From Methyloceanibacter sp. wino2 (GTDB taxonomy: Bacteria; Pseudomonadota; Alphaproteobacteria; Rhizobiales; Methyloligellaceae): 64,000 nucleotides of DNA. The translations under genes were made by a program, and so were the position numbers. Shown piece after piece: positions 1 through 64,000 of the stretch (within the stretch, counting starts at the first letter, position 1; each line of letters starts with the position of its first letter). The notes under the pieces were generated by a model. That model saw nothing but the letters and a program-made list of their open reading frames with translations. It was not told the DNA's origin and did not search any database. Location: assembly GCF_003071365.1 (NCBI RefSeq), contig NZ_CP028960.1, positions 868,001 through 932,000 on the forward strand, read 5' to 3'.

Positions 1-431
1 TCGCGAACCTTCTTCTCAGCCAAGATCTTGCCGCGGCTCTCACCTCCGATCTCGTCAACCGCAATTCCTGTCGCGTCAAACAGGAATGCCTCGTGGGGAT
101 GCCGCGTCTCGCCAACTCCACGTTGCTTCGGGCGCATTTGCTCCGGGCGACGCGCAACGACATAGCGATGGCCGCCCATGTCGAACACAAGCTCGACCTC
201 TGTCTGCATATCCGCGTCGGCGTGATCGGACCTTAACGACGGCGTCTCCTGCTCGGGCTTCGCCGGCTCTCCAAATAGCGCGAATGTCATTGCGCTGAAG
301 ACCGTGGATTTCCCCGAACCGGTTTGACCGTAGATACCAAACAGCCCAGCCTCGACCGCGTCGCGGAAGTCGATGACTTCCTTGCCCGGGTATGGGCCGA
401 ACGCCTGCAAGGTCAGCCTCACCGGTCTCAT
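1..431 (-). CDS. sbcC: SbcC-like nuclease ATPase subunit, N-terminal part (runs off the window)
   Basis: The first 143 residues of an SbcC/Rad50-type ATPase are visible; the rest lies beyond base 1. The Walker A loop GIYGQTGSGKST sits at residues 33-42, after a typical SbcC opening (MRPVRLTLQAFGPY) in which the N-terminal strands of the ABC ATPase head are recognisable. SbcC pairs with SbcD to make an ATP-dependent nuclease that opens hairpins and degrades DNA ends. The ATG at 431 overlaps the sbcD stop codon by 4 bases (ATGA), so the two are translationally coupled. It is the last visible gene of the five-gene operon that starts at 7385. The coiled coil, zinc hook and C-terminal ATPase half cannot be seen here. 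Confidence 0.9.
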   Translation of the reverse strand, partial: MRPVRLTLQAFGPYPGKEVIDFRDAVEAGLFGIYGQTGSGKSTVFSAMTFALFGEPAKPEQETPSLRSDHADADMQTEVELVFDMGGHRYVVARRPEQMRPKQRGVGETRHPHEAFLFDATGIAVDEIGGESRGKILAEKKVR

Positions 432-1575
432 TCGACGTCCTCTCCTGTCCGCACGTCATGGAGCGCAGTCGCAATGACCTTCAATTCATCCTCATTGAAG
501 CGCTCTCCCCTCACTAGTTCCAAGAAGTCTCCCATGACGTCTAATGGATTGGCCATTTTCGTCTGCCGTCCATCGAGCGACTTCACCTCAGGGGCGCGTT
601 GGTCGCGCTCGTAAGTCAAATCGCACGCGTTTGGAAAGACCGCGCGCAGGCGCTTCATCCCGTCAATCACCGGCACGTCGTCCGTAAGGACGGCCTTGAT
701 AAAATCCGTAGAGGGTTCCGCGGCTACAAGCTCAGCATGCTTCCCTCTGAGGGTCCGGATACCCCGAAGCGGCTCGAATGGAATCGTCTTGACATCGACG
801 GCGCCGGCCCCATCGATTTCGACTAGACTCATGGACTTGGCAGTGCCCGCCTCATCGAAGCCGAAGGCGAGAGGCGATCCGGAATAACAGATGTGCGGCA
901 CGCCCACCAATTGGGGACGATGCAGATGCCCCAGGGCGACATAGTGTGCGCCGTCGAAGATCTCCGGCCCGACCGTCTCAATTCCACCTACTCGGACGAG
1001 TGGCCTCTCGCTATCGCTGCTCTGCGCACCGGAGACAAAAGCGTGGCCGATGATTACCCAACGAGCCCCTTCCGGGACATTGCGGCGAGCAGCGGCAACC
1101 TGGGCGGCAAGAACGTCCTCCGGGGATTGCAGCGTTTCATCGGCGAAACACTCCCGGGCTGTGTACTCATATGCGAATGGAAGACCAGAAAAGGCGACGG
1201 GGCCGTACTTATCAGCCAGGACCAATGGCCTCTCGTCCGCACTCACATCCCCGCGGATAAGCGCTCTACGTGTGTCCGTCATGATAGACATCGACGCGAT
1301 GCGATCGCCAGAATCGTGGTTGCCGGCAATCATGGCGACCGCAGCCCTGGTCTCCGAGGCTACTCGCGACAGGAATGCATTGAACTGACGGACCGCCGTC
1401 GCAGGCGGCGCGGCGCGGCGCGATCAAAAATATCGCCAGCGATCACAAGGACGTCCACCTCACATTCCACTATCGTGCCAATGATCTGATCGAGAACCAC
1501 AGCGTGATCCTCTTCCAGCGAGATGCCGTTGAACTGGCGGCCGAGATGCAGATCGGCAGTGTGAAGAACTCTCAC
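428..1575 (-). pseudogene. sbcD: SbcD-like nuclease subunit, frameshifted by repeat expansion
   Basis: Two adjacent frames together encode a complete SbcD-type calcineurin-like phosphoesterase. The first part (1575 to about 1410) carries the metal-binding motifs DLHLG and GDIFDR; the second (about 1410 to 428) carries GNHD, GHAFVSG and GHLH. All metal ligands are thus present but split. The break is at 1407-1421, where the unit GGCGC (plus strand) occurs three times. Removing one 5-base unit restores one frame and gives the family-like stretch DRAAPPATAVRQFNAFL. The start is a GTG at 1575 that overlaps the helicase stop (GTGA). As written the protein stops after about 71 residues. It could be a true inactivation, a slippage switch, or a sequencing or assembly error. 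Confidence 0.85.
1404..1421. repeat. GGCGC pentanucleotide tandem repeat inside sbcD
   Basis: Three perfect GGCGC units (1407-1421), preceded by a partial GGC, lie exactly where the sbcD frame breaks. Two units would keep the reading frame. Short tandem repeats of this kind are classic slippage sites. Confidence 0.8.
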
Positions 1576-3821
1576 GACTGGGGCCCTCTCGCCGCGCCGG
1601 AACCGGCCAAACCTGCCGCTAGTTCGGCGAGCCCGTCCGCAGCCCGCCTATGCCCCTCCACCCACATTCGCCGGAGGACGGGCTCTGGCACCATCTCGTC
1701 AAACTTCTCCGTTTGAAGATTTTCCACAAACTCTACAATATCCGAGATGTCCGGCGGCTTCGCCGCAAGCTGGCGCAATATCTCGCACACGATCTCCGGA
1801 TGGGTATCCACCACTGTTACGCCAACGTCCAAGATCGAGCAGTCCAGCCCTGCGGCGAGAAAGGCAACCCCCAGAACACTGTTCATCTCGGTGCCGCGCC
1901 AAGTGAGCACGTGCGTGTCCCTGCCGCTTGCAATCAGGCTCTTTGAAGCGAGCTTCAGTTCGGCGTACGCACCACGCCCTTCCCCAAGCAGCGCCGTCGC
2001 ATCCTTATCGAGATAGGGGGGAAGATCGTGCGAAGCCAATACGGTACGCATGGTGGCCGACAATCGGTCATGGACTGGCTCGATGAACAGGCTCTCAAAC
2101 CTCGGTATCCGGCCCGCGCGGTGACGCTGGACCTCAAGCACCTTGCTCCGATCGTCCACATCGACAATTCTCCAGCGCTGCCCCGCGAACGTTACGATCA
2201 CACCAATGCCAACCGCATTGGAGATTGGGATCGTCCCCAGGGAACGGGCACCGAACACGAGCCGCCACTCCTGGTCGGTTGAAAAAATGGCGTAAAAGTC
2301 CCGCGATGCCACAAGCCGCTCGCCAGTCTCGCCAAGCATGATCGTGCCGTCCGGGGCCTGTTCCAACAGTCGGTGCTCAGGCGAAGCCATGCCGCGCAAC
2401 AGCTCCGCGTAGTCCCGCTTTGTCATAACGGACATCGGCCCTATGCCACAGATCGCATCGTAGAGGGCCTCCGCGCGGGATCCTCCCAACTGCGTTATCA
2501 ATGACAATGTCTGGTGGAGCACAACCGTAGCGACGGCCGCGTCGGCGCACGGTGCTTCTACAAATCTCTCGACGAGCAACCGGACCGCGGCAACTGAGCG
2601 CACGACATCCAACCTTAGGCGATCTATCGGGTCTGCATCCTTCGACAAGAGCTGTTCCCTCGCATAGATGCGCAAGATGGCCGGCACACCGCTTCTGCGG
2701 CCGCTCCTCCCGAGTCGCTGACGAAGTGACGACATGGAACGCGGCGCACCCACCTGGGCGATCGAGGTGACGGAACCGATATCGATGCCGAGTTCGAGCG
2801 TCGTTGTGGCCACGGCCGTGGTTGGAAGTTCTCCTTGCTTCAACCGAAGTTCCAGCTCCTCACGCAGCTCCTTCGACAGGCTGCCATGATGCGGAAAGAA
2901 CTCATTGGGAACATGAGCTAAATCTGATCGAGTGCGCAGACGGTCAGCTACCGCCTCGACCCGGCGCCTTGAACCCGCAAAGGCAAGATTGTTTGAGCCG
3001 CGAAGCGTCGCAAAAAGATGATCCGCAATCCGATCAAGGGCGACAGGCTTTGCCTCATCTTCGATACCATCCACATCGTCAGCGTCCGCCGGGTCCGTGT
3101 ATGCCCTGATCTGGAGACGTAGCTCCGGGGAATCGCCGGCTGCCTCCACTATAGACACTAGACTTGGGTCGTTCGGATTGAGCCAGGCCGCGGCCCGTTC
3201 GAGGTCACCAATTGTTGCCGACAGACCGAGCCGCCGCGCGCGATTGCTTGACAACGCATCGATGCGCCGAAGCAAGCTGGATAAATGTAGTCCCCGTGGG
3301 CCATTGAGGAATGCATGCAGCTCATCGACAACGATGTACGACAAAGACCCCAACATGGCCTTCGCGTCGTTCGGCCGCCGGATTAACATGGCCTCAATCG
3401 ATTCAGGCGTGATCAGAATTAGCCCTCTGGGGTTCCTGCGGGCCCGTTGCTTTGCAGCCTGCGGGGCATCGCCGTGCCAACGCACCACCTCCACTCCAAG
3501 GCGCTCACAAAGTTGATCGAGACGCCGAAACTGATCGTTGATGAGAGCCTTGAGGGGGCTCACGTAAAGGACCGAGAAACCCCGCTCCATGCGATCGGCG
3601 ACCTGCGTCAGGATCGGCAGGAAGGCGGCTTCCGTCTTTCCTGCCGCGGTCGAAGCCGCAATGAGAATGTCCGCATTCTCGTCAAGCACCGCTGAAATGG
3701 TTCGGTTTTGGACATCGCGAAGCTCCGCCCACTGCTGCTCCCAGATCCAGCGGCGAATCTCTGCATGGAGCCTATCGAAGCTCGAGGCCGACTCAGAGTC
3801 GGATAGAGGAGAGGTCGTCAT
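1572..3821 (-). CDS. sngC: DEAD/DEAH-box helicase, Shango SngC-like
   Basis: A 749-residue superfamily 2 helicase. Walker A is ASTAAGKT at residues 56-63, the DExH box reads VVDELHAF, motif III is LSATIGD, and the motif VI region is QRLGRSGRR, so both RecA-like lobes are intact. The long C-terminal region resembles Lhr-type accessory domains. The ATG at 3821 (MTTSPLSDSES) was chosen over the longer frame because the upstream residues overlap the ATPase gene without similarity to the family; the overlap with that gene is then 29 bases. In Shango defence systems a helicase of this type follows a TerB protein and an ATPase, the same order as here. Direct action on phage DNA is inferred. The DNA helicase fold is certain; the system assignment rests on gene order. 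Confidence 0.85.
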   Translation of the reverse strand: MTTSPLSDSESASSFDRLHAEIRRWIWEQQWAELRDVQNRTISAVLDENADILIAASTAAGKTEAAFLPILTQVADRMERGFSVLYVSPLKALINDQFRRLDQLCERLGVEVVRWHGDAPQAAKQRARRNPRGLILITPESIEAMLIRRPNDAKAMLGSLSYIVVDELHAFLNGPRGLHLSSLLRRIDALSSNRARRLGLSATIGDLERAAAWLNPNDPSLVSIVEAAGDSPELRLQIRAYTDPADADDVDGIEDEAKPVALDRIADHLFATLRGSNNLAFAGSRRRVEAVADRLRTRSDLAHVPNEFFPHHGSLSKELREELELRLKQGELPTTAVATTTLELGIDIGSVTSIAQVGAPRSMSSLRQRLGRSGRRSGVPAILRIYAREQLLSKDADPIDRLRLDVVRSVAAVRLLVERFVEAPCADAAVATVVLHQTLSLITQLGGSRAEALYDAICGIGPMSVMTKRDYAELLRGMASPEHRLLEQAPDGTIMLGETGERLVASRDFYAIFSTDQEWRLVFGARSLGTIPISNAVGIGVIVTFAGQRWRIVDVDDRSKVLEVQRHRAGRIPRFESLFIEPVHDRLSATMRTVLASHDLPPYLDKDATALLGEGRGAYAELKLASKSLIASGRDTHVLTWRGTEMNSVLGVAFLAAGLDCSILDVGVTVVDTHPEIVCEILRQLAAKPPDISDIVEFVENLQTEKFDEMVPEPVLRRMWVEGHRRAADGLAELAAGLAGSGAARGPQS

Positions 3822-5112
3822 TGCTACCGCCGCCTTCGTCTCCCAATTCGAGGTCCATTGCGGCCTCGGCATCGAGCGCGACTTCCATGTCACCGATCAG
3901 GTTCTGCCACTTGGTTTCTGGATTTTGTTCGAGAACCGCCAAGAACTGGACGAAGGCCTTGATTGTGTTGCGCGGCGTCCGGAAATAGGCCTCCCCGACA
4001 TGCCGATTGCAGTGCTGCATGAACATCGGCAGCGCGTCATCCGGCACGAGATAGTTTGAAGGGTCTCCCAGGGCAAAAATGGCGCGGATCTTGGCAAGAA
4101 GGATCAGCAAGTCCTCCGGCGTGAGGTTCTGCAGCCTCACGATGGGTCCGGAAAGGTCGACGAGTCCATCTCTTGCGAAGCTGTTCTCCGCGAGACGCGA
4201 TTGCAGCGCCGCATAGCTATAGAGGCCCCGCCGGGTGTCCATAAGAAACTCGGGCGTGCCGCCGAAAGCGAATCCAATTCCCCCGACATTGCCCTGCAAG
4301 ACGTCATTCAGGATCCGAAGGATTTGTTCGAAGTTCTGGTTGCGTGCTTGACTGCTTTGAAGCTTGTAAAGATTGACCATCTCGTCGAAGACGATGAAGA
4401 GGCCGGCATAGCCCGCCAACCTCACGAAGGCGGCAAGCAACTTCAATGCGTCGTAGACATCGTTGTCACCGATAATGTTGCGCACGCCGAGTGCTTGTCG
4501 CGCCTCCGTCTTGGTTGAGTATTCACCCCGAAGCCAACGAAGGGCGGCGTCCTTCAGGTTCTCGTCGCCCTCTTCGCTGCCGCGCCAATATGCCTTGAGA
4601 ACTGTCGCATAGTCATAGCCGCCAATGTACTCTTGTAGATGCGCGAGCCTATCGTCAACGACCCTCTCGACAGGTCTCGCATTGTTGCTCGCCTCGTTGA
4701 CACAGTCCGTCACGAAACGCTCGACGACGCTTGGCAACGCACCGCCATTGGGTCTCGTGCGCGTGGCCATGTTTCTAACGGCTTCCGCATATAGGCCGCG
4801 TGCCTGCCCGGCGGAGGCGTGCAGACGCCGGTCAGGAGCGAGGTCAGCATGTAGCGTAATGCACTTCCGCTCCAGCGCGATCAGTCGAACAAGATTTAGG
4901 AAGAAGGTCTTCCCTGCACCGTATTCGCCGATCACGAACCTAATCGTTGCCCCGCCGGCGACAACGCGCTCGACGTCGCGCACCAAGGCCTCTACCTCGG
5001 CGGCGCGGCCGACCTGGACATGTTGAAGTCCAACCCGCGGAACCACACCGGCGGCAAGAGCCTGCAGGATTACGTCACGCTCGCGAGGCCGAATCCGTGA
5101 TGTTCCAGTCAT
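3793..5112 (-). CDS. sngB: P-loop ATPase (DUF2791/BREX-type ATP-binding), Shango SngB-like
   Basis: A 439-residue AAA-type ATPase. Walker A is GEYGAGKT at residues 62-69 and Walker B is in GLFIVFDEM near residue 245, in the pattern seen in BrxC/BrxD and DUF2791 ATP-binding proteins. No membrane segment is seen. The start ATG at 5112 overlaps the stop of the upstream TerB-domain gene by 4 bases and the 3' end overlaps the helicase start by 29 bases, so the three products are probably made in fixed proportions. In Shango loci the ATPase sits between the TerB protein and the helicase. Its likely role is as the energy-using switch of a sensor-effector complex (inference). A BREX assignment is unlikely because no PglX, PglZ or BrxL is present. 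Confidence 0.85.
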   Translation of the reverse strand: MTGTSRIRPRERDVILQALAAGVVPRVGLQHVQVGRAAEVEALVRDVERVVAGGATIRFVIGEYGAGKTFFLNLVRLIALERKCITLHADLAPDRRLHASAGQARGLYAEAVRNMATRTRPNGGALPSVVERFVTDCVNEASNNARPVERVVDDRLAHLQEYIGGYDYATVLKAYWRGSEEGDENLKDAALRWLRGEYSTKTEARQALGVRNIIGDNDVYDALKLLAAFVRLAGYAGLFIVFDEMVNLYKLQSSQARNQNFEQILRILNDVLQGNVGGIGFAFGGTPEFLMDTRRGLYSYAALQSRLAENSFARDGLVDLSGPIVRLQNLTPEDLLILLAKIRAIFALGDPSNYLVPDDALPMFMQHCNRHVGEAYFRTPRNTIKAFVQFLAVLEQNPETKWQNLIGDMEVALDAEAAMDLELGDEGGGSNDDLSSIRL

Positions 5113-7385
5113 ATAGTGGCCTCCATGCCCTTCAGTTCGATCTCGATGTGGTGCGCGATTGAAAGCTCTACGTCGTCGTCAATGATTGGTTCTCCGAAGA
5201 GATCGAAGCCCCAATCGTTGATCAGTTCGATGGCACCGTCCGGTAGCAGTCTCAGGTTCCGCGCCAGATCGTCGAAACGTTCCCGCGCCAAACCAGGAGC
5301 GGAGAGGAGGTGCTCCAAAAGGGCAGCGTGGGCAGCATCGAGCCCTGAGAAGCGTGAAGCGGCGGTCGGTGTGGACGTTTCGGCCGGTGGTGGCGGTGGC
5401 GCGAACTCTTCTTCTACGAAGATGCCCGTCAGCAGTTTGGAGACGGCCAAGGTTTCGGACCTAATGCGCTCAAGGCGAGCAAGATCGATCTGGACCCCAG
5501 TGGAAGCGGTTCGCAAATCCCGCGGATCGCCGGGAATCGGGACACCTGGGGTCCGATGTTCACCGGACACGGGAACGGGCTCGTCCAGCGCGATTGCTCC
5601 CCGGTGCAGGGCCGCGTAGAGGTTCTCCTTAGGGAACCCGAGAGTCTTGTAGACCCGTTCCAGGAATTTGACTTCCGCTGGGCTGGCATGGCCGTCCGCC
5701 AAGACCGCAGCGGTTGCCGAATCGACTGCAGCTTGTCTTGCAGCCGGCGATAGCGCCTTCAACTTCTGGATCGCGGCCTGCTGAGCAGGCATGTCCTCGA
5801 GGAACGTGCTTGCGTATGCCGTGAGCCGGACCTTTTCGATCTCACCAATGCTGCTTAGCGCTCGTACCTCGCCCACGATCGACTCGAACTCTTCAGGCGC
5901 AACCCGACCGTCGGCGGCAACAGCTAGACTGGAGATGTCGATCATGGTTCGAGCAGCGACAAAATCAGGGGCATCGCCATCGATGCTGGCTCCGTTCCTC
6001 GCTTTGAACAGCAGCATGCGGCCGTCGCCCTGCATGTTCCTGGAACCGTACCGGCGGTCTGGCTCGAATGCTATGTCGAGCCTGTCGAGCAGCGCGCCAA
6101 TCTTGTTGCAAAGTCCAGCGGGAACGTTCCCAGTTGCTTCAATCTTCAAGGACAGCGCAGATGCCAGATCCGAGACCTTCAAACTCACCGCGTCACGACC
6201 GGCGAAGAGTTGTTCCAGTCTTTGGGCAACAGCCGTGCCCAATGTCGACGAGAACAGCTCTGTTGGAAGCAGGAGGGCTGCTTCCATGGTTCCCCGCGCC
6301 TCAGGCGATCTTCCGAGCAGCCTGCTATAGGCGGCGAGTTCATCACTGCAGGCATTCAGGATGTCCCGCAGACTGTCGAGAGGTGCCGAGATTGCTGCGA
6401 TGTCGGGAAGCGGCCCTGATTCGTCACATATCTCTGTCTGGGAACCGAAGCCGCCACTCGCCGCGCGATAATCCAGTTTCAGCCGTGACTTGGGCGGCCT
6501 GACCTTCAAACCATTCGGATACCGTTCGGCAAACCGATGCCGCCAGAGGGCTAGCAATTTGGTGAAGCAACGCCGTGCCGGCGTCCGCAGATTCGTGTCC
6601 GGAAGCGACAGCAACCACAAAAGCGCTTCGCCATGATCAAGGCTTTCACGGGCTGCGAGCTTGCGGCCGAGATACGCACGGACTTGCATGGGCATCTCGT
6701 AGCCGGAACGAAGATCTGGCGACAGTTGCGGCCGCTCTATGTCCGCAGAGGAGACGAGCCGGGCTGCATCGAGAAACCTCGTCGCGTAGCCTTTGAACGA
6801 ATTGTTCGTGCCGTAGATCTCGAGGAGTCGACGGACTTCGCGAATTAGGTCCGGCGCTTCCGAATGCGCTCCATCCACAAGCAAGCGGCGTTCGATGCCA
6901 TAGAAGAACAGAAAGACATATCCGATGCCGATGGATGGATCGTCACGCCCGGCCGCCAGCCAGCCAAGATAGGTTCTCCGCGCGACCGGCGTCATCCTCT
7001 GATAGGAAGGCCAGTAGGACATCGAACTTCCCAGTCGGTCCTCTCCCGACGAAGCGACCTTGCAGGCCGGGTCTACGACACAGTTTCCGCAGTTCCCTTC
7101 GAATTGGTCCGGGAGTAGTCCGCCGAGGTAGAACATTCCAGAAGTAATCGTGAAGCCTGCAACATTGGCAGTCTGTCCAACGGAGACCCAGCGGGCCGGA
7201 GCCGACGTCCTTCGCGAGACGCGCCCGGCCTGAGGCGACGCTCCCCACGATGTCTCTAATGACGAGGACGCATCGTGGCCGGCGAGGACTCTTTGGTGCG
7301 CGGCGCCAAGCCTTGCTTTCGGGCCTTTGGAACCACGATAGACAAGCCACAAGACCACACCGCCGATGACGAGCAACCAGAACAA
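5109..7385 (-). CDS. sngA: TerB-N/TerB/TerB-C domain membrane-anchored protein, Shango SngA-like
   Basis: A 758-residue protein with an N-terminal membrane helix (about residues 2-17), then a TerB-N domain beginning near residue 66 (VAGFTITSGMFYLGGLL) with a Cys cluster at 99, 102 and 108. A TerB-like acidic helical domain (motifs DGRVAPEEFES and DGHASPAEVKFLERV) lies around residues 480-600, and a TerB-C domain is at the end. The start is a TTG preceded by a good ribosome site (GGGAGGGG), with no better ATG nearby. It is first in the operon TerB, ATPase, helicase, sbcD, sbcC, with 4-base overlaps. TerB-domain proteins are associated with membrane-linked stress and phage defence. The anchor suggests that the complex is assembled at the inner membrane. 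Confidence 0.85.
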   Translation of the reverse strand: MFWLLVIGGVVLWLVYRGSKGPKARLGAAHQRVLAGHDASSSLETSWGASPQAGRVSRRTSAPARWVSVGQTANVAGFTITSGMFYLGGLLPDQFEGNCGNCVVDPACKVASSGEDRLGSSMSYWPSYQRMTPVARRTYLGWLAAGRDDPSIGIGYVFLFFYGIERRLLVDGAHSEAPDLIREVRRLLEIYGTNNSFKGYATRFLDAARLVSSADIERPQLSPDLRSGYEMPMQVRAYLGRKLAARESLDHGEALLWLLSLPDTNLRTPARRCFTKLLALWRHRFAERYPNGLKVRPPKSRLKLDYRAASGGFGSQTEICDESGPLPDIAAISAPLDSLRDILNACSDELAAYSRLLGRSPEARGTMEAALLLPTELFSSTLGTAVAQRLEQLFAGRDAVSLKVSDLASALSLKIEATGNVPAGLCNKIGALLDRLDIAFEPDRRYGSRNMQGDGRMLLFKARNGASIDGDAPDFVAARTMIDISSLAVAADGRVAPEEFESIVGEVRALSSIGEIEKVRLTAYASTFLEDMPAQQAAIQKLKALSPAARQAAVDSATAAVLADGHASPAEVKFLERVYKTLGFPKENLYAALHRGAIALDEPVPVSGEHRTPGVPIPGDPRDLRTASTGVQIDLARLERIRSETLAVSKLLTGIFVEEEFAPPPPPAETSTPTAASRFSGLDAAHAALLEHLLSAPGLARERFDDLARNLRLLPDGAIELINDWGFDLFGEPIIDDDVELSIAHHIEIELKGMEATI

Positions 7386-7570
7386 CTGATACCCCTCCCG
7401 AGCGGCTAATGTATACGTAAGATTGCAGTCAGGAAATATACGCGAGTGACGTGGTTACCGTGATCATGCTCGGCGGACGCGTCAGCAGGTGTGAGGTTGA
7501 ACAGCACGCAGAAGATGGAGCAAATGGCCTTGGTCGACGAGCAGATTGCGTAGTTTACGAACTGTCCCGC

Positions 7571-7756
7571 CAAGTGTGACCCCAAGAGTGGCCAGTTGAG
7601 AAAAAGCGCGAGAAACACCCCTGCTCGCGCAAAGGCTTGCGTCTCCCTACACCCTTTCCGCAGAACCGCCGCCGACTAGTGGCGCAATTCCGCGCTTCTT
7701 CGGCGCTGTTTGGTGAGTGTCTGGAGAGAGCCGAAGAGCCCGCGACTTGGTGGCTG
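7571..7756. repeat. Partial copy A of the ~240-bp tRNA-flank repeat
   Basis: This block, from GTGTGACCCC to TGGCTG, is repeated in copy B (7771-8012) and copy C (47583-47825) in the same orientation. A and B share long identical stretches such as CGCTTCTTCGGCGCTGTTTG. Copy A lacks the first 50 bases of the full unit. No gene is evident; small reading frames here are not conserved between copies. Confidence 0.85.
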
Positions 7757-7773
7757 AGAGCATCGGATTCGAA
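7751..7773 (-). other. Possible 3'-end remnant of a tRNA gene
   Basis: Read on the minus strand, the right edge of copy A is TTCGAATCCGATGCTCTCAG followed by CCA. This has the exact spacing of a tRNA T-loop, T-stem 3' strand, acceptor 3' strand, discriminator base and CCA, as in the tRNA-Gln at 47820. The matching 5' half of the T-stem is missing, so only the 3' end is left. This is what an attachment-site duplication would leave. Confidence 0.45.
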
Positions 7774-8012
7774 GTTCGACACACATCATGATGCTAGGCT
7801 GACGGTGAGACCATCAGGTCCTCGCAAAGTGTGACCCCCGAAATCGGCCTGTAGAGAAAAAGCGCGGGAAGTGCCCCTTCTAGCACCGAGACTTATGTCT
7901 CTCTGCGCTCTTCAGGCAGAACCGCCGCCGAGGAGTGGCGCAATTCCGCGCTTCTTCGGCGCTGTTTGGTGAGTGTCTGGAGAGAGCCGAAGAGCCCGCG
8001 ACTAGGTGGCTG
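7771..8012. repeat. Copy B of the ~240-bp tRNA-flank repeat
   Basis: A full-length copy of the block found beside tRNA-Gln at 47583-47825, in the same orientation. Both begin at GAAG(T/C)TCGACACACATCATG and end at GCGACTAGGTGGCTG, where the similarity stops sharply at the tRNA CCA end. Internal divergence shows that the copies are related but not recent duplicates. It is the probable distal boundary of the island. Confidence 0.85.
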
Positions 8013-8049
8013 TGCTGGGAGGCTGCAGCGAACGCGTCTCTGCCGTCAA

Positions 8050-8209
8050 ATTCCCTGATACCCGGGAAAATACAGGGAATCTAGTCGGATTCAAGTCGTC
8101 AGGCGACGAGGGCACCAGCCTATACAAGCGATTGCGGGTGGAATTCCCTACTAAGCAGAACAGGGAAATATTGGCTGCGAACAGGGAACGTTCCCTCAGC
8201 AACAGGGAT
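8050..8209. repeat. Cluster of ACAGGGAA motifs in both orientations
   Basis: Within about 160 bases the motif ACAGGGAA/TTCCCTGT or a close form occurs at about 8051, 8072, 8143, 8160, 8181 and 8202. One pair is back to back as ACAGGGAACGTTCCCT (8181-8196). No coding frame explains the spacing. Its function is unknown. Confidence 0.6.
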
Positions 8210-8390
8210 CGCCCTCGCCTCTTAATGAATTTTCACAACCGCTGGGTAATGGACGTTACGAAGCAGCTCGCCGCTGACTGCTTTTGACCCAGAGCAGACA
8301 TCCTTAACAACCAGGCCGGTGCCTATCCAGAACGGCCACACCGCCGCTCACGACCTTGGTTTGTGGCGCCCGCTTCACTATGTTGCGGGC

Positions 8391-9017
8391 ATGAGTGCAA
8401 GTTGCTGCGGAAATGAGGTACGTTTCGAGGGTCTTGATCCTGCCTATAAGCGTCGTCTCTGGGCGGTCATCGGCATCAACGCCGTTATGTTCTTTGTAGA
8501 GATGGGTGCAGGTGCGTTGGCAGGTTCGCGAGCGCTCCAGGCTGATGCGCTCGACTTCCTGGGCGACACGCTGACCTACGGCATGACCCTCGCGGTGATC
8601 GGCTCCGCTCTGCGGATTCGCGCCTGGGCCGCGTTCGTCAAAGGCGTAAGTCTCACGCTTATGGGAGTGTGGGTCCTTGGTGCAACGGCGTACCATGTCC
8701 TGGTAATCGGCACTCCCCAGGCAGAAGTAATGGGTCTCGTCGGCTTTCTAGCACTTGCCGCTAATGCCACGAGCGTTCTCCTCCTCATTCCCTACAAGGA
8801 TGGCGACGCCAACGTCAGGTCGGTTTGGCTCTGCTCGCGCAATGATGCCATTGGCAACGTGGCGGTGATGGTCGCGGCGCTGGGTGTTTGGATCACGGGC
8901 ACAAAGTGGCCGGATCTATTTGTTGCGGCATTGATGGCAGGCGTATTCGTCAGCTCCGCGGTTCAAATCCTCCGGCAGGCGGTGGGCGAGCTGCGTAGTG
9001 TCGAAGCGACCACCTGA
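8391..9017 (+). CDS. Cation diffusion facilitator (CDF) exporter
   Basis: A 208-residue inner-membrane protein with about six hydrophobic helices. The opening SCCGNEVRFEGLDPAYKRRLW and the ALQADALDFLGDTLTYG segment fit compact CDF proteins; the two Asp residues of LQADALDFLGD and the later SRNDAIGN are the expected transport-site region. These proteins export Zn, Co or Cd from the cytoplasm in exchange for protons. ATG 8391 was chosen because the upstream 24 residues do not resemble the family, although an in-frame ATG exists at 8319. It lacks the usual cytoplasmic C-terminal domain, as short CDF members do. It is isolated on the plus strand, between the left repeat and a pseudogene. Confidence 0.8.
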   Translation: MSASCCGNEVRFEGLDPAYKRRLWAVIGINAVMFFVEMGAGALAGSRALQADALDFLGDTLTYGMTLAVIGSALRIRAWAAFVKGVSLTLMGVWVLGATAYHVLVIGTPQAEVMGLVGFLALAANATSVLLLIPYKDGDANVRSVWLCSRNDAIGNVAVMVAALGVWITGTKWPDLFVAALMAGVFVSSAVQILRQAVGELRSVEATT

Positions 9018-9135
9018 CCTTCTGCTACAATGAGGCGTGCCATCTTCTTTGGAGCAAGGCGTTTATCGCTCGGGTCGGCTCGCGAGCTTCGCCGAAGCTA
9101 TTTGACTAGTAGACCCAATTCCGCTTCTTCAAAAA

Positions 9136-9889
9136 TCATTGCAGCGTTGCCGCGTCGTTAACCGCCTTCAATTCCGCTTTAAGCTTGCTTTCGGCGTCGA
9201 TGAGGAAGGTGGCGGAGGTCACGACCTCCTCGCCTTCCTCCAAGCTGTCGATCACTTCTATAAAGCCGCTGCCGATGCGCCCAATGCTGACCTCGCGCGG
9301 CTCGAACCGGTCTTTACCCTTGGCGACGAGAACGATCTTGCGCGTGCCGCTGTCGATGACGGCGTTGGCAGGCACCCGCCATGACGTCGGGAGCATTGGC
9401 GTTGGGACGGAGCACCACGTCGGCATACATGCCGGGCTTCATCGACCCGTCGGGATTCGGCAGCTCGATGCGGACCGAGACGGTTCGCGTCTCCATCGTT
9501 CGCATGTGGGGATAGATGAAGGTCACCTTGCCTTCGTGCGGGTCGCTGGGAAACGCACGGAGTGTCACCGTGAGGGGCGTGCCGACCGTGATATCGGCGA
9601 TGTCGGCCTCGGCGACCTCGGCGATCACCCAAACATGAGAGTTGTCGGCGATGCGGAACAACTCATCGCCCTTCTCCACAAACTGGCCCTTGATCACGTT
9701 CTTTTCGATCACGTGACCCGAGGCGGACGCCGGCCAGTCGAGCGTTCTCAGATTCTCCTTGGTCTTGATCACCTCGTCGATCCGCTCTTGCGGCACGTTG
9801 AGGTTCCGCAACTTTTGAATAGCTCCGTCGACGTCGCTAGTGCGGCCTTGCGTACGCAAAGAAACCAGGAGATCGACTTGGGCCAGCTG
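9136..9889 (-). pseudogene. Truncated, frameshifted copy of a CusB-like RND adaptor
   Basis: This is a second copy of the C-terminal 60% of the adaptor at 24396-25664, with near-identical segments such as ASGHVIEKNV and DPHEGKVTFIYPHMRTMETR. Similarity begins at about 9889 (equivalent to the LAQVDLLVSLRTQGR segment of the intact gene). The N-terminal metal-binding part is absent. An extra G in the coding strand near 9375-9377 (GCGGGTGCC against GCGGTGCC in the intact copy) shifts the frame after PDVMA. It is not functional. It marks a duplication of part of the metal cluster. Confidence 0.9.
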
Positions 9890-9977
9890 CGCGCCACGTC
9901 GACAACAGGGCGGCCTACCCGCCTCCCCTCAGGGCGAACAACTGCAGTCACTCCTAGCGGCCTCTCCGGTACCAAAA

Positions 9978-10136
9978 TTACCGGGATTTTTCTAGCCACC
10001 GCACTTGTATTCGGGGGTTTGGTCCGCATGCGGGTTTGACGTCGACTAGGGAGATGTTTCGGAATTCAGCCGCTCTTAGGGCATGTACGATGTCCGCGAC
10101 TCGGCTGCGGTGCAGGAACGCCTTAATCTCCTTCAT
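9978..10136 (-). pseudogene. Truncated P-II-like signalling protein gene
   Basis: The start MKEIKAFLHRSRVADIVHAL and following AAEFRNISLVDVK are the N-terminal third of a P-II/GlnK-like protein, one base after the stop of the RND pump gene. After about residue 34 (base 10030) the sequence switches to unrelated DNA that resembles a fragment of another gene, so the T-loop and the C-terminal half are lost. P-II-like proteins encoded behind heavy-metal RND pumps are known in proteobacteria and are thought to tune export. Here that partner is broken. Confidence 0.7.
9987..10033 (+). other. Short fragment related to the exported-protein gene at 25792
   Basis: About 47 bases around CTAGCCACCGCACTTGTATTC match the signal-peptide region of the gene at 25792-26178 (GGCCACCGCACTTATGTTCG) on the plus strand. 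It abuts the broken P-II-like gene. It is a junction scar, not a gene. Confidence 0.5.
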
Positions 10137-10137
10137 C

Positions 10138-13100
10138 CTAGGCTTCATGCGCTCTAAGCCTTTGCTCGGCTGAGCTGCGGCGCTCTTCGACTCTGATTTC
10201 AACCCACTCGTAGATTACGGGGAGCAGAACGAGTGTGAGGAGGGTCGAGGTGATCAAGCCGCCAACCACGACAGTCGCGAGCGGTCGCTGCGTTTCAGCA
10301 CCTACACCCGACGACAAGAGCATCGGTATAAGACCGAGAATCGCGACGCTTGCCGTCATTAGTACCGGACGAAGCCTAAGCTCGGCACCGCGCCGCACGG
10401 CATCTGAGATCTTAAATCCTTTTTCGCGCAACTCATTGATGAATGAGGTGAGCACGATACCGTTAAGCATAGCCACGCCGAAAACGGCGATAAATCCAAT
10501 CGCGGACGGTACGGACAAGTATTGACCCGAGACCCATAGAAAAATGAGCCCACCAATTGTCGCAAACGGTACGTTGGCAATGATCAGCACTGCCTGACGA
10601 ACGGAATTGAAGGCGGTTTGAAGCAGAACGAAGATAAAGAAGATCGTCAGCGGGACGATGATGGAGAGGCGCGCAAGGGCGCGCTGCTGGTTCTCGAATG
10701 CACCGCCCCATTCGATCCAATATCCAGGAGGTAAATTGACCTTCTGCTCGATCGCTTTATTGGCATCCTGCACAAAACTGTCCACGTCGCGCCCGCGAAC
10801 ATCCATTTGGATGACTGCATAACGCTGAAGCTGTTCCCGGCGGATGAAGGAATAGCCTTCGGCTACAGACACGTCGGCCACCCGTGACAGCAGAACGATA
10901 GCGCCGTCAGGCGTACGTAAGGGGATATTCTTGATTGCTTCGACTGACTGCTTCGATGTGTCCTGGAGCCGTGCAGTGATGTCGAAGCGCTTCACCCCTT
11001 CTATTAGAGTGGACACCGGCTGGTTGCCGATACCAGTGCGCACGATCGTCAACACGTCATCTGCATTCAATCCATAACGTGCGAGTTCTTCGCGGTCGAC
11101 CTGAATGCGAATTTGGGGCTTGCCCAGGTTTGCCTCAAGTGACAGATCCGCTACGCCCGGCACTCCAGCGATAACCCCTTTGATATCTTGGCTCAACCGG
11201 TCAAGTTCGGCGAGATCTTGGCCGTAGAGTTTGGCAGCGAGCGTCGCCCGCACACCTGAAATCAGCTCTTCAACACGCATCTGGATTGGCTGCGTAAAGG
11301 CGATCACCGCCGTCGGAACTGTTTCTTCCAGCGTCTTACGCATGGCAGTGGCGAGATCTTCAATTGACAGACGGGATGGCCATTCGTCTTGCGGCCTCAG
11401 CGCCGTATAGACTTCCATATAGTTGACGTCGGCTGTCTCACCCTTCTCGGCCCGTCCAATCATCGCGATCGTCGTTTCGACCTCAGGGAATTCAGCTAGC
11501 GCAGCTTCGATTCTTTTCGAGATCTCGATCGATTCGTCGAGAGACGTTGAAGGGATGGAGGTCACCCGCCACATGATTGAGCCCTCCTGTAGCTGCGGCA
11601 TAAATTCTTTGCCTAAAAGGGGGAAGAGCGCCAGGCTGAGCACCAGCAGTAGCCCAGCAGCAACAACCACTTTTCCCTTGTTGGCCAATGACCACGCGAG
11701 AAGGGGCAGATACCCCCGCTTGATCCAGCGAACGATAAGGGTGTCGCGCTCCTCCTTGGGTTTGAGAATGATCGCCGCCAAGACGGGAATAATTGTAAGC
11801 GTCAGAAGAAGCGAGCCCGCCATGGCGAAGCTGATATTGAAAGCCATCGGCTTAAACAGCTTGCCTTCCAGGCCTTGCAAGCTAAAGAGAGGCAGAAAGA
11901 CAACGATAATAATCAGAATGGCGAATGCAATTGGGTTAGCAACTTCGCGTGCGGCGGTGAGAACCGCTGCCGTTCGGTTCACCTCCTCGCCGGCTGACTT
12001 CCGTTCCGCCATGATGCGGAACGAGTTTTCGACCATCACGACGGCGCCGTCGACCATCATGCCGATACCGATGGCGAGGCCGGCTAGAGACATGAGATTG
12101 GCGGAGAGTCCTGCCTGCTCCATAAAAATAAACGCGATAAGCATTGCGAGCGGCAGCGCGGCGATAACGACGAAAGCCGACCGCAACTCGCCGAGAAACA
12201 AAAAAAGCACAATGGCAACGAGGATCGACCCTTCAATCAGGGCGCGTTCCGCGGTGCCTACGGCTTTTTCCACCAACTCTGTACGGTCATATATGGGCTT
12301 CAGAACGATGCCTTCTGGCAGAGCCTGCTCCGCTACGGAGAGCTTGCCCTTCACTGCATCGACTACGTCTTTGGCGTTTTCTCCAATACGCGCCAAAGAC
12401 ATTCCAAGAACCACCTCTTTACCGTCGCGGGTCACGGCGCCGAAACGCAAGGCGGGAGCCTGAGTGATTTTGGCCACGTCGCGGAGGTATACAGCAGATC
12501 CATCGTGAACTTTCAGAACGATATCGCCGATGTTGTTCTCATTCGCGACGAGACCCAGCCCTCGCACTAGGAACTGCTCTGGCCCTTGATCGATGTACTG
12601 GCCGCCAACCTGCCGATTGTTCGCCTCAATCGCCTCGATGATATCTCTATAGCCGAGCTTGTATTTGATGAGCTTAAGGGGATCGATCTGGACCTGATAT
12701 TGCCGCTCCTGACCGCCCCAGGACATCACGTCATCGACGCCGGGAGCGGTTCTCAAGATCAATCGAACTGACCAATCTTGAAGGGTGCGCAAATCCATGT
12801 CGGAAATGTCCTCGGCAAGTTTCTCATCGGTACGTTCCAGCGTGTACCAATAGACTTGACCGAGGCCAGAAGCGTTCGGTCCCATTTCCGGCGTGCCATA
12901 CCCTTCAGGGATCCGGTCGCCCACTTCAGCCAACCTCTCCATTACAAGGCGACGCGCGAAATAAATGTCTACGTCGTCCGCGAAATAGACGGCTACGTAA
13001 GATAGGCCAAATAAGCTTACCGAGCGGATTTCGTCGACGTTGGGCAGACCAGCCATGGCCGATTCAACGGGAAATGTGAGGAGTTGCTCTACGTCCTCGG

Positions 13101-13272
13101 CTGCAAGGCCCGGCGATTCTGTGTAGATGTTCACCTGGACTGGCGTCACGTCAGGAAAGGCATCGATTGGCACGTTGGTCACCGCCCGCCAGCCGAGAAA
13201 GCCCACGACAAGAAACGCAATGATCACGAGGAATTTGTACTGAAGTGAAATCTCGACGAGCCTGTTCAGCAT
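10138..13272 (-). CDS. HME-RND heavy-metal efflux pump (CzcA/CusA family)
   Basis: A 1044-residue inner-membrane transporter of full family length. The first helix is followed by the typical NVPIDAFPDVTPVQVNIYTE. The TM4 motif reads GIGMMVDGAVVMVEN, keeping the DGA and VEN parts but with Gly in place of the first Asp of the Czc-type DFG motif, so the substrate (Cu/Ag against Zn/Co/Cd) cannot be fixed from sequence. Two periplasmic loops and 12 helices are evident. It takes metal from the periplasm or cytoplasm and passes it to the outer-membrane channel. It is third in the operon OMF, adaptor, pump (gap of 7 bases after the adaptor) and is followed by a broken P-II-like gene. Confidence 0.92.
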   Translation of the reverse strand: MLNRLVEISLQYKFLVIIAFLVVGFLGWRAVTNVPIDAFPDVTPVQVNIYTESPGLAAEDVEQLLTFPVESAMAGLPNVDEIRSVSLFGLSYVAVYFADDVDIYFARRLVMERLAEVGDRIPEGYGTPEMGPNASGLGQVYWYTLERTDEKLAEDISDMDLRTLQDWSVRLILRTAPGVDDVMSWGGQERQYQVQIDPLKLIKYKLGYRDIIEAIEANNRQVGGQYIDQGPEQFLVRGLGLVANENNIGDIVLKVHDGSAVYLRDVAKITQAPALRFGAVTRDGKEVVLGMSLARIGENAKDVVDAVKGKLSVAEQALPEGIVLKPIYDRTELVEKAVGTAERALIEGSILVAIVLFLFLGELRSAFVVIAALPLAMLIAFIFMEQAGLSANLMSLAGLAIGIGMMVDGAVVMVENSFRIMAERKSAGEEVNRTAAVLTAAREVANPIAFAILIIIVVFLPLFSLQGLEGKLFKPMAFNISFAMAGSLLLTLTIIPVLAAIILKPKEERDTLIVRWIKRGYLPLLAWSLANKGKVVVAAGLLLVLSLALFPLLGKEFMPQLQEGSIMWRVTSIPSTSLDESIEISKRIEAALAEFPEVETTIAMIGRAEKGETADVNYMEVYTALRPQDEWPSRLSIEDLATAMRKTLEETVPTAVIAFTQPIQMRVEELISGVRATLAAKLYGQDLAELDRLSQDIKGVIAGVPGVADLSLEANLGKPQIRIQVDREELARYGLNADDVLTIVRTGIGNQPVSTLIEGVKRFDITARLQDTSKQSVEAIKNIPLRTPDGAIVLLSRVADVSVAEGYSFIRREQLQRYAVIQMDVRGRDVDSFVQDANKAIEQKVNLPPGYWIEWGGAFENQQRALARLSIIVPLTIFFIFVLLQTAFNSVRQAVLIIANVPFATIGGLIFLWVSGQYLSVPSAIGFIAVFGVAMLNGIVLTSFINELREKGFKISDAVRRGAELRLRPVLMTASVAILGLIPMLLSSGVGAETQRPLATVVVGGLITSTLLTLVLLPVIYEWVEIRVEERRSSAEQRLRAHEA

Positions 13273-13279
13273 GGCATCC

Positions 13280-14668
13280 TCAGTGACCGTGGCCTTCGCC
13301 CATTTGTGCCTTCTGGATGAGTGCTTTCAGCGTGAACGCCCCCTCTTCAACGTAGCTCTCTCCTTTAGTAAGCCCCGATAGAACTTGGACGTATTTCGAG
13401 TTTTCGCGGCCAGGCTTGACGGGTCTCGGCTCGAAGCTTTCCCCCTCCTGGACAAAGACCACGGTGTTGTTGTTGAAGTTTTGCACTGCAGTCTTGGGAA
13501 CGCGAACGCCGCCGGTCTCTTGGCTCAGTTCAATCCACGCCTTGACGAACATGCCTGGCTTCAATCGGCCTCCTGCATTGTCCCTGATGACCCGCGCGAC
13601 GGCGGTGCGCGTCTCCTCTTGTACATCGGCCGTGACGAAGGCTATCTGCCCTTCAACGACGTCGTTCTCGTCAAGTTGAATTTGGACAATTTGTCCGGCG
13701 CCAACCTCTCGTAGGTCCTCGGGATAGACTGTTATGTCCACCCAGACGGTCGACGTGTCGGCTACCATAAATGCGTCACTGTCGACGGACACAGCCTCAC
13801 CGAGGCTGATGTGCTTCTTAATGACAGTTCCGGTAATCGGCGCGCGTATCTCATATTTCGCAAGGTCTTCAACCGCGCCATCCTTAAGCTTGTCGAGGTA
13901 GCTTTGTGATAGACCAAGCGCGCGAAGCTTCTGCTGCGAGGCGGTCAAAGCAATGTCCGCCTCAGCCAATGCGGTCTTCTGTGCCAGATAGTCCTTCTCG
14001 GAAGAGATCTTTTTCTCCCAAAGCCGCTTCGCTCGGTCGAAATTCTCCCATGCCAAGTCTCGCCGCTCCAGATCAGCGAGATACGCTGATTTCATTTCCG
14101 CGAGCTCTCGACTATGAACGACCGCGAGGACCTCGTCCTCCTCGACAACCTCACCTTCTGACACCGACACACTGCTAACCACGCCAGCAACGCGGGGCAC
14201 GACGTGAACCACCCGATCGTTGTCGAATTTCACTTCTGCGGGACGCTCGATATCCATCACCATTGGGCTGTCGTCAGCGACAGCGACTTTGATACCGAGG
14301 CGCTTGAGATTTTCGACACCGAGGTCCGGCGCCCCTTCCCCTTCAGACTCGTGCTGCCCTGACGATGATTCGCCGTCGTCCGCCGGGCCACCGATTGCTG
14401 CAACTTGGTCTTTCTCGGTCTCGGTTTTTGATTGTTCGTCACTATTCTCAGCATGGGGCGGATCCGATCGGTCGGGGCCCGTTCCAGCACCGTTGATGCT
14501 GGTCTCTGCACGCTCGACACCGGTGGTCACGAGGGAATTAATCGTTGCTCTCGAGTATGGAAGCCAAACAGCAACGGCGGCCATAACCATCAAGACGACA
14601 AGAATTGCCGTCCCAATGAGCAGCCGGTTCAGCGGGCGTCGTTGATTCCCATTCTTCTCAGAAGTCAT
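13280..14668 (-). CDS. RND efflux periplasmic adaptor (CzcB family)
   Basis: A 462-residue membrane-fusion protein. It has an N-terminal signal anchor (LLIGTAILVVLMVMAAVAVWL), an acidic Ser/Glu-rich linker (about residues 60-115), then the barrel-sandwich hybrid (VVHVVPRVAGVVSSVSV), an alpha hairpin of heptad repeats, and a beta-barrel with ADTSTVWVDITVYPEDL. The ATG at 14668 is preferred to a TTG at 14683; it overlaps the OMF gene by 11 bases, so coupling is likely. It links the pump at 10138 to the outer-membrane factor at 14658. Compared with its paralogue at 27126 it has no His-rich segment. Confidence 0.9.
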   Translation of the reverse strand: MTSEKNGNQRRPLNRLLIGTAILVVLMVMAAVAVWLPYSRATINSLVTTGVERAETSINGAGTGPDRSDPPHAENSDEQSKTETEKDQVAAIGGPADDGESSSGQHESEGEGAPDLGVENLKRLGIKVAVADDSPMVMDIERPAEVKFDNDRVVHVVPRVAGVVSSVSVSEGEVVEEDEVLAVVHSRELAEMKSAYLADLERRDLAWENFDRAKRLWEKKISSEKDYLAQKTALAEADIALTASQQKLRALGLSQSYLDKLKDGAVEDLAKYEIRAPITGTVIKKHISLGEAVSVDSDAFMVADTSTVWVDITVYPEDLREVGAGQIVQIQLDENDVVEGQIAFVTADVQEETRTAVARVIRDNAGGRLKPGMFVKAWIELSQETGGVRVPKTAVQNFNNNTVVFVQEGESFEPRPVKPGRENSKYVQVLSGLTKGESYVEEGAFTLKALIQKAQMGEGHGH

Positions 14669-16037
14669 AGAGGCTGCGTCCAATCAAAGCTTCGATTCTC
14701 ACCTTTGCCTTTTGGAAGTCCGCCTGCGCATTCACGATCTCCAGGCGTGTCGCAAACAGGGTTCGCTGAGAATCCAAAACGCTCAAGAGATCGAACTCTC
14801 CGGCGGCATAGCCCTTGTTCGTGTCTGCGTAGACTTCTTGAGCGGTAGGCAGGATCTGTTTCTGCAGGGCCTCAAGCTTTCGGGAGGCAACCACAAGGTC
14901 GCCGTAGGCCTCCAGCATCTGGGAATTCACATCGATTCTTGCGGCCATTGTCTCGCGTCGCGCCTTGAAAACGCGGGTTTGTGCGGCAGCGATATTGCCC
15001 TGATTGCGATCAAATACCGGTAGCGGAATCGAGAGGCCAACTAGGGCTCCCGTTTCGTCAGCGTCCCTTACGTTCCGCGCGCCAGCGCCGACAGTCAGGT
15101 CGGGTATCCGTTTGGACTTCTCTAACCTAAGAACGGCCTCCCGCTGCATCATCTCGGTCGTCCAGCGTGCAACGTCAGGATTCGAAGACAAAAAAGCGCT
15201 GAGTTGGTCTGCCGACGGCAGACGAGTGCCCGTCGCCAAGTCACCCTTGACGTACTCAAAGTCTGCGCTGCGCGCACCCCAGTTGTTCGCGAGCCGGCGG
15301 CGTAGAACGCCAAGGAGCGATTTTTCTTGACTTAGCTGGGACTGCGCACGAATGACTTCGATCTCGGTTCTCTTTAGGTCAACCGCACTTATCGTTCCGG
15401 CATCCACCCGTTCGTTCACCGCTTTCTTGAGCTGTCTGGCCACGCCCTCGAGCTCGCCAAGGATCTGAATCCGTCGTTGGCTTCCCAGAACGTCGACAAA
15501 GTCCTCCGCAGTGTTGCTCGCTGTCCGCAGACGCACAGCTTCGTAATCCCATTCCGCGACCCCGACATCGAGCTCGGCGGCCCTGATACGCTTTAGCCGC
15601 TTTCCGCCAAGAAGAATGACCTGAGAGAGCTCCAAAGTAGATTCCTGAACATCCTGTCCGACATTCTGTACATCTCCCGTGATGACAGGGTTTGGTCTAA
15701 GGCCCGCCTGAACAGTTTCCGCGCGCTTGGCATCAACCTCGATCGACGCAGCCTCCAAGGCCGGGCTGTAACGGAGAGCGCGCCGAACCGCATCGCTCAG
15801 CGTGACCGTGCCAGTATAAGTTGCCTGCGAGTCCGGATAGCGCGATGCGTTCGCGTAGCGAACGACAGTCTTATCGGCTGGCGTGACCGCTGAGACGTCC
15901 GTCTCGGCGTTTAGGCGGCTTCCATCCGCCAAGGTGGATGGCCCGCCATCGAGATAGGAAACCGGCTGCTTGTAGCAGGCGGACAGCGAAAGCGTCAGAA
16001 TCAAGATGATAAACCGTCGTATTTTTGTTGCGATCAT
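14658..16037 (-). CDS. Outer-membrane efflux lipoprotein (TolC/CzcC family)
   Basis: A 459-residue outer-membrane factor. The signal peptide ends in a lipobox-like SLSACYKQ, so it is probably lipid-anchored. The body has the two OEP repeats typical of TolC channels: long coiled-coil helices, with conserved AVRRALRYSPALEAASIEV in the first and VGLSIPLPVFDRNQGNIAAA in the second. ATG 16037 follows a G-rich Shine-Dalgarno sequence and starts a normal signal peptide; the longer frame adds 15 residues without family features. It is first of the three-gene tripartite pump operon and is preceded by a small exported protein gene. Confidence 0.9.
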   Translation of the reverse strand: MIATKIRRFIILILTLSLSACYKQPVSYLDGGPSTLADGSRLNAETDVSAVTPADKTVVRYANASRYPDSQATYTGTVTLSDAVRRALRYSPALEAASIEVDAKRAETVQAGLRPNPVITGDVQNVGQDVQESTLELSQVILLGGKRLKRIRAAELDVGVAEWDYEAVRLRTASNTAEDFVDVLGSQRRIQILGELEGVARQLKKAVNERVDAGTISAVDLKRTEIEVIRAQSQLSQEKSLLGVLRRRLANNWGARSADFEYVKGDLATGTRLPSADQLSAFLSSNPDVARWTTEMMQREAVLRLEKSKRIPDLTVGAGARNVRDADETGALVGLSIPLPVFDRNQGNIAAAQTRVFKARRETMAARIDVNSQMLEAYGDLVVASRKLEALQKQILPTAQEVYADTNKGYAAGEFDLLSVLDSQRTLFATRLEIVNAQADFQKAKVRIEALIGRSLYDF

Positions 16038-16111
16038 TTCCCCCCCCATACACGGCGATAGATGACTGCGCGCTTGATGCACGCGAAGTCAGTGCCTGTA
16101 ATCGGAGAGAG

Positions 16112-16513
16112 TTAGATCAGCAGCACAACGGTGCGGAGATGGGCGAGTTGGCTGGCGACAACACCAGTCCAAGTGCGGACCACTTCCAAGGGAGATTCGG
16201 AGCCATCAAAATAATTATGCGAAATGATCGCTGAGGCAGTCGGATTCTTCGATGGCGATGCAAGCGAAGCCAATTTCTTTGGAACTTCAGCGAGCTGCAA
16301 TACATCATAATTTAGGCAGCGTCCGCCTTCCACGCAAAGCTCACGCACCTGAGAAGAAAACCTGGACGTCTCATGATGATGGCTGGACGCCGCGCTTTCG
16401 ATAGCGTTGTGCCCGTTGAGGCCCACACACCAGACTAGCGACGCTCCCACGGCTGAAGCCGGAAGAAGGAGTGCCACCAACGCGAAAATGGCGAACTTGC
16501 GTGCTCTATGCAT
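16112..16513 (-). CDS. Small exported protein of unknown function upstream of the metal pump operon
   Basis: A 133-residue protein with a clear signal peptide (MHRARKFAIFALVALLLPASAVG). The mature part has an SHHHE motif, an isolated pair of Cys (ELCVEGGRC) and a hydrophobic end. It lies 74 bases before the OMF gene on the same strand and is probably part of that operon. His and Cys suggest periplasmic metal contact, but no family could be named with certainty. Confidence 0.6.
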   Translation of the reverse strand: MHRARKFAIFALVALLLPASAVGASLVWCVGLNGHNAIESAASSHHHETSRFSSQVRELCVEGGRCLNYDVLQLAEVPKKLASLASPSKNPTASAIISHNYFDGSESPLEVVRTWTGVVASQLAHLRTVVLLI

Positions 16514-16683
16514 GAGATTTATAGACGAAGTAGGCCCCTAACTAACCTACGAAAGTTAGAGGGAATTCAAGGCCGAATCAAGACTTCACCACTGCGACAG
16601 CGAAGGATGGGCGGGGGCGTCCACGGCCCTCCTGATCACAGCGAGCGGACGGGTCAGAGTGGACCTCTAGCGGTTTCTAGATC

Positions 16684-19140
16684 CTACCACTTCGCCTTCA
16701 TGGTCACGAAGGCCGAGGTCGGCGCCCCGTAGGAGATGTTGTTGTTGTTGTGCGAGGAGATCCAGTACTCGGTGTCGAACATGTTCTCGACATTGAGCTG
16801 CGCGGACCAGTGCTCGTTGATGTCGTAATAGACGGCACTGTCGAACCGCGTGTAGCTCGGCACCTTAACCGCGTTGTTCGCCTCGGCGAACCAGCCCGCC
16901 TGGTAGATGACGCCGAGGCCCACGCCCCATTTCTTGGTGAGCTGGTACTTGTTCCACATCGAGAAGGTGTCGACCGGGACGGACTCCACCGAGTTGCCGA
17001 CCAGGGAGAGATCGTCGCCGGCGAAGAGGATCTCGGAGTCCGTGTGGGCATAGCCGCCGAACACCTGCCACTTGTCGGTGACGTAGCCGCTGATCTCGAT
17101 CTCCTTGCCCCGCGTCCGGGTCAGGCCGCGCGCGAAGGTGTCGGGACCGATGGTCACCGCCTGGTTGTCGCGGTCCAGGCGGTAGATCGCGCCCTGCAAC
17201 AGCAGGCGCGGCATGATCGTCCACTTGAAGCCCGTCTCGTAGTTCTCGAACGTCTCCGGCTCCAGATCCGACGCCGTGACGCTGAGTTCGCCGAAATTGT
17301 CGCCATTCGCCGGCAGGAACGACTTGGCGTAGCTCGCATAGAAATGCAGGCTCTCCCACGGCTTGACGACGCCGCCGACGCGGGGCGACCACTCGTCGTC
17401 GACGCGCGAGGTCTGGAAGCCGTTCAGCGTATCCTCGAAGCTGACGTCGAAGCGGTCGAAGCGGATGCCGCCGATCAGCTCGAAATAGCGCGTGATCTCG
17501 AACTGATCCTGGATGAAGGCGCTCGACGTATCGAGGTCGGTGAAACGGCGCCGGTTCGGCCGGTTGTACAGGGTCCTGGTGAAGACCGTCGGATCGGCCA
17601 CCGGCACGTCGAGGGTGAAGATGCCGGAACCCGGCGCCACGAAGACCGGCAGATTGCGGAACGCATCGTTCTTTTGCACGCCGAACTCCAGGCCGCCCAC
17701 CAGCGTGTGGCGGAGGTGCTGCCCGTGCGCGAACGAATAGGAGAAGTCCGTCTGATTGACGAAGTTCTGGCGGGCTTCGATATTTTGATAGCCGTCGAGC
17801 TCCACCAGACCCGGCCCCGGCGCGTTCACCGCCGAAGATGCGAAAATGTTCTGGTAGAGCTTGTCGTAGTCCGCGAAGAAGGTGTGGTTGCGGATCTGCA
17901 GGCCGCCCGTGGTCTCGTGCTCGAGCGTCGCCGTGGCCACGTGCCCGTCGAACGTGGTCAAGCTCGCGAAGGGCTGGCCGAAATACGTCTCGAGGGGAGC
18001 CTGAAACGGCCTGCCGTCGATCGACGGACCGCCGCGGTCGATGTTCTGGTCGTGGGTCTTGTACTCGTAGCTGAAATGCAGCGTGGTCCGCTCGCCGAGC
18101 TTGAAGCCCATGGTCGGATTGATGCCGTAGCGCTCGAGCCACGAGAATTCCCGGAACGTCTCCGAGTCCTCGTACATGGCATTCAGGCGGAACGCGGCGT
18201 TGGGCGAGATCGCCTGGCCGACGTCTGCCGTCCCGCGCGCGCGGCCCCAGCTGCCGACCTGCACCGTGCCCTCGTAGATCGGAACGCCGTCGGCGCGCTT
18301 GGTGACGCGGTTGATCACGCCACCGCCGCCGCCGCGGCCGAAGATCATGGCGTTCGGGCCTTTGAGCACCTCGATGGTCTGGACGTTGTAGAGATCGCGG
18401 AACGTCTCGATGTCGTCGCGCACGCCGTCGACGAAAAAGTCCGCGGTGGTTTCCTGGCCGCGGAAGGTCAGCTGATCGCGATGCCCCTCGCCCTGCTGCA
18501 CGGCGATGCCCGGAACGTAGAGCAGCGCCTGGCCGAGCGTGTTGGCGGCCTGATCCTCGGCGAGCTCCTCGGGGATGATCGAGACCGAGCCCGGGATGTT
18601 CATGATCAGCGTATTCGTCTTGGTCGCGGACGAGGTGCCCGCGGCGTAATAGCCGTCGACGCCCGACGAGCCGCGGTTCAGCGTGCTGCCGTCCACGGGG
18701 AGATCGAAGATCGCCTCCTCGATCGCGTCCTGGGAGGCGTAGCCGCCGTCGGCCGTGGCGGCGGGCGCGCTCACGGGAGCGCTCGCGGTGGTGCGCGGCG
18801 CGGGGCGGGGCCGCGGCCTCGGCTCAGGGTCGGGCTCCGCCTCGACCACGGCGGGCGCGGCCTCAATGTCGGGATCCTGCTCGACGATCACCGGAGGGAC
18901 CTGGGTGTCGGCTCCAGGATCGGGGCTGCCGCCCGTGGCGGCGGGGGCGCCGTTGCCGGTCACGCCCGATTCTAGGCCGCCCTCTCCGGTTGTTTTCCCG
19001 GTCTCCTGTGCATGAACTATTTCACCCGATAGGGCAATGAGCGCCGCAGAGGCCGCCAAGGCGAGCAGCCGCTCTCTAACTTCGCTGAGTTTCCTGGACG
19101 AACGCGACGCGGAATGCGCCGCCGTGACACGGAGTTCCAT
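16684..19140 (-). CDS. TonB-dependent siderophore receptor
   Basis: An 818-residue outer-membrane receptor. A long signal region is followed by a Pro/Glu-rich linker (about residues 75-125). A plug domain follows (NIPGSVSIIPEELAEDQAAN; FRGQETTADFFVDGVRDD; VLKGPNAMIFGRGGGGGVIN), then a 22-strand barrel ending in the terminal aromatic FVTMKAKW, all in the siderophore-receptor pattern (FhuE/FpvA/FcuA type). It imports ferric siderophores or related chelates using TonB energy. ATG 19140 has a G-rich ribosome site. It sits downstream of a cobalamin-riboswitch-controlled porin and is followed in the genome by a metal-efflux operon. Codon use is markedly more GC-rich than in its neighbours, suggesting a separate origin. 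Confidence 0.92.
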   Translation of the reverse strand: MELRVTAAHSASRSSRKLSEVRERLLALAASAALIALSGEIVHAQETGKTTGEGGLESGVTGNGAPAATGGSPDPGADTQVPPVIVEQDPDIEAAPAVVEAEPDPEPRPRPRPAPRTTASAPVSAPAATADGGYASQDAIEEAIFDLPVDGSTLNRGSSGVDGYYAAGTSSATKTNTLIMNIPGSVSIIPEELAEDQAANTLGQALLYVPGIAVQQGEGHRDQLTFRGQETTADFFVDGVRDDIETFRDLYNVQTIEVLKGPNAMIFGRGGGGGVINRVTKRADGVPIYEGTVQVGSWGRARGTADVGQAISPNAAFRLNAMYEDSETFREFSWLERYGINPTMGFKLGERTTLHFSYEYKTHDQNIDRGGPSIDGRPFQAPLETYFGQPFASLTTFDGHVATATLEHETTGGLQIRNHTFFADYDKLYQNIFASSAVNAPGPGLVELDGYQNIEARQNFVNQTDFSYSFAHGQHLRHTLVGGLEFGVQKNDAFRNLPVFVAPGSGIFTLDVPVADPTVFTRTLYNRPNRRRFTDLDTSSAFIQDQFEITRYFELIGGIRFDRFDVSFEDTLNGFQTSRVDDEWSPRVGGVVKPWESLHFYASYAKSFLPANGDNFGELSVTASDLEPETFENYETGFKWTIMPRLLLQGAIYRLDRDNQAVTIGPDTFARGLTRTRGKEIEISGYVTDKWQVFGGYAHTDSEILFAGDDLSLVGNSVESVPVDTFSMWNKYQLTKKWGVGLGVIYQAGWFAEANNAVKVPSYTRFDSAVYYDINEHWSAQLNVENMFDTEYWISSHNNNNISYGAPTSAFVTMKAKW

Positions 19141-19269
19141 TTACTGCCCCCCGGCTCTGATCGACCTTGGGGCGCGCCTCATCTCACGCGAAACTGCTCC
19201 CCTCAAATCCACAGGCAACGATATTAGGGTTCGAGTGCTGCGCATAATGAAGGGTTTTCAACTTAATAT

Positions 19270-19284
19270 ATGAACAAAATTCAT
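19270..19284. promoter_or_regulatory. AT-rich inverted repeat upstream of the TonB receptor
   Basis: ATGAA-CAAAA-TTCAT, 130 bases before the receptor start in an AT-rich stretch that stands out from the GC-rich surroundings. It could be an operator for an iron regulator; it does not clearly match a Fur or Irr box. Confidence 0.3.
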
Positions 19285-19461
19285 TTTTAGGATAGTGACC
19301 AGGCAGTAGAGGACCTCAACCGATTTCTGGCGTCACGCACACGAAGGTTTAGTTACCCTGTGCCTACATCTGGTTGGGTTGGTCTCTCGAGGACGGCAAT
19401 TCGCGCTATAAGCTCAGACTTTGCCTTGGTGCAGGATCACGTCACCCTTTTTTTTATCCTG

Positions 19462-19585
19462 GCGCCCTACCACCCGGCCTTCATCGTCACAAAGGCCGAC
19501 GTCGGCGCCCCCGAAAGAGATGTTGTTGTGCAAGGAGATCTAATACCCGGTGCCGAACATGTTCTCCGCATTGACGCGCTCTTTT
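19462..19585 (-). pseudogene. 3'-terminal remnant of a second TonB receptor
   Basis: The segment closely resembles the last 125 bases of the receptor at 16684 (encoding an NMF...HNN...SFGGAD-like end). It has an in-frame stop after NMFGTGY and a frameshift before the final residues. Only this end is preserved. Confidence 0.75.
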
Positions 19586-19657
19586 CTAGCCTGTTTCGCG
19601 ATTTTGAATCGCCGCCCGATTTCACATGAGTTTCTACTCGTCACGCTATTCCTGGGA

Positions 19658-21071
19658 TCAGTAATTGATGATGCTCCTCATCCCAACGACCAACGCATTC
19701 TCGACTTTTTGGTTGGGTGTATCGTTGAATAGATTGGGCACCGAGCCTCCGGGATTATGGATGTATTGCACCACTGGCTGTATCGCCCAGCCAGATACGA
19801 TCTCTGCAATGTAGTTCAACTCGAGGATTAGTTCATAATCGCGAATGATATGCAGCCCCGCCTTGCGGTCGAGATCGGAGGCTTCGTTCGAAATACCGGA
19901 ATACGCGACGCCTAGAGCGATGCCGTCATGAGGGCGCCCGGGCACCCATCCGTCGAAGACAATGCCAACATCAGCATAAGTGTCGACCTGATTGCGGTCA
20001 GCCGGGCTAAGGATCGCTCGGGCGAAGGCCGATACACCTCCTGTGCCGCATTGGCCTTCTGGTTGATAGAGCACCTGATCGACTACCACATAGACGGCTT
20101 GGTTTCCTTCATGGCGAGACGCAGAAAGCCCCTGCGCGAGCGGGTGTATTGGATCATCGAACTCGCCAAAATCGTACCAGCCGCCAAGTTTGACCGTGCC
20201 GGACGGGCAGCTGCCGTTGCCGTAGGAATAGTCGGCCTCGAAGAGCAACAAGGGGGGATCGTTAAGGCGAAAATCGAAGCCGTGCGCGTTACACTGCCCG
20301 GGATCACGTTCCTCGGCGCAGGGACCGGCTGGATCACTATCATAAATCCCAAATTTCAGTTGGAATAGGTCCTGAACTTCAACAGCGACGCGCACCCCTG
20401 GTGATGCAAACGGATAGATGGGACCGCCAAAAAGGAAGGTTGTCGGAGCTGAGAGTCGTCCAGCCAAAGGTAGAGGCGATGAATCTCGCAGCCACCTCCG
20501 AAATGAGAAATTCACTGTCGGCACCCAGCTGGCCGAGACGGATAGAGGCGTGCCCGTCATAGAAAGCCTGTTCAAGCCAAAGCTCATGCAGACGCGTGGA
20601 AGGGAATGCCTCTATGTTGCTAACGCTGACGATGCTGCCGATGTTTTCAGCAGTGATGCTGGTGCCGTGAATTTGATAGAAATCTATATGGAAACTCAAC
20701 CCTCGTGCACCGGTGAGGTTCTCAAGATCGGCATCGAGGTATCCCTCGAGAAGTCCTGCGTAATGTACGCTTTGCTCCATTCCTCCTGAGACGTTGCCTA
20801 GCACGTCGCTGGTGTAGTCGATGCCGTAAGAAACTCCCTGCCGGGCAAGGACATTGCGTACACTTCGAGGATCTCCATATCCTGGCAGACTCGTTGCAAT
20901 CGAGGGCTCCGGGATCCCCGGCGGCAGCTCACCTATCCCGTCTGGAAGACGGACATGTGGATGATGCTGCTGATCGGCCCATGAACCGTTAGCGATAAGA
21001 AACGGACTTGCGAATAAAGTTGTGACGAGACAAATGGCCGTGATCGACTTCACGATAGGATTTCCATCCAT
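19658..21071 (-). pseudogene. OprB-family carbohydrate-selective porin, frameshifted
   Basis: Two frames together give one OprB porin of about 470 residues. The N-terminal half (signal peptide ITAICLVTTLFASPFLIANGS; then QGVSYGIDYTSDVLGNVSGG and the EFLISEVAARFIASTFGW segment) runs to about 20430. The C-terminal half (GGPIYPFASPGVRVAVEV to the last strand AIQPVVQYIHNPGGSVPNLF) is in another frame. The switch is at a run of five A on the plus strand (20429-20433); four would restore NLPFGGPIYPF. Alternative start: a GTG at about 21053 giving VKSITAIC. A cobalamin riboswitch lies directly upstream. OprB porins move small polar solutes across the outer membrane. The frameshift may be real or a sequence error. 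Confidence 0.85.
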
Positions 21072-21169
21072 GTGCGCCTGCGGCGCGAAGCCTTCACGGA
21101 TGGAACGCGAACTAGCGCTTCCCTTCTTCGCCTGCGAGCACCCCGCTCGCACGACGCCGATCAGGCACC

Positions 21170-21352
21170 TGTGACGGCAGGTCTCCTGGCTCGCGGGTCG
21201 CTGCCTAGACGCCGTCTTCCCGGGTTTCCCCCAGTGACATGTTGGCGCTCGGCTTGCCGCTCACAGTTGCGGGGGCAGCTGCGGACTTAGCTGGCATTAT
21301 GCCAACTTCTCCACATTCCCTTTTCATCCTCATAGAGGAACCGTCTTGCAAA
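21170..21352 (-). ncRNA. Cobalamin (B12) riboswitch
   Basis: On the minus strand the consensus elements occur in order: AAAAGGGAAT, GCAGCTGCCCCCGCAACTGT, a GTCACTG segment (for GCCACTG), CCGGGAAGACGG, GCAGCGA, and the B12 box AGCCAGGAGACCTGCC (21176-21191). It faces the OprB porin gene starting at 21071. Binding of adenosylcobalamin or a related form should turn off the downstream porin, and possibly the TonB receptor if transcripts read through. Confidence 0.95.
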
Positions 21353-21463
21353 TGATTATCAGTAGATTCCAACTTCGTCAATTCGCCAGTTCCTGCTTGG
21401 CAGGCGGATGGTCCCGAGGCACTGCCAGGCCGTTGCTCAGCGCAGGCTAATGCATGCAAAAGG

Positions 21464-21493
21464 ACGCCCCGCCAGTTGGGGCTAGCGGGGCGT
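21464..21493. repeat. Strong GC hairpin
   Basis: ACGCCCCGC and GCGGGGCGT form perfect 9-base arms around a 12-base loop, between the riboswitch and merR. There is no T-run on either side, so terminator function is uncertain. Confidence 0.6.
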
Positions 21494-21495
21494 TG

Positions 21496-21527
21496 ATGTA
21501 CGGCATTCGTATGTGACTGCCGTACAT
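21496..21527. repeat. 10-bp inverted repeat
   Basis: ATGTACGGCA, a 12-base spacer, then TGCCGTACAT: perfect arms, immediately beside the previous hairpin. It lies in the divergent region between the riboswitch-led operon and merR and may be an operator. Confidence 0.6.
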
Positions 21528-21707
21528 AGATCAGGCTGGCTCTCCGGTAGCAAAGCGCCTTCTCGCTTATTGGTCGTTCAGGAATGGCAACCAGCCACTC
21601 GGGCCGGCTCACACGAAACGCTGAACGGTCAAAGTGGTGATGATCGGCTAGTGGGTGATGATGACATCCTTCACGGTGGAGTATGACCTTTACGACAGCG
21701 TGCAACG

Positions 21708-22115
21708 TTGTGTCCAATAAGAAGGCAATCGCTCCCCAGTTCTACCTTTTTTCGTTCGACCATTAACATCGAGACGATTAGATACTACGAACGCGTGGGG
21801 CTGCTTGATGCTCCGCCCCGCACTCGGGGTGGGCTTCGCATGTACGACCGGCATCATACTCGACGCCTGACCTTCATTCGTCGCAGCCGTGAACTCGGCT
21901 TTTCGTTGGACGACATTTGCACATTGATCAGTCTCTCAGGGCGAAATCAGGATTGCGCTGCAAGGGAGTTGACTCTTCGGCACGTGGATCAGGTGCAGGG
22001 CAAAATCGCCAACCTAAAGCGGTTGGAGAGAGCACTAAAAAGTCTGGCCGAGGCGTGTAAGCCCGGCGATCAAAAATCGTGCCCCATCTTCGATGCTCTA
22101 GCCGGGCAAAGTTAA
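21708..22115 (+). CDS. MerR-family metal-responsive regulator (N-terminus doubtful)
   Basis: The frame gives a MerR core: helix-turn-helix (NIETIRYYERVGLL; RMYDRHHTRRLTFIRRSRELGFSLDD), dimer helix, and a C-terminal metal site with Cys in GRNQDCAAREL and ACKPGDQKSC, the three-Cys layout of mercury-type MerR. The first 20 residues (from a TTG) lack the usual first helix (G-x-L-A-x-x-x-G-V before NIETIRYYE). A GTG at 21710 in another frame begins VSNKKAIAPQF, which looks more like a native start but stops at 21768. Small deletions may have damaged the N-terminus. It is followed by exported Cys-rich protein genes that it may control. Confidence 0.75.
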   Translation: MCPIRRQSLPSSTFFRSTINIETIRYYERVGLLDAPPRTRGGLRMYDRHHTRRLTFIRRSRELGFSLDDICTLISLSGRNQDCAARELTLRHVDQVQGKIANLKRLERALKSLAEACKPGDQKSCPIFDALAGQS

Positions 22116-22253
22116 GTGGCGGCTTACCGACTGCAACTGCGCTGAAGTGTCATAAGCAAGTGCAAGCGACGACGACACTGGGGTCGGATGCCAGTGCCAA
22201 ATATTTGATCACGAGACCCTTGATGTTTTTGGCAGAGAGATCATTCTGATGAG

Positions 22254-22595
22254 ATGGTCACGTTCGTCAGTCGGCTCGCTTTCGCCATCTTCCTCACCGT
22301 AAGTTCGCACGCAGTGGCGGGCTTGAGCCACGCTCAACCTATTGTCGGTGCTGTCGACTTGATCACGGCTACCAATCTTGGGGCTGGCGAGTGCGACCAT
22401 TGCGATGGCTGTAGCAAGCCTTGTGTTGTGCCGGTCGTTTGCAATAGTCCCTGCTCGCCCATGGCTTTGCCGTTGACCTGGACGGAAGAAGCCGCCTCTA
22501 AAACTACCTCCCTCAAATCAACTGAAGGTTCGCGGTTCAGAAGCGCGGTGATCCGCGCTCCTACACCACCTCCTCGCTTTTTCCACTTCGTCTGA
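22254..22595 (+). CDS. Small exported Cys-rich protein
   Basis: 113 residues with a signal peptide (MVTFVSRLAFAIFLTVSSHAVAG). The mature part has a cluster of six Cys in GECDHCDGCSKPCVVPVVCNSPC, a likely soft-metal site, and a Pro-rich end. It is the first gene of a plus-strand series of small exported metal-related proteins after merR. No family name could be assigned. Confidence 0.6.
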   Translation: MVTFVSRLAFAIFLTVSSHAVAGLSHAQPIVGAVDLITATNLGAGECDHCDGCSKPCVVPVVCNSPCSPMALPLTWTEEAASKTTSLKSTEGSRFRSAVIRAPTPPPRFFHFV

Positions 22596-22702
22596 GCAGT
22601 CCCTGGAGTGGGCCTGCCTAGTCATGGGACCCCCGCCTTTTGGGGGCGTTCCGTCGTTCATGCGGCGGTCGAACAACCATCGATGCCCAAAGGAGTGGAA
22701 AA

Positions 22703-22876
22703 ATGTATCGATCACTAGCAGTCGTCCTGACTGGAGTAGCGTTTGTCGCTGTAAGTCTATCGTCGGACGTCGCCACCGCGCACCACAACGCCTATCACAA
22801 CTTGGGAAAGTGTGGTTCCGCGGTCGAGTGTCCGGGTCAGAAGCAAGGGACCCAAACGAAAAGCTCTAACCGTTAG
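22703..22876 (+). CDS. Tiny exported protein (57 aa) with His/Cys motif
   Basis: The ATG at 22703 follows an AGGAGTGG ribosome site. A signal peptide (MYRSLAVVLTGVAFVAVSLSS) precedes AHHNAYHNLGKCG and a second Cys. The strong ribosome site and signal support a real gene. The role is probably periplasmic metal handling (inference from context). Confidence 0.6.
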   Translation: MYRSLAVVLTGVAFVAVSLSSDVATAHHNAYHNLGKCGSAVECPGQKQGTQTKSSNR

Positions 22877-22890
22877 ACTTCGATAGAAAG

Positions 22891-22927
22891 GGTCGGCCGG
22901 GCCTTATCCGATAGGCCTGGCCGATCC
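22891..22927 (+). terminator. Hairpin after the 57-aa gene
   Basis: GGTCGGCCGGGCC and GGCCTGGCCGATCC can form a long GC stem with one bulge, 15 bases after the stop. No clear T-run follows, so termination is probable but not certain. Confidence 0.5.
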
Positions 22928-23083
22928 CACAAAGACCGATGCTCAAGCGCCGGGTATAATCGAACGCTTGGGCATATGGCAAAGATGATGGCCACCAGCG
23001 TTGCGTCAGGGATCTTCGCCGCGTGTATTAGTCTGAATTATCAAAGAGTGCAGCCTCTACAGCAGTCCTAGGAGGATTGAATC

Positions 23084-23200
23084 ATGAGCGAGATGATGAA
23101 TAACGGAATGATGTGGGGTATGGGAATTTGGTGGCTGATCATCGGTACCATCGCCGTGCTCGTTATTGCGGCCTTAGTCAAGTACCTGTTCTTTCGCTGA
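23084..23200 (+). CDS. 38-residue Met-rich single-pass membrane protein
   Basis: The frame starts MSEMMNNGMMWGMGIWWLII and ends KYLFFR, with a perfect AGGAGG ribosome site at 23070-23075. Seven Met in the first 14 residues sit before one membrane helix (about residues 15-34). Met-rich segments bind Cu(I) or Ag(I), which fits the copper-type cluster. It is not preceded by another frame and has its own ribosome site. It is followed 95 bases later by the DUF411 gene. Confidence 0.6.
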   Translation: MSEMMNNGMMWGMGIWWLIIGTIAVLVIAALVKYLFFR

Positions 23201-23294
23201 GAAGGACAGGGCGAGTGCGACCGAAGTCTCGCCCCTCAATGGGGTTACACTTGGCACGCTTGCCTTTGCCATCTGCATTGTAAGGAGTATCCGG

Positions 23295-23735
23295 ATGAAA
23301 CACGCCATGAGAATAATTGCCGCGTTGGTGTTTGCCTTCGTCACCGACTCAGCCTTTGCGCAGACTTTAGAAGGGACATTCTACAAGCAACAGCAGTGCA
23401 CGTGCTGTGAGGCCCACGCAGACTACCTGCGCAAAAGCGGCTTCGAGCTGGATATAACGTCAGTGAACAACTTGGCTGAGATGAGCCTTGATGCCGGTGT
23501 GCCCGAGGGCTTTCAAGGTTGCCATCTTATCAAGCTGAACGGCTACGTTTTTGAGGGGCACCTGACCAGCGAAATCATAAAGAGGTTTCTGGCTGAAAAG
23601 CCACGGGACACCATTGGTCTCAGCATTCCCGGCATGCCAAGCGGCGTTCCCGGAATGGAAGGTCCAAAGGAGGGACCAATCAAGGTTTATGCTGTGAAGA
23701 AGGACGGCACCACATCGATCTACGCCACTCAGTAA
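23295..23735 (+). CDS. DUF411 periplasmic metal-binding protein
   Basis: 146 residues with signal peptide MKHAMRIIAALVFAFVTDSAFA. The DUF411 signature is plain: YKQQQCTCCEAHADYLRKSG, then VPEGFQGCHLIKLNGYVFEGH and LSIPGMPSGVPGME. These proteins are linked to copper resistance, with the CxCC motif as the presumed metal site. It sits inside the exported metal-protein series. Confidence 0.88.
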   Translation: MKHAMRIIAALVFAFVTDSAFAQTLEGTFYKQQQCTCCEAHADYLRKSGFELDITSVNNLAEMSLDAGVPEGFQGCHLIKLNGYVFEGHLTSEIIKRFLAEKPRDTIGLSIPGMPSGVPGMEGPKEGPIKVYAVKKDGTTSIYATQ

Positions 23736-23922
23736 TTATTAAACAGTGGCCTCGCCTGTACGAAGCTCTCGACCGCCTGCCGGGGGATTTGCGCTAATCA
23801 GCGCGACCACGACTTGGGAGTACTGGGAGGCGGTGCGTCAGTTCTGGGTCAAAAGCGGGCGTCAAGGGCTCACAGCGAGTTCACTTGACCAGCATACGGT
23901 CGGCGGTTACGCCAACTGCAGC

Positions 23923-24282
23923 ATGAGGAGTTTGCGCATCATAGTCGATGCCGTCGTGGCGTTGTCGCTGGCCGCCCTGCCGGTCTCGGCCGTCGCAATG
24001 CCCTCAGCCGTGGCGGCTGGAGTGGCGGCCGGCATGCCCGATGCGTCCGATATGGCGGCGCACACGAATTGCTGTGCCGAGTCCAAACACTGCGAAAAGC
24101 AACCTAAGAACGGCTGCGGCGAATCCAGCGCGTGCCTCCTTAAATGCACCGTGCTCTCCGCCGCTCAAGTCGCGGCGATGGATCTTGCCACGCCGCCCAA
24201 AGCAGCGCCGAAACTCGCGAACTTGGTTACGAGCTTCCGGTCCACGCTGGACCACCCGGCTCTCCCGCCACCCCGCGTCTAG
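23923..24282 (+). CDS. Exported Cys-rich protein
   Basis: 119 residues. The signal peptide MRSLRIIVDAVVALSLAALP is followed by an Ala-rich stretch and then HTNCCAESKHCEKQPKNGCG and SACLLKC: seven Cys in about 35 residues. ATG 23923 was chosen because the longer frame from 23746 puts the signal peptide in the middle of the protein. It lies 113 bases before the orphan adaptor gene. It probably binds soft metals in the periplasm; no named family was recognised. Confidence 0.6.
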   Translation: MRSLRIIVDAVVALSLAALPVSAVAMPSAVAAGVAAGMPDASDMAAHTNCCAESKHCEKQPKNGCGESSACLLKCTVLSAAQVAAMDLATPPKAAPKLANLVTSFRSTLDHPALPPPRV

Positions 24283-24395
24283 ATCCTTGAACGAAGTCGT
24301 GTCGCCGCCACGCACAAGCTCGTGCCTGGCGAGCTGCACGCGCGAGCCCTTTGTACTGCGAAGGCCCGTCACTCTCGGATTTGGAGACGCGCGCT

Positions 24396-25664
24396 ATGAA
24401 GCGTCTAAGTAGTTTGGCCTTGCTGGCCGCCGGCATTGTCGCCGGGGCGGCGGGCACTTATTGGTACGCGCATCGGGACGAGCCGATGCCGATACATGCC
24501 GCGACCGAGCCCGCCGCTCACGACGAGATGAGCGAAGGCGAGAACGGCGAACGGAAGATTCTCTATTACCGCAACCCCATGGGTCTGCCGGACACCTCGC
24601 CGGTGCCGAAGAAGGACTCCATGGGCATGGACTACATCCCCGTCTACGCCGACGAGGTCGATGACAGTGACACCGTGAAGGTGAGCCTGGCCAAGATTCA
24701 ACGAAGCGGCGTCAAGACCGAGACGGTCGGCCTCAAAGCGTTATCCCGTGAGGTACGCGGCGTTGGCACGGTCGAGCACGACGAATCGACACTTTGGGTC
24801 GTGACGGTTCGCTCCGACGGCTACATCGAGGATCTGTTTGTCAATAAGGCCGGGGCGCACGTAAAGACGAGCGATCCGATGTTCCGGTTCTACAGTCCGC
24901 AAATTCAGCTGGCCCAAGTCGACCTCCTGGTCTCGTTGCGCACGCAAGGCCGCACCGGCTTCAACCGGGACGTCAGAGGCGCCATTCAAAAGTTGCGTAA
25001 CCTCGACGTACCGCAAGAACGGATCGACGAGGTGATCGAGACCAAGGAGAATGTGAGAACGCTCGATTGGCCGGCGCCCGCCTCGGGCCACGTAATCGAG
25101 AAAAACGTGCTCAAGGGCCAGTTTGTGGAGGCGGGCGAGGAGTTGTTCCGCATCGCCGACAACTCGCATGTTTGGGTCATTGCCGAAGTGGCCGAGGCTG
25201 ACATCGCCGACGTCAAGGTCGGCACGCCCGTCACGGTAACGCTCCGCGCCTTCCCCAACGACCCGCACGAAGGCAAAGTGACCTTCATCTATCCCCACAT
25301 GCGAACGATGGAGACGCGAACCGTCTCGGTCCGCATCGAGCTGCCGAATCCCGACGGGTCGATGAAGCCCGGCATGTATGCCGACGTGGTGCTCCGTCCC
25401 GACGCCGATGCTCCCGACGTCATGGCGGTGCCTTCCAACGCCGTCATCGACAGCGGCACGCGCAAGATCGTTCTCATCGCCAAGGGTGAAGACCGGTTCG
25501 AGCCGCGCGAGGTCAGCATTGGGCGCATCGGCAGCGGCTTTATAGAAGTGATCGACGGCTTGGAGGAAGGCGAGGAGGTCGTGATCTCCGCCACCTTCCT
25601 CATCGACGCCGAAAGCAAGCTGAAAGCGGCGCTCGAAGCCTTCAACCAGGGGGCACGTGAATAA
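24396..25664 (+). CDS. CusB-like RND adaptor without a neighbouring pump
   Basis: 422 residues. A signal anchor (MKRLSSLALLAAGIVAGAAG) is followed by the heavy-metal-binding domain (YYRNPMGLPDTSPVPKKDSM, then GMDYIPVY), the barrel-sandwich part, the hairpin, and the beta-barrel (ADNSHVWVIAEVAEADIADV). This is the CusB architecture with its metal-accepting N-terminal domain, so Cu/Ag or a related metal is likely. No pump gene follows: the next gene is a small exported protein. A truncated copy lies at 9136-9889. It may work with either of the two pumps in the window, or be a relic of a lost operon. Confidence 0.9.
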   Translation: MKRLSSLALLAAGIVAGAAGTYWYAHRDEPMPIHAATEPAAHDEMSEGENGERKILYYRNPMGLPDTSPVPKKDSMGMDYIPVYADEVDDSDTVKVSLAKIQRSGVKTETVGLKALSREVRGVGTVEHDESTLWVVTVRSDGYIEDLFVNKAGAHVKTSDPMFRFYSPQIQLAQVDLLVSLRTQGRTGFNRDVRGAIQKLRNLDVPQERIDEVIETKENVRTLDWPAPASGHVIEKNVLKGQFVEAGEELFRIADNSHVWVIAEVAEADIADVKVGTPVTVTLRAFPNDPHEGKVTFIYPHMRTMETRTVSVRIELPNPDGSMKPGMYADVVLRPDADAPDVMAVPSNAVIDSGTRKIVLIAKGEDRFEPREVSIGRIGSGFIEVIDGLEEGEEVVISATFLIDAESKLKAALEAFNQGARE

Positions 25665-25791
25665 TCGCGCGCATCGTTAGTTGGTCGGTCGAAACATCTT
25701 CCTGGTCGGGCTCGTCACGAATTGCCAGATTTCTCTGTCATTTTCGGCAATGTGGCTTGACATTCCTTGCCCGCCGAGGCTGGTTTCATCG

Positions 25792-26178
25792 ATGAGCCGC
25801 TTTTTTTTACGACTGGTCCGGCTTTTTTTGGCCACCGCACTTATGTTCGGAGGCGCGGTCGGGCATGCGAATTCAGTCGTTCACACCGTTTCGAGCGATT
25901 TTGGCGTGCCTCATGAGCACGCCAGTCCCGCGGAGGTCAGGCTGGTTAGCTCGTTCACGCACAGCGATCCTTCTGGGCTTGAAACCGAAAGGGAAAGCCC
26001 GAGCCACGGCCTCAGTGTCTGTCTAGACGCCCATTGCTGCGCGCCCGCCGTGCATGCGGTGCCTCAGAATGACCTGCGGCAAGGGCTGAAGAGTGGTAGG
26101 TTCGGATTCGCGGCCGCCCCTGGTTATGCACTCTACGTTGCCTTTTCTCTTCTAAAACCACCACGCGCAATCGCCTGA
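25792..26178 (+). CDS. Small exported protein with CC motif
   Basis: 128 residues. A signal peptide (RFFLRLVRLFLATALMFGGA) begins at ATG 25792. The mature part has several His (PHEHASP, SHGLS) and DAHCCAPAVHA near the end. Part of its 5' region is duplicated at 9987-10033. It is probably a periplasmic metal-related protein; no family was recognised. Confidence 0.55.
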   Translation: MSRFFLRLVRLFLATALMFGGAVGHANSVVHTVSSDFGVPHEHASPAEVRLVSSFTHSDPSGLETERESPSHGLSVCLDAHCCAPAVHAVPQNDLRQGLKSGRFGFAAAPGYALYVAFSLLKPPRAIA

Positions 26179-26334
26179 TTCAACGGCTGCCCCCGTGCAG
26201 ACGCTGTCTGCTTAAACAGCAGTGGGATCTTGGGTGAGTCGTGCACCTTATTGGTGCTCGACTTTCGCCCAGAATCGGCAATTCCAGTTCGAGTCCTGCT
26301 GCATATCTTGTCCGCAGCAAAGGTGCATTGAACC

Positions 26335-27129
26335 ATGCGCAAAAGATTCCTTTCACTGATCCTTATTGGTATGACGGCTCCGTTGCCGGCACTGGCAACG
26401 CCACAATGCGACGTCGCCCCTATTGACTCGTCTTTGACAGAAACGAGGCGTGCAGATCAGCTCGCTACTCGCGCTTTTTCGTGCCTCAAGGCGGGAAAGC
26501 CCATTCAAGCAATAGCCGACTTTAGCGAACTGATTGGGATCGACCCCGAGCATGCCCAGGCTTATCTCAACCGCGGTAGCACTTACGTGAGGCTCGGTGA
26601 ATTTGATGCGGGCCTTAGTGACTACTCCCGCGTCATCGCACTTGCTCCAGAGCGCTTTGAGGGGTGGTACAACAGAGGCTCGGCCCGTGTGGCGGCACTC
26701 CAATACGATGAGGCGATCGTCGACCTTACTGAGGCAATCAAAATAAGACCTGATCTCGGATACGCTTATTGCAATCGGGGCCTTAGCTATCTGCGGAAAA
26801 TGGAACCTGAGAAAGCCCTGGCTGATTTCGAAAAGGGCCTCGACCTACGTGTTGACATGCCGCTCTGTTACTACGGTAGAGGTGAGATCGCGCTGTCGGA
26901 CGGCAACTATCGTGCAGCGATCAACGACCTCACGCGCGGCATCAATTTCAAACCCACGGTCCTGGCTCTGATACAACGGGCCACCGCCTACGAAAAACTA
27001 GGCGATATTGATAGCGCGCTGAGAGACTACCGCAGCGCCCTAGCCTTACAACCGGAGTCAAAAGAAGCGCAGGCCGGAGTTGTGCGACTTTCCCAGCGCA
27101 GCAATAGCAACCAGGAAATCGACCAATGA
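26335..27129 (+). CDS. Exported tetratricopeptide-repeat protein
   Basis: 264 residues with a signal peptide (MRKRFLSLILIGMTAPLPAL) and about six TPR units from residue 45 on (for example AQAYLNRGSTYVRLGEFDAG; EGWYNRGSARVAALQYDEAI; GYAYCNRGLSYLRKMEPEKA). TPR units mediate protein contacts, here in the periplasm. The stop overlaps the start of the next gene, the His-rich adaptor, by 4 bases, so it is coupled to the second RND pump operon. Confidence 0.8.
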   Translation: MRKRFLSLILIGMTAPLPALATPQCDVAPIDSSLTETRRADQLATRAFSCLKAGKPIQAIADFSELIGIDPEHAQAYLNRGSTYVRLGEFDAGLSDYSRVIALAPERFEGWYNRGSARVAALQYDEAIVDLTEAIKIRPDLGYAYCNRGLSYLRKMEPEKALADFEKGLDLRVDMPLCYYGRGEIALSDGNYRAAINDLTRGINFKPTVLALIQRATAYEKLGDIDSALRDYRSALALQPESKEAQAGVVRLSQRSNSNQEIDQ

Positions 27130-28640
27130 AAAGGAGCTCAAGCAAGCTAGCGCGCGGGCTTTGCGGTACTGCTCTAGTTATCGCCAGTGTTACTGTCATC
27201 CCTGGTATCTGGGCTTCATATTCCCTCTCGTCTGCCGCGGCCCGCGAGGACCACGCGGATCACGATCATGACGATCACGAAGCGGGGAGCGATCCGGTCG
27301 AAGAGACAGGATCGGTCAAAGACCGCGCCCCCGCCGAGGACGCTGAGGCAGGCGCTGCGGATCATGACCACGATCATGACCATGCCCACGACGAGGAGAC
27401 CAAAGAAGGCCATCGAGAGGCCCCGGACGATTCCGCGACCGACGATCATGAGGGGCATGAGAATCACGATGACCATGAGGGCCACGATCACGAGAATCAT
27501 GAAAAGAACGAAGGTAACGAGGATGATGAGGGACACGAAGGTCACGACCACGAAGGAGAGCATTCCGACCACGACGACCACGGCGGCGTCGATCTGACCC
27601 CCGACCAAATGGAGACGTTCCAAGTCCGCACGGCTCCCGTCGCGGGCGGTCCCATCGCGGTGACGATCAAGCGTCCTGCCGAAGTCGTCTATGACGAGAA
27701 CAGGCTCGCGCATGTGGTGCCGCGCGTGCCGGGCATCGCCCAGACGATCAACGCCGCGGAAGGCGACCGTGTCACCGAAGGACAAGCGCTCGCCGTCTTG
27801 GAAAGCCGGGAGCTGGCCGACGCCAAGGCGGCCTATCTCGCGAGCCTCGAACGGCTGGCCCTGACCAAGGAGAACTTCTCACGCGCCGAAGCGCTGATCG
27901 AGAAGCGGATCGTCTCGGAGAAGATCCACCTCGAAGTCAAGACCGAATACGCCGAAGCGCGCATCAACCTTCGCAACGCGCGGCAGAAGCTGTTCGCTCT
28001 CGGCATTGGCGAAGATCGCCTGAAGGAGATTTCCGAGGAAGGCGCCTCGGACCTCACGGAATATGTCATGCATGCGCCGCTCAGCGGCACCGTGGTCACC
28101 CGGCATCTGACCCGCGGCGAGTCCGTGCCGACCGATCGTGAGGCCTTCGTCATCGCCGACGTTTCCACCGTCTGGGTCGATATCAGCATCTACGCCCACG
28201 ATCTTGAACAGGTCCGGGCGGGGCAAAGTGTGACCATCCTGACGGACGGAGGATTCGAGGCCGAGGGAACCATCGCCTTCGTGACGCCCAACGTTTCCGA
28301 GGAAACGCGCACCGCCAATGCCCGTGTCGTTCTCGAAAACACGCCGATGCGGCTCCGGCCCGGCATGTTCGTCACCGCCGACATCGCGGTCGTCGAAGAG
28401 CCCGCGAATGTGCGCGTCCCGGCCTCGGCCCTGCAAACGCATGAAGGACAGGACGTCGTGTTCGTCAAACACAAGGACGGGAAGCTGAAGCCGCAATCGG
28501 TCACCCTCGGGCGGCGCAACCACGACTATGTCGAGGTGCTGGCGGGGCTCAGCACCGGCGACACGGTCGTCACCGACGGCGCCTTCGTCGTCAAGTCGCA
28601 GCTCGCCAAGTCGGGCTTCGACGACGGTCACAACCACTAG
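27126..28640 (+). CDS. RND adaptor (CzcB family) with a long His-rich N-terminal segment
   Basis: 504 residues. After the signal anchor, residues about 38-155 are almost entirely His, Asp and Glu (HADHDHDDHE, DHDHDHDHAHDEE, GHEGHDHEGEHSDHDDHGG), a very large metal-binding tail. Then come the standard barrel-sandwich (LAHVVPRVPGIAQTINAAEG), hairpin and beta-barrel (ADVSTVWVDISIYAHDL) regions. The core is clearly paralogous to the adaptor at 13280. The segment may buffer Zn, Ni, Co or Cu before export. Its pump follows 13 bases downstream. The ATG overlaps the TPR gene stop. Confidence 0.92.
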   Translation: MKRSSSKLARGLCGTALVIASVTVIPGIWASYSLSSAAAREDHADHDHDDHEAGSDPVEETGSVKDRAPAEDAEAGAADHDHDHDHAHDEETKEGHREAPDDSATDDHEGHENHDDHEGHDHENHEKNEGNEDDEGHEGHDHEGEHSDHDDHGGVDLTPDQMETFQVRTAPVAGGPIAVTIKRPAEVVYDENRLAHVVPRVPGIAQTINAAEGDRVTEGQALAVLESRELADAKAAYLASLERLALTKENFSRAEALIEKRIVSEKIHLEVKTEYAEARINLRNARQKLFALGIGEDRLKEISEEGASDLTEYVMHAPLSGTVVTRHLTRGESVPTDREAFVIADVSTVWVDISIYAHDLEQVRAGQSVTILTDGGFEAEGTIAFVTPNVSEETRTANARVVLENTPMRLRPGMFVTADIAVVEEPANVRVPASALQTHEGQDVVFVKHKDGKLKPQSVTLGRRNHDYVEVLAGLSTGDTVVTDGAFVVKSQLAKSGFDDGHNH

Positions 28641-28653
28641 CGCCGCGCGTTCG

Positions 28654-31600
28654 ATGCATACCTTCCTCGAAGCCATCCTGCGACAGCGCCTGCTGATCTG
28701 CATTCTCGCCGTGGGCGTTCTGGTGGCGGGCTTCCAGAGCTACCGCAATCTTCCCGTGGACGCCTTCCCGGACGTATCGCCGACGCTCGTGCAGGTCTTC
28801 ACCGAGACCGAGGGGCTCGCGCCCGAGGAGGTCGAACGCTACGTCACCTATCCCATCGAAGTCGCCATGAACGGTCTTCCCGGACTGAAGACCATCCGCT
28901 CCGTCTCGAATTTCGGCCTGTCCGTAGTGAACGTCTATTTCGAGGACTCCACGGACATCTATTTCGCGCGCCAGCTCGTGGGGGAACGCTTGCAGACGGC
29001 GCGCGAGGAGATCCCCGACGGTTTCGGCGAGCCGGAGATGGGACCCATCACCACCGGCCTCGGGCAGATCCTGTTCTACTACGTCGAGGATACCACGGGC
29101 GGACGCACGCCCGAGGAGATGCGCGAGATCCAGGACTGGATCATCAAGTTCAACCTGCAGACCGTCCCGGGCGTCACCGAGGTCTTGTCGCTGGGAGGCG
29201 AGGTCAAGCAGTTCCAGGTTCAGGTCGATCCGCAGGCCCTGCTCCGCTACCGGCTCGGCATCGGCGACGTGGTCGACGCGGTGAAGGCCAATAACGGCAA
29301 CGCCGGCGCGCAGTACATCGTCAAGAATTCCGAGCAGTATCTCGTGCGCTCGATCGGCCTCGCGGGCGGCATCGCCGATATCGAGGACACGATCCTGAAA
29401 GTGGTCGACGGGGTGCCAGTGAAGGTCCGCGACGTGGGCGCCGTGAAGATCGGCGGCGAGGTCCGCCAGGGCCTGGCGACCAAGGACGGCGACGGCGAGA
29501 TCGTCGCCGGGCTCGTTCTCAAGCTGATCGGCACGAACACGTCGAAGGTCATCGCCGACGTGAAGGCGCGTCTGGAGAAGATCAACGAGGCGCTCCCCGA
29601 AGGCGTGCGCGTCGTGCCCTATTACGACCAGTCCAAGCTCGTGCTGCGCAGCGTCGAGACGGTGAACGGGGCCTTGGCGCAAGGCGTCATCCTCGTGGTT
29701 CTCGTGCTCCTCGCCTTCATGGGCGGGTTGAGACCGAGCCTGGTCGTCGCCTTCGCCATCCCCTTCTCCATCTGCGTCGCCTTCATCCTCATGCGGGTCA
29801 CGGACTTGTCGGCCAACCTGATGTCGCTCGGCGGCATCGCCATCGCCATCGGCATCATGGTCGATGGCGCCATCGTCATCGTCGAGAACGTCGACCGCTA
29901 TCTCAAGGAGAAGCATACGGCGCTCTCCAAGCACCAGATCGTGGCGCGGGCTTGCGCAGAGGTGGTGCGCCCGATTGCCTTCGCCATCGTGATCATCATC
30001 GTGGTCTTTCTGCCGCTGTTCACGCTGCAGGGCTATGAAGGCAAGACCTTCCGGCCGCTCGCCTTCACCGTCTCGCTCGCGATGCTGGGCTCGCTCGTCT
30101 TCGCCATCTTCGTGGCGCCCGTCCTGTCCGAGATGCTGATGAAGCGCCCGGACCCCGAGGCGCGCGGCAAGGTGCGGCTCGCGGACCGGCTGGTGAACGG
30201 CATGATCGGCGCTTACCAGCCGCTGATCGAACTGTTCGTGCGTGCCCGCGTGCTCGCCATCGCGCTTGCCGTCGGCATTCTCGCGGTGGGGCTCGTCATT
30301 TTTCCGCGGCTCGGCTCCGAGTTCGTCCCGCGGCTGAACGAGGGCGATCTCCTGGTCCGCGTGACCATGGCGCCTTCCATCGCGCTCGAGGAGGCACGCG
30401 AGACGGTCACGCGCTTCGAGCAGCAATTGCTGGACCGGTTCCCCGAGGTGGAGCGGGTGGTGTCGCGGGTCGGGCGCGGCGAGGTCGGCGCGCATGCGGA
30501 CCCCGTGAACAACGCGGAAGCCTTCGTCGGGCTCAAGCCGCAAGAGGAGTGGCCGAGCGACCGCACGCCCGAGGAACTGTTCGCGGCGATGAGCGAAGCC
30601 TTCGAGGACTTCCCCGGTGCGAAGTTCAACTTCACGCAGCCGATCGCCGCCGCCGTCGACGAGCTCCTCACCGGCACCAAGGCCGAGCTCGCCATCAAGC
30701 TGTTCGGCGAGGACCAGGACGTGCTGCTCACGAAGGCCGGCGAGATCGAGCGGGTCGTGCGGGACATTCCGGGCGCCGCGGACGTGCAGAAAGACCAGGT
30801 CACCGGCACGCCGCAACTGCAGATCCGCGTCGATCGCGGGCAGATCTCCCGCTACGGCCTCAATATCGAGGACGTTCAATCGGCGGTGCGCACGGCCATC
30901 GGCGGCGAGACGGCCGGACAGGTCTTCGAGGGCGTGCGGCGCTTCGACATCCTCGTGCGCTACGACGAAGGCGCGCGCACCACGCCCGAGGCTATCCGCG
31001 AGCTCGTCATCCGCACGCCGCCCGGATTGCTGATCCCCTTGCGCCAAGTGGCCGAGGTGACGGAGATCGTCGGTCCGCGGCAGATCACGCGGGAGAACAC
31101 CCAGCGCTTCATCACCGTCCAAACCAACGTGCGCGGCCGTGACATCGGCTCGTTCGTCGCGGAAGGCCAGGCGCGCATCGCCGAGACCGTCGACCTGCCG
31201 TCCGGCTATCTCGTGGAGTGGGGCGGCCAGTTCGAGCTCCAGCAAGAAGCGAACCGCCGGCTCGCCATCGTGGTGCCGATCACGCTGGGGCTCGTGTTCC
31301 TGCTGCTGTTCATGAACTTCGGCTCGCTGCGCGCCTCGCTGCTGATCATGCTCAACATCCCGCTGGCGCTGGTCGGCGGCGTGGTGGCGCTGTGGCTCGC
31401 CGATCTCAACCTCTCCGTGCCCGCGTCCGTCGGCTTCATCGCCCTGTTCGGCATCGCGCTGGAGAACGGCATGGTGCTCGTCACCTATCTTAACTGGCTC
31501 GTGGCCGAAGGGAAGTCCGTGGACGAGGCGAGCGTGCAAGGGGCCTGCATGCGCTTGCGGCCGGTGCTGATGACCGCGCTGACGACGGCGCTCGGACTAA

Positions 31601-31788
31601 TCCCCCTACTCTACGCCACAGGCGCCGGAAGCGAGGTGCAGGCTCCGCTTGCCACGGTGGTGGTCGGTGGGCTCGTGAGTTCCACGGTGCTGACGCTCTT
31701 GGTGATTCCCGCCGTCTACAAGTGGTTTGTGCCCAAGCCGCTGGCAGCGACAGTAGTTGAGCAAAAGACCAGCGCGCCGACTGAATAG
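28654..31788 (+). CDS. HME-RND heavy-metal efflux pump (CzcA/CusA family), second copy
   Basis: 1044 residues. It opens MHTFLEAILRQRLLICILAV and NLPVDAFPDVSPTLVQVFTE. The TM4 motif reads AIGIMVDGAIVIVEN, keeping DGA and VEN but with Ala in place of the Czc-type first Asp; substrate is therefore open. ATG 28654 was chosen over the longer frame, whose first 42 residues are the adaptor gene in another frame. It forms a tripartite pump with the His-rich adaptor; no outer-membrane factor is encoded beside it, so it may share the one at 14658. It is clearly diverged from the first pump. Confidence 0.92.
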   Translation: MHTFLEAILRQRLLICILAVGVLVAGFQSYRNLPVDAFPDVSPTLVQVFTETEGLAPEEVERYVTYPIEVAMNGLPGLKTIRSVSNFGLSVVNVYFEDSTDIYFARQLVGERLQTAREEIPDGFGEPEMGPITTGLGQILFYYVEDTTGGRTPEEMREIQDWIIKFNLQTVPGVTEVLSLGGEVKQFQVQVDPQALLRYRLGIGDVVDAVKANNGNAGAQYIVKNSEQYLVRSIGLAGGIADIEDTILKVVDGVPVKVRDVGAVKIGGEVRQGLATKDGDGEIVAGLVLKLIGTNTSKVIADVKARLEKINEALPEGVRVVPYYDQSKLVLRSVETVNGALAQGVILVVLVLLAFMGGLRPSLVVAFAIPFSICVAFILMRVTDLSANLMSLGGIAIAIGIMVDGAIVIVENVDRYLKEKHTALSKHQIVARACAEVVRPIAFAIVIIIVVFLPLFTLQGYEGKTFRPLAFTVSLAMLGSLVFAIFVAPVLSEMLMKRPDPEARGKVRLADRLVNGMIGAYQPLIELFVRARVLAIALAVGILAVGLVIFPRLGSEFVPRLNEGDLLVRVTMAPSIALEEARETVTRFEQQLLDRFPEVERVVSRVGRGEVGAHADPVNNAEAFVGLKPQEEWPSDRTPEELFAAMSEAFEDFPGAKFNFTQPIAAAVDELLTGTKAELAIKLFGEDQDVLLTKAGEIERVVRDIPGAADVQKDQVTGTPQLQIRVDRGQISRYGLNIEDVQSAVRTAIGGETAGQVFEGVRRFDILVRYDEGARTTPEAIRELVIRTPPGLLIPLRQVAEVTEIVGPRQITRENTQRFITVQTNVRGRDIGSFVAEGQARIAETVDLPSGYLVEWGGQFELQQEANRRLAIVVPITLGLVFLLLFMNFGSLRASLLIMLNIPLALVGGVVALWLADLNLSVPASVGFIALFGIALENGMVLVTYLNWLVAEGKSVDEASVQGACMRLRPVLMTALTTALGLIPLLYATGAGSEVQAPLATVVVGGLVSSTVLTLLVIPAVYKWFVPKPLAATVVEQKTSAPTE

Positions 31789-31828
31789 ACTCGGGAGACG
31801 CGTGAGTTAGGACTTAGCTTTGCCGCCC

Positions 31829-32332
31829 TCAACTGCACGCGTAATAGCCCCAGTAGCCGATCTCCCCAGCGCCTTGTATCCGAAACCGCAGCTCGGCGTT
31901 GCGCAGTTCCTCGCCCTCTCCATCTGGCGTCACCGCGGCCGCAATTCCTTCGCCGTTTGCTCGAGTAGTGCCGGTGCTGCGTTTGGCTTGCAGCTTAAAA
32001 AGCTTTCCGTGGAGCTTCATAACGGCCGGTGATTGGCTGGTGTCCGCACCACTAGTCTCTACCACTAGAACGGGATCACCCACTCGGGTATAGCTAAAGC
32101 GGCAGGTTGGTCCGCTTACCACTTTAGCGTACTCCTCTTCAGGCATTGTCTGCGGATATGTCGAGGAAACATCGGCGAGCCGCACGGCCTCTTCCGCCGA
32201 CACGACATCGGCAACTGGCTTATCTTTGGCCCTATCGGCACCTCGGTCATTCCCGGGGTGCTCATTTTCCGCGCACCCAGAGAGCGCTAGGACGACCACA
32301 GTCATTCCCGTGAGAAACGCTCGTGTGATCAT
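31829..32332 (-). CDS. Exported lipoprotein of unknown function
   Basis: 167 residues. The signal MITRAFLTGMTVVVLALSGC ends in a lipobox (LSGC). The mature domain has FSYTRVGDPVLVVETSGA and a C-terminal Cys (YYACS). It lies 3 bases after the DUF305 gene on the same strand, so they are cotranscribed. No family name could be assigned with confidence. Confidence 0.65.
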   Translation of the reverse strand: MITRAFLTGMTVVVLALSGCAENEHPGNDRGADRAKDKPVADVVSAEEAVRLADVSSTYPQTMPEEEYAKVVSGPTCRFSYTRVGDPVLVVETSGADTSQSPAVMKLHGKLFKLQAKRSTGTTRANGEGIAAAVTPDGEGEELRNAELRFRIQGAGEIGYWGYYACS

Positions 32333-32335
32333 GGC

Positions 32336-32788
32336 TTAGTCATCCTTTTTCTCAAGTTCACGAATGAGATAGCGCATTTCGGCGATCTCCCGCCTTTGCG
32401 CCTCGATGATTTCGTCAGCCAGCTTGCGAGCTCGAGGATCTCTAAGATCCGCGCGTTCGCTGGTCATGATCGCAATTGAATGATGTGGGATCATGGCCCT
32501 CATATAAGACACCTCATCAACGGTAACCTGGCTTCGGACTAGGTAGAGAGAAAGTACAAAAGCAATTGCGGCCCCGACGAAGATCGCTGCATTGAGGCTC
32601 TTGTTCTCGTACATGCTCAGCATGAAGCCGAGCATGATTACCGCCATCGTCGCTCCCATAAGAAGCGCCATATAGGTGCGCGTTTCGCTAAAAAATATGT
32701 GCTCAAAGGCAAAGGTGTTTAAATACATCAGGACAAACATGATAATCGTCGATGTGGCGATCATCGCGCCGAAACGTAGGTAGCTCAT
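32336..32788 (-). CDS. Membrane protein with DUF305 domain
   Basis: 150 residues: four hydrophobic segments (ATSTIIMFVLMYLNTFAF; YMALLMGATMAVIMLGFML; AAIFVGAAIAFVLSLYLV) and then the DUF305 signature MRAMIPHHSIAIMTSERADL near residue 105. DUF305 proteins are common in copper-resistance islands. The preferred start is ATG 32788, with GGAG upstream. The 5' leader is unusual: 18 bases ahead of the start codon is a run of 24 identical bases (32807-32830). Confidence 0.85.
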   Translation of the reverse strand: MSYLRFGAMIATSTIIMFVLMYLNTFAFEHIFFSETRTYMALLMGATMAVIMLGFMLSMYENKSLNAAIFVGAAIAFVLSLYLVRSQVTVDEVSYMRAMIPHHSIAIMTSERADLRDPRARKLADEIIEAQRREIAEMRYLIRELEKKDD

Positions 32789-32806
32789 GTCCAAATTTCT
32801 CCGGAT

Positions 32807-32830
32807 GGGGGGGGGGGGGGGGGGGGGGGG
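32807..32830. repeat. 24-base G homopolymer
   Basis: An unbroken run of 24 G on the plus strand (C on the coding strand of the DUF305 gene), 18 bases upstream of that gene's start. It would change length readily by slippage, and also invites sequencing error. Confidence 0.95.
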
Positions 32831-32927
32831 TGCTCACGTAGTTGACGGGTCCATAACGCACGAGATGCCACAAAGTTGCGCCATCTCCACTTGGATTGCT
32901 CTACATTTCAGTTGCGGGTGCCACGCC

Positions 32928-33623
32928 TCAAATTTTACGCAGTCCCCGCGCCACTTCGGGAAGCGTACTCAGAAAATTGTGCACTTTACCGCTTCCTACA
33001 AGCGCCTCGGCCGCATCACCGACAGCGACCCTATCCTCATCGTCCTCCACAATTCCCCAAAGAAACACCTCCGCACTGAGTACAACTACATTCACCGATT
33101 GCATTGACACGCCCCCCCGCCGCTTCACCAACTCCACGATTCCCATACGAATGTTCAGATCTTCGATCGTCGGCTCTTCCTCCCGACCACGGAGGGCCGC
33201 CAGACCTTGCAGTACATCTGCCCGGCTAACGACGCCCGCAATTTGCCCCCCTTCGAGAACGGGTACGCGTTTTACGTGGTTAGACTCGAGGAGACGGGCG
33301 ATCTCTGACAGAGACGCGTCTTTGGTCGTACAGATTACGTCTTGGGTCATGATGTCCTTTGCGCGGACCCCCTCTCTGTGCACGAATTTCGCCCCTCGAT
33401 CTGCAACGAGAGAAAGCCACCAACCACGCCCAGGATCCCGTTTTGCGCTCCGCATAAGATCACTTTCACTTACGATACCCAAAACGTGATCATGCTCATC
33501 CGCAACGATCACCGCGCTGATTCGGTGTCTAATCAGGATCTTTGCAATGGACGCCAAATCCGTTTCCGGATCTACTGTGACAACGTCTGGCGTCATGATG
33601 TCTCTCGCATGCATGTGATTCAT
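32928..33623 (-). CDS. CBS-domain pair plus BON-like domain protein
   Basis: 231 residues: two CBS domains (MHARDIMTPDVVTVDPETD with IVADEHDHVLGIVSESDL; VRAKDIMTQDVICTTKDAS with VPVLEGGQIAGVVSRADV), then a C-terminal BON-like domain. CBS pairs bind adenine nucleotides and often regulate transporters or channels. It is on the same strand directly behind the ion-channel gene and the CDF exporter, so it may regulate them (inference). Confidence 0.85.
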   Translation of the reverse strand: MNHMHARDIMTPDVVTVDPETDLASIAKILIRHRISAVIVADEHDHVLGIVSESDLMRSAKRDPGRGWWLSLVADRGAKFVHREGVRAKDIMTQDVICTTKDASLSEIARLLESNHVKRVPVLEGGQIAGVVSRADVLQGLAALRGREEEPTIEDLNIRMGIVELVKRRGGVSMQSVNVVVLSAEVFLWGIVEDDEDRVAVGDAAEALVGSGKVHNFLSTLPEVARGLRKI

Positions 33624-34164
33624 CCTTTTGTTGCTTACAGATCCCCTTGACCACTGGACTCAGCGCAAGGCTGCCATGGCCATAGGCGTCCCATGGCGAG
33701 GTAGCGGACCAGGTGATCAGCAACAGCCCGTTCAGGGCTTCGACACCAGTGATGAAGCGGAGATGGTCGTTGGGAAATGCATCGCCGATACCGAGGGACG
33801 TGTAACTCACGATAGAGAAATAGAAATAGTCGAGCGGCTCGGCGATCCTTACGCCGCCCAAGCTACCTACGGTCAGCACCCTATCACCGAGTGCATAAGC
33901 ACCTGCATACAAACTTATCTCGCCAAGATGCGCCGCGAGCGCCACCAAGACGATGACCATGATGCGAACCCCTGCCGTCATTGGAATGCGAGCCATACTC
34001 CCAGAGAGCCAACGCAGAACGAAGAAATGCAATAGGAACGTCGCCACCACGAGCGATAATGCCAAAATTGCCGCAATAACATCGCACCCTCCTCCCGACA
34101 ACGTTAGATCCTTTGTTCCACCTTGTGCATGTGCGAAGGCGCCAACGCCAGTTGCTGCCCGCAT
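33529..34164 (-). CDS. Two-helix potassium-channel-type protein (C-terminus probably frameshifted)
   Basis: About 155 residues match a small ion channel: hydrophobic helices followed by a pore loop with selectivity-filter-like YFSIVSYTSLGIGD and the second helix GLLLITWSA. After WSA the current frame runs on as TSPWDAYGHGSLA into the CBS gene. The neighbouring frame reads YLAMGRLW and stops at 33635, just before the CBS start at 33623, which is what the family would lead one to expect. So a small indel near 33695-33705 is likely. It starts 2 bases after the CDF gene. Confidence 0.75.
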   Translation of the reverse strand: MRAATGVGAFAHAQGGTKDLTLSGGGCDVIAAILALSLVVATFLLHFFVLRWLSGSMARIPMTAGVRIMVIVLVALAAHLGEISLYAGAYALGDRVLTVGSLGGVRIAEPLDYFYFSIVSYTSLGIGDAFPNDHLRFITGVEALNGLLLITWSATSPWDAYGHGSLALSPVVKGICKQQKDESHACERHHDARRCHSRSGNGFGVHCKDPD

Positions 34165-34166
34165 GG

Positions 34167-35090
34167 TTATCTTCTTAGAAGGGTTGAGATATCTACCTCC
34201 CTTGCATGGTCCTCATCCAGACACTTCGTCTCGACCTGCAAGGTCGAGAAGTAGAAGCCAAATTGATCACGCAACACGCGATGCGCCTGTTCTAAAAGTG
34301 TGTCTGCTTGGTCGAACTTGTCGGTTCCGATATGCGCTGAGAATACGTTCTTATCGGATGAAAGACTCCATGCATGCATATGATGGATGGTTTGGACATC
34401 CGGGAGCGTGCCGAGGGCGACAGCTACTTCGTTGAGGTCAATAGACCTCGGCGCTCCCTCCATTAGAATCGACAACGCATCGCGCATGATGCCCCATGAT
34501 GCAGCCAGCAACACGAGGCCGAAGGCCATGCCCAGAATGGGATCAATGGCGACGAACCCGGTGACGTAGATCACGGCAGCGGTAATGAGGATCAATATGC
34601 TCCCAATGAAGGTTTGCATAACGTGCCAGAACGCGCCCCTAAGATTGAGGTCGCCCTTTTGACCGCTGTAGAGTAGCCGTATCGATATTATCTCTGTCAG
34701 CAGACCACCGCCGGCAGCTACCAACAGTGGTGTCGTTGGGAGCTCAATTGGATGCCTTAGCCGCATCGCTCCCATGACGAGCACCAGCACAGCCATGCCG
34801 GCGAGGAAGACACCATTCAATAGGGCACCGATTATCTCAGCGCGGAAGCTCCCGAAGGTCCGATCGAGGCTAACTGGCCGGCGCGCTATCCTCATGGCTA
34901 CGAAGGCCAGCACCACACCGCCGACGGCAGAGAACGTGTGAAAAGCGTCGGAGGTGACTGCCACGGAGCCCGTGTACAGCCCTATGCCCAATTCAATCAG
35001 GAAGTATACGCCCGTAAGCCAACCCGAAATTTTGAGCGCTCGCTCGTTTGCGGCAGTCCTTTCGGGCACATGCGCGGAGTGATCAAACAT
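34167..35090 (-). CDS. Cation diffusion facilitator (CDF), CzcD/ZitB-like
   Basis: 307 residues with six membrane helices and a soluble C-terminal domain. It has the conserved transport-site pairs in TSDAFHTFSAVGG and LRGAFWHVMQTF, and the cytoplasmic motif IHHMHAWSLSSDKNVFSAHI. ATG 35090 has GGAG in front, whereas the longer frame adds 36 residues without similarity. It exports Zn or Co. It is first in the minus-strand group CDF, channel, CBS-BON. Confidence 0.9.
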   Translation of the reverse strand: MFDHSAHVPERTAANERALKISGWLTGVYFLIELGIGLYTGSVAVTSDAFHTFSAVGGVVLAFVAMRIARRPVSLDRTFGSFRAEIIGALLNGVFLAGMAVLVLVMGAMRLRHPIELPTTPLLVAAGGGLLTEIISIRLLYSGQKGDLNLRGAFWHVMQTFIGSILILITAAVIYVTGFVAIDPILGMAFGLVLLAASWGIMRDALSILMEGAPRSIDLNEVAVALGTLPDVQTIHHMHAWSLSSDKNVFSAHIGTDKFDQADTLLEQAHRVLRDQFGFYFSTLQVETKCLDEDHAREVDISTLLRR

Positions 35091-35560
35091 GGTTATCTCC
35101 AATATTCCCGATACGTCGGCAACATGTGGGTTTAGGCACGGCGGACTAATGGTCTTCCAGATCCAACTTGCTAAACGTCTAGACGCCGTTCCCTTCACAC
35201 GTGATTACATCGCGATTCGTGAGAGGCAGCTGAGAGAAGTAGATATGCGCCAGACCGGCGCAAGCATCGCTGCAGAGTAGTCGAGAACCTGGGACGCGTG
35301 CTTGAACTCACTGAGAGTCTGCCTCCTTTCGTCACCGCGACGGAGATCTTGCTCTAGACACACGGCGCCAACAAGCGCCCTTCTAGCCGAAACGCGGTCG
35401 ACGCGTATTTGGCGACCGGCCCAAGGGTTCTCGACCGAAAACGGTCGCCGTAAATATATGTCCACTTGGGGTCAAGAGCGGAATTCCCAATATGACCACC
35501 CTGCGCCTGTAACTCTTGATTGATACCGATCAATGAGTCTGGGGTTATGACCACGGCTAG
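35091..35560. other. Intergenic region without a recognisable gene
   Basis: The divergent space between the CDF exporter and the SHOCT gene. Small frames here show no convincing codon pattern or ribosome site. Promoters for both flanking genes must lie here, but no specific sites were identified. Confidence 0.6.
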
Positions 35561-35782
35561 ATGATGGATGGCAGTGACATGGGCTTCGGATTCATATTCT
35601 GGCTTATAGTCCTTGCTGTAATCATTGCGGTCGCGGTGTGGTTCGTCCGCTCTCGACCACTTGCTGATAATCAAGGATCGCTAGATCAGCGTTCTCCGAC
35701 CATTAAGGTGCTGGAAGAACGCTATGCTCGCGGAGAGATCAACCGCGAGGAATGCCTTCAGAAGCGCGACATTATCGATTGA
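35561..35782 (+). CDS. Small SHOCT-domain membrane protein
   Basis: 73 residues: a membrane helix (GFIFWLIVLAVIIAVAVWFV) followed by a SHOCT motif (IKVLEERYARGEINREECLQKR). SHOCT proteins are small and often oligomerise. The start is taken at the first ATG of ATGATGGATGG; the ribosome site is weak. A strong hairpin follows at 35849. Confidence 0.75.
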   Translation: MMDGSDMGFGFIFWLIVLAVIIAVAVWFVRSRPLADNQGSLDQRSPTIKVLEERYARGEINREECLQKRDIID

Positions 35783-35848
35783 AGCACCGGGCGAGCTGCC
35801 GCCGAAGGCTGCCCATGTTCGCTTTGAGTCAGAACATTGATGAAGCAA

Positions 35849-35875
35849 GGGCGCCTTGCTAAAGCAAAGGCGCCC
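35849..35875. terminator. Hairpin between the SHOCT and ATP-grasp genes
   Basis: GGGCGCCTTGC and GCAAAGGCGCCC form a strong stem with one bulge, in the space between the two converging genes. A second weaker stem (TGCCTTC...GAAGGCA) follows near 35884. There is no T-run, so it is assigned tentatively as a bidirectional terminator. Confidence 0.45.
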
Positions 35876-36018
35876 TCCAGTTGATGCCTTCCAGCCTTGG
35901 GGGCATTGAAGGCACTTCTACTCTAGCAGATTTCCGCGGGGCTGAAAGTCGTAACGTGTCGGTGCAACGATGAGTGGGCAGCTAAGCCCGCTAGAAGCCA
36001 AGGCTGACATCTTGGCCG

Positions 36019-37278
36019 CTAAACAATAAACAAAGGTGCGAATCCTCCTCCAGGAGTGGAGAGGTTTGTAGTCTGCCCTTGGTAAACTCGCGCAGCACCG
36101 ATCAGCGTACGCGATTGGTACGTGTAAAGTCTCACATCGATCTTGCGCACTTCAGGTGCTCTATCGACCATGACAAGGCGCTCACTCGGCCGAACTAGAT
36201 GCTGCGCCACGTATTGATCCTTTAGGATCTCTGACCAGACTCGCTTCGTAAGCTTGTCACCGCGATAGACGGCCTTACTGCCGTGGCCGCTGCTAGGCTT
36301 AAAGAACAATGTCTTGCGTCGCTCCCAGAGGTCGGAAGCATTTTCAGACGTCACCAGAACCGTGGGCGGCACAGCCTGCAACCGAGCAAGCCTTTCCCCA
36401 GCGCCTCCCCAGCTCTCCAACCTATCTGAATCCGAAAGCACGGACATATTGCGCTTGTCGGCCAAGAGGGCGTGGTTATGAGGATTTGGAGTGAGCGTAA
36501 CCGCGCCATCTTCATATGCCTGCCTCAGCGCTTGATGCTCAGGCCACTCCAACGCGAAGTCTGTAAGACGATTGTAGACAAGATCAATCTCTTCTCCTTC
36601 AAAGGTGAGCCTCTTGCCTCCGTAGTGAAGACGCCGCGCATCAGCAATGACACTGGGAATCCCCCTCTGCTTTAGCGCTTCGCGCGCCAGAGTAAACTCG
36701 GGGAAAAGAAACTGTTGTTCGGGAACGTCGTCGACAATCGCGATAGTTCTCGGCTTCCCCGTTCTGCCCTGTCGGCCCCATTCCGCCAGGAACATGTTGA
36801 AGGCAAGATCTTCGAAGCTGTAATGCTCCCCCGAATATTCAATAGCGTTTCCACAACACGCCATCTGCGCTCGGCCCAGCGCCGCATTTAAAAACGCGCC
36901 TCCAGCGTTGGTGTTGATCTCGATAAGGCTTGGGCCGTCTTCGCCGAGATGGAAATCGTAGCCCATTAGCGCTCCGGCTGGACCGAAATCTCGGCGAGCG
37001 ATGTCAGGAGCCCACGCTAAAACCGCTTGCCTGTACCGTTCTAGGCCACTCACCTGCTCAATCGCCTCTACCACCTGCTCCATTTTTGCGAACTCGTCGC
37101 CTGAGAGGAAAACAGGGACATCGGAAAAGGCGTGGGGCTGCGCAGTCATGAGCCGCTGGCTGAACCCAGACTCTTCGGCCTCTGCGTCGAGCGCGCGGCC
37201 GAGAGCCTCACGATCCAGAGTAATGCAAGCGCAACCGTGATTCAGCCGAACGGCTTCAGATGTCGGAGTGCTGTTCAT
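36019..37278 (-). CDS. ATP-grasp enzyme of unknown role
   Basis: 419 residues. The C-terminal half shows the ATP-grasp fold: TLFFKPSSGHGSKAVYRGDK (ATP-binding loop), and KIDVRLYTYQSRTLIGAARV near the end. The middle has GYDFHLGEDGPSLIEINTNA, another acid-rich site with the EINTNA metal-binding pattern of ATP-grasp ligases. These enzymes join an acid to an amine using ATP. No partner peptide or biosynthetic gene is close by, so the substrate is unknown. The start ATG (MNSTPTSEAV) is the only plausible one. Confidence 0.75.
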   Translation of the reverse strand: MNSTPTSEAVRLNHGCACITLDREALGRALDAEAEESGFSQRLMTAQPHAFSDVPVFLSGDEFAKMEQVVEAIEQVSGLERYRQAVLAWAPDIARRDFGPAGALMGYDFHLGEDGPSLIEINTNAGGAFLNAALGRAQMACCGNAIEYSGEHYSFEDLAFNMFLAEWGRQGRTGKPRTIAIVDDVPEQQFLFPEFTLAREALKQRGIPSVIADARRLHYGGKRLTFEGEEIDLVYNRLTDFALEWPEHQALRQAYEDGAVTLTPNPHNHALLADKRNMSVLSDSDRLESWGGAGERLARLQAVPPTVLVTSENASDLWERRKTLFFKPSSGHGSKAVYRGDKLTKRVWSEILKDQYVAQHLVRPSERLVMVDRAPEVRKIDVRLYTYQSRTLIGAARVYQGQTTNLSTPGGGFAPLFIV

Positions 37279-37666
37279 TATACCCTTTTTGGATTCCTTG
37301 GGTGACAGCGGGCAAACAGTCTAATGGAAATCATCTCGGATTGCCGGATCGCGGGAAGGCCCAAGTGACCGCTTCGCCTAAGCTTACATGCTTTAGCCTT
37401 GGATCCCTCGTAGCACTGAGTTGTGCATCAGACGCTCGTATGTGGCTGCAGCGGCGATCGTGTTCATCGAGGATTGGAATCCAGGAGAGCCGAACGATCC
37501 CAGAAAGAAAAAGGAGCGCAATCACAGACGGCTGTAACGCTCGACGCTCGACACTCGGAGGGAGCAGCAAGGGCCTTCAGAAGTCGAGCAAGGCCCGAGC
37601 TGCTCTTTACGCTCCAAAGTGCCGCAAAAACAGGACTTAGCCTAGTCTGTTCCACAACCCACTGTC
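37279..37666. other. Intergenic region without a recognisable gene
   Basis: The short frames in this stretch overlap each other on both strands and lack similarity or ribosome sites. The promoter of the ATP-grasp gene should be at the left side. Confidence 0.6.
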
Positions 37667-38434
37667 CTAGAATTCGGCTTCAATGTCGAACTTTAGGGTG
37701 ATATCTGACGTCGCATCGGACACGCCGAAGAGCGTGCCTGCAGCGAACTCCCACTTAGGCATGCCTTCCAGTTCCAAATAAGCGACCGGCCCTACCCTAT
37801 GCTTCTGCTCGTCCCAGGTCCCGGTGTGTGAGAGGTCCTCGATCTCGCTGTAGCCTTCGACGCCCAGTCCCCACGTCTCGTTGAACTCGTGCTTCAGCCG
37901 CCAGTTTAATTTGAGCTCCAGGCTGTCGATTTCGCGGTGATCGCCGACCTGGCCGATGAAGAACGCATTCACCGTGGCCGAATCCTGGCCGTGAACGTAC
38001 TTGGCGAGTGGGCCAAACAGAATCTCGCCGGGATCGCCGTCCTGTAGCGCCCACTCGTATAGAGAACGAAAAGCGAGGCCCCAGCCATCGCCGTGGCGCT
38101 CCATCAGCTCGTACTGTCCGCCGAGCTCGAACCTCTGCCACTTAAGGCTGTCGCCGATGTTCTCGCGGCCGGTTAGCTCAGCGATGCCCTCTAGCCGATC
38201 GGTGAAACCGTATTTCACTTCCAATTCGTGAGACTGGCGGCGGCGTTCGTCCTCACCCGGACCCGAATAGATCGCGCCATGCTCTTCCAGTTTGAGCTCG
38301 CCCTTCTCCACGTCCGGTGAGCGGACATAGAACTGTGCCTGCGCGGCCTGAGCCGCGATCAGAACCCCTGCAAAAACGAAGCAAAAACAGCCGATACGGC
38401 GCAAACAGGCGCCGCGCCCCACATCCCCGCTCAT
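37667..38434 (-). CDS. Exported beta-strand-rich outer-membrane-like protein
   Basis: 255 residues. A signal peptide (residues about 1-32, CFCFVFAGVLIAAQAAQA) precedes a mature part of alternating strands (SHELEVKYGFTDRLEGIAEL; RLKHEFNETWGLGVEGYSE) ending in an aromatic Phe (FDIEAEF), like an outer-membrane barrel. ATG 38434 was chosen because it gives a normal signal peptide and has GAGAGG upstream. The function is unknown. Confidence 0.65.
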   Translation of the reverse strand: MSGDVGRGACLRRIGCFCFVFAGVLIAAQAAQAQFYVRSPDVEKGELKLEEHGAIYSGPGEDERRRQSHELEVKYGFTDRLEGIAELTGRENIGDSLKWQRFELGGQYELMERHGDGWGLAFRSLYEWALQDGDPGEILFGPLAKYVHGQDSATVNAFFIGQVGDHREIDSLELKLNWRLKHEFNETWGLGVEGYSEIEDLSHTGTWDEQKHRVGPVAYLELEGMPKWEFAAGTLFGVSDATSDITLKFDIEAEF

Positions 38435-38627
38435 GGGCCTCTCCCTTATTGCCGGCACTGAAGGGAAATTAGCCAGATGCAACCAGTGAAAGAAATTCAG
38501 ATCAAGTGGAATTCATCAGTGATTCATTCCTGAAGGGGCCAGACTGGCTCCGACCACTTTGGGTCGAAAGCTGCCTTTGGGCTGGCCACCTAGGTGGTCC
38601 GCTTCATCCCATTAGCGGACCTCCTGG

Positions 38628-39353
38628 TCAGCTTTTTCGAGGGGGCATCGGCACGATCATGGAGACACGTCGGCGGTATTGCGCGTAGGCGTCACCGTGA
38701 AAGTTTACGAGGTCGCGTTCCTCGAGCCAGATGCCGATGAAGATGTAGCCTGTCGTCGCTATGGCGAACAGTAAATGGCCGACCGTCATCACCGGTGTGG
38801 CCCAAAAGGCGAGCAGGAACCCGAAATAGATCGGATGGCGTACATAGCGGTAGAGCAACGGCGTGGCGAAGCCGGGCGGCTCGGACTTAGTACCGCGCCA
38901 ATGCGCGTAGACCTGCTGCAGGCCAAATAAATCGAAGTGATTGATTAGGAACGTACTGACCAGCACGATGGCCCAGCCGAGCCAGAAGAGCGCGACGAGT
39001 ATGCTTGCGCCGACTGGGTTGGTCACGTTCCAGACCACCTCTGGCATCGGACGCCATTGCCAATAAATGAGGATCAAGATCAGGCTCGTCGCTAGCACGT
39101 AGGTGCTGCGCTCGATTGCGGGCGGCACGATGCGCGTCCACCAGCGCTTGAAGCCCGCACGCGCCATAACGCTGTGCTGAACAGCGAAGAGGCCGAGCAA
39201 GACGACGTTGATCACCAGGGCCTCGATAACTGGACCCGGCTCGCCGCTGTCGATGGTCTTGGGAACGAAGATGTTGCCGACGAAGCCAATAGCGTAGAGG
39301 AACGTCAGCAGAAAGAGGATGTAACAGAACGCACCGTAGAGAAGTGCAGCCAT
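38628..39353 (-). CDS. mddA: MddA-type methanethiol S-methyltransferase (NnrU/ICMT-like membrane protein)
   Basis: 241 residues with about five membrane helices, and the conserved C-terminal motif [20 protein letters not shown] with [20 protein letters not shown], as in MddA. MddA methylates methanethiol to dimethyl sulfide with S-adenosylmethionine. The ATG at 39353 has a strong GGGAGG ribosome site and gives a first helix; the longer upstream frame does not fit. Other isoprenylcysteine-methyltransferase-like proteins share this fold, so the substrate is inferred. Confidence 0.7.
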
Positions 39354-39489
39354 TGTCGCCTCCCTCGGGCCGGGTAGCCACTGGCCCGCTTCTAATCTCC
39401 TTTCCAAGTACTCGCAAAGCTTAGACTGCACCTTGTGCCGACGAAACTCCCGATCTATATGAATGAATGAAACCCGGATCGTTACTTCA

Positions 39490-40128
39490 ATGGCTAGCTT
39501 CAAGCGCAATCAAGTTCTGGAAGCAATTTCGATGATGCTCGGCGAGGGATCTACTCCCTCTAAGACATTGAAAACGGCCGTGAAGCGGCTGCTGGATACC
39601 GATCGGCAACTCAAGCGCAAAGCGCGATCCAGCGATCCGGAGCAAGCGAATTATGCATTCTTTTCAAGCGATGCCCCCGGAAGTGGTGTTGAGATTCTGT
39701 TTTCGGCTTATGAGGCTTTCGCCATGCGTCTGGGCGTCGAGCTCTTACATCGATGGACGCAGCGTACAGTCGTCAAGATCCTTCGTCAGGTACGCCCTCA
39801 TCTCGAGCCGAAGCACTTCGAAATTTTGAGCTGGAATCCGCAGGAGTTGTTTGACTGGGAAGAGATTTTGGCGAAGGCCAAACCAGGCGATCTCGCCGTC
39901 TCATCGACTCGTCCAGTTTACTTTCAGGTCGTTTCGAGTATGGGGCGCCCTCTAGGAGCCAAAACAAATGACGTTCCAGAGGTTGCGGTCGTGGATGCAA
40001 AGACGCCGCAGTTTCCCCGTGAACCCGGTCGATCAATAACTGTTATGGAACTGACGAGGCTGGCCCACGACTTCCAAACTGCGTTGGCGAAAACGATGCC
40101 GAGCAAGCGCGGGAGGGGCAACGCGTGA
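39490..40128 (+). CDS. Unknown protein at the edge of the phage-like module
   Basis: 212 residues, soluble, with no recognised domain. It has a basic helical start ([32 protein letters not shown]), which could contact nucleic acid. It reads in the same direction as, and is 93 bases before, the methyltransferase gene. ATG 39490 is chosen by position; the frame opens at 39463. Confidence 0.5.
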
Positions 40129-40221
40129 TCTCTACTTCTAAATCGCAACGCGATAGGCCGTGCAGTTGCTGGCCTGCTTTGGCGCTCCCGCCTCTCCTCC
40201 ACCGCTTGCATTGAGGTGATC

Positions 40222-41634
40222 ATGTCAAAACGCTTGATACAGTCTCGCACAATTGAAACCCAGAATGCGGTTTCTGATAGCGCACTTGCGGTGAAGCTGC
40301 CGTGGGTGGTGGAGATGCTGCCGCCGGCTTCCCTCAAGGCAGCCAAGCGCAACGCGCGCGCTCATAACAAGGCGCAAGAAGAAGCCGTCGCGAATTCGGT
40401 GCTGCATTTCGGTGTGATCAAGCCCGTCGTGGTCGACGAGCAGAGCCGGATCGTGGCGGGCCATGTGGTGTGGCGCGCAGCAAAGAAGCTTGGTCTGAAG
40501 CGGATCCCAGTAATCCGGGTCTCGCACCTTTCGGAGACAGAACTTCGGGCTTACGCGCTCGCCGACAATCAGCTGGCGACCAAGAGCGCTTGGGATATCG
40601 AGATCCTCTCGCTTGAGCTCGGGGAGCTCGAGTTGGCGCTGCCGGCATTTGGCCTTGATTTGTCGATCACCGGTTTCGAACCGGCCGAGATCGATGCCGT
40701 GTTTGACACTCTCGCCGAGAATCCGATCGATCCGGCCGATGAAGCGCTTGAGCCTCTAGAGGGACCGGCCGTGTCTTGGCCTGGAGCCCTCTTCATACTC
40801 GGCCGACATCGGCTTCTGATCGGCGACGCGCGGGATGACGCCGCCTTCGCGCAGCTCATGACGGGCGAGGTCGCGGAGATGGGCATCCACGATCCCCCTT
40901 ACAACGTCCAGATCCAGGGCAATGTCGGTGGCCGCGGCCGTATCAAGCGCCGTGAATTTGCCTGCGCCTCCGGCGAAATGACCTCGGCCCAGTTCGAGGG
41001 GTTTCTCAAGGACACACTTGGGCTTTGCGCCGATCACTCGATCGATGGCGCGATCCATTACGTCTTTATGGATTGGCGGCATGTCTCCGACCTCACGAAC
41101 GCCGGCGCCGAGGTGTTCGATGAGCTCAAAAATATGTGCGTCTGGGTCAAAAGCACCCCGGGGATGGGCAGCTTTTACCGAAGCGAGCATGAGCTCGTCT
41201 TTGTCTTCAAGCACGGCCAGGCACCGCACATGAACAATTTCGGGCTCGGGAGCGGAGGTCGCAACCGCTCGAATGTGTGGCGCTACGCCGGCGTGAACAC
41301 GTTTCGGGCTGGCCGCATGGACGAGCTGGCGATGCATCCGACCGTGAAGCCGGTCGCCATGATCGCCGATGCGATGCGGGACTGTTCGCGCCGCGGGTCG
41401 ATCGTCCTCGACGCCTTCGCCGGCTCCGGGACGACGATCATCGCCGCCGAGCAGACCGGCCGGCGGGCTTTTTGCCTAGAGATCGACCCTCTCTACGCCG
41501 ACGTCGCGATCCGGCGGTGGCAGAAGCTCACCAAGCGCGACGCGATCCTCGAGGGCACCGGCCAGACTTTCGACGCCCTTGCCGCCGGTGCGAGCGAGGC
41601 TCCTCAGCCTCCAAAAGGAGGACGACGGTCATGA
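40222..41634 (+). CDS. ParB-domain plus beta-class DNA methyltransferase
   Basis: 470 residues. A ParB/Srx-like N-terminal domain (residues about 35-130: NARAHNKAQEEAVANSVLHF, IVAGHVVWRAAKKLGLKRIP) is joined to an N6-adenine or N4-cytosine methyltransferase with motif IV HDPPYNV and, further on, motif I DAFAGSGTT, an order like that of beta-class enzymes. It is common in phage and mobile elements as an orphan modification enzyme. ATG 40222 follows GAGGTG. The stop overlaps the DUF5681 start (ATGA). Confidence 0.92.
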   Translation: MSKRLIQSRTIETQNAVSDSALAVKLPWVVEMLPPASLKAAKRNARAHNKAQEEAVANSVLHFGVIKPVVVDEQSRIVAGHVVWRAAKKLGLKRIPVIRVSHLSETELRAYALADNQLATKSAWDIEILSLELGELELALPAFGLDLSITGFEPAEIDAVFDTLAENPIDPADEALEPLEGPAVSWPGALFILGRHRLLIGDARDDAAFAQLMTGEVAEMGIHDPPYNVQIQGNVGGRGRIKRREFACASGEMTSAQFEGFLKDTLGLCADHSIDGAIHYVFMDWRHVSDLTNAGAEVFDELKNMCVWVKSTPGMGSFYRSEHELVFVFKHGQAPHMNNFGLGSGGRNRSNVWRYAGVNTFRAGRMDELAMHPTVKPVAMIADAMRDCSRRGSIVLDAFAGSGTTIIAAEQTGRRAFCLEIDPLYADVAIRRWQKLTKRDAILEGTGQTFDALAAGASEAPQPPKGGRRS

Positions 41635-42053
41635 CCAAGCCCAAGCACTCCAAGAAGGCGCAAACCAAGGCTGCTGGCGGTGGTTACGAGGTTGGGTACG
41701 GCAAACCGCCCAAGAAGCACCAGTTCAAGCCCGGCCTTAGTGGCAATCCCAAGGGACGACCGAAGGGGGCGAAGAATGAAGCCACCATCCTTCGCGAAAT
41801 CATGCATCAGCGCATGGAGGTTCGCGAAGGTGGTCGAGCGCGCAAGATCTCGAGGCTGGAAGCTCTGTTGCTTCGATGCCTCGAGGCAGCCCTGAAGGGC
41901 GACCTCAAGGCGATGGCATTTCTCCTGAATCGCTATCGCCTGATTGAAGGCGACGAGACCGAGCACGGCGAACCGCTCGGCCACGACGAACAGTCGATCC
42001 TGGAAGAGTTCGCCAAACGCTTTCCCCCCAAAGTCCAACCTGTAAAGGAGTAA
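41631..42053 (+). CDS. DUF5681 protein (terminase-associated)
   Basis: 140 residues: basic start, then the DUF5681 signature KKHQFKPGLSGNPKGRPKGA near residue 28. Such proteins are found beside phage terminase genes and are thought to be packaging accessory proteins, possibly small-terminase-like (inference). The start has AGGAGG upstream and overlaps the methyltransferase stop by 4 bases. Confidence 0.85.
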   Translation: MTKPKHSKKAQTKAAGGGYEVGYGKPPKKHQFKPGLSGNPKGRPKGAKNEATILREIMHQRMEVREGGRARKISRLEALLLRCLEAALKGDLKAMAFLLNRYRLIEGDETEHGEPLGHDEQSILEEFAKRFPPKVQPVKE

Positions 42054-42057
42054 TCCC

Positions 42058-43470
42058 ATGCATGGGATCTGCGAACGCGATTTGTTCGACTTCGCCTTGC
42101 GGAGTGATTTCGAGAGTTTCTTGAAGTACAGCGTGCTCACGCTGAACCCGGGCATGCCATTTCTGCCGAACTGGCATATCCGGGCCATCGCCTATCAGCT
42201 CGAGCGCATCCGCCGCGGCGAGATCAATCGTCTCATCATCAATATGCCGCCACGGCACCTGAAGTCGATCACGGTGTCGGTGGCATTTCCGGCGTTTGTC
42301 CTCGGGCATGACCCGCGTCAGCGTATCTTCTCGATCAGCTATGGCAGCGAGCTGTCCTTGAAGCATGCCCGGGATTTCCGGTCGATCGTCGAGTCGTCTT
42401 GGTATGCCCGCGCGTTTCCGCAGATGCGGCTGAGCCGCAGTCTCGACGACGAGGCCGCGACGACCTTGAAGGGGTTCCGCAAGGCCACGTCTGTCGGCGG
42501 TGTCCTCACCGGGCTCGGCGGCAATATGATCATCCTCGATGACCCACAAAAGCCGGTGGATGCCCTATCTAAGACCCGGCGCGACGGCCTGAACCAGTGG
42601 TTCACCAACACGCTCATGTCGCGCCTCGATAATAAGGAGACGGGCGCCATTATCGTCGTGACGCAGCGTGTTCACATGGACGACCTTTCCGGTCATCTCA
42701 TGGGCGGGTCCGGTCATTGGGAAGTCCTGAGCCTGCCGGCGATCGCCGAGGTCGACGAGCAGGTGCCGATCGGCGACGACGAGTTCCATTATCGGCGTGC
42801 CGGGACGGCACTGCATCCGGAGCACGAGTCGATCCAGATGCTACGTGTCCTCCAGAATGACCTCGGGACCTACGACTTCGGCGCGCAGTATCAGCAGGCA
42901 CCGATCCCGGAAGGCGGCGCCATGCTCAAGCGCGAATGGATCCGCCATTACGATGTGGCGCCTGCACGGAAGCCGAGAACAAAGGTCATTCAGAGTTGGG
43001 ACACTGCCGCTAAGGACGGCGAGCAGAATGACTACTCTGTTTGCACGACGATCTTGGTCGACGGCGAAGACTACTATCTCCTCGACGTCCTTCGCGGACG
43101 CTTCGATTTTCCTCGCCTTCAGCAGGTTGCCCTCGCACATGCGGAACGCTTCAAGCCGACAAAAGTGTTGGTCGAAGATGCGTCTGTTGGAATCGCGCTC
43201 GCGCAGGTCCTCCGTTCGAAGGGGAGGTTTCGCATCGAGGCCGTGAAGGTCGAGCACAACAAGCAGATGAGGTTCTTCATCCAGCTTGCAAAGTTCGAGG
43301 CGGGTCACGTCTTCTTCCCACGAAATGCGCCCTTCATGGCTGATCTACTAGCCGAGCTGCTCGCGTTCCCGAGGGGAAAGCATGACGACCAGGTCGACTC
43401 CCTCAGCCAGGCGCTCGCCTGCAAAGTGAGCGACTACACCTCGGCCTTGATGGCGGCCATGAGCGACTGA
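42058..43470 (+). CDS. terL: Phage terminase large subunit
   Basis: 470 residues. ATPase: Walker-A-like [14 protein letters not shown] at about residue 63, Walker [12 protein letters not shown]. Nuclease: [29 protein letters not shown], and [11 protein letters not shown] near the end, the acidic residues of the RNase H-like headful nuclease. TerL cuts and packages phage DNA. It has its own ribosome site (AAAGGAG). A strong terminator follows its stop. No portal or capsid gene is present in the module. Confidence 0.93.
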
Positions 43471-43498
43471 GTCTGCGCATTCACCCTTCAGAAGGGTC

Positions 43499-43529
43499 GG
43501 GGCGGCGCCTAGGCGCCGCCCCCTTTTTT
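43499..43529 (+). terminator. Rho-independent terminator after terL
   Basis: A perfect 24-base palindrome (GGGGCGGCGCCT / AGGCGCCGCCCC at 43499-43522), one C, then six T. A textbook terminator. Confidence 0.92.
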
Positions 43530-43678
43530 CGACTGGACTTCAGCGGCGAAGCGAGCGTGCATGCTACCAACGCAGCGACGGGCAGAAGCCTCCGTCAGCG
43601 CCTCCCCTGGCCTCCTGGCCGGGCTGTGGGCGGTGGAAAGCGCCGGCATCGGGCCGGCGCGCCACGATGGAGGCAATT

Positions 43679-44305
43679 ATGTCAAAAGCCCAAAACGCAA
43701 CCGCCAAGCTCAGCGACGCGCAGCTCGTGATCCTCAGCGCCGCGGCTCAACGCCCTGACGGATCACTTCTCCCGTTGCCCGAAAGGTTGGCTTCGAAGGG
43801 CGCCGCTCAAAACAGAGTCATGGTCGACATCTTGTGCAAGCGAAAGCTGGCCGAGGAAAGGCAAGCCAACACCGGCGCACCTGAATGGCGCCGTGACAAA
43901 GAGGGCCGTCCTCTTGGACTGTTCATTACCAAGGCCGGGCTGCTCGCCCTCGGTATCGACGAGACGGAGGAGATAAAACCCTCGCAGGCGGCAGCGAGTA
44001 TGCCGCGCAAGCGCAAGACGGACGCAAGATCGCGCAGCAAGGTGCGGACCGCTTCAGCTCCTAAATCCAAGAAGCGCGCCGCGCCGTCGCAAAGCAAGCA
44101 GGAGACTGTGCTCAAGATGCTGCGCCGGACGTCGGGCGCTACCATCGACGACATCGTTGCCGAGACCGACTGGCAGCCGCATTCGGTGCGCGGCTTCTTC
44201 TCCGGCCTCGTCAAGAAGAAGCTCAAGCTGCCGCTTGTCTCCGAAGTCGGCAAGAACGGCGTGCGCCGCTACCGCATCGCCCCAACGAAGTCAGCCAAGG
44301 CCTAG
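43679..44305 (+). CDS. DUF3489 protein
   Basis: 208 residues. The C-terminal DUF3489 helix-turn-helix-like region ([40 protein letters not shown]) is preceded by a basic low-complexity linker ([20 protein letters not shown]). It is commonly encoded before DUF2924 and a serine recombinase in alphaproteobacterial mobile elements. A DNA-binding role is inferred. ATG 43679 is favoured by the nearby GGAGG. Confidence 0.85.
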
Positions 44306-44308
44306 GTC

Positions 44309-44815
44309 ATGTCACGGCCTCAGTCCCCTCACCCGCGCCCACAGCGGCGCGGGCGAGTTTCCGCTCAAGCCGAGGCGGATCTTGTCGCACGGGTGAATGC
44401 CCTGCCCGACTGCCCGCGGGCCGAGCTCGAGGCGGAATGGCGACGGCTGTGGAGCCCCCACGTGCCACACCACGCCAGCCGAGCGTTCCTGGTCCGCGCC
44501 GTGGCCTACGGGCTCCAGGCCGAAGTCTACGGCGGTCTCGACTCCGAGACGCGGCGGCTCCTCAAGAAGGCCGGTCAGACGAACGGCAAGTCATCTAGAC
44601 CGCAACGGCGCAGGTTGAGCAAAGGCTCGAAGCTCTTCCGCGAATGGCACGGAGAGACGCACGAGGTGCTCGTGCTCGACAAGGACTTCGCCTGGCGCGG
44701 CGAGACCTACCCAAGCCTCAGCGCCATCGCCCGCGCCATCACCGGCACAAACTGGAATGGTTGGGCCTTCTTCGGTCTGAAGCGCCGCACCAAGGAGGCG
44801 CCGGCCGATGACTAA
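44309..44815 (+). CDS. DUF2924 protein
   Basis: 168 residues, with the DUF2924 signature LVRAVAYGLQAEVYGGLDSE and the end HEVLVLDKDFAWRGETYPSL, SAIARAITGTNWNGWAFFGL. It is encoded 3 bases after DUF3489 and overlaps the recombinase by 8. The family nearly always precedes such recombinases, so it is probably a recombination accessory factor. Confidence 0.88.
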   Translation: MSRPQSPHPRPQRRGRVSAQAEADLVARVNALPDCPRAELEAEWRRLWSPHVPHHASRAFLVRAVAYGLQAEVYGGLDSETRRLLKKAGQTNGKSSRPQRRRLSKGSKLFREWHGETHEVLVLDKDFAWRGETYPSLSAIARAITGTNWNGWAFFGLKRRTKEAPADD

Positions 44816-46604
44816 AACCAACGCGCGTGCGAAGCGCACCCGCTGCGCCATCTATACCCGCAAGTCATCCGACGAAGGTCTCGATCAGGAGTTCAACTCA
44901 CTCCATGCGCAACGAGAGGCCTGCGAGGCTTTCATCGCCAGTCAACGCCATGAAGGTTGGCACGCCCTCACCGCCCACTATGACGATGGTGGGTATTCCG
45001 GTGGGACCATGGACCGCCCTGCCCTCAAACGCCTTCTCGACGACATCGCCGCCGGCAAGGTCGACATCGTCGTGGTCTACAAGATCGACCGGCTGACGCG
45101 GTCATTGTTTGATTTCGCGAAGATCGTTGAAGCGTTCGACACACATAGCGTCTCATTCGTCTCGGTGACGCAAGCCTTCAACACCACGACCTCCATGGGT
45201 CGGCTCACCCTCAACGTGCTTCTCTCATTCGCCCAGTTCGAGCGCGAGGTGACGAGCGAGCGCATCCGCGACAAGATCGCGGCCTCAAAGAAGAAGGGTA
45301 TGTGGATGGGCGGCGCCGTGCCGCTTGGCTATGACGCCGTCGACCGGAAGCTCAAGATCAATGCCGAGGAGGCCAAGACGGTCAGGCGGCTGTTTGCGCT
45401 CTATCTCGAACTCGGCAGCGTCCGAAACCTTCTAGAGGAAACCCGGCGCCTCGGTCTCAAGACCAAGATACGTGGCTTGACCGATGGACGCCGAACGGGC
45501 GGCAGCGCCTTCAGCCGCGGCCACCTCTATCGCATCCTCTCGAGTCCCATCTATATCGGCCGGATTCCCCACCGCCAGACCAGCTACGACGGGGAGCATG
45601 AGGCGATCATCGGTGCCGAGACCTGGGAGAAGGTCCAGGCAAAGCTAAAGGTCAACGCCGGTCGCCAGCGCGGCCGCACCAGCTCCAAGCACCCCAGCCT
45701 GCTCGCCGGTCTCCTCTTCACGGCGGAAGGCGTTCCCTTCACGCCGTCCCATGCGGTCAACCACGGGCGGCGGTACCGGTATTATGTTGAGCGGTCACTG
45801 GTGGCGCCCAAGGCCGAAAAACAGGAAGTCGACCGTCAGGGCAACAGAAGCGAAGCTGGGTTGCGGGCCAAAGGCTGGCGCCTTCCCGCGCATGAGATCG
45901 AGCAGTTGGTACTCAGTCAACTGGCCGCCTTTCTCAGAGACCGCGGCAAGGTGCTCGGTGCCCTGCCCTCCAAGAAGAGATCGCCAGATCAGGTGTCGGC
46001 CGCGCTCGCGCAAGCAGGACGATTGGCTGATGCGTGCGTGGCGAGGTCCGCCGCCAGCCAAGCGGAGGTCGTTGCTGCTCTCGTGCGGCGCGTCACGGTC
46101 GCGCAAGACAAGGTAGCGATTGAGATGGCACGCAAGGCTATTGCCGCGCGGTTACTCAATCAGGAAGTTGTCGCCACATCTGTGGTGAAGGGCCGTGGAT
46201 CGATTAAGATTGAGGCGCCGGTGAGGTTTAGGCGGCGGGGCGTCGAAGCAAAGCTGGTCGTCCTAAACCAGCAGGCCGCTGCCGCCGAGCCCGATCCAAA
46301 CCTCGAAAAGGCGCTCGCGCGAGCGCATGATTGGTTCGGTCAGATCGTTCGAGGAGAAGCAGACGGAATCGGCGCCATTGCGCGTGCGGAGCGGCTCGAT
46401 AGGGCCTATGTGACCCGAGTGATCTGTTTGGCTTTTCTCTCGCCGGAGATCACAAAGACGATATTGGAAGGACGACAGCCGACAGAAATGACGGCGAAGC
46501 GTCTAGCCCGGACTGGGCTCCGGATCCCGCTTCTATGGAGTAATCAGGTTACCGCTGACAATGGAGCGAGACCGCAAATCGGTTCGCCGGACAATTCGGA
46601 CTGA
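44808..46604 (+). CDS. Large serine recombinase
   Basis: 598 residues. Resolvase domain with intact active site: AIYTRKSSDEGLDQEFNSL (catalytic Ser and first Arg) and YKIDRLTRSLFDF (DRLTR). The recombinase domain and a zinc-ribbon-like region follow (LAGLLFTAEG), then a long coiled-coil tail. It is the likely integrase of the phage-like module. Its catalytic motifs make a clear contrast with the defective homologue at 52267. The attachment site was not found. Confidence 0.93.
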   Translation: MTKTNARAKRTRCAIYTRKSSDEGLDQEFNSLHAQREACEAFIASQRHEGWHALTAHYDDGGYSGGTMDRPALKRLLDDIAAGKVDIVVVYKIDRLTRSLFDFAKIVEAFDTHSVSFVSVTQAFNTTTSMGRLTLNVLLSFAQFEREVTSERIRDKIAASKKKGMWMGGAVPLGYDAVDRKLKINAEEAKTVRRLFALYLELGSVRNLLEETRRLGLKTKIRGLTDGRRTGGSAFSRGHLYRILSSPIYIGRIPHRQTSYDGEHEAIIGAETWEKVQAKLKVNAGRQRGRTSSKHPSLLAGLLFTAEGVPFTPSHAVNHGRRYRYYVERSLVAPKAEKQEVDRQGNRSEAGLRAKGWRLPAHEIEQLVLSQLAAFLRDRGKVLGALPSKKRSPDQVSAALAQAGRLADACVARSAASQAEVVAALVRRVTVAQDKVAIEMARKAIAARLLNQEVVATSVVKGRGSIKIEAPVRFRRRGVEAKLVVLNQQAAAAEPDPNLEKALARAHDWFGQIVRGEADGIGAIARAERLDRAYVTRVICLAFLSPEITKTILEGRQPTEMTAKRLARTGLRIPLLWSNQVTADNGARPQIGSPDNSD

Positions 46605-46669
46605 CCTTGACTAGAACTCCGCCTGAATTTACGCTGATCCGCGTAATCGCTTTGTACCAGGGAGGGTCT

Positions 46670-47008
46670 ATGAGCGAGCGTGAAACAACTTTTGGGCGCG
46701 CTATCAGCACCGCACGCAAGGAAAAGGAATTGGGCCTGAAGGACGTAGCATCGCGTATCAAGCGTGAAAACGGAGAATCAATATCCGTGCAGTACCTGAA
46801 TGATATTGAACATGACCGGCGAAGCCCGTCATCGGATCGCATGGTGAAGCAGTTTGCCGTTGCCCTCGGACTGGAGGTGGACTGGCTTTACTATCTGGCC
46901 GGCCGGTTCCCGGAGGACGTGCGTCGAAAGAAAATGACCGCAAACGAAGTCGCTGCGGCGATGACAGCCTTTCGCAAGACAGGGCCCGCGCGTGGAGGCC
47001 GTCGCTAG
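46670..47008 (+). CDS. XRE-family repressor
   Basis: 112 residues with a Cro/cI helix-turn-helix (FGRAISTARKEKELGLKDVA; ISVQYLNDIEHDRRSPSSDR). ATG 46670 follows GGGAGGG. The stop overlaps the GTG start of the ImmA/IrrE gene by one base (TAGTG). The pair resembles ICEBs1 ImmR-ImmA, where the protease cleaves the repressor when DNA is damaged. Confidence 0.85.
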   Translation: MSERETTFGRAISTARKEKELGLKDVASRIKRENGESISVQYLNDIEHDRRSPSSDRMVKQFAVALGLEVDWLYYLAGRFPEDVRRKKMTANEVAAAMTAFRKTGPARGGRR

Positions 47009-47703
47009 TGGTCAGGTACGTGCGGGATAGTACAGGGCGTTTTTTGGAGCGGCCGCACTATGAGCCGAAAGAGCTGGACCGTGAGTGCGAGAACGTGGTC
47101 AGCAAGTTTCTGGCCGGCAAGTACGGCAAAGCCGAGTTCCCACTTTCGACCAACGACCTCACGCAGGTGATCGAGCGTGAGGCGGAAGATCTTGACCTCT
47201 TTGCGGACCTGTCGAAGTACGGCACCGACGTGGAGGGCGTCACGGAATTTCATCCCGGAGCCAAGCCCAGCGTAAAGATATCGAAAGTGCTCGCTGCGGA
47301 CGAGCGCTACCAGAACCGGCTGCGTACGACGCTTGCCCACGAATATGGGCACGTCCACTTCCATGCCTATCTGTGGGACACGCAGCCGCCGGGCGCCGAT
47401 CTGCTCCGGCGCAATCCGGATGCGAACCGGCAGATATGCAAGCGCGACAAAATTCTCGGCGCAGCGCAGTATGACTGGATGGAATGGCAGGCCGGATATG
47501 TCTGCGGTGCCATCCTGATGCCGGCAAGCCGGGTGCGCCGGCTTGCCGGTGACTACCTCGAATCACACCACCTGTACGGCCCGAAGCTCGACACACATCA
47601 TGATGCTAGGCTGATGGTGCTCACCATCCTCGCTCCGCAAAGTGTGACCCCCAAAATCGGCCCACTGAGAAAAACCGCCAGAAGGTCCCCACCTTCCGCG
47701 TAG
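47008..47703 (+). CDS. ImmA/IrrE metallopeptidase with a replaced C-terminus
   Basis: 231 residues. The catalytic HEYGHVHFH is at about residue 111, in the Zn-protease pattern. The family-like part runs to about GDYLESHHLYGP (base 47580); from there the frame reads LDTHHDARLMVLTILA, which is the repeat copy C. So the original C-terminus was cut off and replaced by repeat DNA. It may still be active because the metal site lies upstream. Confidence 0.85.
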   Translation: MVRYVRDSTGRFLERPHYEPKELDRECENVVSKFLAGKYGKAEFPLSTNDLTQVIEREAEDLDLFADLSKYGTDVEGVTEFHPGAKPSVKISKVLAADERYQNRLRTTLAHEYGHVHFHAYLWDTQPPGADLLRRNPDANRQICKRDKILGAAQYDWMEWQAGYVCGAILMPASRVRRLAGDYLESHHLYGPKLDTHHDARLMVLTILAPQSVTPKIGPLRKTARRSPPSA

Positions 47704-47825
47704 GTGCGCGTCTCTCTGCTCTCACTAGGCAGAACCATCGCGGACTAGTGGCGCATTTCCGCACTTCTTCGGGGCTGTTTAGCGGTGGTCAACAGAGAGC
47801 CGGAAACCACGCGACTAGGTGGCTG
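47583..47825. repeat. Copy C of the tRNA-flank repeat, beside tRNA-Gln
   Basis: Same orientation and borders as copy B (7771-8012). It ends in TGGCTG, the last 6 bases of the tRNA gene read from the 3' side, so the tRNA CCA end is part of the repeat. It contains a GATGGTG-CT-CACCATC hairpin. Confidence 0.85.
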
Positions 47826-47893
47826 GGGCGCCAGGATTCGAACCTGGGATCACGAGACCAAAACCCGTTGCCTTACCGCTTGGCCACGCCCCA
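47820..47893 (-). tRNA. tRNA-Gln (anticodon TTG)
   Basis: 74 bases, minus strand. Acceptor TGGGGCG pairs with CGCCCCA, discriminator G, encoded CCA. The T-loop is TTCGAAT in a CCAGG/CCTGG stem, and the anticodon loop is TTTTGGT, giving TTG. It adjoins repeat copy C exactly at its 3' end, which suggests an integration site. Confidence 0.95.
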
Positions 47894-48120
47894 TCACGCT
47901 TGTTCGGAAGCCGCTCCATCACCGCGCGAGCCAAGCGACTCAACCGGCGGCCCGGCTTCGGGCGGAGCGGGCTGCCGTCGTACCAGCATCGGGGCCGTTC
48001 GGCAATGGATCGGCCTATTCGCCGCCAAAAAACTTTGCGCGAAACCGCGCACCTCTTTGTTGCGGGCGGGCCCGCCGCCGTCTATATACGGTCCTCTTCC
48101 AGCCAAATCTCTGGTCGTGG

Positions 48121-48197
48121 CGGAGTGTAGCGCAGCCTGGTAGCGCACCTCGTTCGGGACGAGGGGGTCGCAGGTTCAAATCCTGCCACTCCGACCA
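48121..48197 (+). tRNA. tRNA-Pro (anticodon CGG)
   Basis: 77 bases. Acceptor CGGAGTG pairs with CACTCCG, followed by A and CCA. The anticodon stem is CTCGT/ACGAG with loop TCGGG, giving CGG, and the T-loop is TTCAAAT. Between it and tRNA-Gln no gene is seen; 164 bases of unassigned DNA follow. Confidence 0.95.
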
Positions 48198-48361
48198 TTG
48201 ATTTCCTCAATAGAAGTGACTTCTGCCAGAAATGGGCACCGGCCTCTGTGCACAACTTCCTGCGCCGACTGAATCTTCTATTCAGATCAATTGCCTACTA
48301 CACTCATTTGCGAACGTGCTAGTCGTCGACGCCAAGCACTCCCAGGCACCTGAGTCACGCC

Positions 48362-49135
48362 TCACCTGAACCAAGCGAATGGATTGAACGAGTTCTTGTC
48401 TTCGCGCGAGGCAGAGGCAGCGCCCTCCGTCTCAATCTTCAATCGCTCGGAACCATTAGCAGCAGAAGGCTGCTCTCGCTTCTCGCCAGACACTGGCTTC
48501 TTGACGCCTCCGCCTGTGGCTACTGCCGCGACGGCGCTTTGATTTTCCGTCGCTTCTGCAATTGGCGCTTTGGACATCTGCGGCTCGGGGCCTGCGTCTT
48601 CGACTGGCGAGGTGTTGACGCCAAGACCGAATAGCCGCCAACGATCATTCACGGTCTGAAAAATTAGGTCGAAGTTCAAACGCTCCGGCTGCGTCGCAAA
48701 GAATCCCGTTACACGCAACATACCGTTCGGTTCGATCGCGGGCGCTTGAACCAGCTTAGGATGCATACGGATTATCGGCGATAGATCAAAATTCCGATCC
48801 CGGAGTTCAGCGAAGGTCTCAGCAAGTTGCCCCGAGCTGTTGACGACCTGAAACCCGGGCGCACCCAACTCTCGAAAAACGCTGTAGTTGCCCGTTAGAT
48901 TTGCTTGATTGAGTGAAATGAGCGTCGAACAAACCAAGGCAACGATCTGGTCGTTCGATGGCACCGCGATAGAGGAGGCTGATTGAGGCTCGTCCGTCGG
49001 CGTTCCCTCCGGCCCATTTTTCTCCTGAGCGACCGCCGAGCCTAGCGGGACACTGCACAGAAGCAGCCATAGGGCGGTCGCGATAAGCCAGTTCTTACGC
49101 AATTGGAACGGCCTCAACAAAAAGTGGCCCCTCAA
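48362..49135 (-). CDS. Exported protein of unknown function
   Basis: 257 residues. The signal peptide (LIATALWLLLCSVPLGSAVA) ends near residue 36. A central domain (ALVCSTLISLNQANLTGNYS; RLNFDLIFQTVNDRWRLFGL) resembles small ligand-binding or beta-barrel-like folds, and the C-terminal third is low-complexity. No family could be named. Confidence 0.6.
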   Translation of the reverse strand: MRGHFLLRPFQLRKNWLIATALWLLLCSVPLGSAVAQEKNGPEGTPTDEPQSASSIAVPSNDQIVALVCSTLISLNQANLTGNYSVFRELGAPGFQVVNSSGQLAETFAELRDRNFDLSPIIRMHPKLVQAPAIEPNGMLRVTGFFATQPERLNFDLIFQTVNDRWRLFGLGVNTSPVEDAGPEPQMSKAPIAEATENQSAVAAVATGGGVKKPVSGEKREQPSAANGSERLKIETEGAASASREDKNSFNPFAWFR

Positions 49136-49255
49136 CGTGTATGCTGAGGGAGCCAGTTATCCAGGGACGCGGCTTTCCCGCAGTTCGCCCACTCGTATGG
49201 GCATCTGCCGGGATTTCATTGTTGCCTCCTCAGCGCATCTCCCGATGGCAAAGCA

Positions 49256-49292
49256 GGGGGAGGAAAGGCCAACCTAGTAGGCCGGCCCTCCC
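49256..49292. terminator. Hairpin after the adhesin gene
   Basis: GGGGGAGGAAAGGCC and GGCCGGCCCTCCC can pair imperfectly. It is followed on the plus strand by TTCTTTTC. The T-run is on the plus side, so it suits a plus transcript better than the adhesin transcript. Confidence 0.4.
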
Positions 49293-49302
49293 TTCTTTTC
49301 GT

Positions 49303-51813
49303 CTACCGATAGACGCTGGGGTTGTTATTGCCCCAAGTCCACTGCGCACCGACGCGGCCGCCCCAGACATCGTCGCCGCTTCCATCCTGGAAGCCTACGC
49401 CGAAGCCGCCAGAGAGGGCCAAGCGGTCACCTTCGGAGATGACATCGTTGCCGACGACGCCAATGAAGGACCAGCTGAGGGCATTGGCACCCTCAAAGGT
49501 ACCCCAGTTCATGGCCGTACCGAAGGTCTCGTTCCCCGTCAGATCTGGGTTCTCCATTGAGAGCGCAAGAGCCACACCCGAACGGTTGCCGTCGATTTCC
49601 TGCCGGTTGTTTCTGATGTCCCGGAAGGCCTGATCGATCTGGCCGAAGATCTGGCCGCCATCGGTTGCCAAGTTGCCCTTGCCATCAGAGGTGACGACCT
49701 CCAAGGGACCCGATTGCCGCGCCTTGCTCTTACCCGAGGTGATGCCAGGTGTCTTGTAGGTGTCATTCTTGGTACCCATGACAAACTGGTTCCTCTTCGT
49801 GGCCCTTGCACCGGCGCCAAGGGCTGTGCTGTGCCTTTGAGTCGCTGCAGCACCGGCACCCAATGCCGTAGCATTCGGACCCGCCGAGTAGGCGTTGTAG
49901 CCAATAGCGACACCGGAGGGTCCCTTCGCCTTTGCGTTGGTGCCCATAGCAATCGTGTTGTCGGCCGAGACGCCGTTCCCCGCATTGGTACCAATTGCAA
50001 TGTTGTCGAAGCCGGTGACGTTGTTGCCCGCGCGATTACCGTATGTGAGGTTACGGTTGCCGCTGACGTTATTGCCGGATCTGTTTCCGGTCACGACATT
50101 CTGGCTGCTTCCCACGTTGTTTCCGGATTCATCACCCACAACAATGTTTTTGGTCGAGCCGGAGCCATATCCCCTGCCGGACCAATCGCCGATCACCGTG
50201 TTGTTGGACACGTTGTCACCAGCACCTGTACCAGACCCGTTTCCGATGATCGTGTTGTAGTTGAAGTTGTCTCCATTCCCGCTGCCCGAGCCATCACCGA
50301 TGATCTTGTTGCCTTCGACGTGGTTCTCGTTTCCGCTACCGGACGCATCGCCGATGATCACGTTGTGGATGAGGTGAGCCTCACCATCGGGCCCGTTGCC
50401 GTTCAGGCTGCCAGAGCCGTTCCCGAGAATGGTGTTGTCGAGGATTTCGGCATTGCCGGAACCCCCGTCTGCCAGACCATTGCCGTTGCCGCTCCCTGAG
50501 AGAGCGCCAACGACAAAGTTGCCGCTGACATTGGCATTGCCTTCTGTGCCTTCAGCAGTGACGTCACCGTTACCGTTGAGGCTGAGGTTGCCCTCGCCAA
50601 TGGTCTCGTTGAAGGTGACCTCAGCGTTACCATCGTAGCCATTGCCGTTTCCAAGTGCGTTCCCGGTTCCGGCCACGAAGTTGTTGTTAATCGTGGCGCT
50701 GCCGGTACCACCCGTGAAACCGTCCACGTTGCCGTCTCCGTTGCTGTCAGTTGGAATGACTGCACCGTTGCCGTTGCCGGTTGCGTTCAAGTTGCCGGTC
50801 ACGAAGTTGTTGTTGATGCTCGCGAAGGCCGCCGGATCATCTCCTTGCAGAGCGGCACCATTGCCGTTGCCGAGCGCGTTGGCGTTCCCGAAAAATGAGT
50901 TGTTCGTCATGAGCAACTCGGAATCCCCGGTGCTGAGTGAGTTGGCGTTGCCCGTCCCATTCAGGTTCCCGAAGGCCTGGTTGTTGATCATGATGGCCTC
51001 GGTTTCACCCTCCTCACATCCCGGGTCGCCGGAGAAGTTTCCATTGTCCGTTTGGAATGGCGCAAGCGGAGATGAGCAACCGACGCGGTTGGCGTTGGCG
51101 CTCAGATTGCCAACGCCCCTGGTCGTGTTCTCCGCTGAAACGACGAGTGTGTTCCCGAATAGGGTGTTTCCGTTCACGCTTCCATTGAGAATGCCGGCGT
51201 GATCGTTGAGTGCCTGGACGTTCACCACTTCGATGTAGTCGTCTTGGTCTGGGTTGGTGACCAGGGCGTTGGCATTCAGGCTCCCATTGAGAACGCCGAC
51301 CTCCGAGTTCAGGAGAGCCACATTGAGTGAATCGCCCCCGCCAAGCGTGTTGGCGTTGCCGCTACCGTTAGCCACGCCAACTTGCCAGTTCAAAACAGAC
51401 AGATTGAGCGTGTCGCCGAAAAGATTGTTGGCGTTGCCGCTGCCATTGGCGAGGCCGATGCCGACATCACCAATCTGAATGGTCTGACCGTCACCAAAGA
51501 GTGAGTTGCCGTTGCCGCTCCCATTAAAGGCACCAACGTAGAAGTCACCGGCACCGTTGAACCCAGGGAAGAAATCATCACCGTTCCCAACACAGTTGAG
51601 ACCGCCTGGGACCTCAATGCTGGCAACACATTGGGCCTGTGCCTCGACCGGCAAAACCGCGATGTTGATGAGTCCCGCAAGCACCACGCTTGACCCAGCG
51701 AACATCAGCTTCGCTGCGAAACGCCGTGCGCCCCTATGAAGTCCTTCTGAGTGCTGAGTCACGCCAGCCCCTAGGCTGCCTTGACTCTCCAAATTCCTTG
51801 AAATCCGCCTCAT
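49303..51813 (-). CDS. YadA-like trimeric autotransporter adhesin
   Basis: 836 residues. The signal region (AAKLMFAGSSVVLAGLINIA) is followed by a long passenger of Asn/Gly-rich repeats with period about 16-24 (NGSGNANNLFGDTL and related, then GNGSGSLNGNGPDG, IIGDGSGSGNGDNF). Typical YadA head motifs come next (NIAIGTNAGNGV, NTIAMGTNAKAK, SGVAIGYNAYS, STALGAGARATKRNQFVMGT). A C-terminal membrane anchor of four strands (LALSMENPDLTGNETFGTAM to RVGAQWTWGNNN) follows. Such proteins form trimers and bind surfaces or other cells. No long coiled-coil stalk is seen. ATG 51813 gives a normal signal; the frame extends 18 residues upstream. Confidence 0.85.
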   Translation of the reverse strand: MRRISRNLESQGSLGAGVTQHSEGLHRGARRFAAKLMFAGSSVVLAGLINIAVLPVEAQAQCVASIEVPGGLNCVGNGDDFFPGFNGAGDFYVGAFNGSGNGNSLFGDGQTIQIGDVGIGLANGSGNANNLFGDTLNLSVLNWQVGVANGSGNANTLGGGDSLNVALLNSEVGVLNGSLNANALVTNPDQDDYIEVVNVQALNDHAGILNGSVNGNTLFGNTLVVSAENTTRGVGNLSANANRVGCSSPLAPFQTDNGNFSGDPGCEEGETEAIMINNQAFGNLNGTGNANSLSTGDSELLMTNNSFFGNANALGNGNGAALQGDDPAAFASINNNFVTGNLNATGNGNGAVIPTDSNGDGNVDGFTGGTGSATINNNFVAGTGNALGNGNGYDGNAEVTFNETIGEGNLSLNGNGDVTAEGTEGNANVSGNFVVGALSGSGNGNGLADGGSGNAEILDNTILGNGSGSLNGNGPDGEAHLIHNVIIGDASGSGNENHVEGNKIIGDGSGSGNGDNFNYNTIIGNGSGTGAGDNVSNNTVIGDWSGRGYGSGSTKNIVVGDESGNNVGSSQNVVTGNRSGNNVSGNRNLTYGNRAGNNVTGFDNIAIGTNAGNGVSADNTIAMGTNAKAKGPSGVAIGYNAYSAGPNATALGAGAAATQRHSTALGAGARATKRNQFVMGTKNDTYKTPGITSGKSKARQSGPLEVVTSDGKGNLATDGGQIFGQIDQAFRDIRNNRQEIDGNRSGVALALSMENPDLTGNETFGTAMNWGTFEGANALSWSFIGVVGNDVISEGDRLALSGGFGVGFQDGSGDDVWGGRVGAQWTWGNNNPSVYR

Positions 51814-51932
51814 GTTGCATCCCCCAGTTTGACGGGCCGTTGAATAGTAGTAATCGAGCAACGGCACACCCCGTAACCTGCACTCGTTGCTGCTGAGAGC
51901 AGTTAATAGGGGGGTTCTGACTGAGGTCTACT

Positions 51933-51950
51933 TATGAATATTGATTCATA
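51933..51950. promoter_or_regulatory. Perfect inverted repeat in the adhesin/recombinase-homologue intergenic region
   Basis: TATGAAT-ATTG-ATTCATA, 7-base arms, in an AT-rich stretch of about 150 bases between the divergent genes at 51813 and 52267. The rest of this 450-base region shows no gene. It is a good operator candidate for a DNA-binding regulator encoded next to it. Confidence 0.5.
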
Positions 51951-52266
51951 ATGTTCTGAGATTTGTATTGATACAGTAAATAGCGTTAACCTATCTCGCT
52001 TTTGAGACTTTTTTAATACTACTGAAACGTGTACGGATTACACCCAAGTGGTCTTAATGCCGCTATCTTGAGGGCATCACCAGAAGGTTTCATCTCAGAA
52101 GTCGCTGAAAATTAGGACAGATATAGCTACAGGGCGAGGCCAGGCGGATAGCTTGAGATTTCCGCCGCAGTGTGCCCTCTGGGCCACACTTTGGACGTGT
52201 CAAGTATAGATCAGGTCAGACCTTAGAATACAGCCTACAGAATCCAAACTTTGCAGGTTATAGCCA

Positions 52267-52821
52267 GTGATTGTTGGGTACCTAAAAAGTGCTGTCTCCA
52301 GCGACGAAATGGGCGACGAGATATCGGCCCTTGAGGACGCCGGATGCGAGAGGATTGTTCTGGACAGTTCGTACTCAGAAGGTCCCGGCGCTGACATGTT
52401 GAGAGCGGTCATCAACCGTCTCGACGATGGGGACGGGCTTGTCGTTTGGAGCCTCGACTCGGTAGCCAACACGATGGCTAGTCTTGTCGAGCTCATTCTG
52501 CAACTCGATGGGCGAAACATCCAATTTCGATCACTGAAGGAAGGATTCGACTCACACGGCCAACATCGGTCGGTCTTGAGAGCAACATTTCAGCAGCTTA
52601 GGCAATTCGAACGACAAGTCGAAGCTCGCCATCGAGAGGAGCGCCGCGGGCGTCGCGTTGGCCGCCCCCGCGCGCTCTCAGAGGAAGACGTCGATCGAGC
52701 CCGTAGGCTCCTGAAGGAGGGGCGTGTGATGGACGACGTAGCTAGAGAACTAAATGTGTCTCGAGCCACCTTGTATCGCTATATCGAACAAAGTCGTCCC
52801 GAACCCCGAGGGAGAGACTAG
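52267..52821 (+). CDS. Serine-recombinase homologue with lost active site (probable DNA-binding regulator)
   Basis: 184 residues, aligning end to end with Hin-type invertases: resolvase domain (residues 1-110; GDGLVVWSLDSVANTMASLV, IQFRSLKEGFD) and C-terminal helix-turn-helix (VGRPRALSEEDVDRARRLLK; DDVARELNVSRATLYRYIE). The catalytic block GYxRVST reads GYLKSAV, so the Ser nucleophile position is Ala and the Arg is Lys. The DRLGR block reads DSVAN, so both Arg are gone. DNA binding is intact while strand cleavage should be impossible. It has a GTG start. It lies divergent from the YadA-like gene and may regulate it. Confidence 0.85.
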   Translation: MIVGYLKSAVSSDEMGDEISALEDAGCERIVLDSSYSEGPGADMLRAVINRLDDGDGLVVWSLDSVANTMASLVELILQLDGRNIQFRSLKEGFDSHGQHRSVLRATFQQLRQFERQVEARHREERRGRRVGRPRALSEEDVDRARRLLKEGRVMDDVARELNVSRATLYRYIEQSRPEPRGRD

Positions 52822-53000
52822 CGTACGCGAAATGATTTGAGACGCGCCTCTCCAACCAAATCCAATAAAATTTCTTCGGCTTGTTGAATCAAAATTTCGT
52901 CCACACCATCGCCGATTTCAATCATGAAAACTGCGGACTCGCCTGCGTCCTTTGCTGCCTCCGCAGCGATATCTCTTGCAAATTCTTCTCTAGAAATCAC
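52818..53000 (-). CDS. Small acidic protein, possible gene
   Basis: 60 residues (GTG start; REEFARDIAAEAAKDAGESA, EILIQQAEEILLDLVGEARL), soluble and helical, with a G-rich sequence before the start. Its stop overlaps the stop of the convergent recombinase homologue by 4 bases. The amphipathic helices and compact packing support a real gene, but nothing is known of its function. Confidence 0.4.
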   Translation of the reverse strand: MISREEFARDIAAEAAKDAGESAVFMIEIGDGVDEILIQQAEEILLDLVGEARLKSFRVR

Positions 53001-53345
53001 TCGTTACGCCCCCAATCGACCGATGCGTTGAGATTAGCATTCAGGCTAGCGATCCCCAACGAATAGAACGAAAGACACTTCATCCAGTTCCACTGCTATG
53101 GGGCTCAAAAACGGGAACCTCCCCGCAAAATGCATCTAGCCGGATTAAAGGGGATACGGCAGGAACCCACTACGTGGATCACTTACACGCTGATATTCCC
53201 AGTATTTCGCGACTGGTTCTGATCAATCATATGTCAATTTTGTGACTGCCGCATGCTCCTTTAGTCGTAGCGGCCGCTGGACGTACGGCAACCCTTAAGC
53301 GTTGTTCCTTGGGCGTTCCCGAAAAATTTTTAGGACTTGAGCGGG
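53001..53345. other. Intergenic region without a recognisable gene
   Basis: No frame with family similarity or ribosome site was found. Downstream flank of the DUF2950 gene and upstream flank of the small minus-strand gene. Confidence 0.5.
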
Positions 53346-54266
53346 CTACGGCGTCTGGGCGGGCTCCCAGCTGTCGTCCGGGGCGAACGTATCGATCTTG
53401 CCCGCGATCTCCACCGTGTCCTCGCCGAGGTCTTTCTCCAGGACGTGGCTGTCCTGATTGACGATGAAGGTCATGATCCCCGAATTGTTGTACTCGGCGG
53501 GAAAGGCGATCAAGGCATAGCCGCCCGTCATGCGGCCGTCCTCGACATAGTCGCGGGCGCCGCCTTCGGCACCCTCACCTTGGCTCTTGAGGATGCGGAA
53601 GTAGTAGCCGTGATAGGGGATCGGATTGACCCCGTCGGGCGTGTAGCCCTCCTCGATGATTTCGGCGAACTTCTTGGAAAGCGGGCTCTCGTCGGCGCCC
53701 TCCTCCGTCGGCCAGTACAGGCCGTCTTTCTTACCGGGCGAGCTCATGATGCGCTGCGCATAGGCCGGCGGCTTCTTCCCGTCCGGATTGAGCGCGAGGT
53801 AGTCCTCCTGGGCCTTAATGTAGCCGCGCGCCGCCTCGATGGCCGAGAGTTCGTTGCGGCCGATGCGCCGGATGAGGATCTCCTCCATGCCGCCCTCGGT
53901 ATCGAATTCCCATTTTCCGTCCTCGGTTTTCACGACGGGAATCGGAAACGGCCAATCGTCTTCGCCGAGGAGGAGAACCGCGAAATCGTCCCCTTCCGTC
54001 TCGAGCTTGTGGGCCTTGTCGTAGGCTTGCATGAAGCCTTCCCGCGCATTCTTGTCCGCAACCTCGTCGCCGGAGCTGACGACATCCTGGCCCTCCGGGC
54101 CGAGAATCTCGAGCAGCTTCTCCTTGTCTCCACCGCGCGCCGCACTCACGAGCGCTTCGATCGCCGCATCGGCACTGTCGAACTGCTGCGCGGCTTGCGC
54201 CTGCGTGCAGAGGACGAGAAGCGAAACGCCGAACACCGCGCGGCTCAGTTGTCGAACTAAGGGCAT
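53346..54266 (-). CDS. DUF2950 exported protein
   Basis: 306 residues from the ATG at 54266 (a GTG at 54278 adds four residues). A signal peptide ends after QAQA. The mature part has the DUF2950 segments AIEALVSAARGGDKEKLLEI, ARGYIKAQEDYLAL, PYHGYYFRILKSQG and GGYALIAFPAEYNNSGIMTF. The role of the family is unknown. It lies 56 bases after the DUF3300 gene, a pairing seen in many bacteria. Confidence 0.88.
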   Translation of the reverse strand: MPLVRQLSRAVFGVSLLVLCTQAQAAQQFDSADAAIEALVSAARGGDKEKLLEILGPEGQDVVSSGDEVADKNAREGFMQAYDKAHKLETEGDDFAVLLLGEDDWPFPIPVVKTEDGKWEFDTEGGMEEILIRRIGRNELSAIEAARGYIKAQEDYLALNPDGKKPPAYAQRIMSSPGKKDGLYWPTEEGADESPLSKKFAEIIEEGYTPDGVNPIPYHGYYFRILKSQGEGAEGGARDYVEDGRMTGGYALIAFPAEYNNSGIMTFIVNQDSHVLEKDLGEDTVEIAGKIDTFAPDDSWEPAQTP

Positions 54267-54322
54267 GTCATCCACCACTCTAGAGTCTGGTTCATTGCTT
54301 CTAGTCTTTGGCCTGCCGGCGT

Positions 54323-55993
54323 CTACCGGCGCCGGCCACCGCCGCCGGCACGGCGTCCGCCGCCACCGCCTCTCGACACATGCCGGCCGCCCGCGCTCGC
54401 GCGCCCGCGCGCTGCGGCTTGGCGTGCACCGGCTCCGTCCCGCTTTTCGAACGCATTGCCGCTCGGCCGGCTTTGCGGCTTCCTCGCCGCAGGCTTGCTT
54501 GCGGGCCTGTCCCTCAAATTGGCTTGGGCGCCGCCGCCACCCGGACGGTTTCCAGCACCTGGCTTCGGTCCACCGCCGCCGCCGACTTTGGGACGGTCAC
54601 CACCGCCGGCTCCAGGCCGGTTGCCCCCACCACCGCCAGGCTTCTTGAGCCCAGCCTCGATGTCGCCAACGGAAGGACGGCCACCGCCGGCCCCACCGGG
54701 ACGCTTGTCACCCGCAAGATTGCCGGGGCGCCCATTGCCGCCACCTGGGCGGGCTGAGCCGCCGCCCGGCTTTTTCAAATCCGATTCGAGATCGCCGACC
54801 GTCGGGCGACCGCCGCCGTTCCCCGGACGGTTGCCGGGGCCGGGACGGCCGTCTGCACCGCCAGGGCGCCGATTGCCCGCGTTGTCGCCGATGTTGTTCC
54901 GGTTGCCGCTGTTCGCGAATTTGTTCCGAACATCGGTGTTGTTGTACTGGACCCCGCGCCGGTGCTCGGAATTGTGTTCCCACTTCTGAACGTTGACGTT
55001 GTTCCGGTTGATCGTGTTGCCGCTGATGTTGCGATTGACGTTCACGTTGATGTCGTTGCGGCCCCAATTGATGTCGTTGCCCCAGATCGCATTGCCGATG
55101 GCAAATCCGGCGCTCCACACGAGCCCTGTGGCGAGCGCGCTGCCGAAGGCGTAGCCCGGCGGCGGCGGGAAGTAATAAGGCTGATAGCTGGGATAGGGCC
55201 ACGCTCCGTAGGCCACCGACGGCTCGTAATACGGCACATAGATCTTCTCGGGGTTGGTCGGCTGGATGGCGATCACTTCCTGGGGCGCCGCGGCTTGCGT
55301 TGACGCCGCGCCACCGCTGGACGACCCAGTGTTGTTCTGCACGACGGTCTGCGTGACGGTCACGGTCTGCTGCGGGTTGGACTCGAGCGTCCCATTCTCC
55401 TTCGCGCGCGCCCGCAGGGCCTGAACCGCGTTCATGACATCCGACTGCTGCGCGAGAACCGCATCGCCGAGCTTCTGCGTCCAGTCGAGATCCTTGTTCA
55501 ACATCTCGAGGGCGTCGGGCACCGAAACGAGGTCCTTGATGCTGTCGTCCCAATCCTGCCCGGCCACCGCCTTCTGCAAGGCGTCGCCCTTGAGGTCTTT
55601 ATTCTTCTGATACCAGCGTTCCGCCTGCACGATTTCCAGCGGATAGGTCGAGGCGATCAAAACATTGGCGAGGAGCGGATCGGGATAGAGCGCGATGGGG
55701 GCCACGAGCTGCTCGAGTTCGGCCTGACTGAGCTGCGTGTCTTGCGCCCCGTTCGACGGCGCGGCGCCGGCATCGTCGGACGCCTCCGCCTCAGGCGGCG
55801 GGGAGACAGCCTCTACGACTGAATCCGAGTCCTGCGCTACGGCCGTTCCGGCATCGGCGGGCGCTTCAGTCTGCGGCGGCGGCGAGACAGCCTCCACAAC
55901 CGAGTCTGAGTCCTGCGCAAGGGCCGTTCCGTACACCCAGAGCGCGGAGGTGAACGCCGTTGAGACCACCAGAAACCGCATCTTCTCACCCAT
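54323..55993 (-). CDS. DUF3300 protein with low-complexity tail
   Basis: 556 residues from MGEKMRFLVV. The signal peptide is followed by two near-identical copies of a segment of about 29 residues containing AQDSDSVVEAVSPPP, then the DUF3300 domain (LSQAELEQLVAPIALYPDPL; KDLVSVPDALEMLNKDLDWT). A Gly/Arg/Pro-rich tail, which has an internally repeated GRPTVGDLES/GRPSVGDIEA unit, ends in a run of Gly and Arg. The frame extends far upstream, but that part lacks DUF3300 features. It is paired with the DUF2950 gene. Confidence 0.88.
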   Translation of the reverse strand: MGEKMRFLVVSTAFTSALWVYGTALAQDSDSVVEAVSPPPQTEAPADAGTAVAQDSDSVVEAVSPPPEAEASDDAGAAPSNGAQDTQLSQAELEQLVAPIALYPDPLLANVLIASTYPLEIVQAERWYQKNKDLKGDALQKAVAGQDWDDSIKDLVSVPDALEMLNKDLDWTQKLGDAVLAQQSDVMNAVQALRARAKENGTLESNPQQTVTVTQTVVQNNTGSSSGGAASTQAAAPQEVIAIQPTNPEKIYVPYYEPSVAYGAWPYPSYQPYYFPPPPGYAFGSALATGLVWSAGFAIGNAIWGNDINWGRNDINVNVNRNISGNTINRNNVNVQKWEHNSEHRRGVQYNNTDVRNKFANSGNRNNIGDNAGNRRPGGADGRPGPGNRPGNGGGRPTVGDLESDLKKPGGGSARPGGGNGRPGNLAGDKRPGGAGGGRPSVGDIEAGLKKPGGGGGNRPGAGGGDRPKVGGGGGPKPGAGNRPGGGGAQANLRDRPASKPAARKPQSRPSGNAFEKRDGAGARQAAARGRASAGGRHVSRGGGGGRRAGGGGRRR

Positions 55994-56118
55994 GGTCGTT
56001 GTCCTCACCTTTTTCCCGGTTCTGACCAGACACCGAAGCACCGGGACAAAGCGTGCGGGCCAGTAGCCGCACCGTTTATGACCAAAACACGGCGCGGCTC
56101 CAACTGGTTGCACACTCT

Positions 56119-57105
56119 CTACAGGAAGAGTGCGACGCGCTGAACAAACCAGACGGCCGCCAACGAACCGATTCCGTAGCCGACCGCCGTCCGGAGCCAG
56201 GCGCGATCGAGAGAGAGGGCCCGGCGGACAAGGGTGCTGGCACCGACCACCGTAAACACGAACAAGAGCTGCCCCGCCTCCACGCCGAGATTGAAGGTGA
56301 GTAGCGCGAGCGGGACATCGGATTGCGGCAGGCCGATCTCCTTCAGCGCGCCGCCAAAGCCCAAACCATGCAAGAGCCCGAATGCAAAGGCGACCAGCCA
56401 CGGCATTCGCTTGGTGAGATCGCTCTCCGGCCCGGTCTGGCGCACCACCTCCGCCGCCACGAACATGATGCTGAGCGCGATGACCGCCTCCACAGGCGCC
56501 TGCGGAATCTGAGCCCAGCCGAGGGCCGCAACGGCGAGCGTGATGCTGTGCGCCACGGTGAAAGCGGTGATGACCTTGACCAGCATCCATACGTCGCGAA
56601 CGAGCAGAAGAAGCGCGAGGACGAACAGAAGATGATCGATCCCCAAGAGAATGTGCTCCACGCCCAGCACGAAATAGGTTCGGGCCGTCTCAACCCAGGT
56701 GGGCGCTGCCTCCACGGTGAAGGATGGACTGTCCGGCGTCAGGCGCGCGGCTTGTACGGCGCCGTCCTCGGACTCCACGCGCACGACCACGTCCGTGAAC
56801 GTGCCAGAGAGCCCGTCAATCGATACCTCGCGATCCGCGAGCCCATCCGGGCACCGCACCGCCGAGTGCTCCACCAGCGCCGCGCCGGACCGTTCGCTTC
56901 GCGTCGGCGCCATCTCCGCACATTCGGCTGGCAACCTCACGTGAAGGCCGAGCCGCATATCGCCGCGCGCCGGCACTTTGAACCTGATGTCGTAGGTGGC
57001 CGCGCCCGTCTGCCGGATCTCCAGGAAGCCGGGCCGCAATTCATGGGCATCCGCGGCGACGTGAAGTACGGCGAGCAGCAATGCCACTGCGAGGAGCCGG
57101 ATCAT
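56119..57105 (-). CDS. HupE/UreJ-family membrane protein
   Basis: 328 residues: signal peptide (IRLLAVALLLAVLHVAADA), a soluble periplasmic domain (about residues 25-135), then six or seven membrane helices with the family motif LGVEHILLGIDHLLFVLALL and AFTVAHSITLAVAALGWAQI. HupE and UreJ are thought to transport nickel or cobalt. The start overlaps the PpiC gene stop by 4 bases. Confidence 0.88.
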   Translation of the reverse strand: MIRLLAVALLLAVLHVAADAHELRPGFLEIRQTGAATYDIRFKVPARGDMRLGLHVRLPAECAEMAPTRSERSGAALVEHSAVRCPDGLADREVSIDGLSGTFTDVVVRVESEDGAVQAARLTPDSPSFTVEAAPTWVETARTYFVLGVEHILLGIDHLLFVLALLLLVRDVWMLVKVITAFTVAHSITLAVAALGWAQIPQAPVEAVIALSIMFVAAEVVRQTGPESDLTKRMPWLVAFAFGLLHGLGFGGALKEIGLPQSDVPLALLTFNLGVEAGQLLFVFTVVGASTLVRRALSLDRAWLRTAVGYGIGSLAAVWFVQRVALFL

Positions 57106-58025
57106 TCCGCCTCGCCCTTCTCCAGCCGAGAAGATTTCTCGGGCTGCGGCGGCCTCTCAGGCTCAAGCGGCGCCTCAGGCTGGGGAGACTTCAGCTCCGG
57201 CAGAACGACCTCGTACTTGGCGCGCAGCCTGTCGTAAGCATCCGCCTGGTACTCCTTGCGTTTCAGATTACGCCAATCACGGCGCACCGCATCCCGCACC
57301 TCGTCGAGTTCTGGATCGTATCCCCCCTCGCGCTTGGTGACCTGCACGAGATGTAGGCCGAACGGCGAGGCGATCGGTCCTGTCCATTCGCCCTCGGGAG
57401 CGCGCAACACGTCACTCGCGAAGTCATCACCAAAGTCGCGTTGCACCGCGCGCAACGGGGAAAGCGGCACCGACCTCGGCAGCAGCGTGGGATCGCCGAG
57501 GTCGCCGGGATCAGCGCCTGCCTTCACAGCCTGAAGCATCTTCGCGGCGCGTGCATCCGCATCGCCGCCAGACAGCTTTGGATTGATGAAGACCTGTTCA
57601 AACGCAAGTTTGGGCTCCACGCGATAGGCGTCTTTGTGGTCATCGAGATAGGCCTGCAGCGCCACATCGTCTGCGGCCAGCGCCTCTTCGCTGGGCTCGG
57701 ACAAGAACTCCATCTTCTGCTGCATGCGGCGGCGAATGAGTGTGTCGTCCCGATCGAGACCGCGCTTGACGGCTTCGCGGTAATAGACCTCTTCCTTGAT
57801 GTAGGCGTCCAGGAGCCCCCGTATTTCCTCGGGCGTCGGCGGCCGTTGCCAGGTCTTCGCAAAGACCTGCGCGAGCTGCAGGACACGCCCCTCGGTCACG
57901 ACGATGCGGTCGCGGGTCTCGGTCTCGTCGCCATCTGCAAAGAAAGCGTAGGCTGCGAACACAGCCGCACCGATCAGTACGAAATGGAAGAGCGGCTCGC
58001 GTACAAGCCTTGAAAGAAGACGCAT
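57102..58025 (-). CDS. Membrane-anchored PpiC-type peptidyl-prolyl isomerase
   Basis: 307 residues: N-terminal membrane anchor (LFHFVLIGAAVFAAYAFFA), SurA-like helical part (about residues 40-120), then a parvulin domain (LPRSVPLSPLRAVQRDFGDD, GPIASPFGLHLVQVTKREGG). Such proteins help fold secreted or outer-membrane proteins. The ATG at 58025 is chosen because it makes the anchor N-terminal. Its operon neighbours are all exported. Confidence 0.85.
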   Translation of the reverse strand: MRLLSRLVREPLFHFVLIGAAVFAAYAFFADGDETETRDRIVVTEGRVLQLAQVFAKTWQRPPTPEEIRGLLDAYIKEEVYYREAVKRGLDRDDTLIRRRMQQKMEFLSEPSEEALAADDVALQAYLDDHKDAYRVEPKLAFEQVFINPKLSGGDADARAAKMLQAVKAGADPGDLGDPTLLPRSVPLSPLRAVQRDFGDDFASDVLRAPEGEWTGPIASPFGLHLVQVTKREGGYDPELDEVRDAVRRDWRNLKRKEYQADAYDRLRAKYEVVLPELKSPQPEAPLEPERPPQPEKSSRLEKGEAE

Positions 58026-58029
58026 CGTG

Positions 58030-58644
58030 CTAGCCTGACGCCTCCGTTGCGCGATCAGGCAAGTCAGACTGCGCATCCCGTGGCTCGCCGCGCATTACAT
58101 CTCGCAAAGCCTCCTGCCGTTTTTCGGGACCGTAGAGGCGAATGAGACCTTCGGCCTCCGCCACGTCGAAACTGATGGAACCTGCGTTCAACGCACGGAC
58201 GACCGCGCGCTCGGTCACGAGAACCACATCCCCCTGCTCGGGACCTGTGGCATGAACCGAAACGCCGAAGCCGCCGTCCTCCGCCGCGTAGCGGGTCCAC
58301 AGCATCGAGTCGAGCAGGATAATCGTGAATGCAAAGCCGGGATCGGGCGCCGGGCCAAGAGAGCGCCCCAACTCTTCCAAGCCCAACGTCGTGCGCTGGT
58401 AGGCAAACATGTCCTTGGCGGCACGCCTCGGTCTCGGAGGGAGCAAGCCGCTGCTCTGCGCCTGCCATACAGCGGTTCGCACATAGAGCGACTTCGGATA
58501 CACAAGATTCATCACGCCGCGCGCGATGTCGCTGGGGCTATGGTAGCCGCACGCCAAGGCGGTGCCACCGGCGCACAAGATGCCTGCCGCGAGCATGAGC
58601 GCTACACCGATGACAGCCTTGTGGTGCGCACGACGGCGGTTCAT
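58030..58644 (-). CDS. Exported protein of unknown function
   Basis: 204 residues with a signal peptide (AVIGVALMLAAGILCAGGTA), a conserved-looking core (CGYHSPSDIARGVMNLVYPK; GFAFTIILLDSMLWTRYAAE) and an acidic end. It lies 4 bases after the DUF3604 gene and 4 bases before PpiC, so it belongs to the same operon. No family could be named. Confidence 0.7.
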   Translation of the reverse strand: MNRRRAHHKAVIGVALMLAAGILCAGGTALACGYHSPSDIARGVMNLVYPKSLYVRTAVWQAQSSGLLPPRPRRAAKDMFAYQRTTLGLEELGRSLGPAPDPGFAFTIILLDSMLWTRYAAEDGGFGVSVHATGPEQGDVVLVTERAVVRALNAGSISFDVAEAEGLIRLYGPEKRQEALRDVMRGEPRDAQSDLPDRATEASG

Positions 58645-58648
58645 CCCG

Positions 58649-60589
58649 CTACCCTTTCGGCGTGTACCAGATGGGCGAGGTGTAGGCGCGCTCGGTGACC
58701 GTCATCGGCGTATCGGCGTCGAATTTCGCGTCCTTGAAATAGGCGGCGTCGAAGGCGGTCCAACGCGGCGTCGGGATTTCAATGACGCGGGCATAGTAGA
58801 AGGCCTTGAGCGACGGATCGAAGTCCGGATCCTGCCACACAGTGATGAGCTCCGGCGCGCCAATCGTATTGGTCCAGGTCGCCTTCTCGACATCGACCGT
58901 GCTGCCGATCAGCGGCACCTTGCCGTCTTCTCCGGGTTCGCGGTCCCCGGACCAGACGACGTCATAGATCTTCTCCTGCATCTCGCCATTCGCATCGACC
59001 CAGCCCTTGACGATCTGGATCCGATCGAGATTGCCGGATATCGGGTCCTTCAGGGCCGCGACGAGGAAGGTGGGCGCGCCGCTGCCGTCAGGCGCCGGAG
59101 GCAGGTCGCCGCCCATGGGTACGCCTTTGCCGTACCCGACCGTGCCCGGATCGCGGCGCTCCGCGTCGTCCTTGTCGAATTCCCAACCACCGAAGAACCG
59201 CACGAATATCCGCGAGCCGGTGGTGCCGTAGACCTCCTTGCGCTTCATCGCATCCCAGATGGAGGACCGCGTGTTCTCGGGCGCCCAGACAGCGGTGAGG
59301 CCCGAGGCGCCGAGCTGCCAGTCCTTCACCGTATTGCCGTCGAAGTCGAAGGCATTGCCGTTGGACCGCTCAGGACCGGGCTCGCTCGCCGGAAACTTGC
59401 CGAAGAAGTTGTTCTCCTCGGCCGAGGAGACACCGGTATGGTCGTCGGTCGACCCGAGGAGACCGAACTTGAAGGGATTGGTGCCCAACTCGTCCTCGAG
59501 TTTCAGGCCGCGCTTCAGCGCTTGGCGCGCATATTCGTATTCGATATCGCCAGGCTTCTTGGGGACGCCGGCAAGGTTGTACTTGTCCCAGATCTCGAAG
59601 TTGGCGAATTCGTCGGACGGCGCGAGCTTCGGGTGCTGCTCCGACGTGCCCTTGCTTTGCGTCACTTCGTAAAGGGGCTCCCAGCGTGCGCGCTCTTCGG
59701 CCCACTTCGCGTCGATCGGCTTGCCGTCCGGCGTCTCGGTCGCAAACATCAGCCCGTTCGAGAGATTGCCGTTATGCGGAACGGCCAGCACACGGCCACC
59801 GGTCTTCTCTTCGTAGGCCGCCATCCAATCCCAGAGCTCGTTCGGGATGTCGGTGTCGAAGGTGGTCAGCGGCCTGACCAGATCGGCCTTGGCCTTGCCG
59901 TCTCGGTAGACGACGTTGCGGTGCAGATTGTTGCCGCCGCCGTAGTTCGAGGTCCACTCGTAGCCGATGAGCGCGGTGAAACGACCGGGATCGTTATGTC
60001 CCTCCACGATGTCGGTCATCTTATGCCAATAGTCGAGCTGGACATCGGGATCGGTCATCGGCTTCGGCACTTTGCCCTGGCCCTGGAGCGTGATCATTTC
60101 CATCACGACGGCGGTGGCCGCCTCGCCGCCGGCATTCATGCCCTTGTGCCACTCCTTTAGTTTCGGATCGGTCATCAAGGAGGGATCGCCCTCGAGAACG
60201 CCGCTCATGACGCCGAGCGCATCCGAGTGGTCCGCGACCATCATGAAATCATAAGGGCGGGACAGCCTCACTTTCTGCCCGGTGCTGGAGGTGATCTCTC
60301 CGCCTTTTGCGTATTGCAGCGCCTCGTCCGGACCCACCCGCGTGCCCGCGGCGATCGCATCCGGCGACCACGACGTATGCAGATGAATCTCACCCCAAAG
60401 AGGCCGGCTCGGAAAACTCCGCCCCGCATACGGCGAGTAGCCCGGCTGATTGAAGAATCGCTCGACGCTGGCAGCGTCGATCGTTCCACCGTCCGTCGTC
60501 ACGCTTCGTGGCTCTTGAGCTGCGGCCGGAAGAACAAGAACGGTTGCCACAGTTGCAGCAACTGGAAGCAATGCGAAGCGAACAGCCAT
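58649..60589 (-). CDS. Exported DUF3604 protein B
   Basis: 646 residues. The signal peptide (ALLPVAATVATVLVLPAAAQ) is followed by PSRPLWGEIHLHTSWSPDA, a PHP-like metal-binding motif (HxH), and the late DUF3604 motifs AAYEEKTGGRVLAVPHNGN, NPFKFGLLGSTDDHTGVSS and AFYYARVIEIPTPRWTAFDA. A metal-dependent hydrolase role is likely; the substrate is unknown. It is paralogous with the gene directly upstream. Confidence 0.9.
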   Translation of the reverse strand: MAVRFALLPVAATVATVLVLPAAAQEPRSVTTDGGTIDAASVERFFNQPGYSPYAGRSFPSRPLWGEIHLHTSWSPDAIAAGTRVGPDEALQYAKGGEITSSTGQKVRLSRPYDFMMVADHSDALGVMSGVLEGDPSLMTDPKLKEWHKGMNAGGEAATAVVMEMITLQGQGKVPKPMTDPDVQLDYWHKMTDIVEGHNDPGRFTALIGYEWTSNYGGGNNLHRNVVYRDGKAKADLVRPLTTFDTDIPNELWDWMAAYEEKTGGRVLAVPHNGNLSNGLMFATETPDGKPIDAKWAEERARWEPLYEVTQSKGTSEQHPKLAPSDEFANFEIWDKYNLAGVPKKPGDIEYEYARQALKRGLKLEDELGTNPFKFGLLGSTDDHTGVSSAEENNFFGKFPASEPGPERSNGNAFDFDGNTVKDWQLGASGLTAVWAPENTRSSIWDAMKRKEVYGTTGSRIFVRFFGGWEFDKDDAERRDPGTVGYGKGVPMGGDLPPAPDGSGAPTFLVAALKDPISGNLDRIQIVKGWVDANGEMQEKIYDVVWSGDREPGEDGKVPLIGSTVDVEKATWTNTIGAPELITVWQDPDFDPSLKAFYYARVIEIPTPRWTAFDAAYFKDAKFDADTPMTVTERAYTSPIWYTPKG

Positions 60590-60604
60590 CGTAATTTCCT
60601 TCCT

Positions 60605-62539
60605 CTATCCTTGCGGCGCATACCAGATGGGCGAGGTATATGCCCGCTCCTGGGTTGTCATCGGCACGTCGTCGGTCATGTCGACGTTGAAGCGCTTGGC
60701 TTCGTAAGCCGTCCAGCGCGGCGTCGGGATCTCGATGACGCGTGCGTAGTAGAAGGCGCTTCTGTCCGGATCGAAGTCCGGGTCGGTCCACACCGTGATC
60801 ATCTCCGGCTCGCCGATGGAATTGCTCCAGGTGGCGTTCTTCACATCCACCGTGTTGCCGACGGGCGGCAGCTTGCCGTCAGGACCCGGCTCGCGGTCGT
60901 CGCTCCACACGACGTCGTAGACTTTCTCCTCGGCCTCGCCGTCCGCGTTCAGCCAGCCCTTGACGATCTGGATGCGGTCGAGATTGCCGCTATAGGGATC
61001 CTTCGCCGCCGCAACCAAGAAAGTTGGCGCCTTGCCTTGCGGCGCGGCGCTGAGATCGCCGCCCATGGGCACGCCCTTGGAATAACCCGCGGCCGCGGGA
61101 AGCCGCGTCTTGGCGTCCGCCTCGTCGAAATCCCAGCCGCCGAAGAACCGGACGGTCATGCGCGGACCCGTGGTCGCGTAGGTCTCCTTCCGCTTCATCG
61201 CGTCGAAGATCGCCTCGCGCGTGTTCTCGGTCGCCCAGACGCCGGCATAGCCGCCCGCCGCCTGCTGCCAGCCCTTGATCGTGAACTCGGGATCGGGTGC
61301 TTCGATCACGATGTGCTCCCAGCGATGGGGCTCGGGCTCGACGCCGGAATGCTTGCCGAAAAAGTTCTCCTCCTCGACCGCGGCAAACGAAGTGTGGGAG
61401 TCGGTGGAGCCGACCATGCCGAACTTGTAGGGATTGACGCCGAGCTTATCCTCGAGCTTCAGACCGGTCTTCAGAGCTTCGCGGGCATACTCCCATTGCA
61501 GCATGTCCTTGGTCTTCGCCTCGGTGCCGTTGAGGTTGGACTTGTCCCAAGTTTCGTAGTCCGCAAACTCGTCGTTCGGTGACAGGAACGGATGCGTTTC
61601 GCCGTCGCCCTTGATCTGCGTGACCTCGACCAAAGGCTCGTACTGCGCCCGCATGGCCGCGAGTTCCTTGGTGAGGGGCTTGCCGTCGAAGGTCTTCACG
61701 GTGAACATGCGGCCGTTCGATAGATTGCCGTTGTGCGGGATGGCGAGCACCTCCGCTCCCGTTTTCTCTTCCAGCGCGGCAAGATGCTTCCAGAGCATTT
61801 CCGGATTCTTGCTGTCATACTGCGAGAACGGGACGGAGCGGTTTGCGGCGCTGGCATCGCCGCGGAAGATCACGTTGCGGTGGAGGTTGTCGCCGCCGAT
61901 CGCCGTCCATTCGTAGCCGATCAACGCGGTGAACCGTCCGGGCTCGTTGTATTTATCGGCCAGTGCCGTGTAGTTCTGCCAGGCGTTCTTCACGGCAGCG
62001 TCGCTCTTGATCGGCGGCTCGTCGACCGATAGCGACCCAACAATCTCCATTGCGGTGTCGAACTTCTTCTGATTGTCACCCGCCGTGAGGGCGTCGTACC
62101 ACCGTTTTCCGATCTCGGTGGACAGGATCTCCTGATCACCGCTCAGCAATTGCGGCATCAGCCCGTACATCTCCGCGTGATCGGCAATCACGAGGAAGTC
62201 GAGCGGACGGGAAAGCTTCGCGCGCAGCCCGTGGGTCGTGGTGACCTCCTCGCCCCGCGCAAAGCGAAAGGCGTCCTCCTGGCCGATGCGATTCATGGTT
62301 CCGGCATCGACCGAGACAGCCGTGTGCAGATGGGTGTCACCCCAATAGACCTTGGTGGGAAAGTTGCGGCCCGCATAGGGAGAGAATTGAGGCGGCGTGA
62401 TCTCTGCCACGCCTTCCTTCGTCGGGAGTTGAATGACCTCCCGCGTGACCGATTCCGGCTCGGCGAGAGTCGCCCCGGCAAACAAGCATCCTGCGAACAG
62501 TGCGAGCCCGGATGTGATCAATGATGCATTTGACTTCAT
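60605..62539 (-). CDS. Exported DUF3604 protein A
   Basis: 644 residues. Signal peptide (LITSGLALFAGCLFAGATLA), then KVYWGDTHLHTAVSVDAGTM, LEEKTGAEVLAIPHNGNLSN, NPYKFGMVGSTDSHTSFAAV and SAFYYARVIEIPTPRWTAYE. Every motif matches the neighbouring gene 15 bases downstream, so the two arose by tandem duplication. The ATG has a GGAGG ribosome site. Confidence 0.9.
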   Translation of the reverse strand: MKSNASLITSGLALFAGCLFAGATLAEPESVTREVIQLPTKEGVAEITPPQFSPYAGRNFPTKVYWGDTHLHTAVSVDAGTMNRIGQEDAFRFARGEEVTTTHGLRAKLSRPLDFLVIADHAEMYGLMPQLLSGDQEILSTEIGKRWYDALTAGDNQKKFDTAMEIVGSLSVDEPPIKSDAAVKNAWQNYTALADKYNEPGRFTALIGYEWTAIGGDNLHRNVIFRGDASAANRSVPFSQYDSKNPEMLWKHLAALEEKTGAEVLAIPHNGNLSNGRMFTVKTFDGKPLTKELAAMRAQYEPLVEVTQIKGDGETHPFLSPNDEFADYETWDKSNLNGTEAKTKDMLQWEYAREALKTGLKLEDKLGVNPYKFGMVGSTDSHTSFAAVEEENFFGKHSGVEPEPHRWEHIVIEAPDPEFTIKGWQQAAGGYAGVWATENTREAIFDAMKRKETYATTGPRMTVRFFGGWDFDEADAKTRLPAAAGYSKGVPMGGDLSAAPQGKAPTFLVAAAKDPYSGNLDRIQIVKGWLNADGEAEEKVYDVVWSDDREPGPDGKLPPVGNTVDVKNATWSNSIGEPEMITVWTDPDFDPDRSAFYYARVIEIPTPRWTAYEAKRFNVDMTDDVPMTTQERAYTSPIWYAPQG

Positions 62540-62584
62540 GATCTCCTCCTCAGATGTACGGTCGATTATTTTTTGGGGGTCCGT

Positions 62585-63391
62585 TTATCCTCCCGTGGGA
62601 AACAGCAGTTGCACCTGGAAGCGGGCCTGCCAGTCGGGACCGCCTTCCGGCGTGATGACGTTGTCGTAGGCCTGGAGCGACATGTTCACGGGCTGGGAGC
62701 CGATGTTGAACACGCGGCCCATGCCGCCGCCGAGCGGCACCGTCCACTGATTGTCCGCTGACGCCTCCCAATTGGCGGTCATGATCGGCGCGGAGGTGAG
62801 ATACCAGCCGTGCTTCAAATTGTAGTTCACGAAGTACTGGAACAGGAACGCGTTCACGTCCGGATCGCTCGAGTCGCCGGCGAACGACCAGATGTTGTTG
62901 ACGAGCGCGCCGACCACCCATTTGCCCGGTGTCCAAACGATGGCCGCCGTCGGCCCCGCGCCCCACTTCTCAGGCCCGAGGCTGCTATCCGTGGCCGTCG
63001 GCAGCAGGAACGTTGGACCGGCGCCGACCATGAGCGTCGGGCTGACCTGATTGACGAAGAAGAAGCTCGGATTGAAGTTGCCGAGACCGAAATCGCTTTC
63101 GTCGCCTTGATAGACCGCCGGCTGATACACCACCGGCAAGATCCAGCGCGTCACCAGATTCCAGTCCTCGTTCAGCTCAAACGGGATCACCGGCTGGATG
63201 TTCAGGATGTTCTGGTCGTAGTCGTACGGCCCGACATTGAAATTCGTGTTGTTCTGGAACGGGACCGAGATCAGGTTGGCGATGGGGTTCTGAGCTTGCT
63301 GCGCGAGGTTGCCGCCATCTTGAGCAGCTGCGGGCAAGGACAGCAAAACGACGCTTGCGGCAATGGCCGCATAGCTACGGAACCCCACCAT
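62585..63391 (-). CDS. Outer-membrane beta-barrel protein (neuromedin-U/transporter-like)
   Basis: 268 residues. Signal peptide (AAIASVVLLSLPAAAQDGGN), then a series of strands (NFNVGPYDYDQNILNIQPVI, NPSFFFVNQVSPTLMVGAGP, WTPGKWVVGALVNNIWSFAG) ending in an aromatic-rich strand. It looks like the group of outer-membrane transporters annotated as neuromedin-U-like. ATG 63391 sits 6 bases after GGAGG, which rules against the upstream GTG. First gene of the operon. Confidence 0.8.
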   Translation of the reverse strand: MVGFRSYAAIAASVVLLSLPAAAQDGGNLAQQAQNPIANLISVPFQNNTNFNVGPYDYDQNILNIQPVIPFELNEDWNLVTRWILPVVYQPAVYQGDESDFGLGNFNPSFFFVNQVSPTLMVGAGPTFLLPTATDSSLGPEKWGAGPTAAIVWTPGKWVVGALVNNIWSFAGDSSDPDVNAFLFQYFVNYNLKHGWYLTSAPIMTANWEASADNQWTVPLGGGMGRVFNIGSQPVNMSLQAYDNVITPEGGPDWQARFQVQLLFPTGG

Positions 63392-63735
63392 CGACGCCTC
63401 CACGTTCTTAGACTTGGCTCCCGTGGGAACCCTTTGACTCTACCATACTCCGGCGTAGGTGCACACGAACAGGCTGATGAAATGCAGCATGTTGGTCCCA
63501 AGACCGGGCGGGCACTGGCGGGACGTGGTGGTTACTGACCCCAGCCCAGGCCTACCTTTAGCGGCGGTGGGGGAGCCCGAGCGACTTGGCACGAGTCCTG
63601 AGATCGTTATGTAACGGCACGGTCGATACGTGGCAGGCAGGCTGCCAAGAACCGACTTAGGTCAGAGAAAACAACGCCCTGTGTCAAAACGTCTCATTGT
63701 TGCAGACTTAAGCAACACTGCAATCTTAACGAACT
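63392..63735. other. Divergent intergenic region
   Basis: The space between the operon that runs left from 63391 and the DUF2946 gene that runs right from 63736. A GTTGC-GACTTAA-type inverted repeat (near 63698-63716, arms GTTGC/GCAAC) is visible. No gene. Confidence 0.4.
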
Positions 63736-64000
63736 ATGGGGGGATTTAGAAAAGGGAACTGGCGTCGCGTCGCCGGAGCTTTAGGGCTTCTGGGCGTACT
63801 TGTTTATGCCAGCCTCATCCCTGGCCACCTCGTTTCGCAGACTCTCACCGTCCTGGTCCAAGCGGAACTAGGCGTTGTCCCGTTCTGCCATCGCGGCGGC
63901 GGGGAACCCACGGACCAAACCAACAAAGACAAGAACTGTCCGTTCTGTCACGGCTACGCCAGCTTCATGGCCGCCGCGCCCACCGTCGCGGTCGCTTTCG
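63736..64000 (+). CDS. DUF2946-type exported protein, 5' part (runs off the window)
   Basis: The first 88 residues are visible: a hydrophobic segment (ALGLLGVLVYASLIPGHLVS), then CHRGGGE and KNCPFCHGYASFMAAAP. The CPFCHG-type motif and the preceding Cys-His fit DUF2946, a family linked to copper. The ATG at 63736 is followed by a Gly-rich start. Confidence 0.8.
   Translation, partial: MGGFRKGNWRRVAGALGLLGVLVYASLIPGHLVSQTLTVLVQAELGVVPFCHRGGGEPTDQTNKDKNCPFCHGYASFMAAAPTVAVAF

Follow-up and report, generated by a model that had tools for sequence, protein, structure and literature searches.

Judged from its sequence, an island in the chromosome of Methyloceanibacter sp. wino2 spreads among related bacteria by way of a single tRNA gene site and carries a virus-type packaging motor with no virus shell detected. 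It lies in a 64,000-nt window, by which we mean the whole stretch of DNA analysed (contig NZ_CP028960.1, positions 868,001-932,000; unless another genome is named, coordinates are those of the window). A cluster of phage-type genes picked out by a first-pass annotation is the recombinase end of this 39,813-bp island, which sits at the 3' end of a tRNA-Gln gene. We think it probable, if only just, that this cluster provides the mobility functions at one end of a cargo island, and that the island belongs to a family with a terminase but no capsid, whose DNA would be packaged into the procapsid of a helper.

A discrete island at tRNA-Gln

The first-pass annotation had described a satellite-like element of eight genes. 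All eight are present, run in one direction and lie where they had been placed (Pfam, PHROGs; Table 1), and the element is indeed discrete, with a recombinase and a terminase and no capsid, but the unit spans 39.8 kb, mostly metal-efflux cargo, rather than 8.2 kb; the cluster as an entire element was rejected, the att repeats setting the left end at window position 8013. The ends are precise, share a core with the 3' end of the tRNA and have GGTGGCTG junctions, which places the element among the tRNA islands, and the tRNA-Gln beside it is still predicted as a whole gene.

A sister species (G005) carries the same island with identical ends (1279163-1319215 in that genome) and different neighbours from those in the genome studied here (G000), and the two copies show 99.92% and 99.99% identity, as against mostly 85-91% for the flanking chromosome. 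Because the copy in the sister species is near-identical, with the same ends and other neighbours, the island appears to move as a unit, and on this comparison it has been transferred as such between species; the concern that the cluster might never be found as a discrete unit does not apply. Among the tRNA-Gln loci read, none presented a clean empty attachment site. The tRNA-Gln gene lies next to the recombinase in G000, G003, G004, G013, G014 and G016, and also in G008, where the recombinases are broken. In the array at tRNA-Gln, such islands lie one behind another in tandem. The adjoining 66-kb island, which has a divergent terL, was considered as a full prophage and rejected, its terL adjoining nitrate reductase genes.

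The GGGAAAATACAGGGAAT part of the island-end motif has no second match in the window with up to three mismatches allowed. Since the motif was found both at island ends and at some recombinase junctions, a role in recombination is as likely as a pac site, and we regard it as a candidate for either with equal probability.

Table 1. Coordinates of the island, its ends and its genes in the 64,000-nt window.
Feature	Position	Strand	Basis or remark
Left att core GACTAGGTGGCTG	8000..8012	+	Doubles as right end of neighbouring 66-kb island
Whole island	8013..47825	+	39,813 bp, from behind left att core to tRNA-Gln junction
Island-end motif TTCCCTGN6GGGAAAN3CAGGGAA	8051..8079	+	
Cargo region	8319..37278	.	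Metal efflux (Pfam)
Cargo: cation efflux	8319-9017 and 34167-35198		Pfam
Cargo: two RND pumps with CusB/HlyD adaptors	10138-13272 and 28528-31788		Pfam
Cargo: outer-membrane efflux protein, TonB receptor, OprB pieces, MerR, DUF411	within 8319..37278		Pfam
orfA	39463..40128	+	First cluster gene, overlooked in the first-pass annotation
ParB_N + N6/N4 DNA methyltransferase	40216..41634	+	ParB_N + N6_N4_Mtase; phrog_498
DUF5681	41631..42053	+	Pfam DUF5681 only; terminase-small-subunit-like by position only
terL	42058..43470	+	Terminase_6C 6.3e-13; phrog_38 8.5e-101; ATPase and nuclease residues intact
DUF3489 protein	43667..44305	+	Pfam
DUF2924 protein	44309..44815	+	Pfam
Large serine recombinase	44808..46604	+	Resolvase and Recombinase domains
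XRE-type regulator	46607..47008	+	HTH_3 barely over cut-off; weak capH match
ImmA/IrrE-like metallopeptidase, HEYGH	47008..47703	+	Peptidase_M78 22.3 bits (cut-off 22); weak capP match
Right (recombinase-side) att region	47709..47825	+	Repeats at other junctions of array
tRNA-Gln(TTG)	47820..47893	-	Final six bases (TGGCTG on +) inside shared core

Gene content of the island

The Pfam scan covered 37 of the 43 called island ORFs together with DUF5681, which the ORF caller had skipped. Within this set no portal, capsid or tail families were found, either in the cluster, as the first-pass annotation had held, or in the island as a whole, and there were no relaxase, type IV secretion or Phage_integrase families. 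On these genes the island is not a complete prophage, a capsid-forming PICI or an ICE or mobilizable element, and is PICI-like in having a packaging gene with no capsid genes detected.

orfA, which had no match in Pfam, PHROGs, PADLOC or NCBIfam, has relatives (38-66%) adjoining the triad of ParB_N-methyltransferase, DUF5681 and terL in seven loci (L036, L032, L034, L035, L038, L176, L203). A fold search with DUF5681 returned TerS only at E 0.5, no PDB match below 0.001, and two BFVD matches below 1e-3, one named DUF5681 and one without a name; annotated phage TerS near related terLs match GP3_package, not DUF5681 (two tested, of which one passed the cut-off and one fell short of it). DUF2924 is reported to match the RAMA DNA-binding domain in part (PMC11342252). 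The best NCBIfam match of the recombinase is CcrB (5.9e-37; 127.5 bits, cut-off 900), with CcrA at 85.5 (cut-off 700) and CcrC at 76.5 (cut-off 900). Among the loci compared, the XRE/ImmA pair is confined to the present island (in two genomes), so this switch is not in the core of the family.

Distribution of the triad and the recombinase module

The window-type terL was matched in 33 of 397 genomes of the order, representing 21 of 141 genera. IMG/VR contains 38 loci with terL and DUF5681, 30 of them with the recombinase or DUF2924, and GenBank MT839917, labelled 'Bacteriophage sp.', belongs to the same kind. In the order set, the recombinase or DUF2924 lies within 10 kb of terL and DUF5681 at 9 of 27 loci, some of which end at contig ends, while 18 of the 27 triads have no recombinase in the stretch read. 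The gene order that the first-pass annotation had proposed searching for is thus found in other genomes, metagenome contigs included, and because the triad and the recombinase cassette co-occur again in these genomes and contigs, it goes beyond chance. The parts of the literature consulted yielded no description of a methyltransferase-DUF5681-terL triad in islands.

The two modules do not always travel together. The recombinase was matched and terL was not in G003 and G009, both at least 99% complete, and in the less complete G007 and G015. Identities of terL and methyltransferase were closely correlated (Mantel r 0.95) and those of terL and recombinase less so (0.49; 15 loci), and a comparison of L040 with L041 gave an identity of 1.00 for terL but 0.52 for the recombinase. 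From these sequences, the recombinase module (DUF3489-DUF2924-serine recombinase) and the triad can be seen to be exchangeable independently. The idea that triads without a recombinase generally pair with a tyrosine integrase was rejected: in one query, the integrase of L044 had no relative in 20 other loci, and phrog_1 and phrog_216, both integrase families, each drew matches from 2 of 145 terL neighbours.

Among the points that weigh against packaging, islands of the sizes found (40 to 68 kb) would require large or partial packaging, and the G003 island and locus L309 of G024 keep the methyltransferase and DUF5681 with no terL seen. Nor did a helper, a particle, a pac site or an excised circle come to light.

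A conserved terL lineage with no capsid neighbours detected

In a tree of 126 terLs, 76 of the 77 rows with a triad or recombinase fell, together with one other row, into a single group (SH-aLRT 82); the exception, triad row L280, lies outside it with its placement unresolved. The tree thus lends moderate support to the island terLs being one group, separate from phage-like terLs. Head and portal families were absent among the best 25 of 110 PHROG families matched by the 145 proteins encoded within 6 kb downstream of terL (35 of the 37 loci given), whereas portal and head families ranked top in the control of 59 proteins from 15 phage-like loci. L179, the one island-group terL without triad matches, was examined as a capsid-bearing exception and rejected, the four neighbours scanned being one RecE-like, one Erf/HNH and two without a PHROG match. 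Acetobacter phage phiAO1, considered as a packaged island on account of unusual genes near its terL, was likewise rejected: it has a baseplate gene, and in a 6.7-kb stretch no methyltransferase or DUF5681 match lies near that terL.

Island terLs keep the ATPase and nuclease residues of the phage-like rows (K69 in 76, D161, D162 and D315 in 77, and E373 in 75 of 77 rows), and dN/dS between the window terL and its four nearest genus relatives in the set is 0.13-0.17, a rough value, given a dS of 1.2-2.3 for the window pairs. By these measures the terL of this lineage, which has no detected portal or capsid neighbours, is conserved as an enzyme.

These data bear on three other readings. The islands may be real recombinase islands in which the triad is a passenger without a role in transfer, spread being due to a conjugative helper, transformation, vesicles or generalised transduction. 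The genomes with a recombinase but no terL, joined by locus L309, and the triads with no recombinase in the stretch read are what such a reading would expect, but the intact residues, the low dN/dS in the closest pairs and the retention of the triad across a recombinase swap all run counter to it and point to a selected function of the triad; we consider a passenger triad improbable. A selfish or defensive triad, in which the methyltransferase would serve to mark island DNA, with TerL acting as a nuclease on unmarked DNA or resolving island DNA, would agree with terL and methyltransferase evolving in step, with the match of the latter to type II methyltransferase models, and with the many triads that have no recombinase in reach. 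It sits less well with the lack of any PADLOC match for DUF5681 and terL at 1e-3 and with the phage-like ATPase and nuclease residues of TerL, and seems to us distinctly unlikely. To the idea, named in the first-pass annotation, that a single prophage lost its structural genes and left the cluster as a decayed end, we give next to no credence: phage-typical genes are present (terminase, methyltransferase, serine recombinase, XRE/ImmA), but the same order recurs without capsid genes in other genera and metagenome contigs, the terLs form one group, dN/dS points to purifying selection, no capsid neighbours were detected and the island ends are exact, and we reject it on these grounds.

How the island might be packaged

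Under helper packaging, the reading we prefer, the GACTAGGTGGCTG core would be where the serine recombinase integrates and excises the island. DUF5681 would act as the small terminase and, with TerL, cut island DNA, and the two proteins would feed that DNA through the portal of a helper phage procapsid. The methyltransferase might mark or protect the DNA, and in this island XRE/ImmA would free the module after DNA damage. Terminase genes are named as a sign of phage mobilization in a review (PMC11389934).

The particles might instead be those of a chromosomal gene transfer agent. The genome has a single terL-portal-protease-capsid cluster at 2725-2738 kb, in which the protease label and the gene-transfer-agent order are our presumption, and searches for two families, HK97 capsid and portal, gave one match each, both in this cluster. 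The cluster resembles a gene-transfer-agent locus that has been broken. Before its capsid gene lies a stretch of about 4 kb taken up by other genes, and no tail genes were recognised by eye after it. The terminase model of the cluster (PF03237) does not match the island terL. We regard loading into such particles as very unlikely.

Taking helper packaging further, the islands could be a distinct kind of element, cargo islands that bring an enzyme to mark their DNA, a protein to start packaging and a motor of their own but no shell, and that load large metabolic blocks by themselves into the procapsids of any compatible infecting phage, across many genera and over long evolutionary time; we offer this tentatively, as a possibility to which we do not lean.

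Many genomic islands spread without visible machinery, and their transfer mechanisms are called 'enigmatic for decades' in the same review (PMC11389934). The question of spread becomes directly testable with a family in which the packaging motor is conserved, the ends are exact, the tRNA site is fixed and two species share near-identical copies; across this family, the cargo is respiratory or metal-efflux. Caution is also warranted with short 'viral' contigs bearing terL, such as the 38 IMG/VR loci and MT839917, which may be islands.

Comparison with known systems

Like PICIs and capsid-forming PICIs (cfPICIs), the island is integrated, lacks a full set of virion genes, and encodes a terminase and a regulator of phage type. 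PICIs have TerS but are not known to carry TerL, and cfPICIs add capsid genes; the island, known from its genes alone, differs in pairing TerL with DUF5681, with no capsid gene detected, and in its serine recombinase and its metabolic cargo of tens of kb. SCC elements use a large serine recombinase, have a conserved gene (rlmH) whose 3' end is their insertion site, form tandem arrays and carry adaptive cargo, and are not known to have conjugation genes of their own. The island resembles them in its large serine recombinase (with CcrB as best NCBIfam match), 3' end insertion, tandem arrays, adaptive cargo and, among the ORFs scanned, lack of conjugation genes, but its CcrA, CcrB and CcrC scores are all far under the curated cut-offs, its site is tRNA-Gln, and DUF2924 and DUF3489 lie by the recombinase. 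We know of no terminase triad in SCC.

Tycheposons are cargo islands bordered by a tRNA gene with a tyrosine recombinase (xerD; PMC10872708) and are among the proposed phage satellites (PMC11389934). The island shares the cargo and the bordering tRNA gene, and differs in having a serine recombinase and the methyltransferase-DUF5681-terL triad in place of a tyrosine recombinase. In Wolbachia phage WO, a DUF2924 gene lies downstream of the large serine recombinase (PMC11376236), an adjacency that the island shares; WO differs from it in possessing the connector/baseplate, tail fiber, tail and lytic modules by which its genomes are defined (PMC9203015).

The cluster lies in a tRNA-associated island array

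The first-pass annotation had described a co-directional, tightly spaced run of methyltransferase, DUF5681, terL, DUF3489, DUF2924, large serine recombinase, XRE and ImmA/IrrE genes; all are present as described, preceded by a first gene, orfA, absent from that annotation. The DUF5681 start (41631) overlaps the stop of the methyltransferase gene. The terL product contains a Terminase_6C domain, and phrog_38 is a match at 8.5e-101. The XRE/ImmA pair bears a weak likeness to capH/capP and occurs in 7 of 325 loci, all of them copies of the same 40-kb island in wino2 (G000) and its sister species (G005).

Diverged copies of the 117-base stretch that runs up to 47825 recur at other places in the wino2 chromosome and in relatives, and the junctions read terminate in GGTGGCTG. 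Since junctions 876012 and 915825 correspond to window positions 8012 and 47825, the cluster is part of a 39,813-bp island, which is a tRNA-site genomic island. To its left, junctions bound segments of 66.5 kb and 19.9 kb; the sole module gene of the latter is a broken terL (L042/L052) near the segment end, near which no recombinase was found. Two recombinase classes (~76% and ~50% identical to that of the window) share one tRNA and have different right flanks. Two att copies flank a conserved ~256-bp spacer that starts GAGAGCATCGGATTCGAAGTTCGACA; this spacer occurs in three genomes, is diverged in a further one (G008) and may be a leftover piece of a tRNA or else a minimal element.

Coordinates of the island array and associated features
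Feature	Sequence	Position	Strand	Remark
tRNA-Gln(TTG)	window	47820-47893	minus	3' end towards cluster
orfA	window	39463-40128
Previously annotated cluster genes	window	40216-47703
Junctions	G000	789652, 809510, 876012, 915825		further variant copy at 875756
att-att spacer	window	7757-8012		G000 875757-876012
att-att spacer	G005	1144391-1144647
att-att spacer	G003	791174-791430
att-att spacer	L121	from 5068
Broken terL	G000	808332-809183	minus	two TAG
40-kb island	G005	1279163-1319215
OprB porin	window	19658-21152	minus
Cobalamin riboswitch	window	21159-21360	minus
Presumed GTA-like cluster (L284/L285)	G000	2725-2738 kb		terL, portal, protease-like gene, ~4 kb other genes, then capsid and connector-like genes

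In the sister species the 40-kb island adjoins a 68-kb island, and it is the 66-kb island that abuts tRNA-Gln. The 40-kb islands of the two genomes align in two parts, 99.92% (31,499 columns) and 99.99% (8,395 columns) identical, separated by ~240 bp absent from wino2, and the 66-kb islands are 99.65% identical; chromosomal blocks flanking the array are mostly 85-91% identical, one block 78.5%. As read from these alignments, near-identical islands with other neighbours in a more diverged chromosome show that the islands moved between species recently and accreted in altered order.

End motif

Left ends have GACT[AG]GGTGGCTG-TGCTGG in common, followed in most by TTCCCTGN6GGGAAAN3CAGGGAA; the 66-kb island and one other genome (G004) are diverged at this position. 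The second part has a single match in the window, at 8064-8080, with up to 3 mismatches allowed and 0.06 matches expected. The whole motif was found in 11 of 17 genus genomes and 24 of 397 genomes of the order, its reversed control pattern in none of the order-set genomes searched. Its presence tracks that of terL (11/33 genomes with terL versus 13/364 without; Fisher p 2.8e-7), also after removal of that sample's 11 genus genomes (6/26 versus 11/360, p 4e-4). Reading 20 further motif loci for module genes gave a complete recombinase within ~310 bp in three (L309, L313, L319), a DUF5681-methyltransferase pair at most 0.4 kb away in one (L321), recombinase fragments only in three (L310, L314, L320) and no module gene beside the motif in 13. 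Contig C106 of genome G024 (L306-L308) has three end motifs in 61 kb, with no module gene in the stretches read; this trio may mark an island array that belongs to a different family.

Distribution and modularity of the triad

The window terL matched 17 of 121 genomes at 1e-20, its own included, some through phage-like terLs of 31-36% identity; an 11-row terL alignment matched 33 of the 397 order genomes at 1e-100, in 21 of 141 genera. By HMM-assigned gene layouts, terL with DUF5681 occurs in 38 of the best 80 of at least 590 IMG/VR loci (methyltransferase in 35 of the 38, recombinase or DUF2924 in 30), in 15 of 19 loci of the first genome set (L032-L050; 15 and 10) and in 27 of 28 order-set loci (26 and 9). 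The search for the gene order elsewhere, suggested by the first-pass annotation, thus found the triad (methyltransferase, DUF5681, terL) with recombinase or DUF2924 recurring in genomes and IMG/VR loci alike. A Sphingobium plasmid carries the triad, and a GenBank 'Bacteriophage sp.' from human faeces (MT839917, L288) is a recombinase-DUF2924 / methyltransferase-DUF5681-terL module.

Across 15 loci whose terL, methyltransferase and recombinase are long enough, identities correlate at 0.95 for terL and methyltransferase and 0.49 for terL and recombinase (Mantel; values this high came up in 0 and 5 of 2000 permutations), the latter two genes lying on the same strand nine times and on opposite strands six times. 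Loci L040 and L041, whose islands are ~97-98% identical across long blocks, have terL identity of 1.00 (rounded), methyltransferase identity of 0.95 and recombinase identity of only 0.52; the integration cassette has therefore been swapped and the triad retained. At the level of genome comparison, the integration site, discreteness and modularity of the island are demonstrated.

terL lineage and selection

A PHROGs scan of 145 proteins (at least 100 aa), which 35 of 37 island loci encode up to 6 kb downstream of terL, gave no head or portal family among the best 25 of 110 families ranked by member count, beyond which single-member families could conceal an exception; in a control of 59 proteins from 15 phage-like loci, portal and head families rank top. 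A quick-search tree of 126 terLs places 76 of 77 triad-or-recombinase rows in a single group, to which L179 is the sole addition; none of the four L179 neighbours scanned is a capsid gene. The phage-like label requires two changes on this tree. The group's moderate support (SH-aLRT 82) and the placement of L280 outside it, in a position that the tree does not settle, count against the mechanism proposed below. L179, L192, L272 and L275 are triad relatives that have RecE-like exonuclease, Erf annealing protein or HNH genes nearby (L179 and L272 by scan, L192 and L275 by eye).

Residues of what we take to be the catalytic motifs are kept in the 77 rows as follows: K69 in 76, D161, D162 and D315 in 77, E373 in 75 (plus one D), D444 in 73 (4 gaps) and D447 in 72 (5 gaps). 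The dN/dS of the window terL is 0.13, 0.16, 0.15 and 0.17 against G005, G014, G016 and G008 (dS 1.2-2.3), and that of the G005-G014 pair 0.15 at dS 0.65; farther pairs reach 0.46 at saturated dS and are little informative. By these ratios, selection evidently acts on terL.

Cargo

A Pfam scan of 37 of the 43 called ORFs of the 40-kb island, plus DUF5681, found two RND pumps, CusB/HlyD adaptors, OEP, two cation-efflux proteins, MerR, DUF411, a TonB receptor and OprB pieces; families of portal, capsid, tail, relaxase or type IV secretion proteins were absent from its results. The OprB porin, divided over two overlapping ORFs, is likely frameshifted; a cobalamin riboswitch adjoins the pieces. Selected genes of the 66-kb island encode respiratory nitrate reductase alpha and beta, MFS, COX1 and a PQQ protein, and those of the 68-kb island MFS, RND and a solute-binding protein.

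Proposed mechanism and comparison with known elements

We propose that the island may excise, that DUF5681 would take the TerS role, as its position suggests, that the ParB_N-methyltransferase would mark the DNA, and that a helper would package it. In phage P1, methylation of the pac site is required for packaging. Counting against this mechanism, a DUF5681 fold search gave no clear TerS answer, the recombinase is present with terL absent in G003, G007, G009, G015 and L309, and most order-set triads have no recombinase in the stretch read (18 loci, with at least 6 kb downstream of terL read in 11 and shorter stretches in the remainder). A helper would probably originate outside the wino2 genome, because the sole HK97 capsid and portal matches there sit together (2727-2734 kb) in a cluster, its layout read by eye and its portal and capsid identified by family searches, with the appearance of a broken gene transfer agent.

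By the features tested, the 40-kb island is none of cfPICI, SCC, tycheposon or ICE; it would work like a phage satellite and an SCC-like or tycheposon-like cargo island combined.
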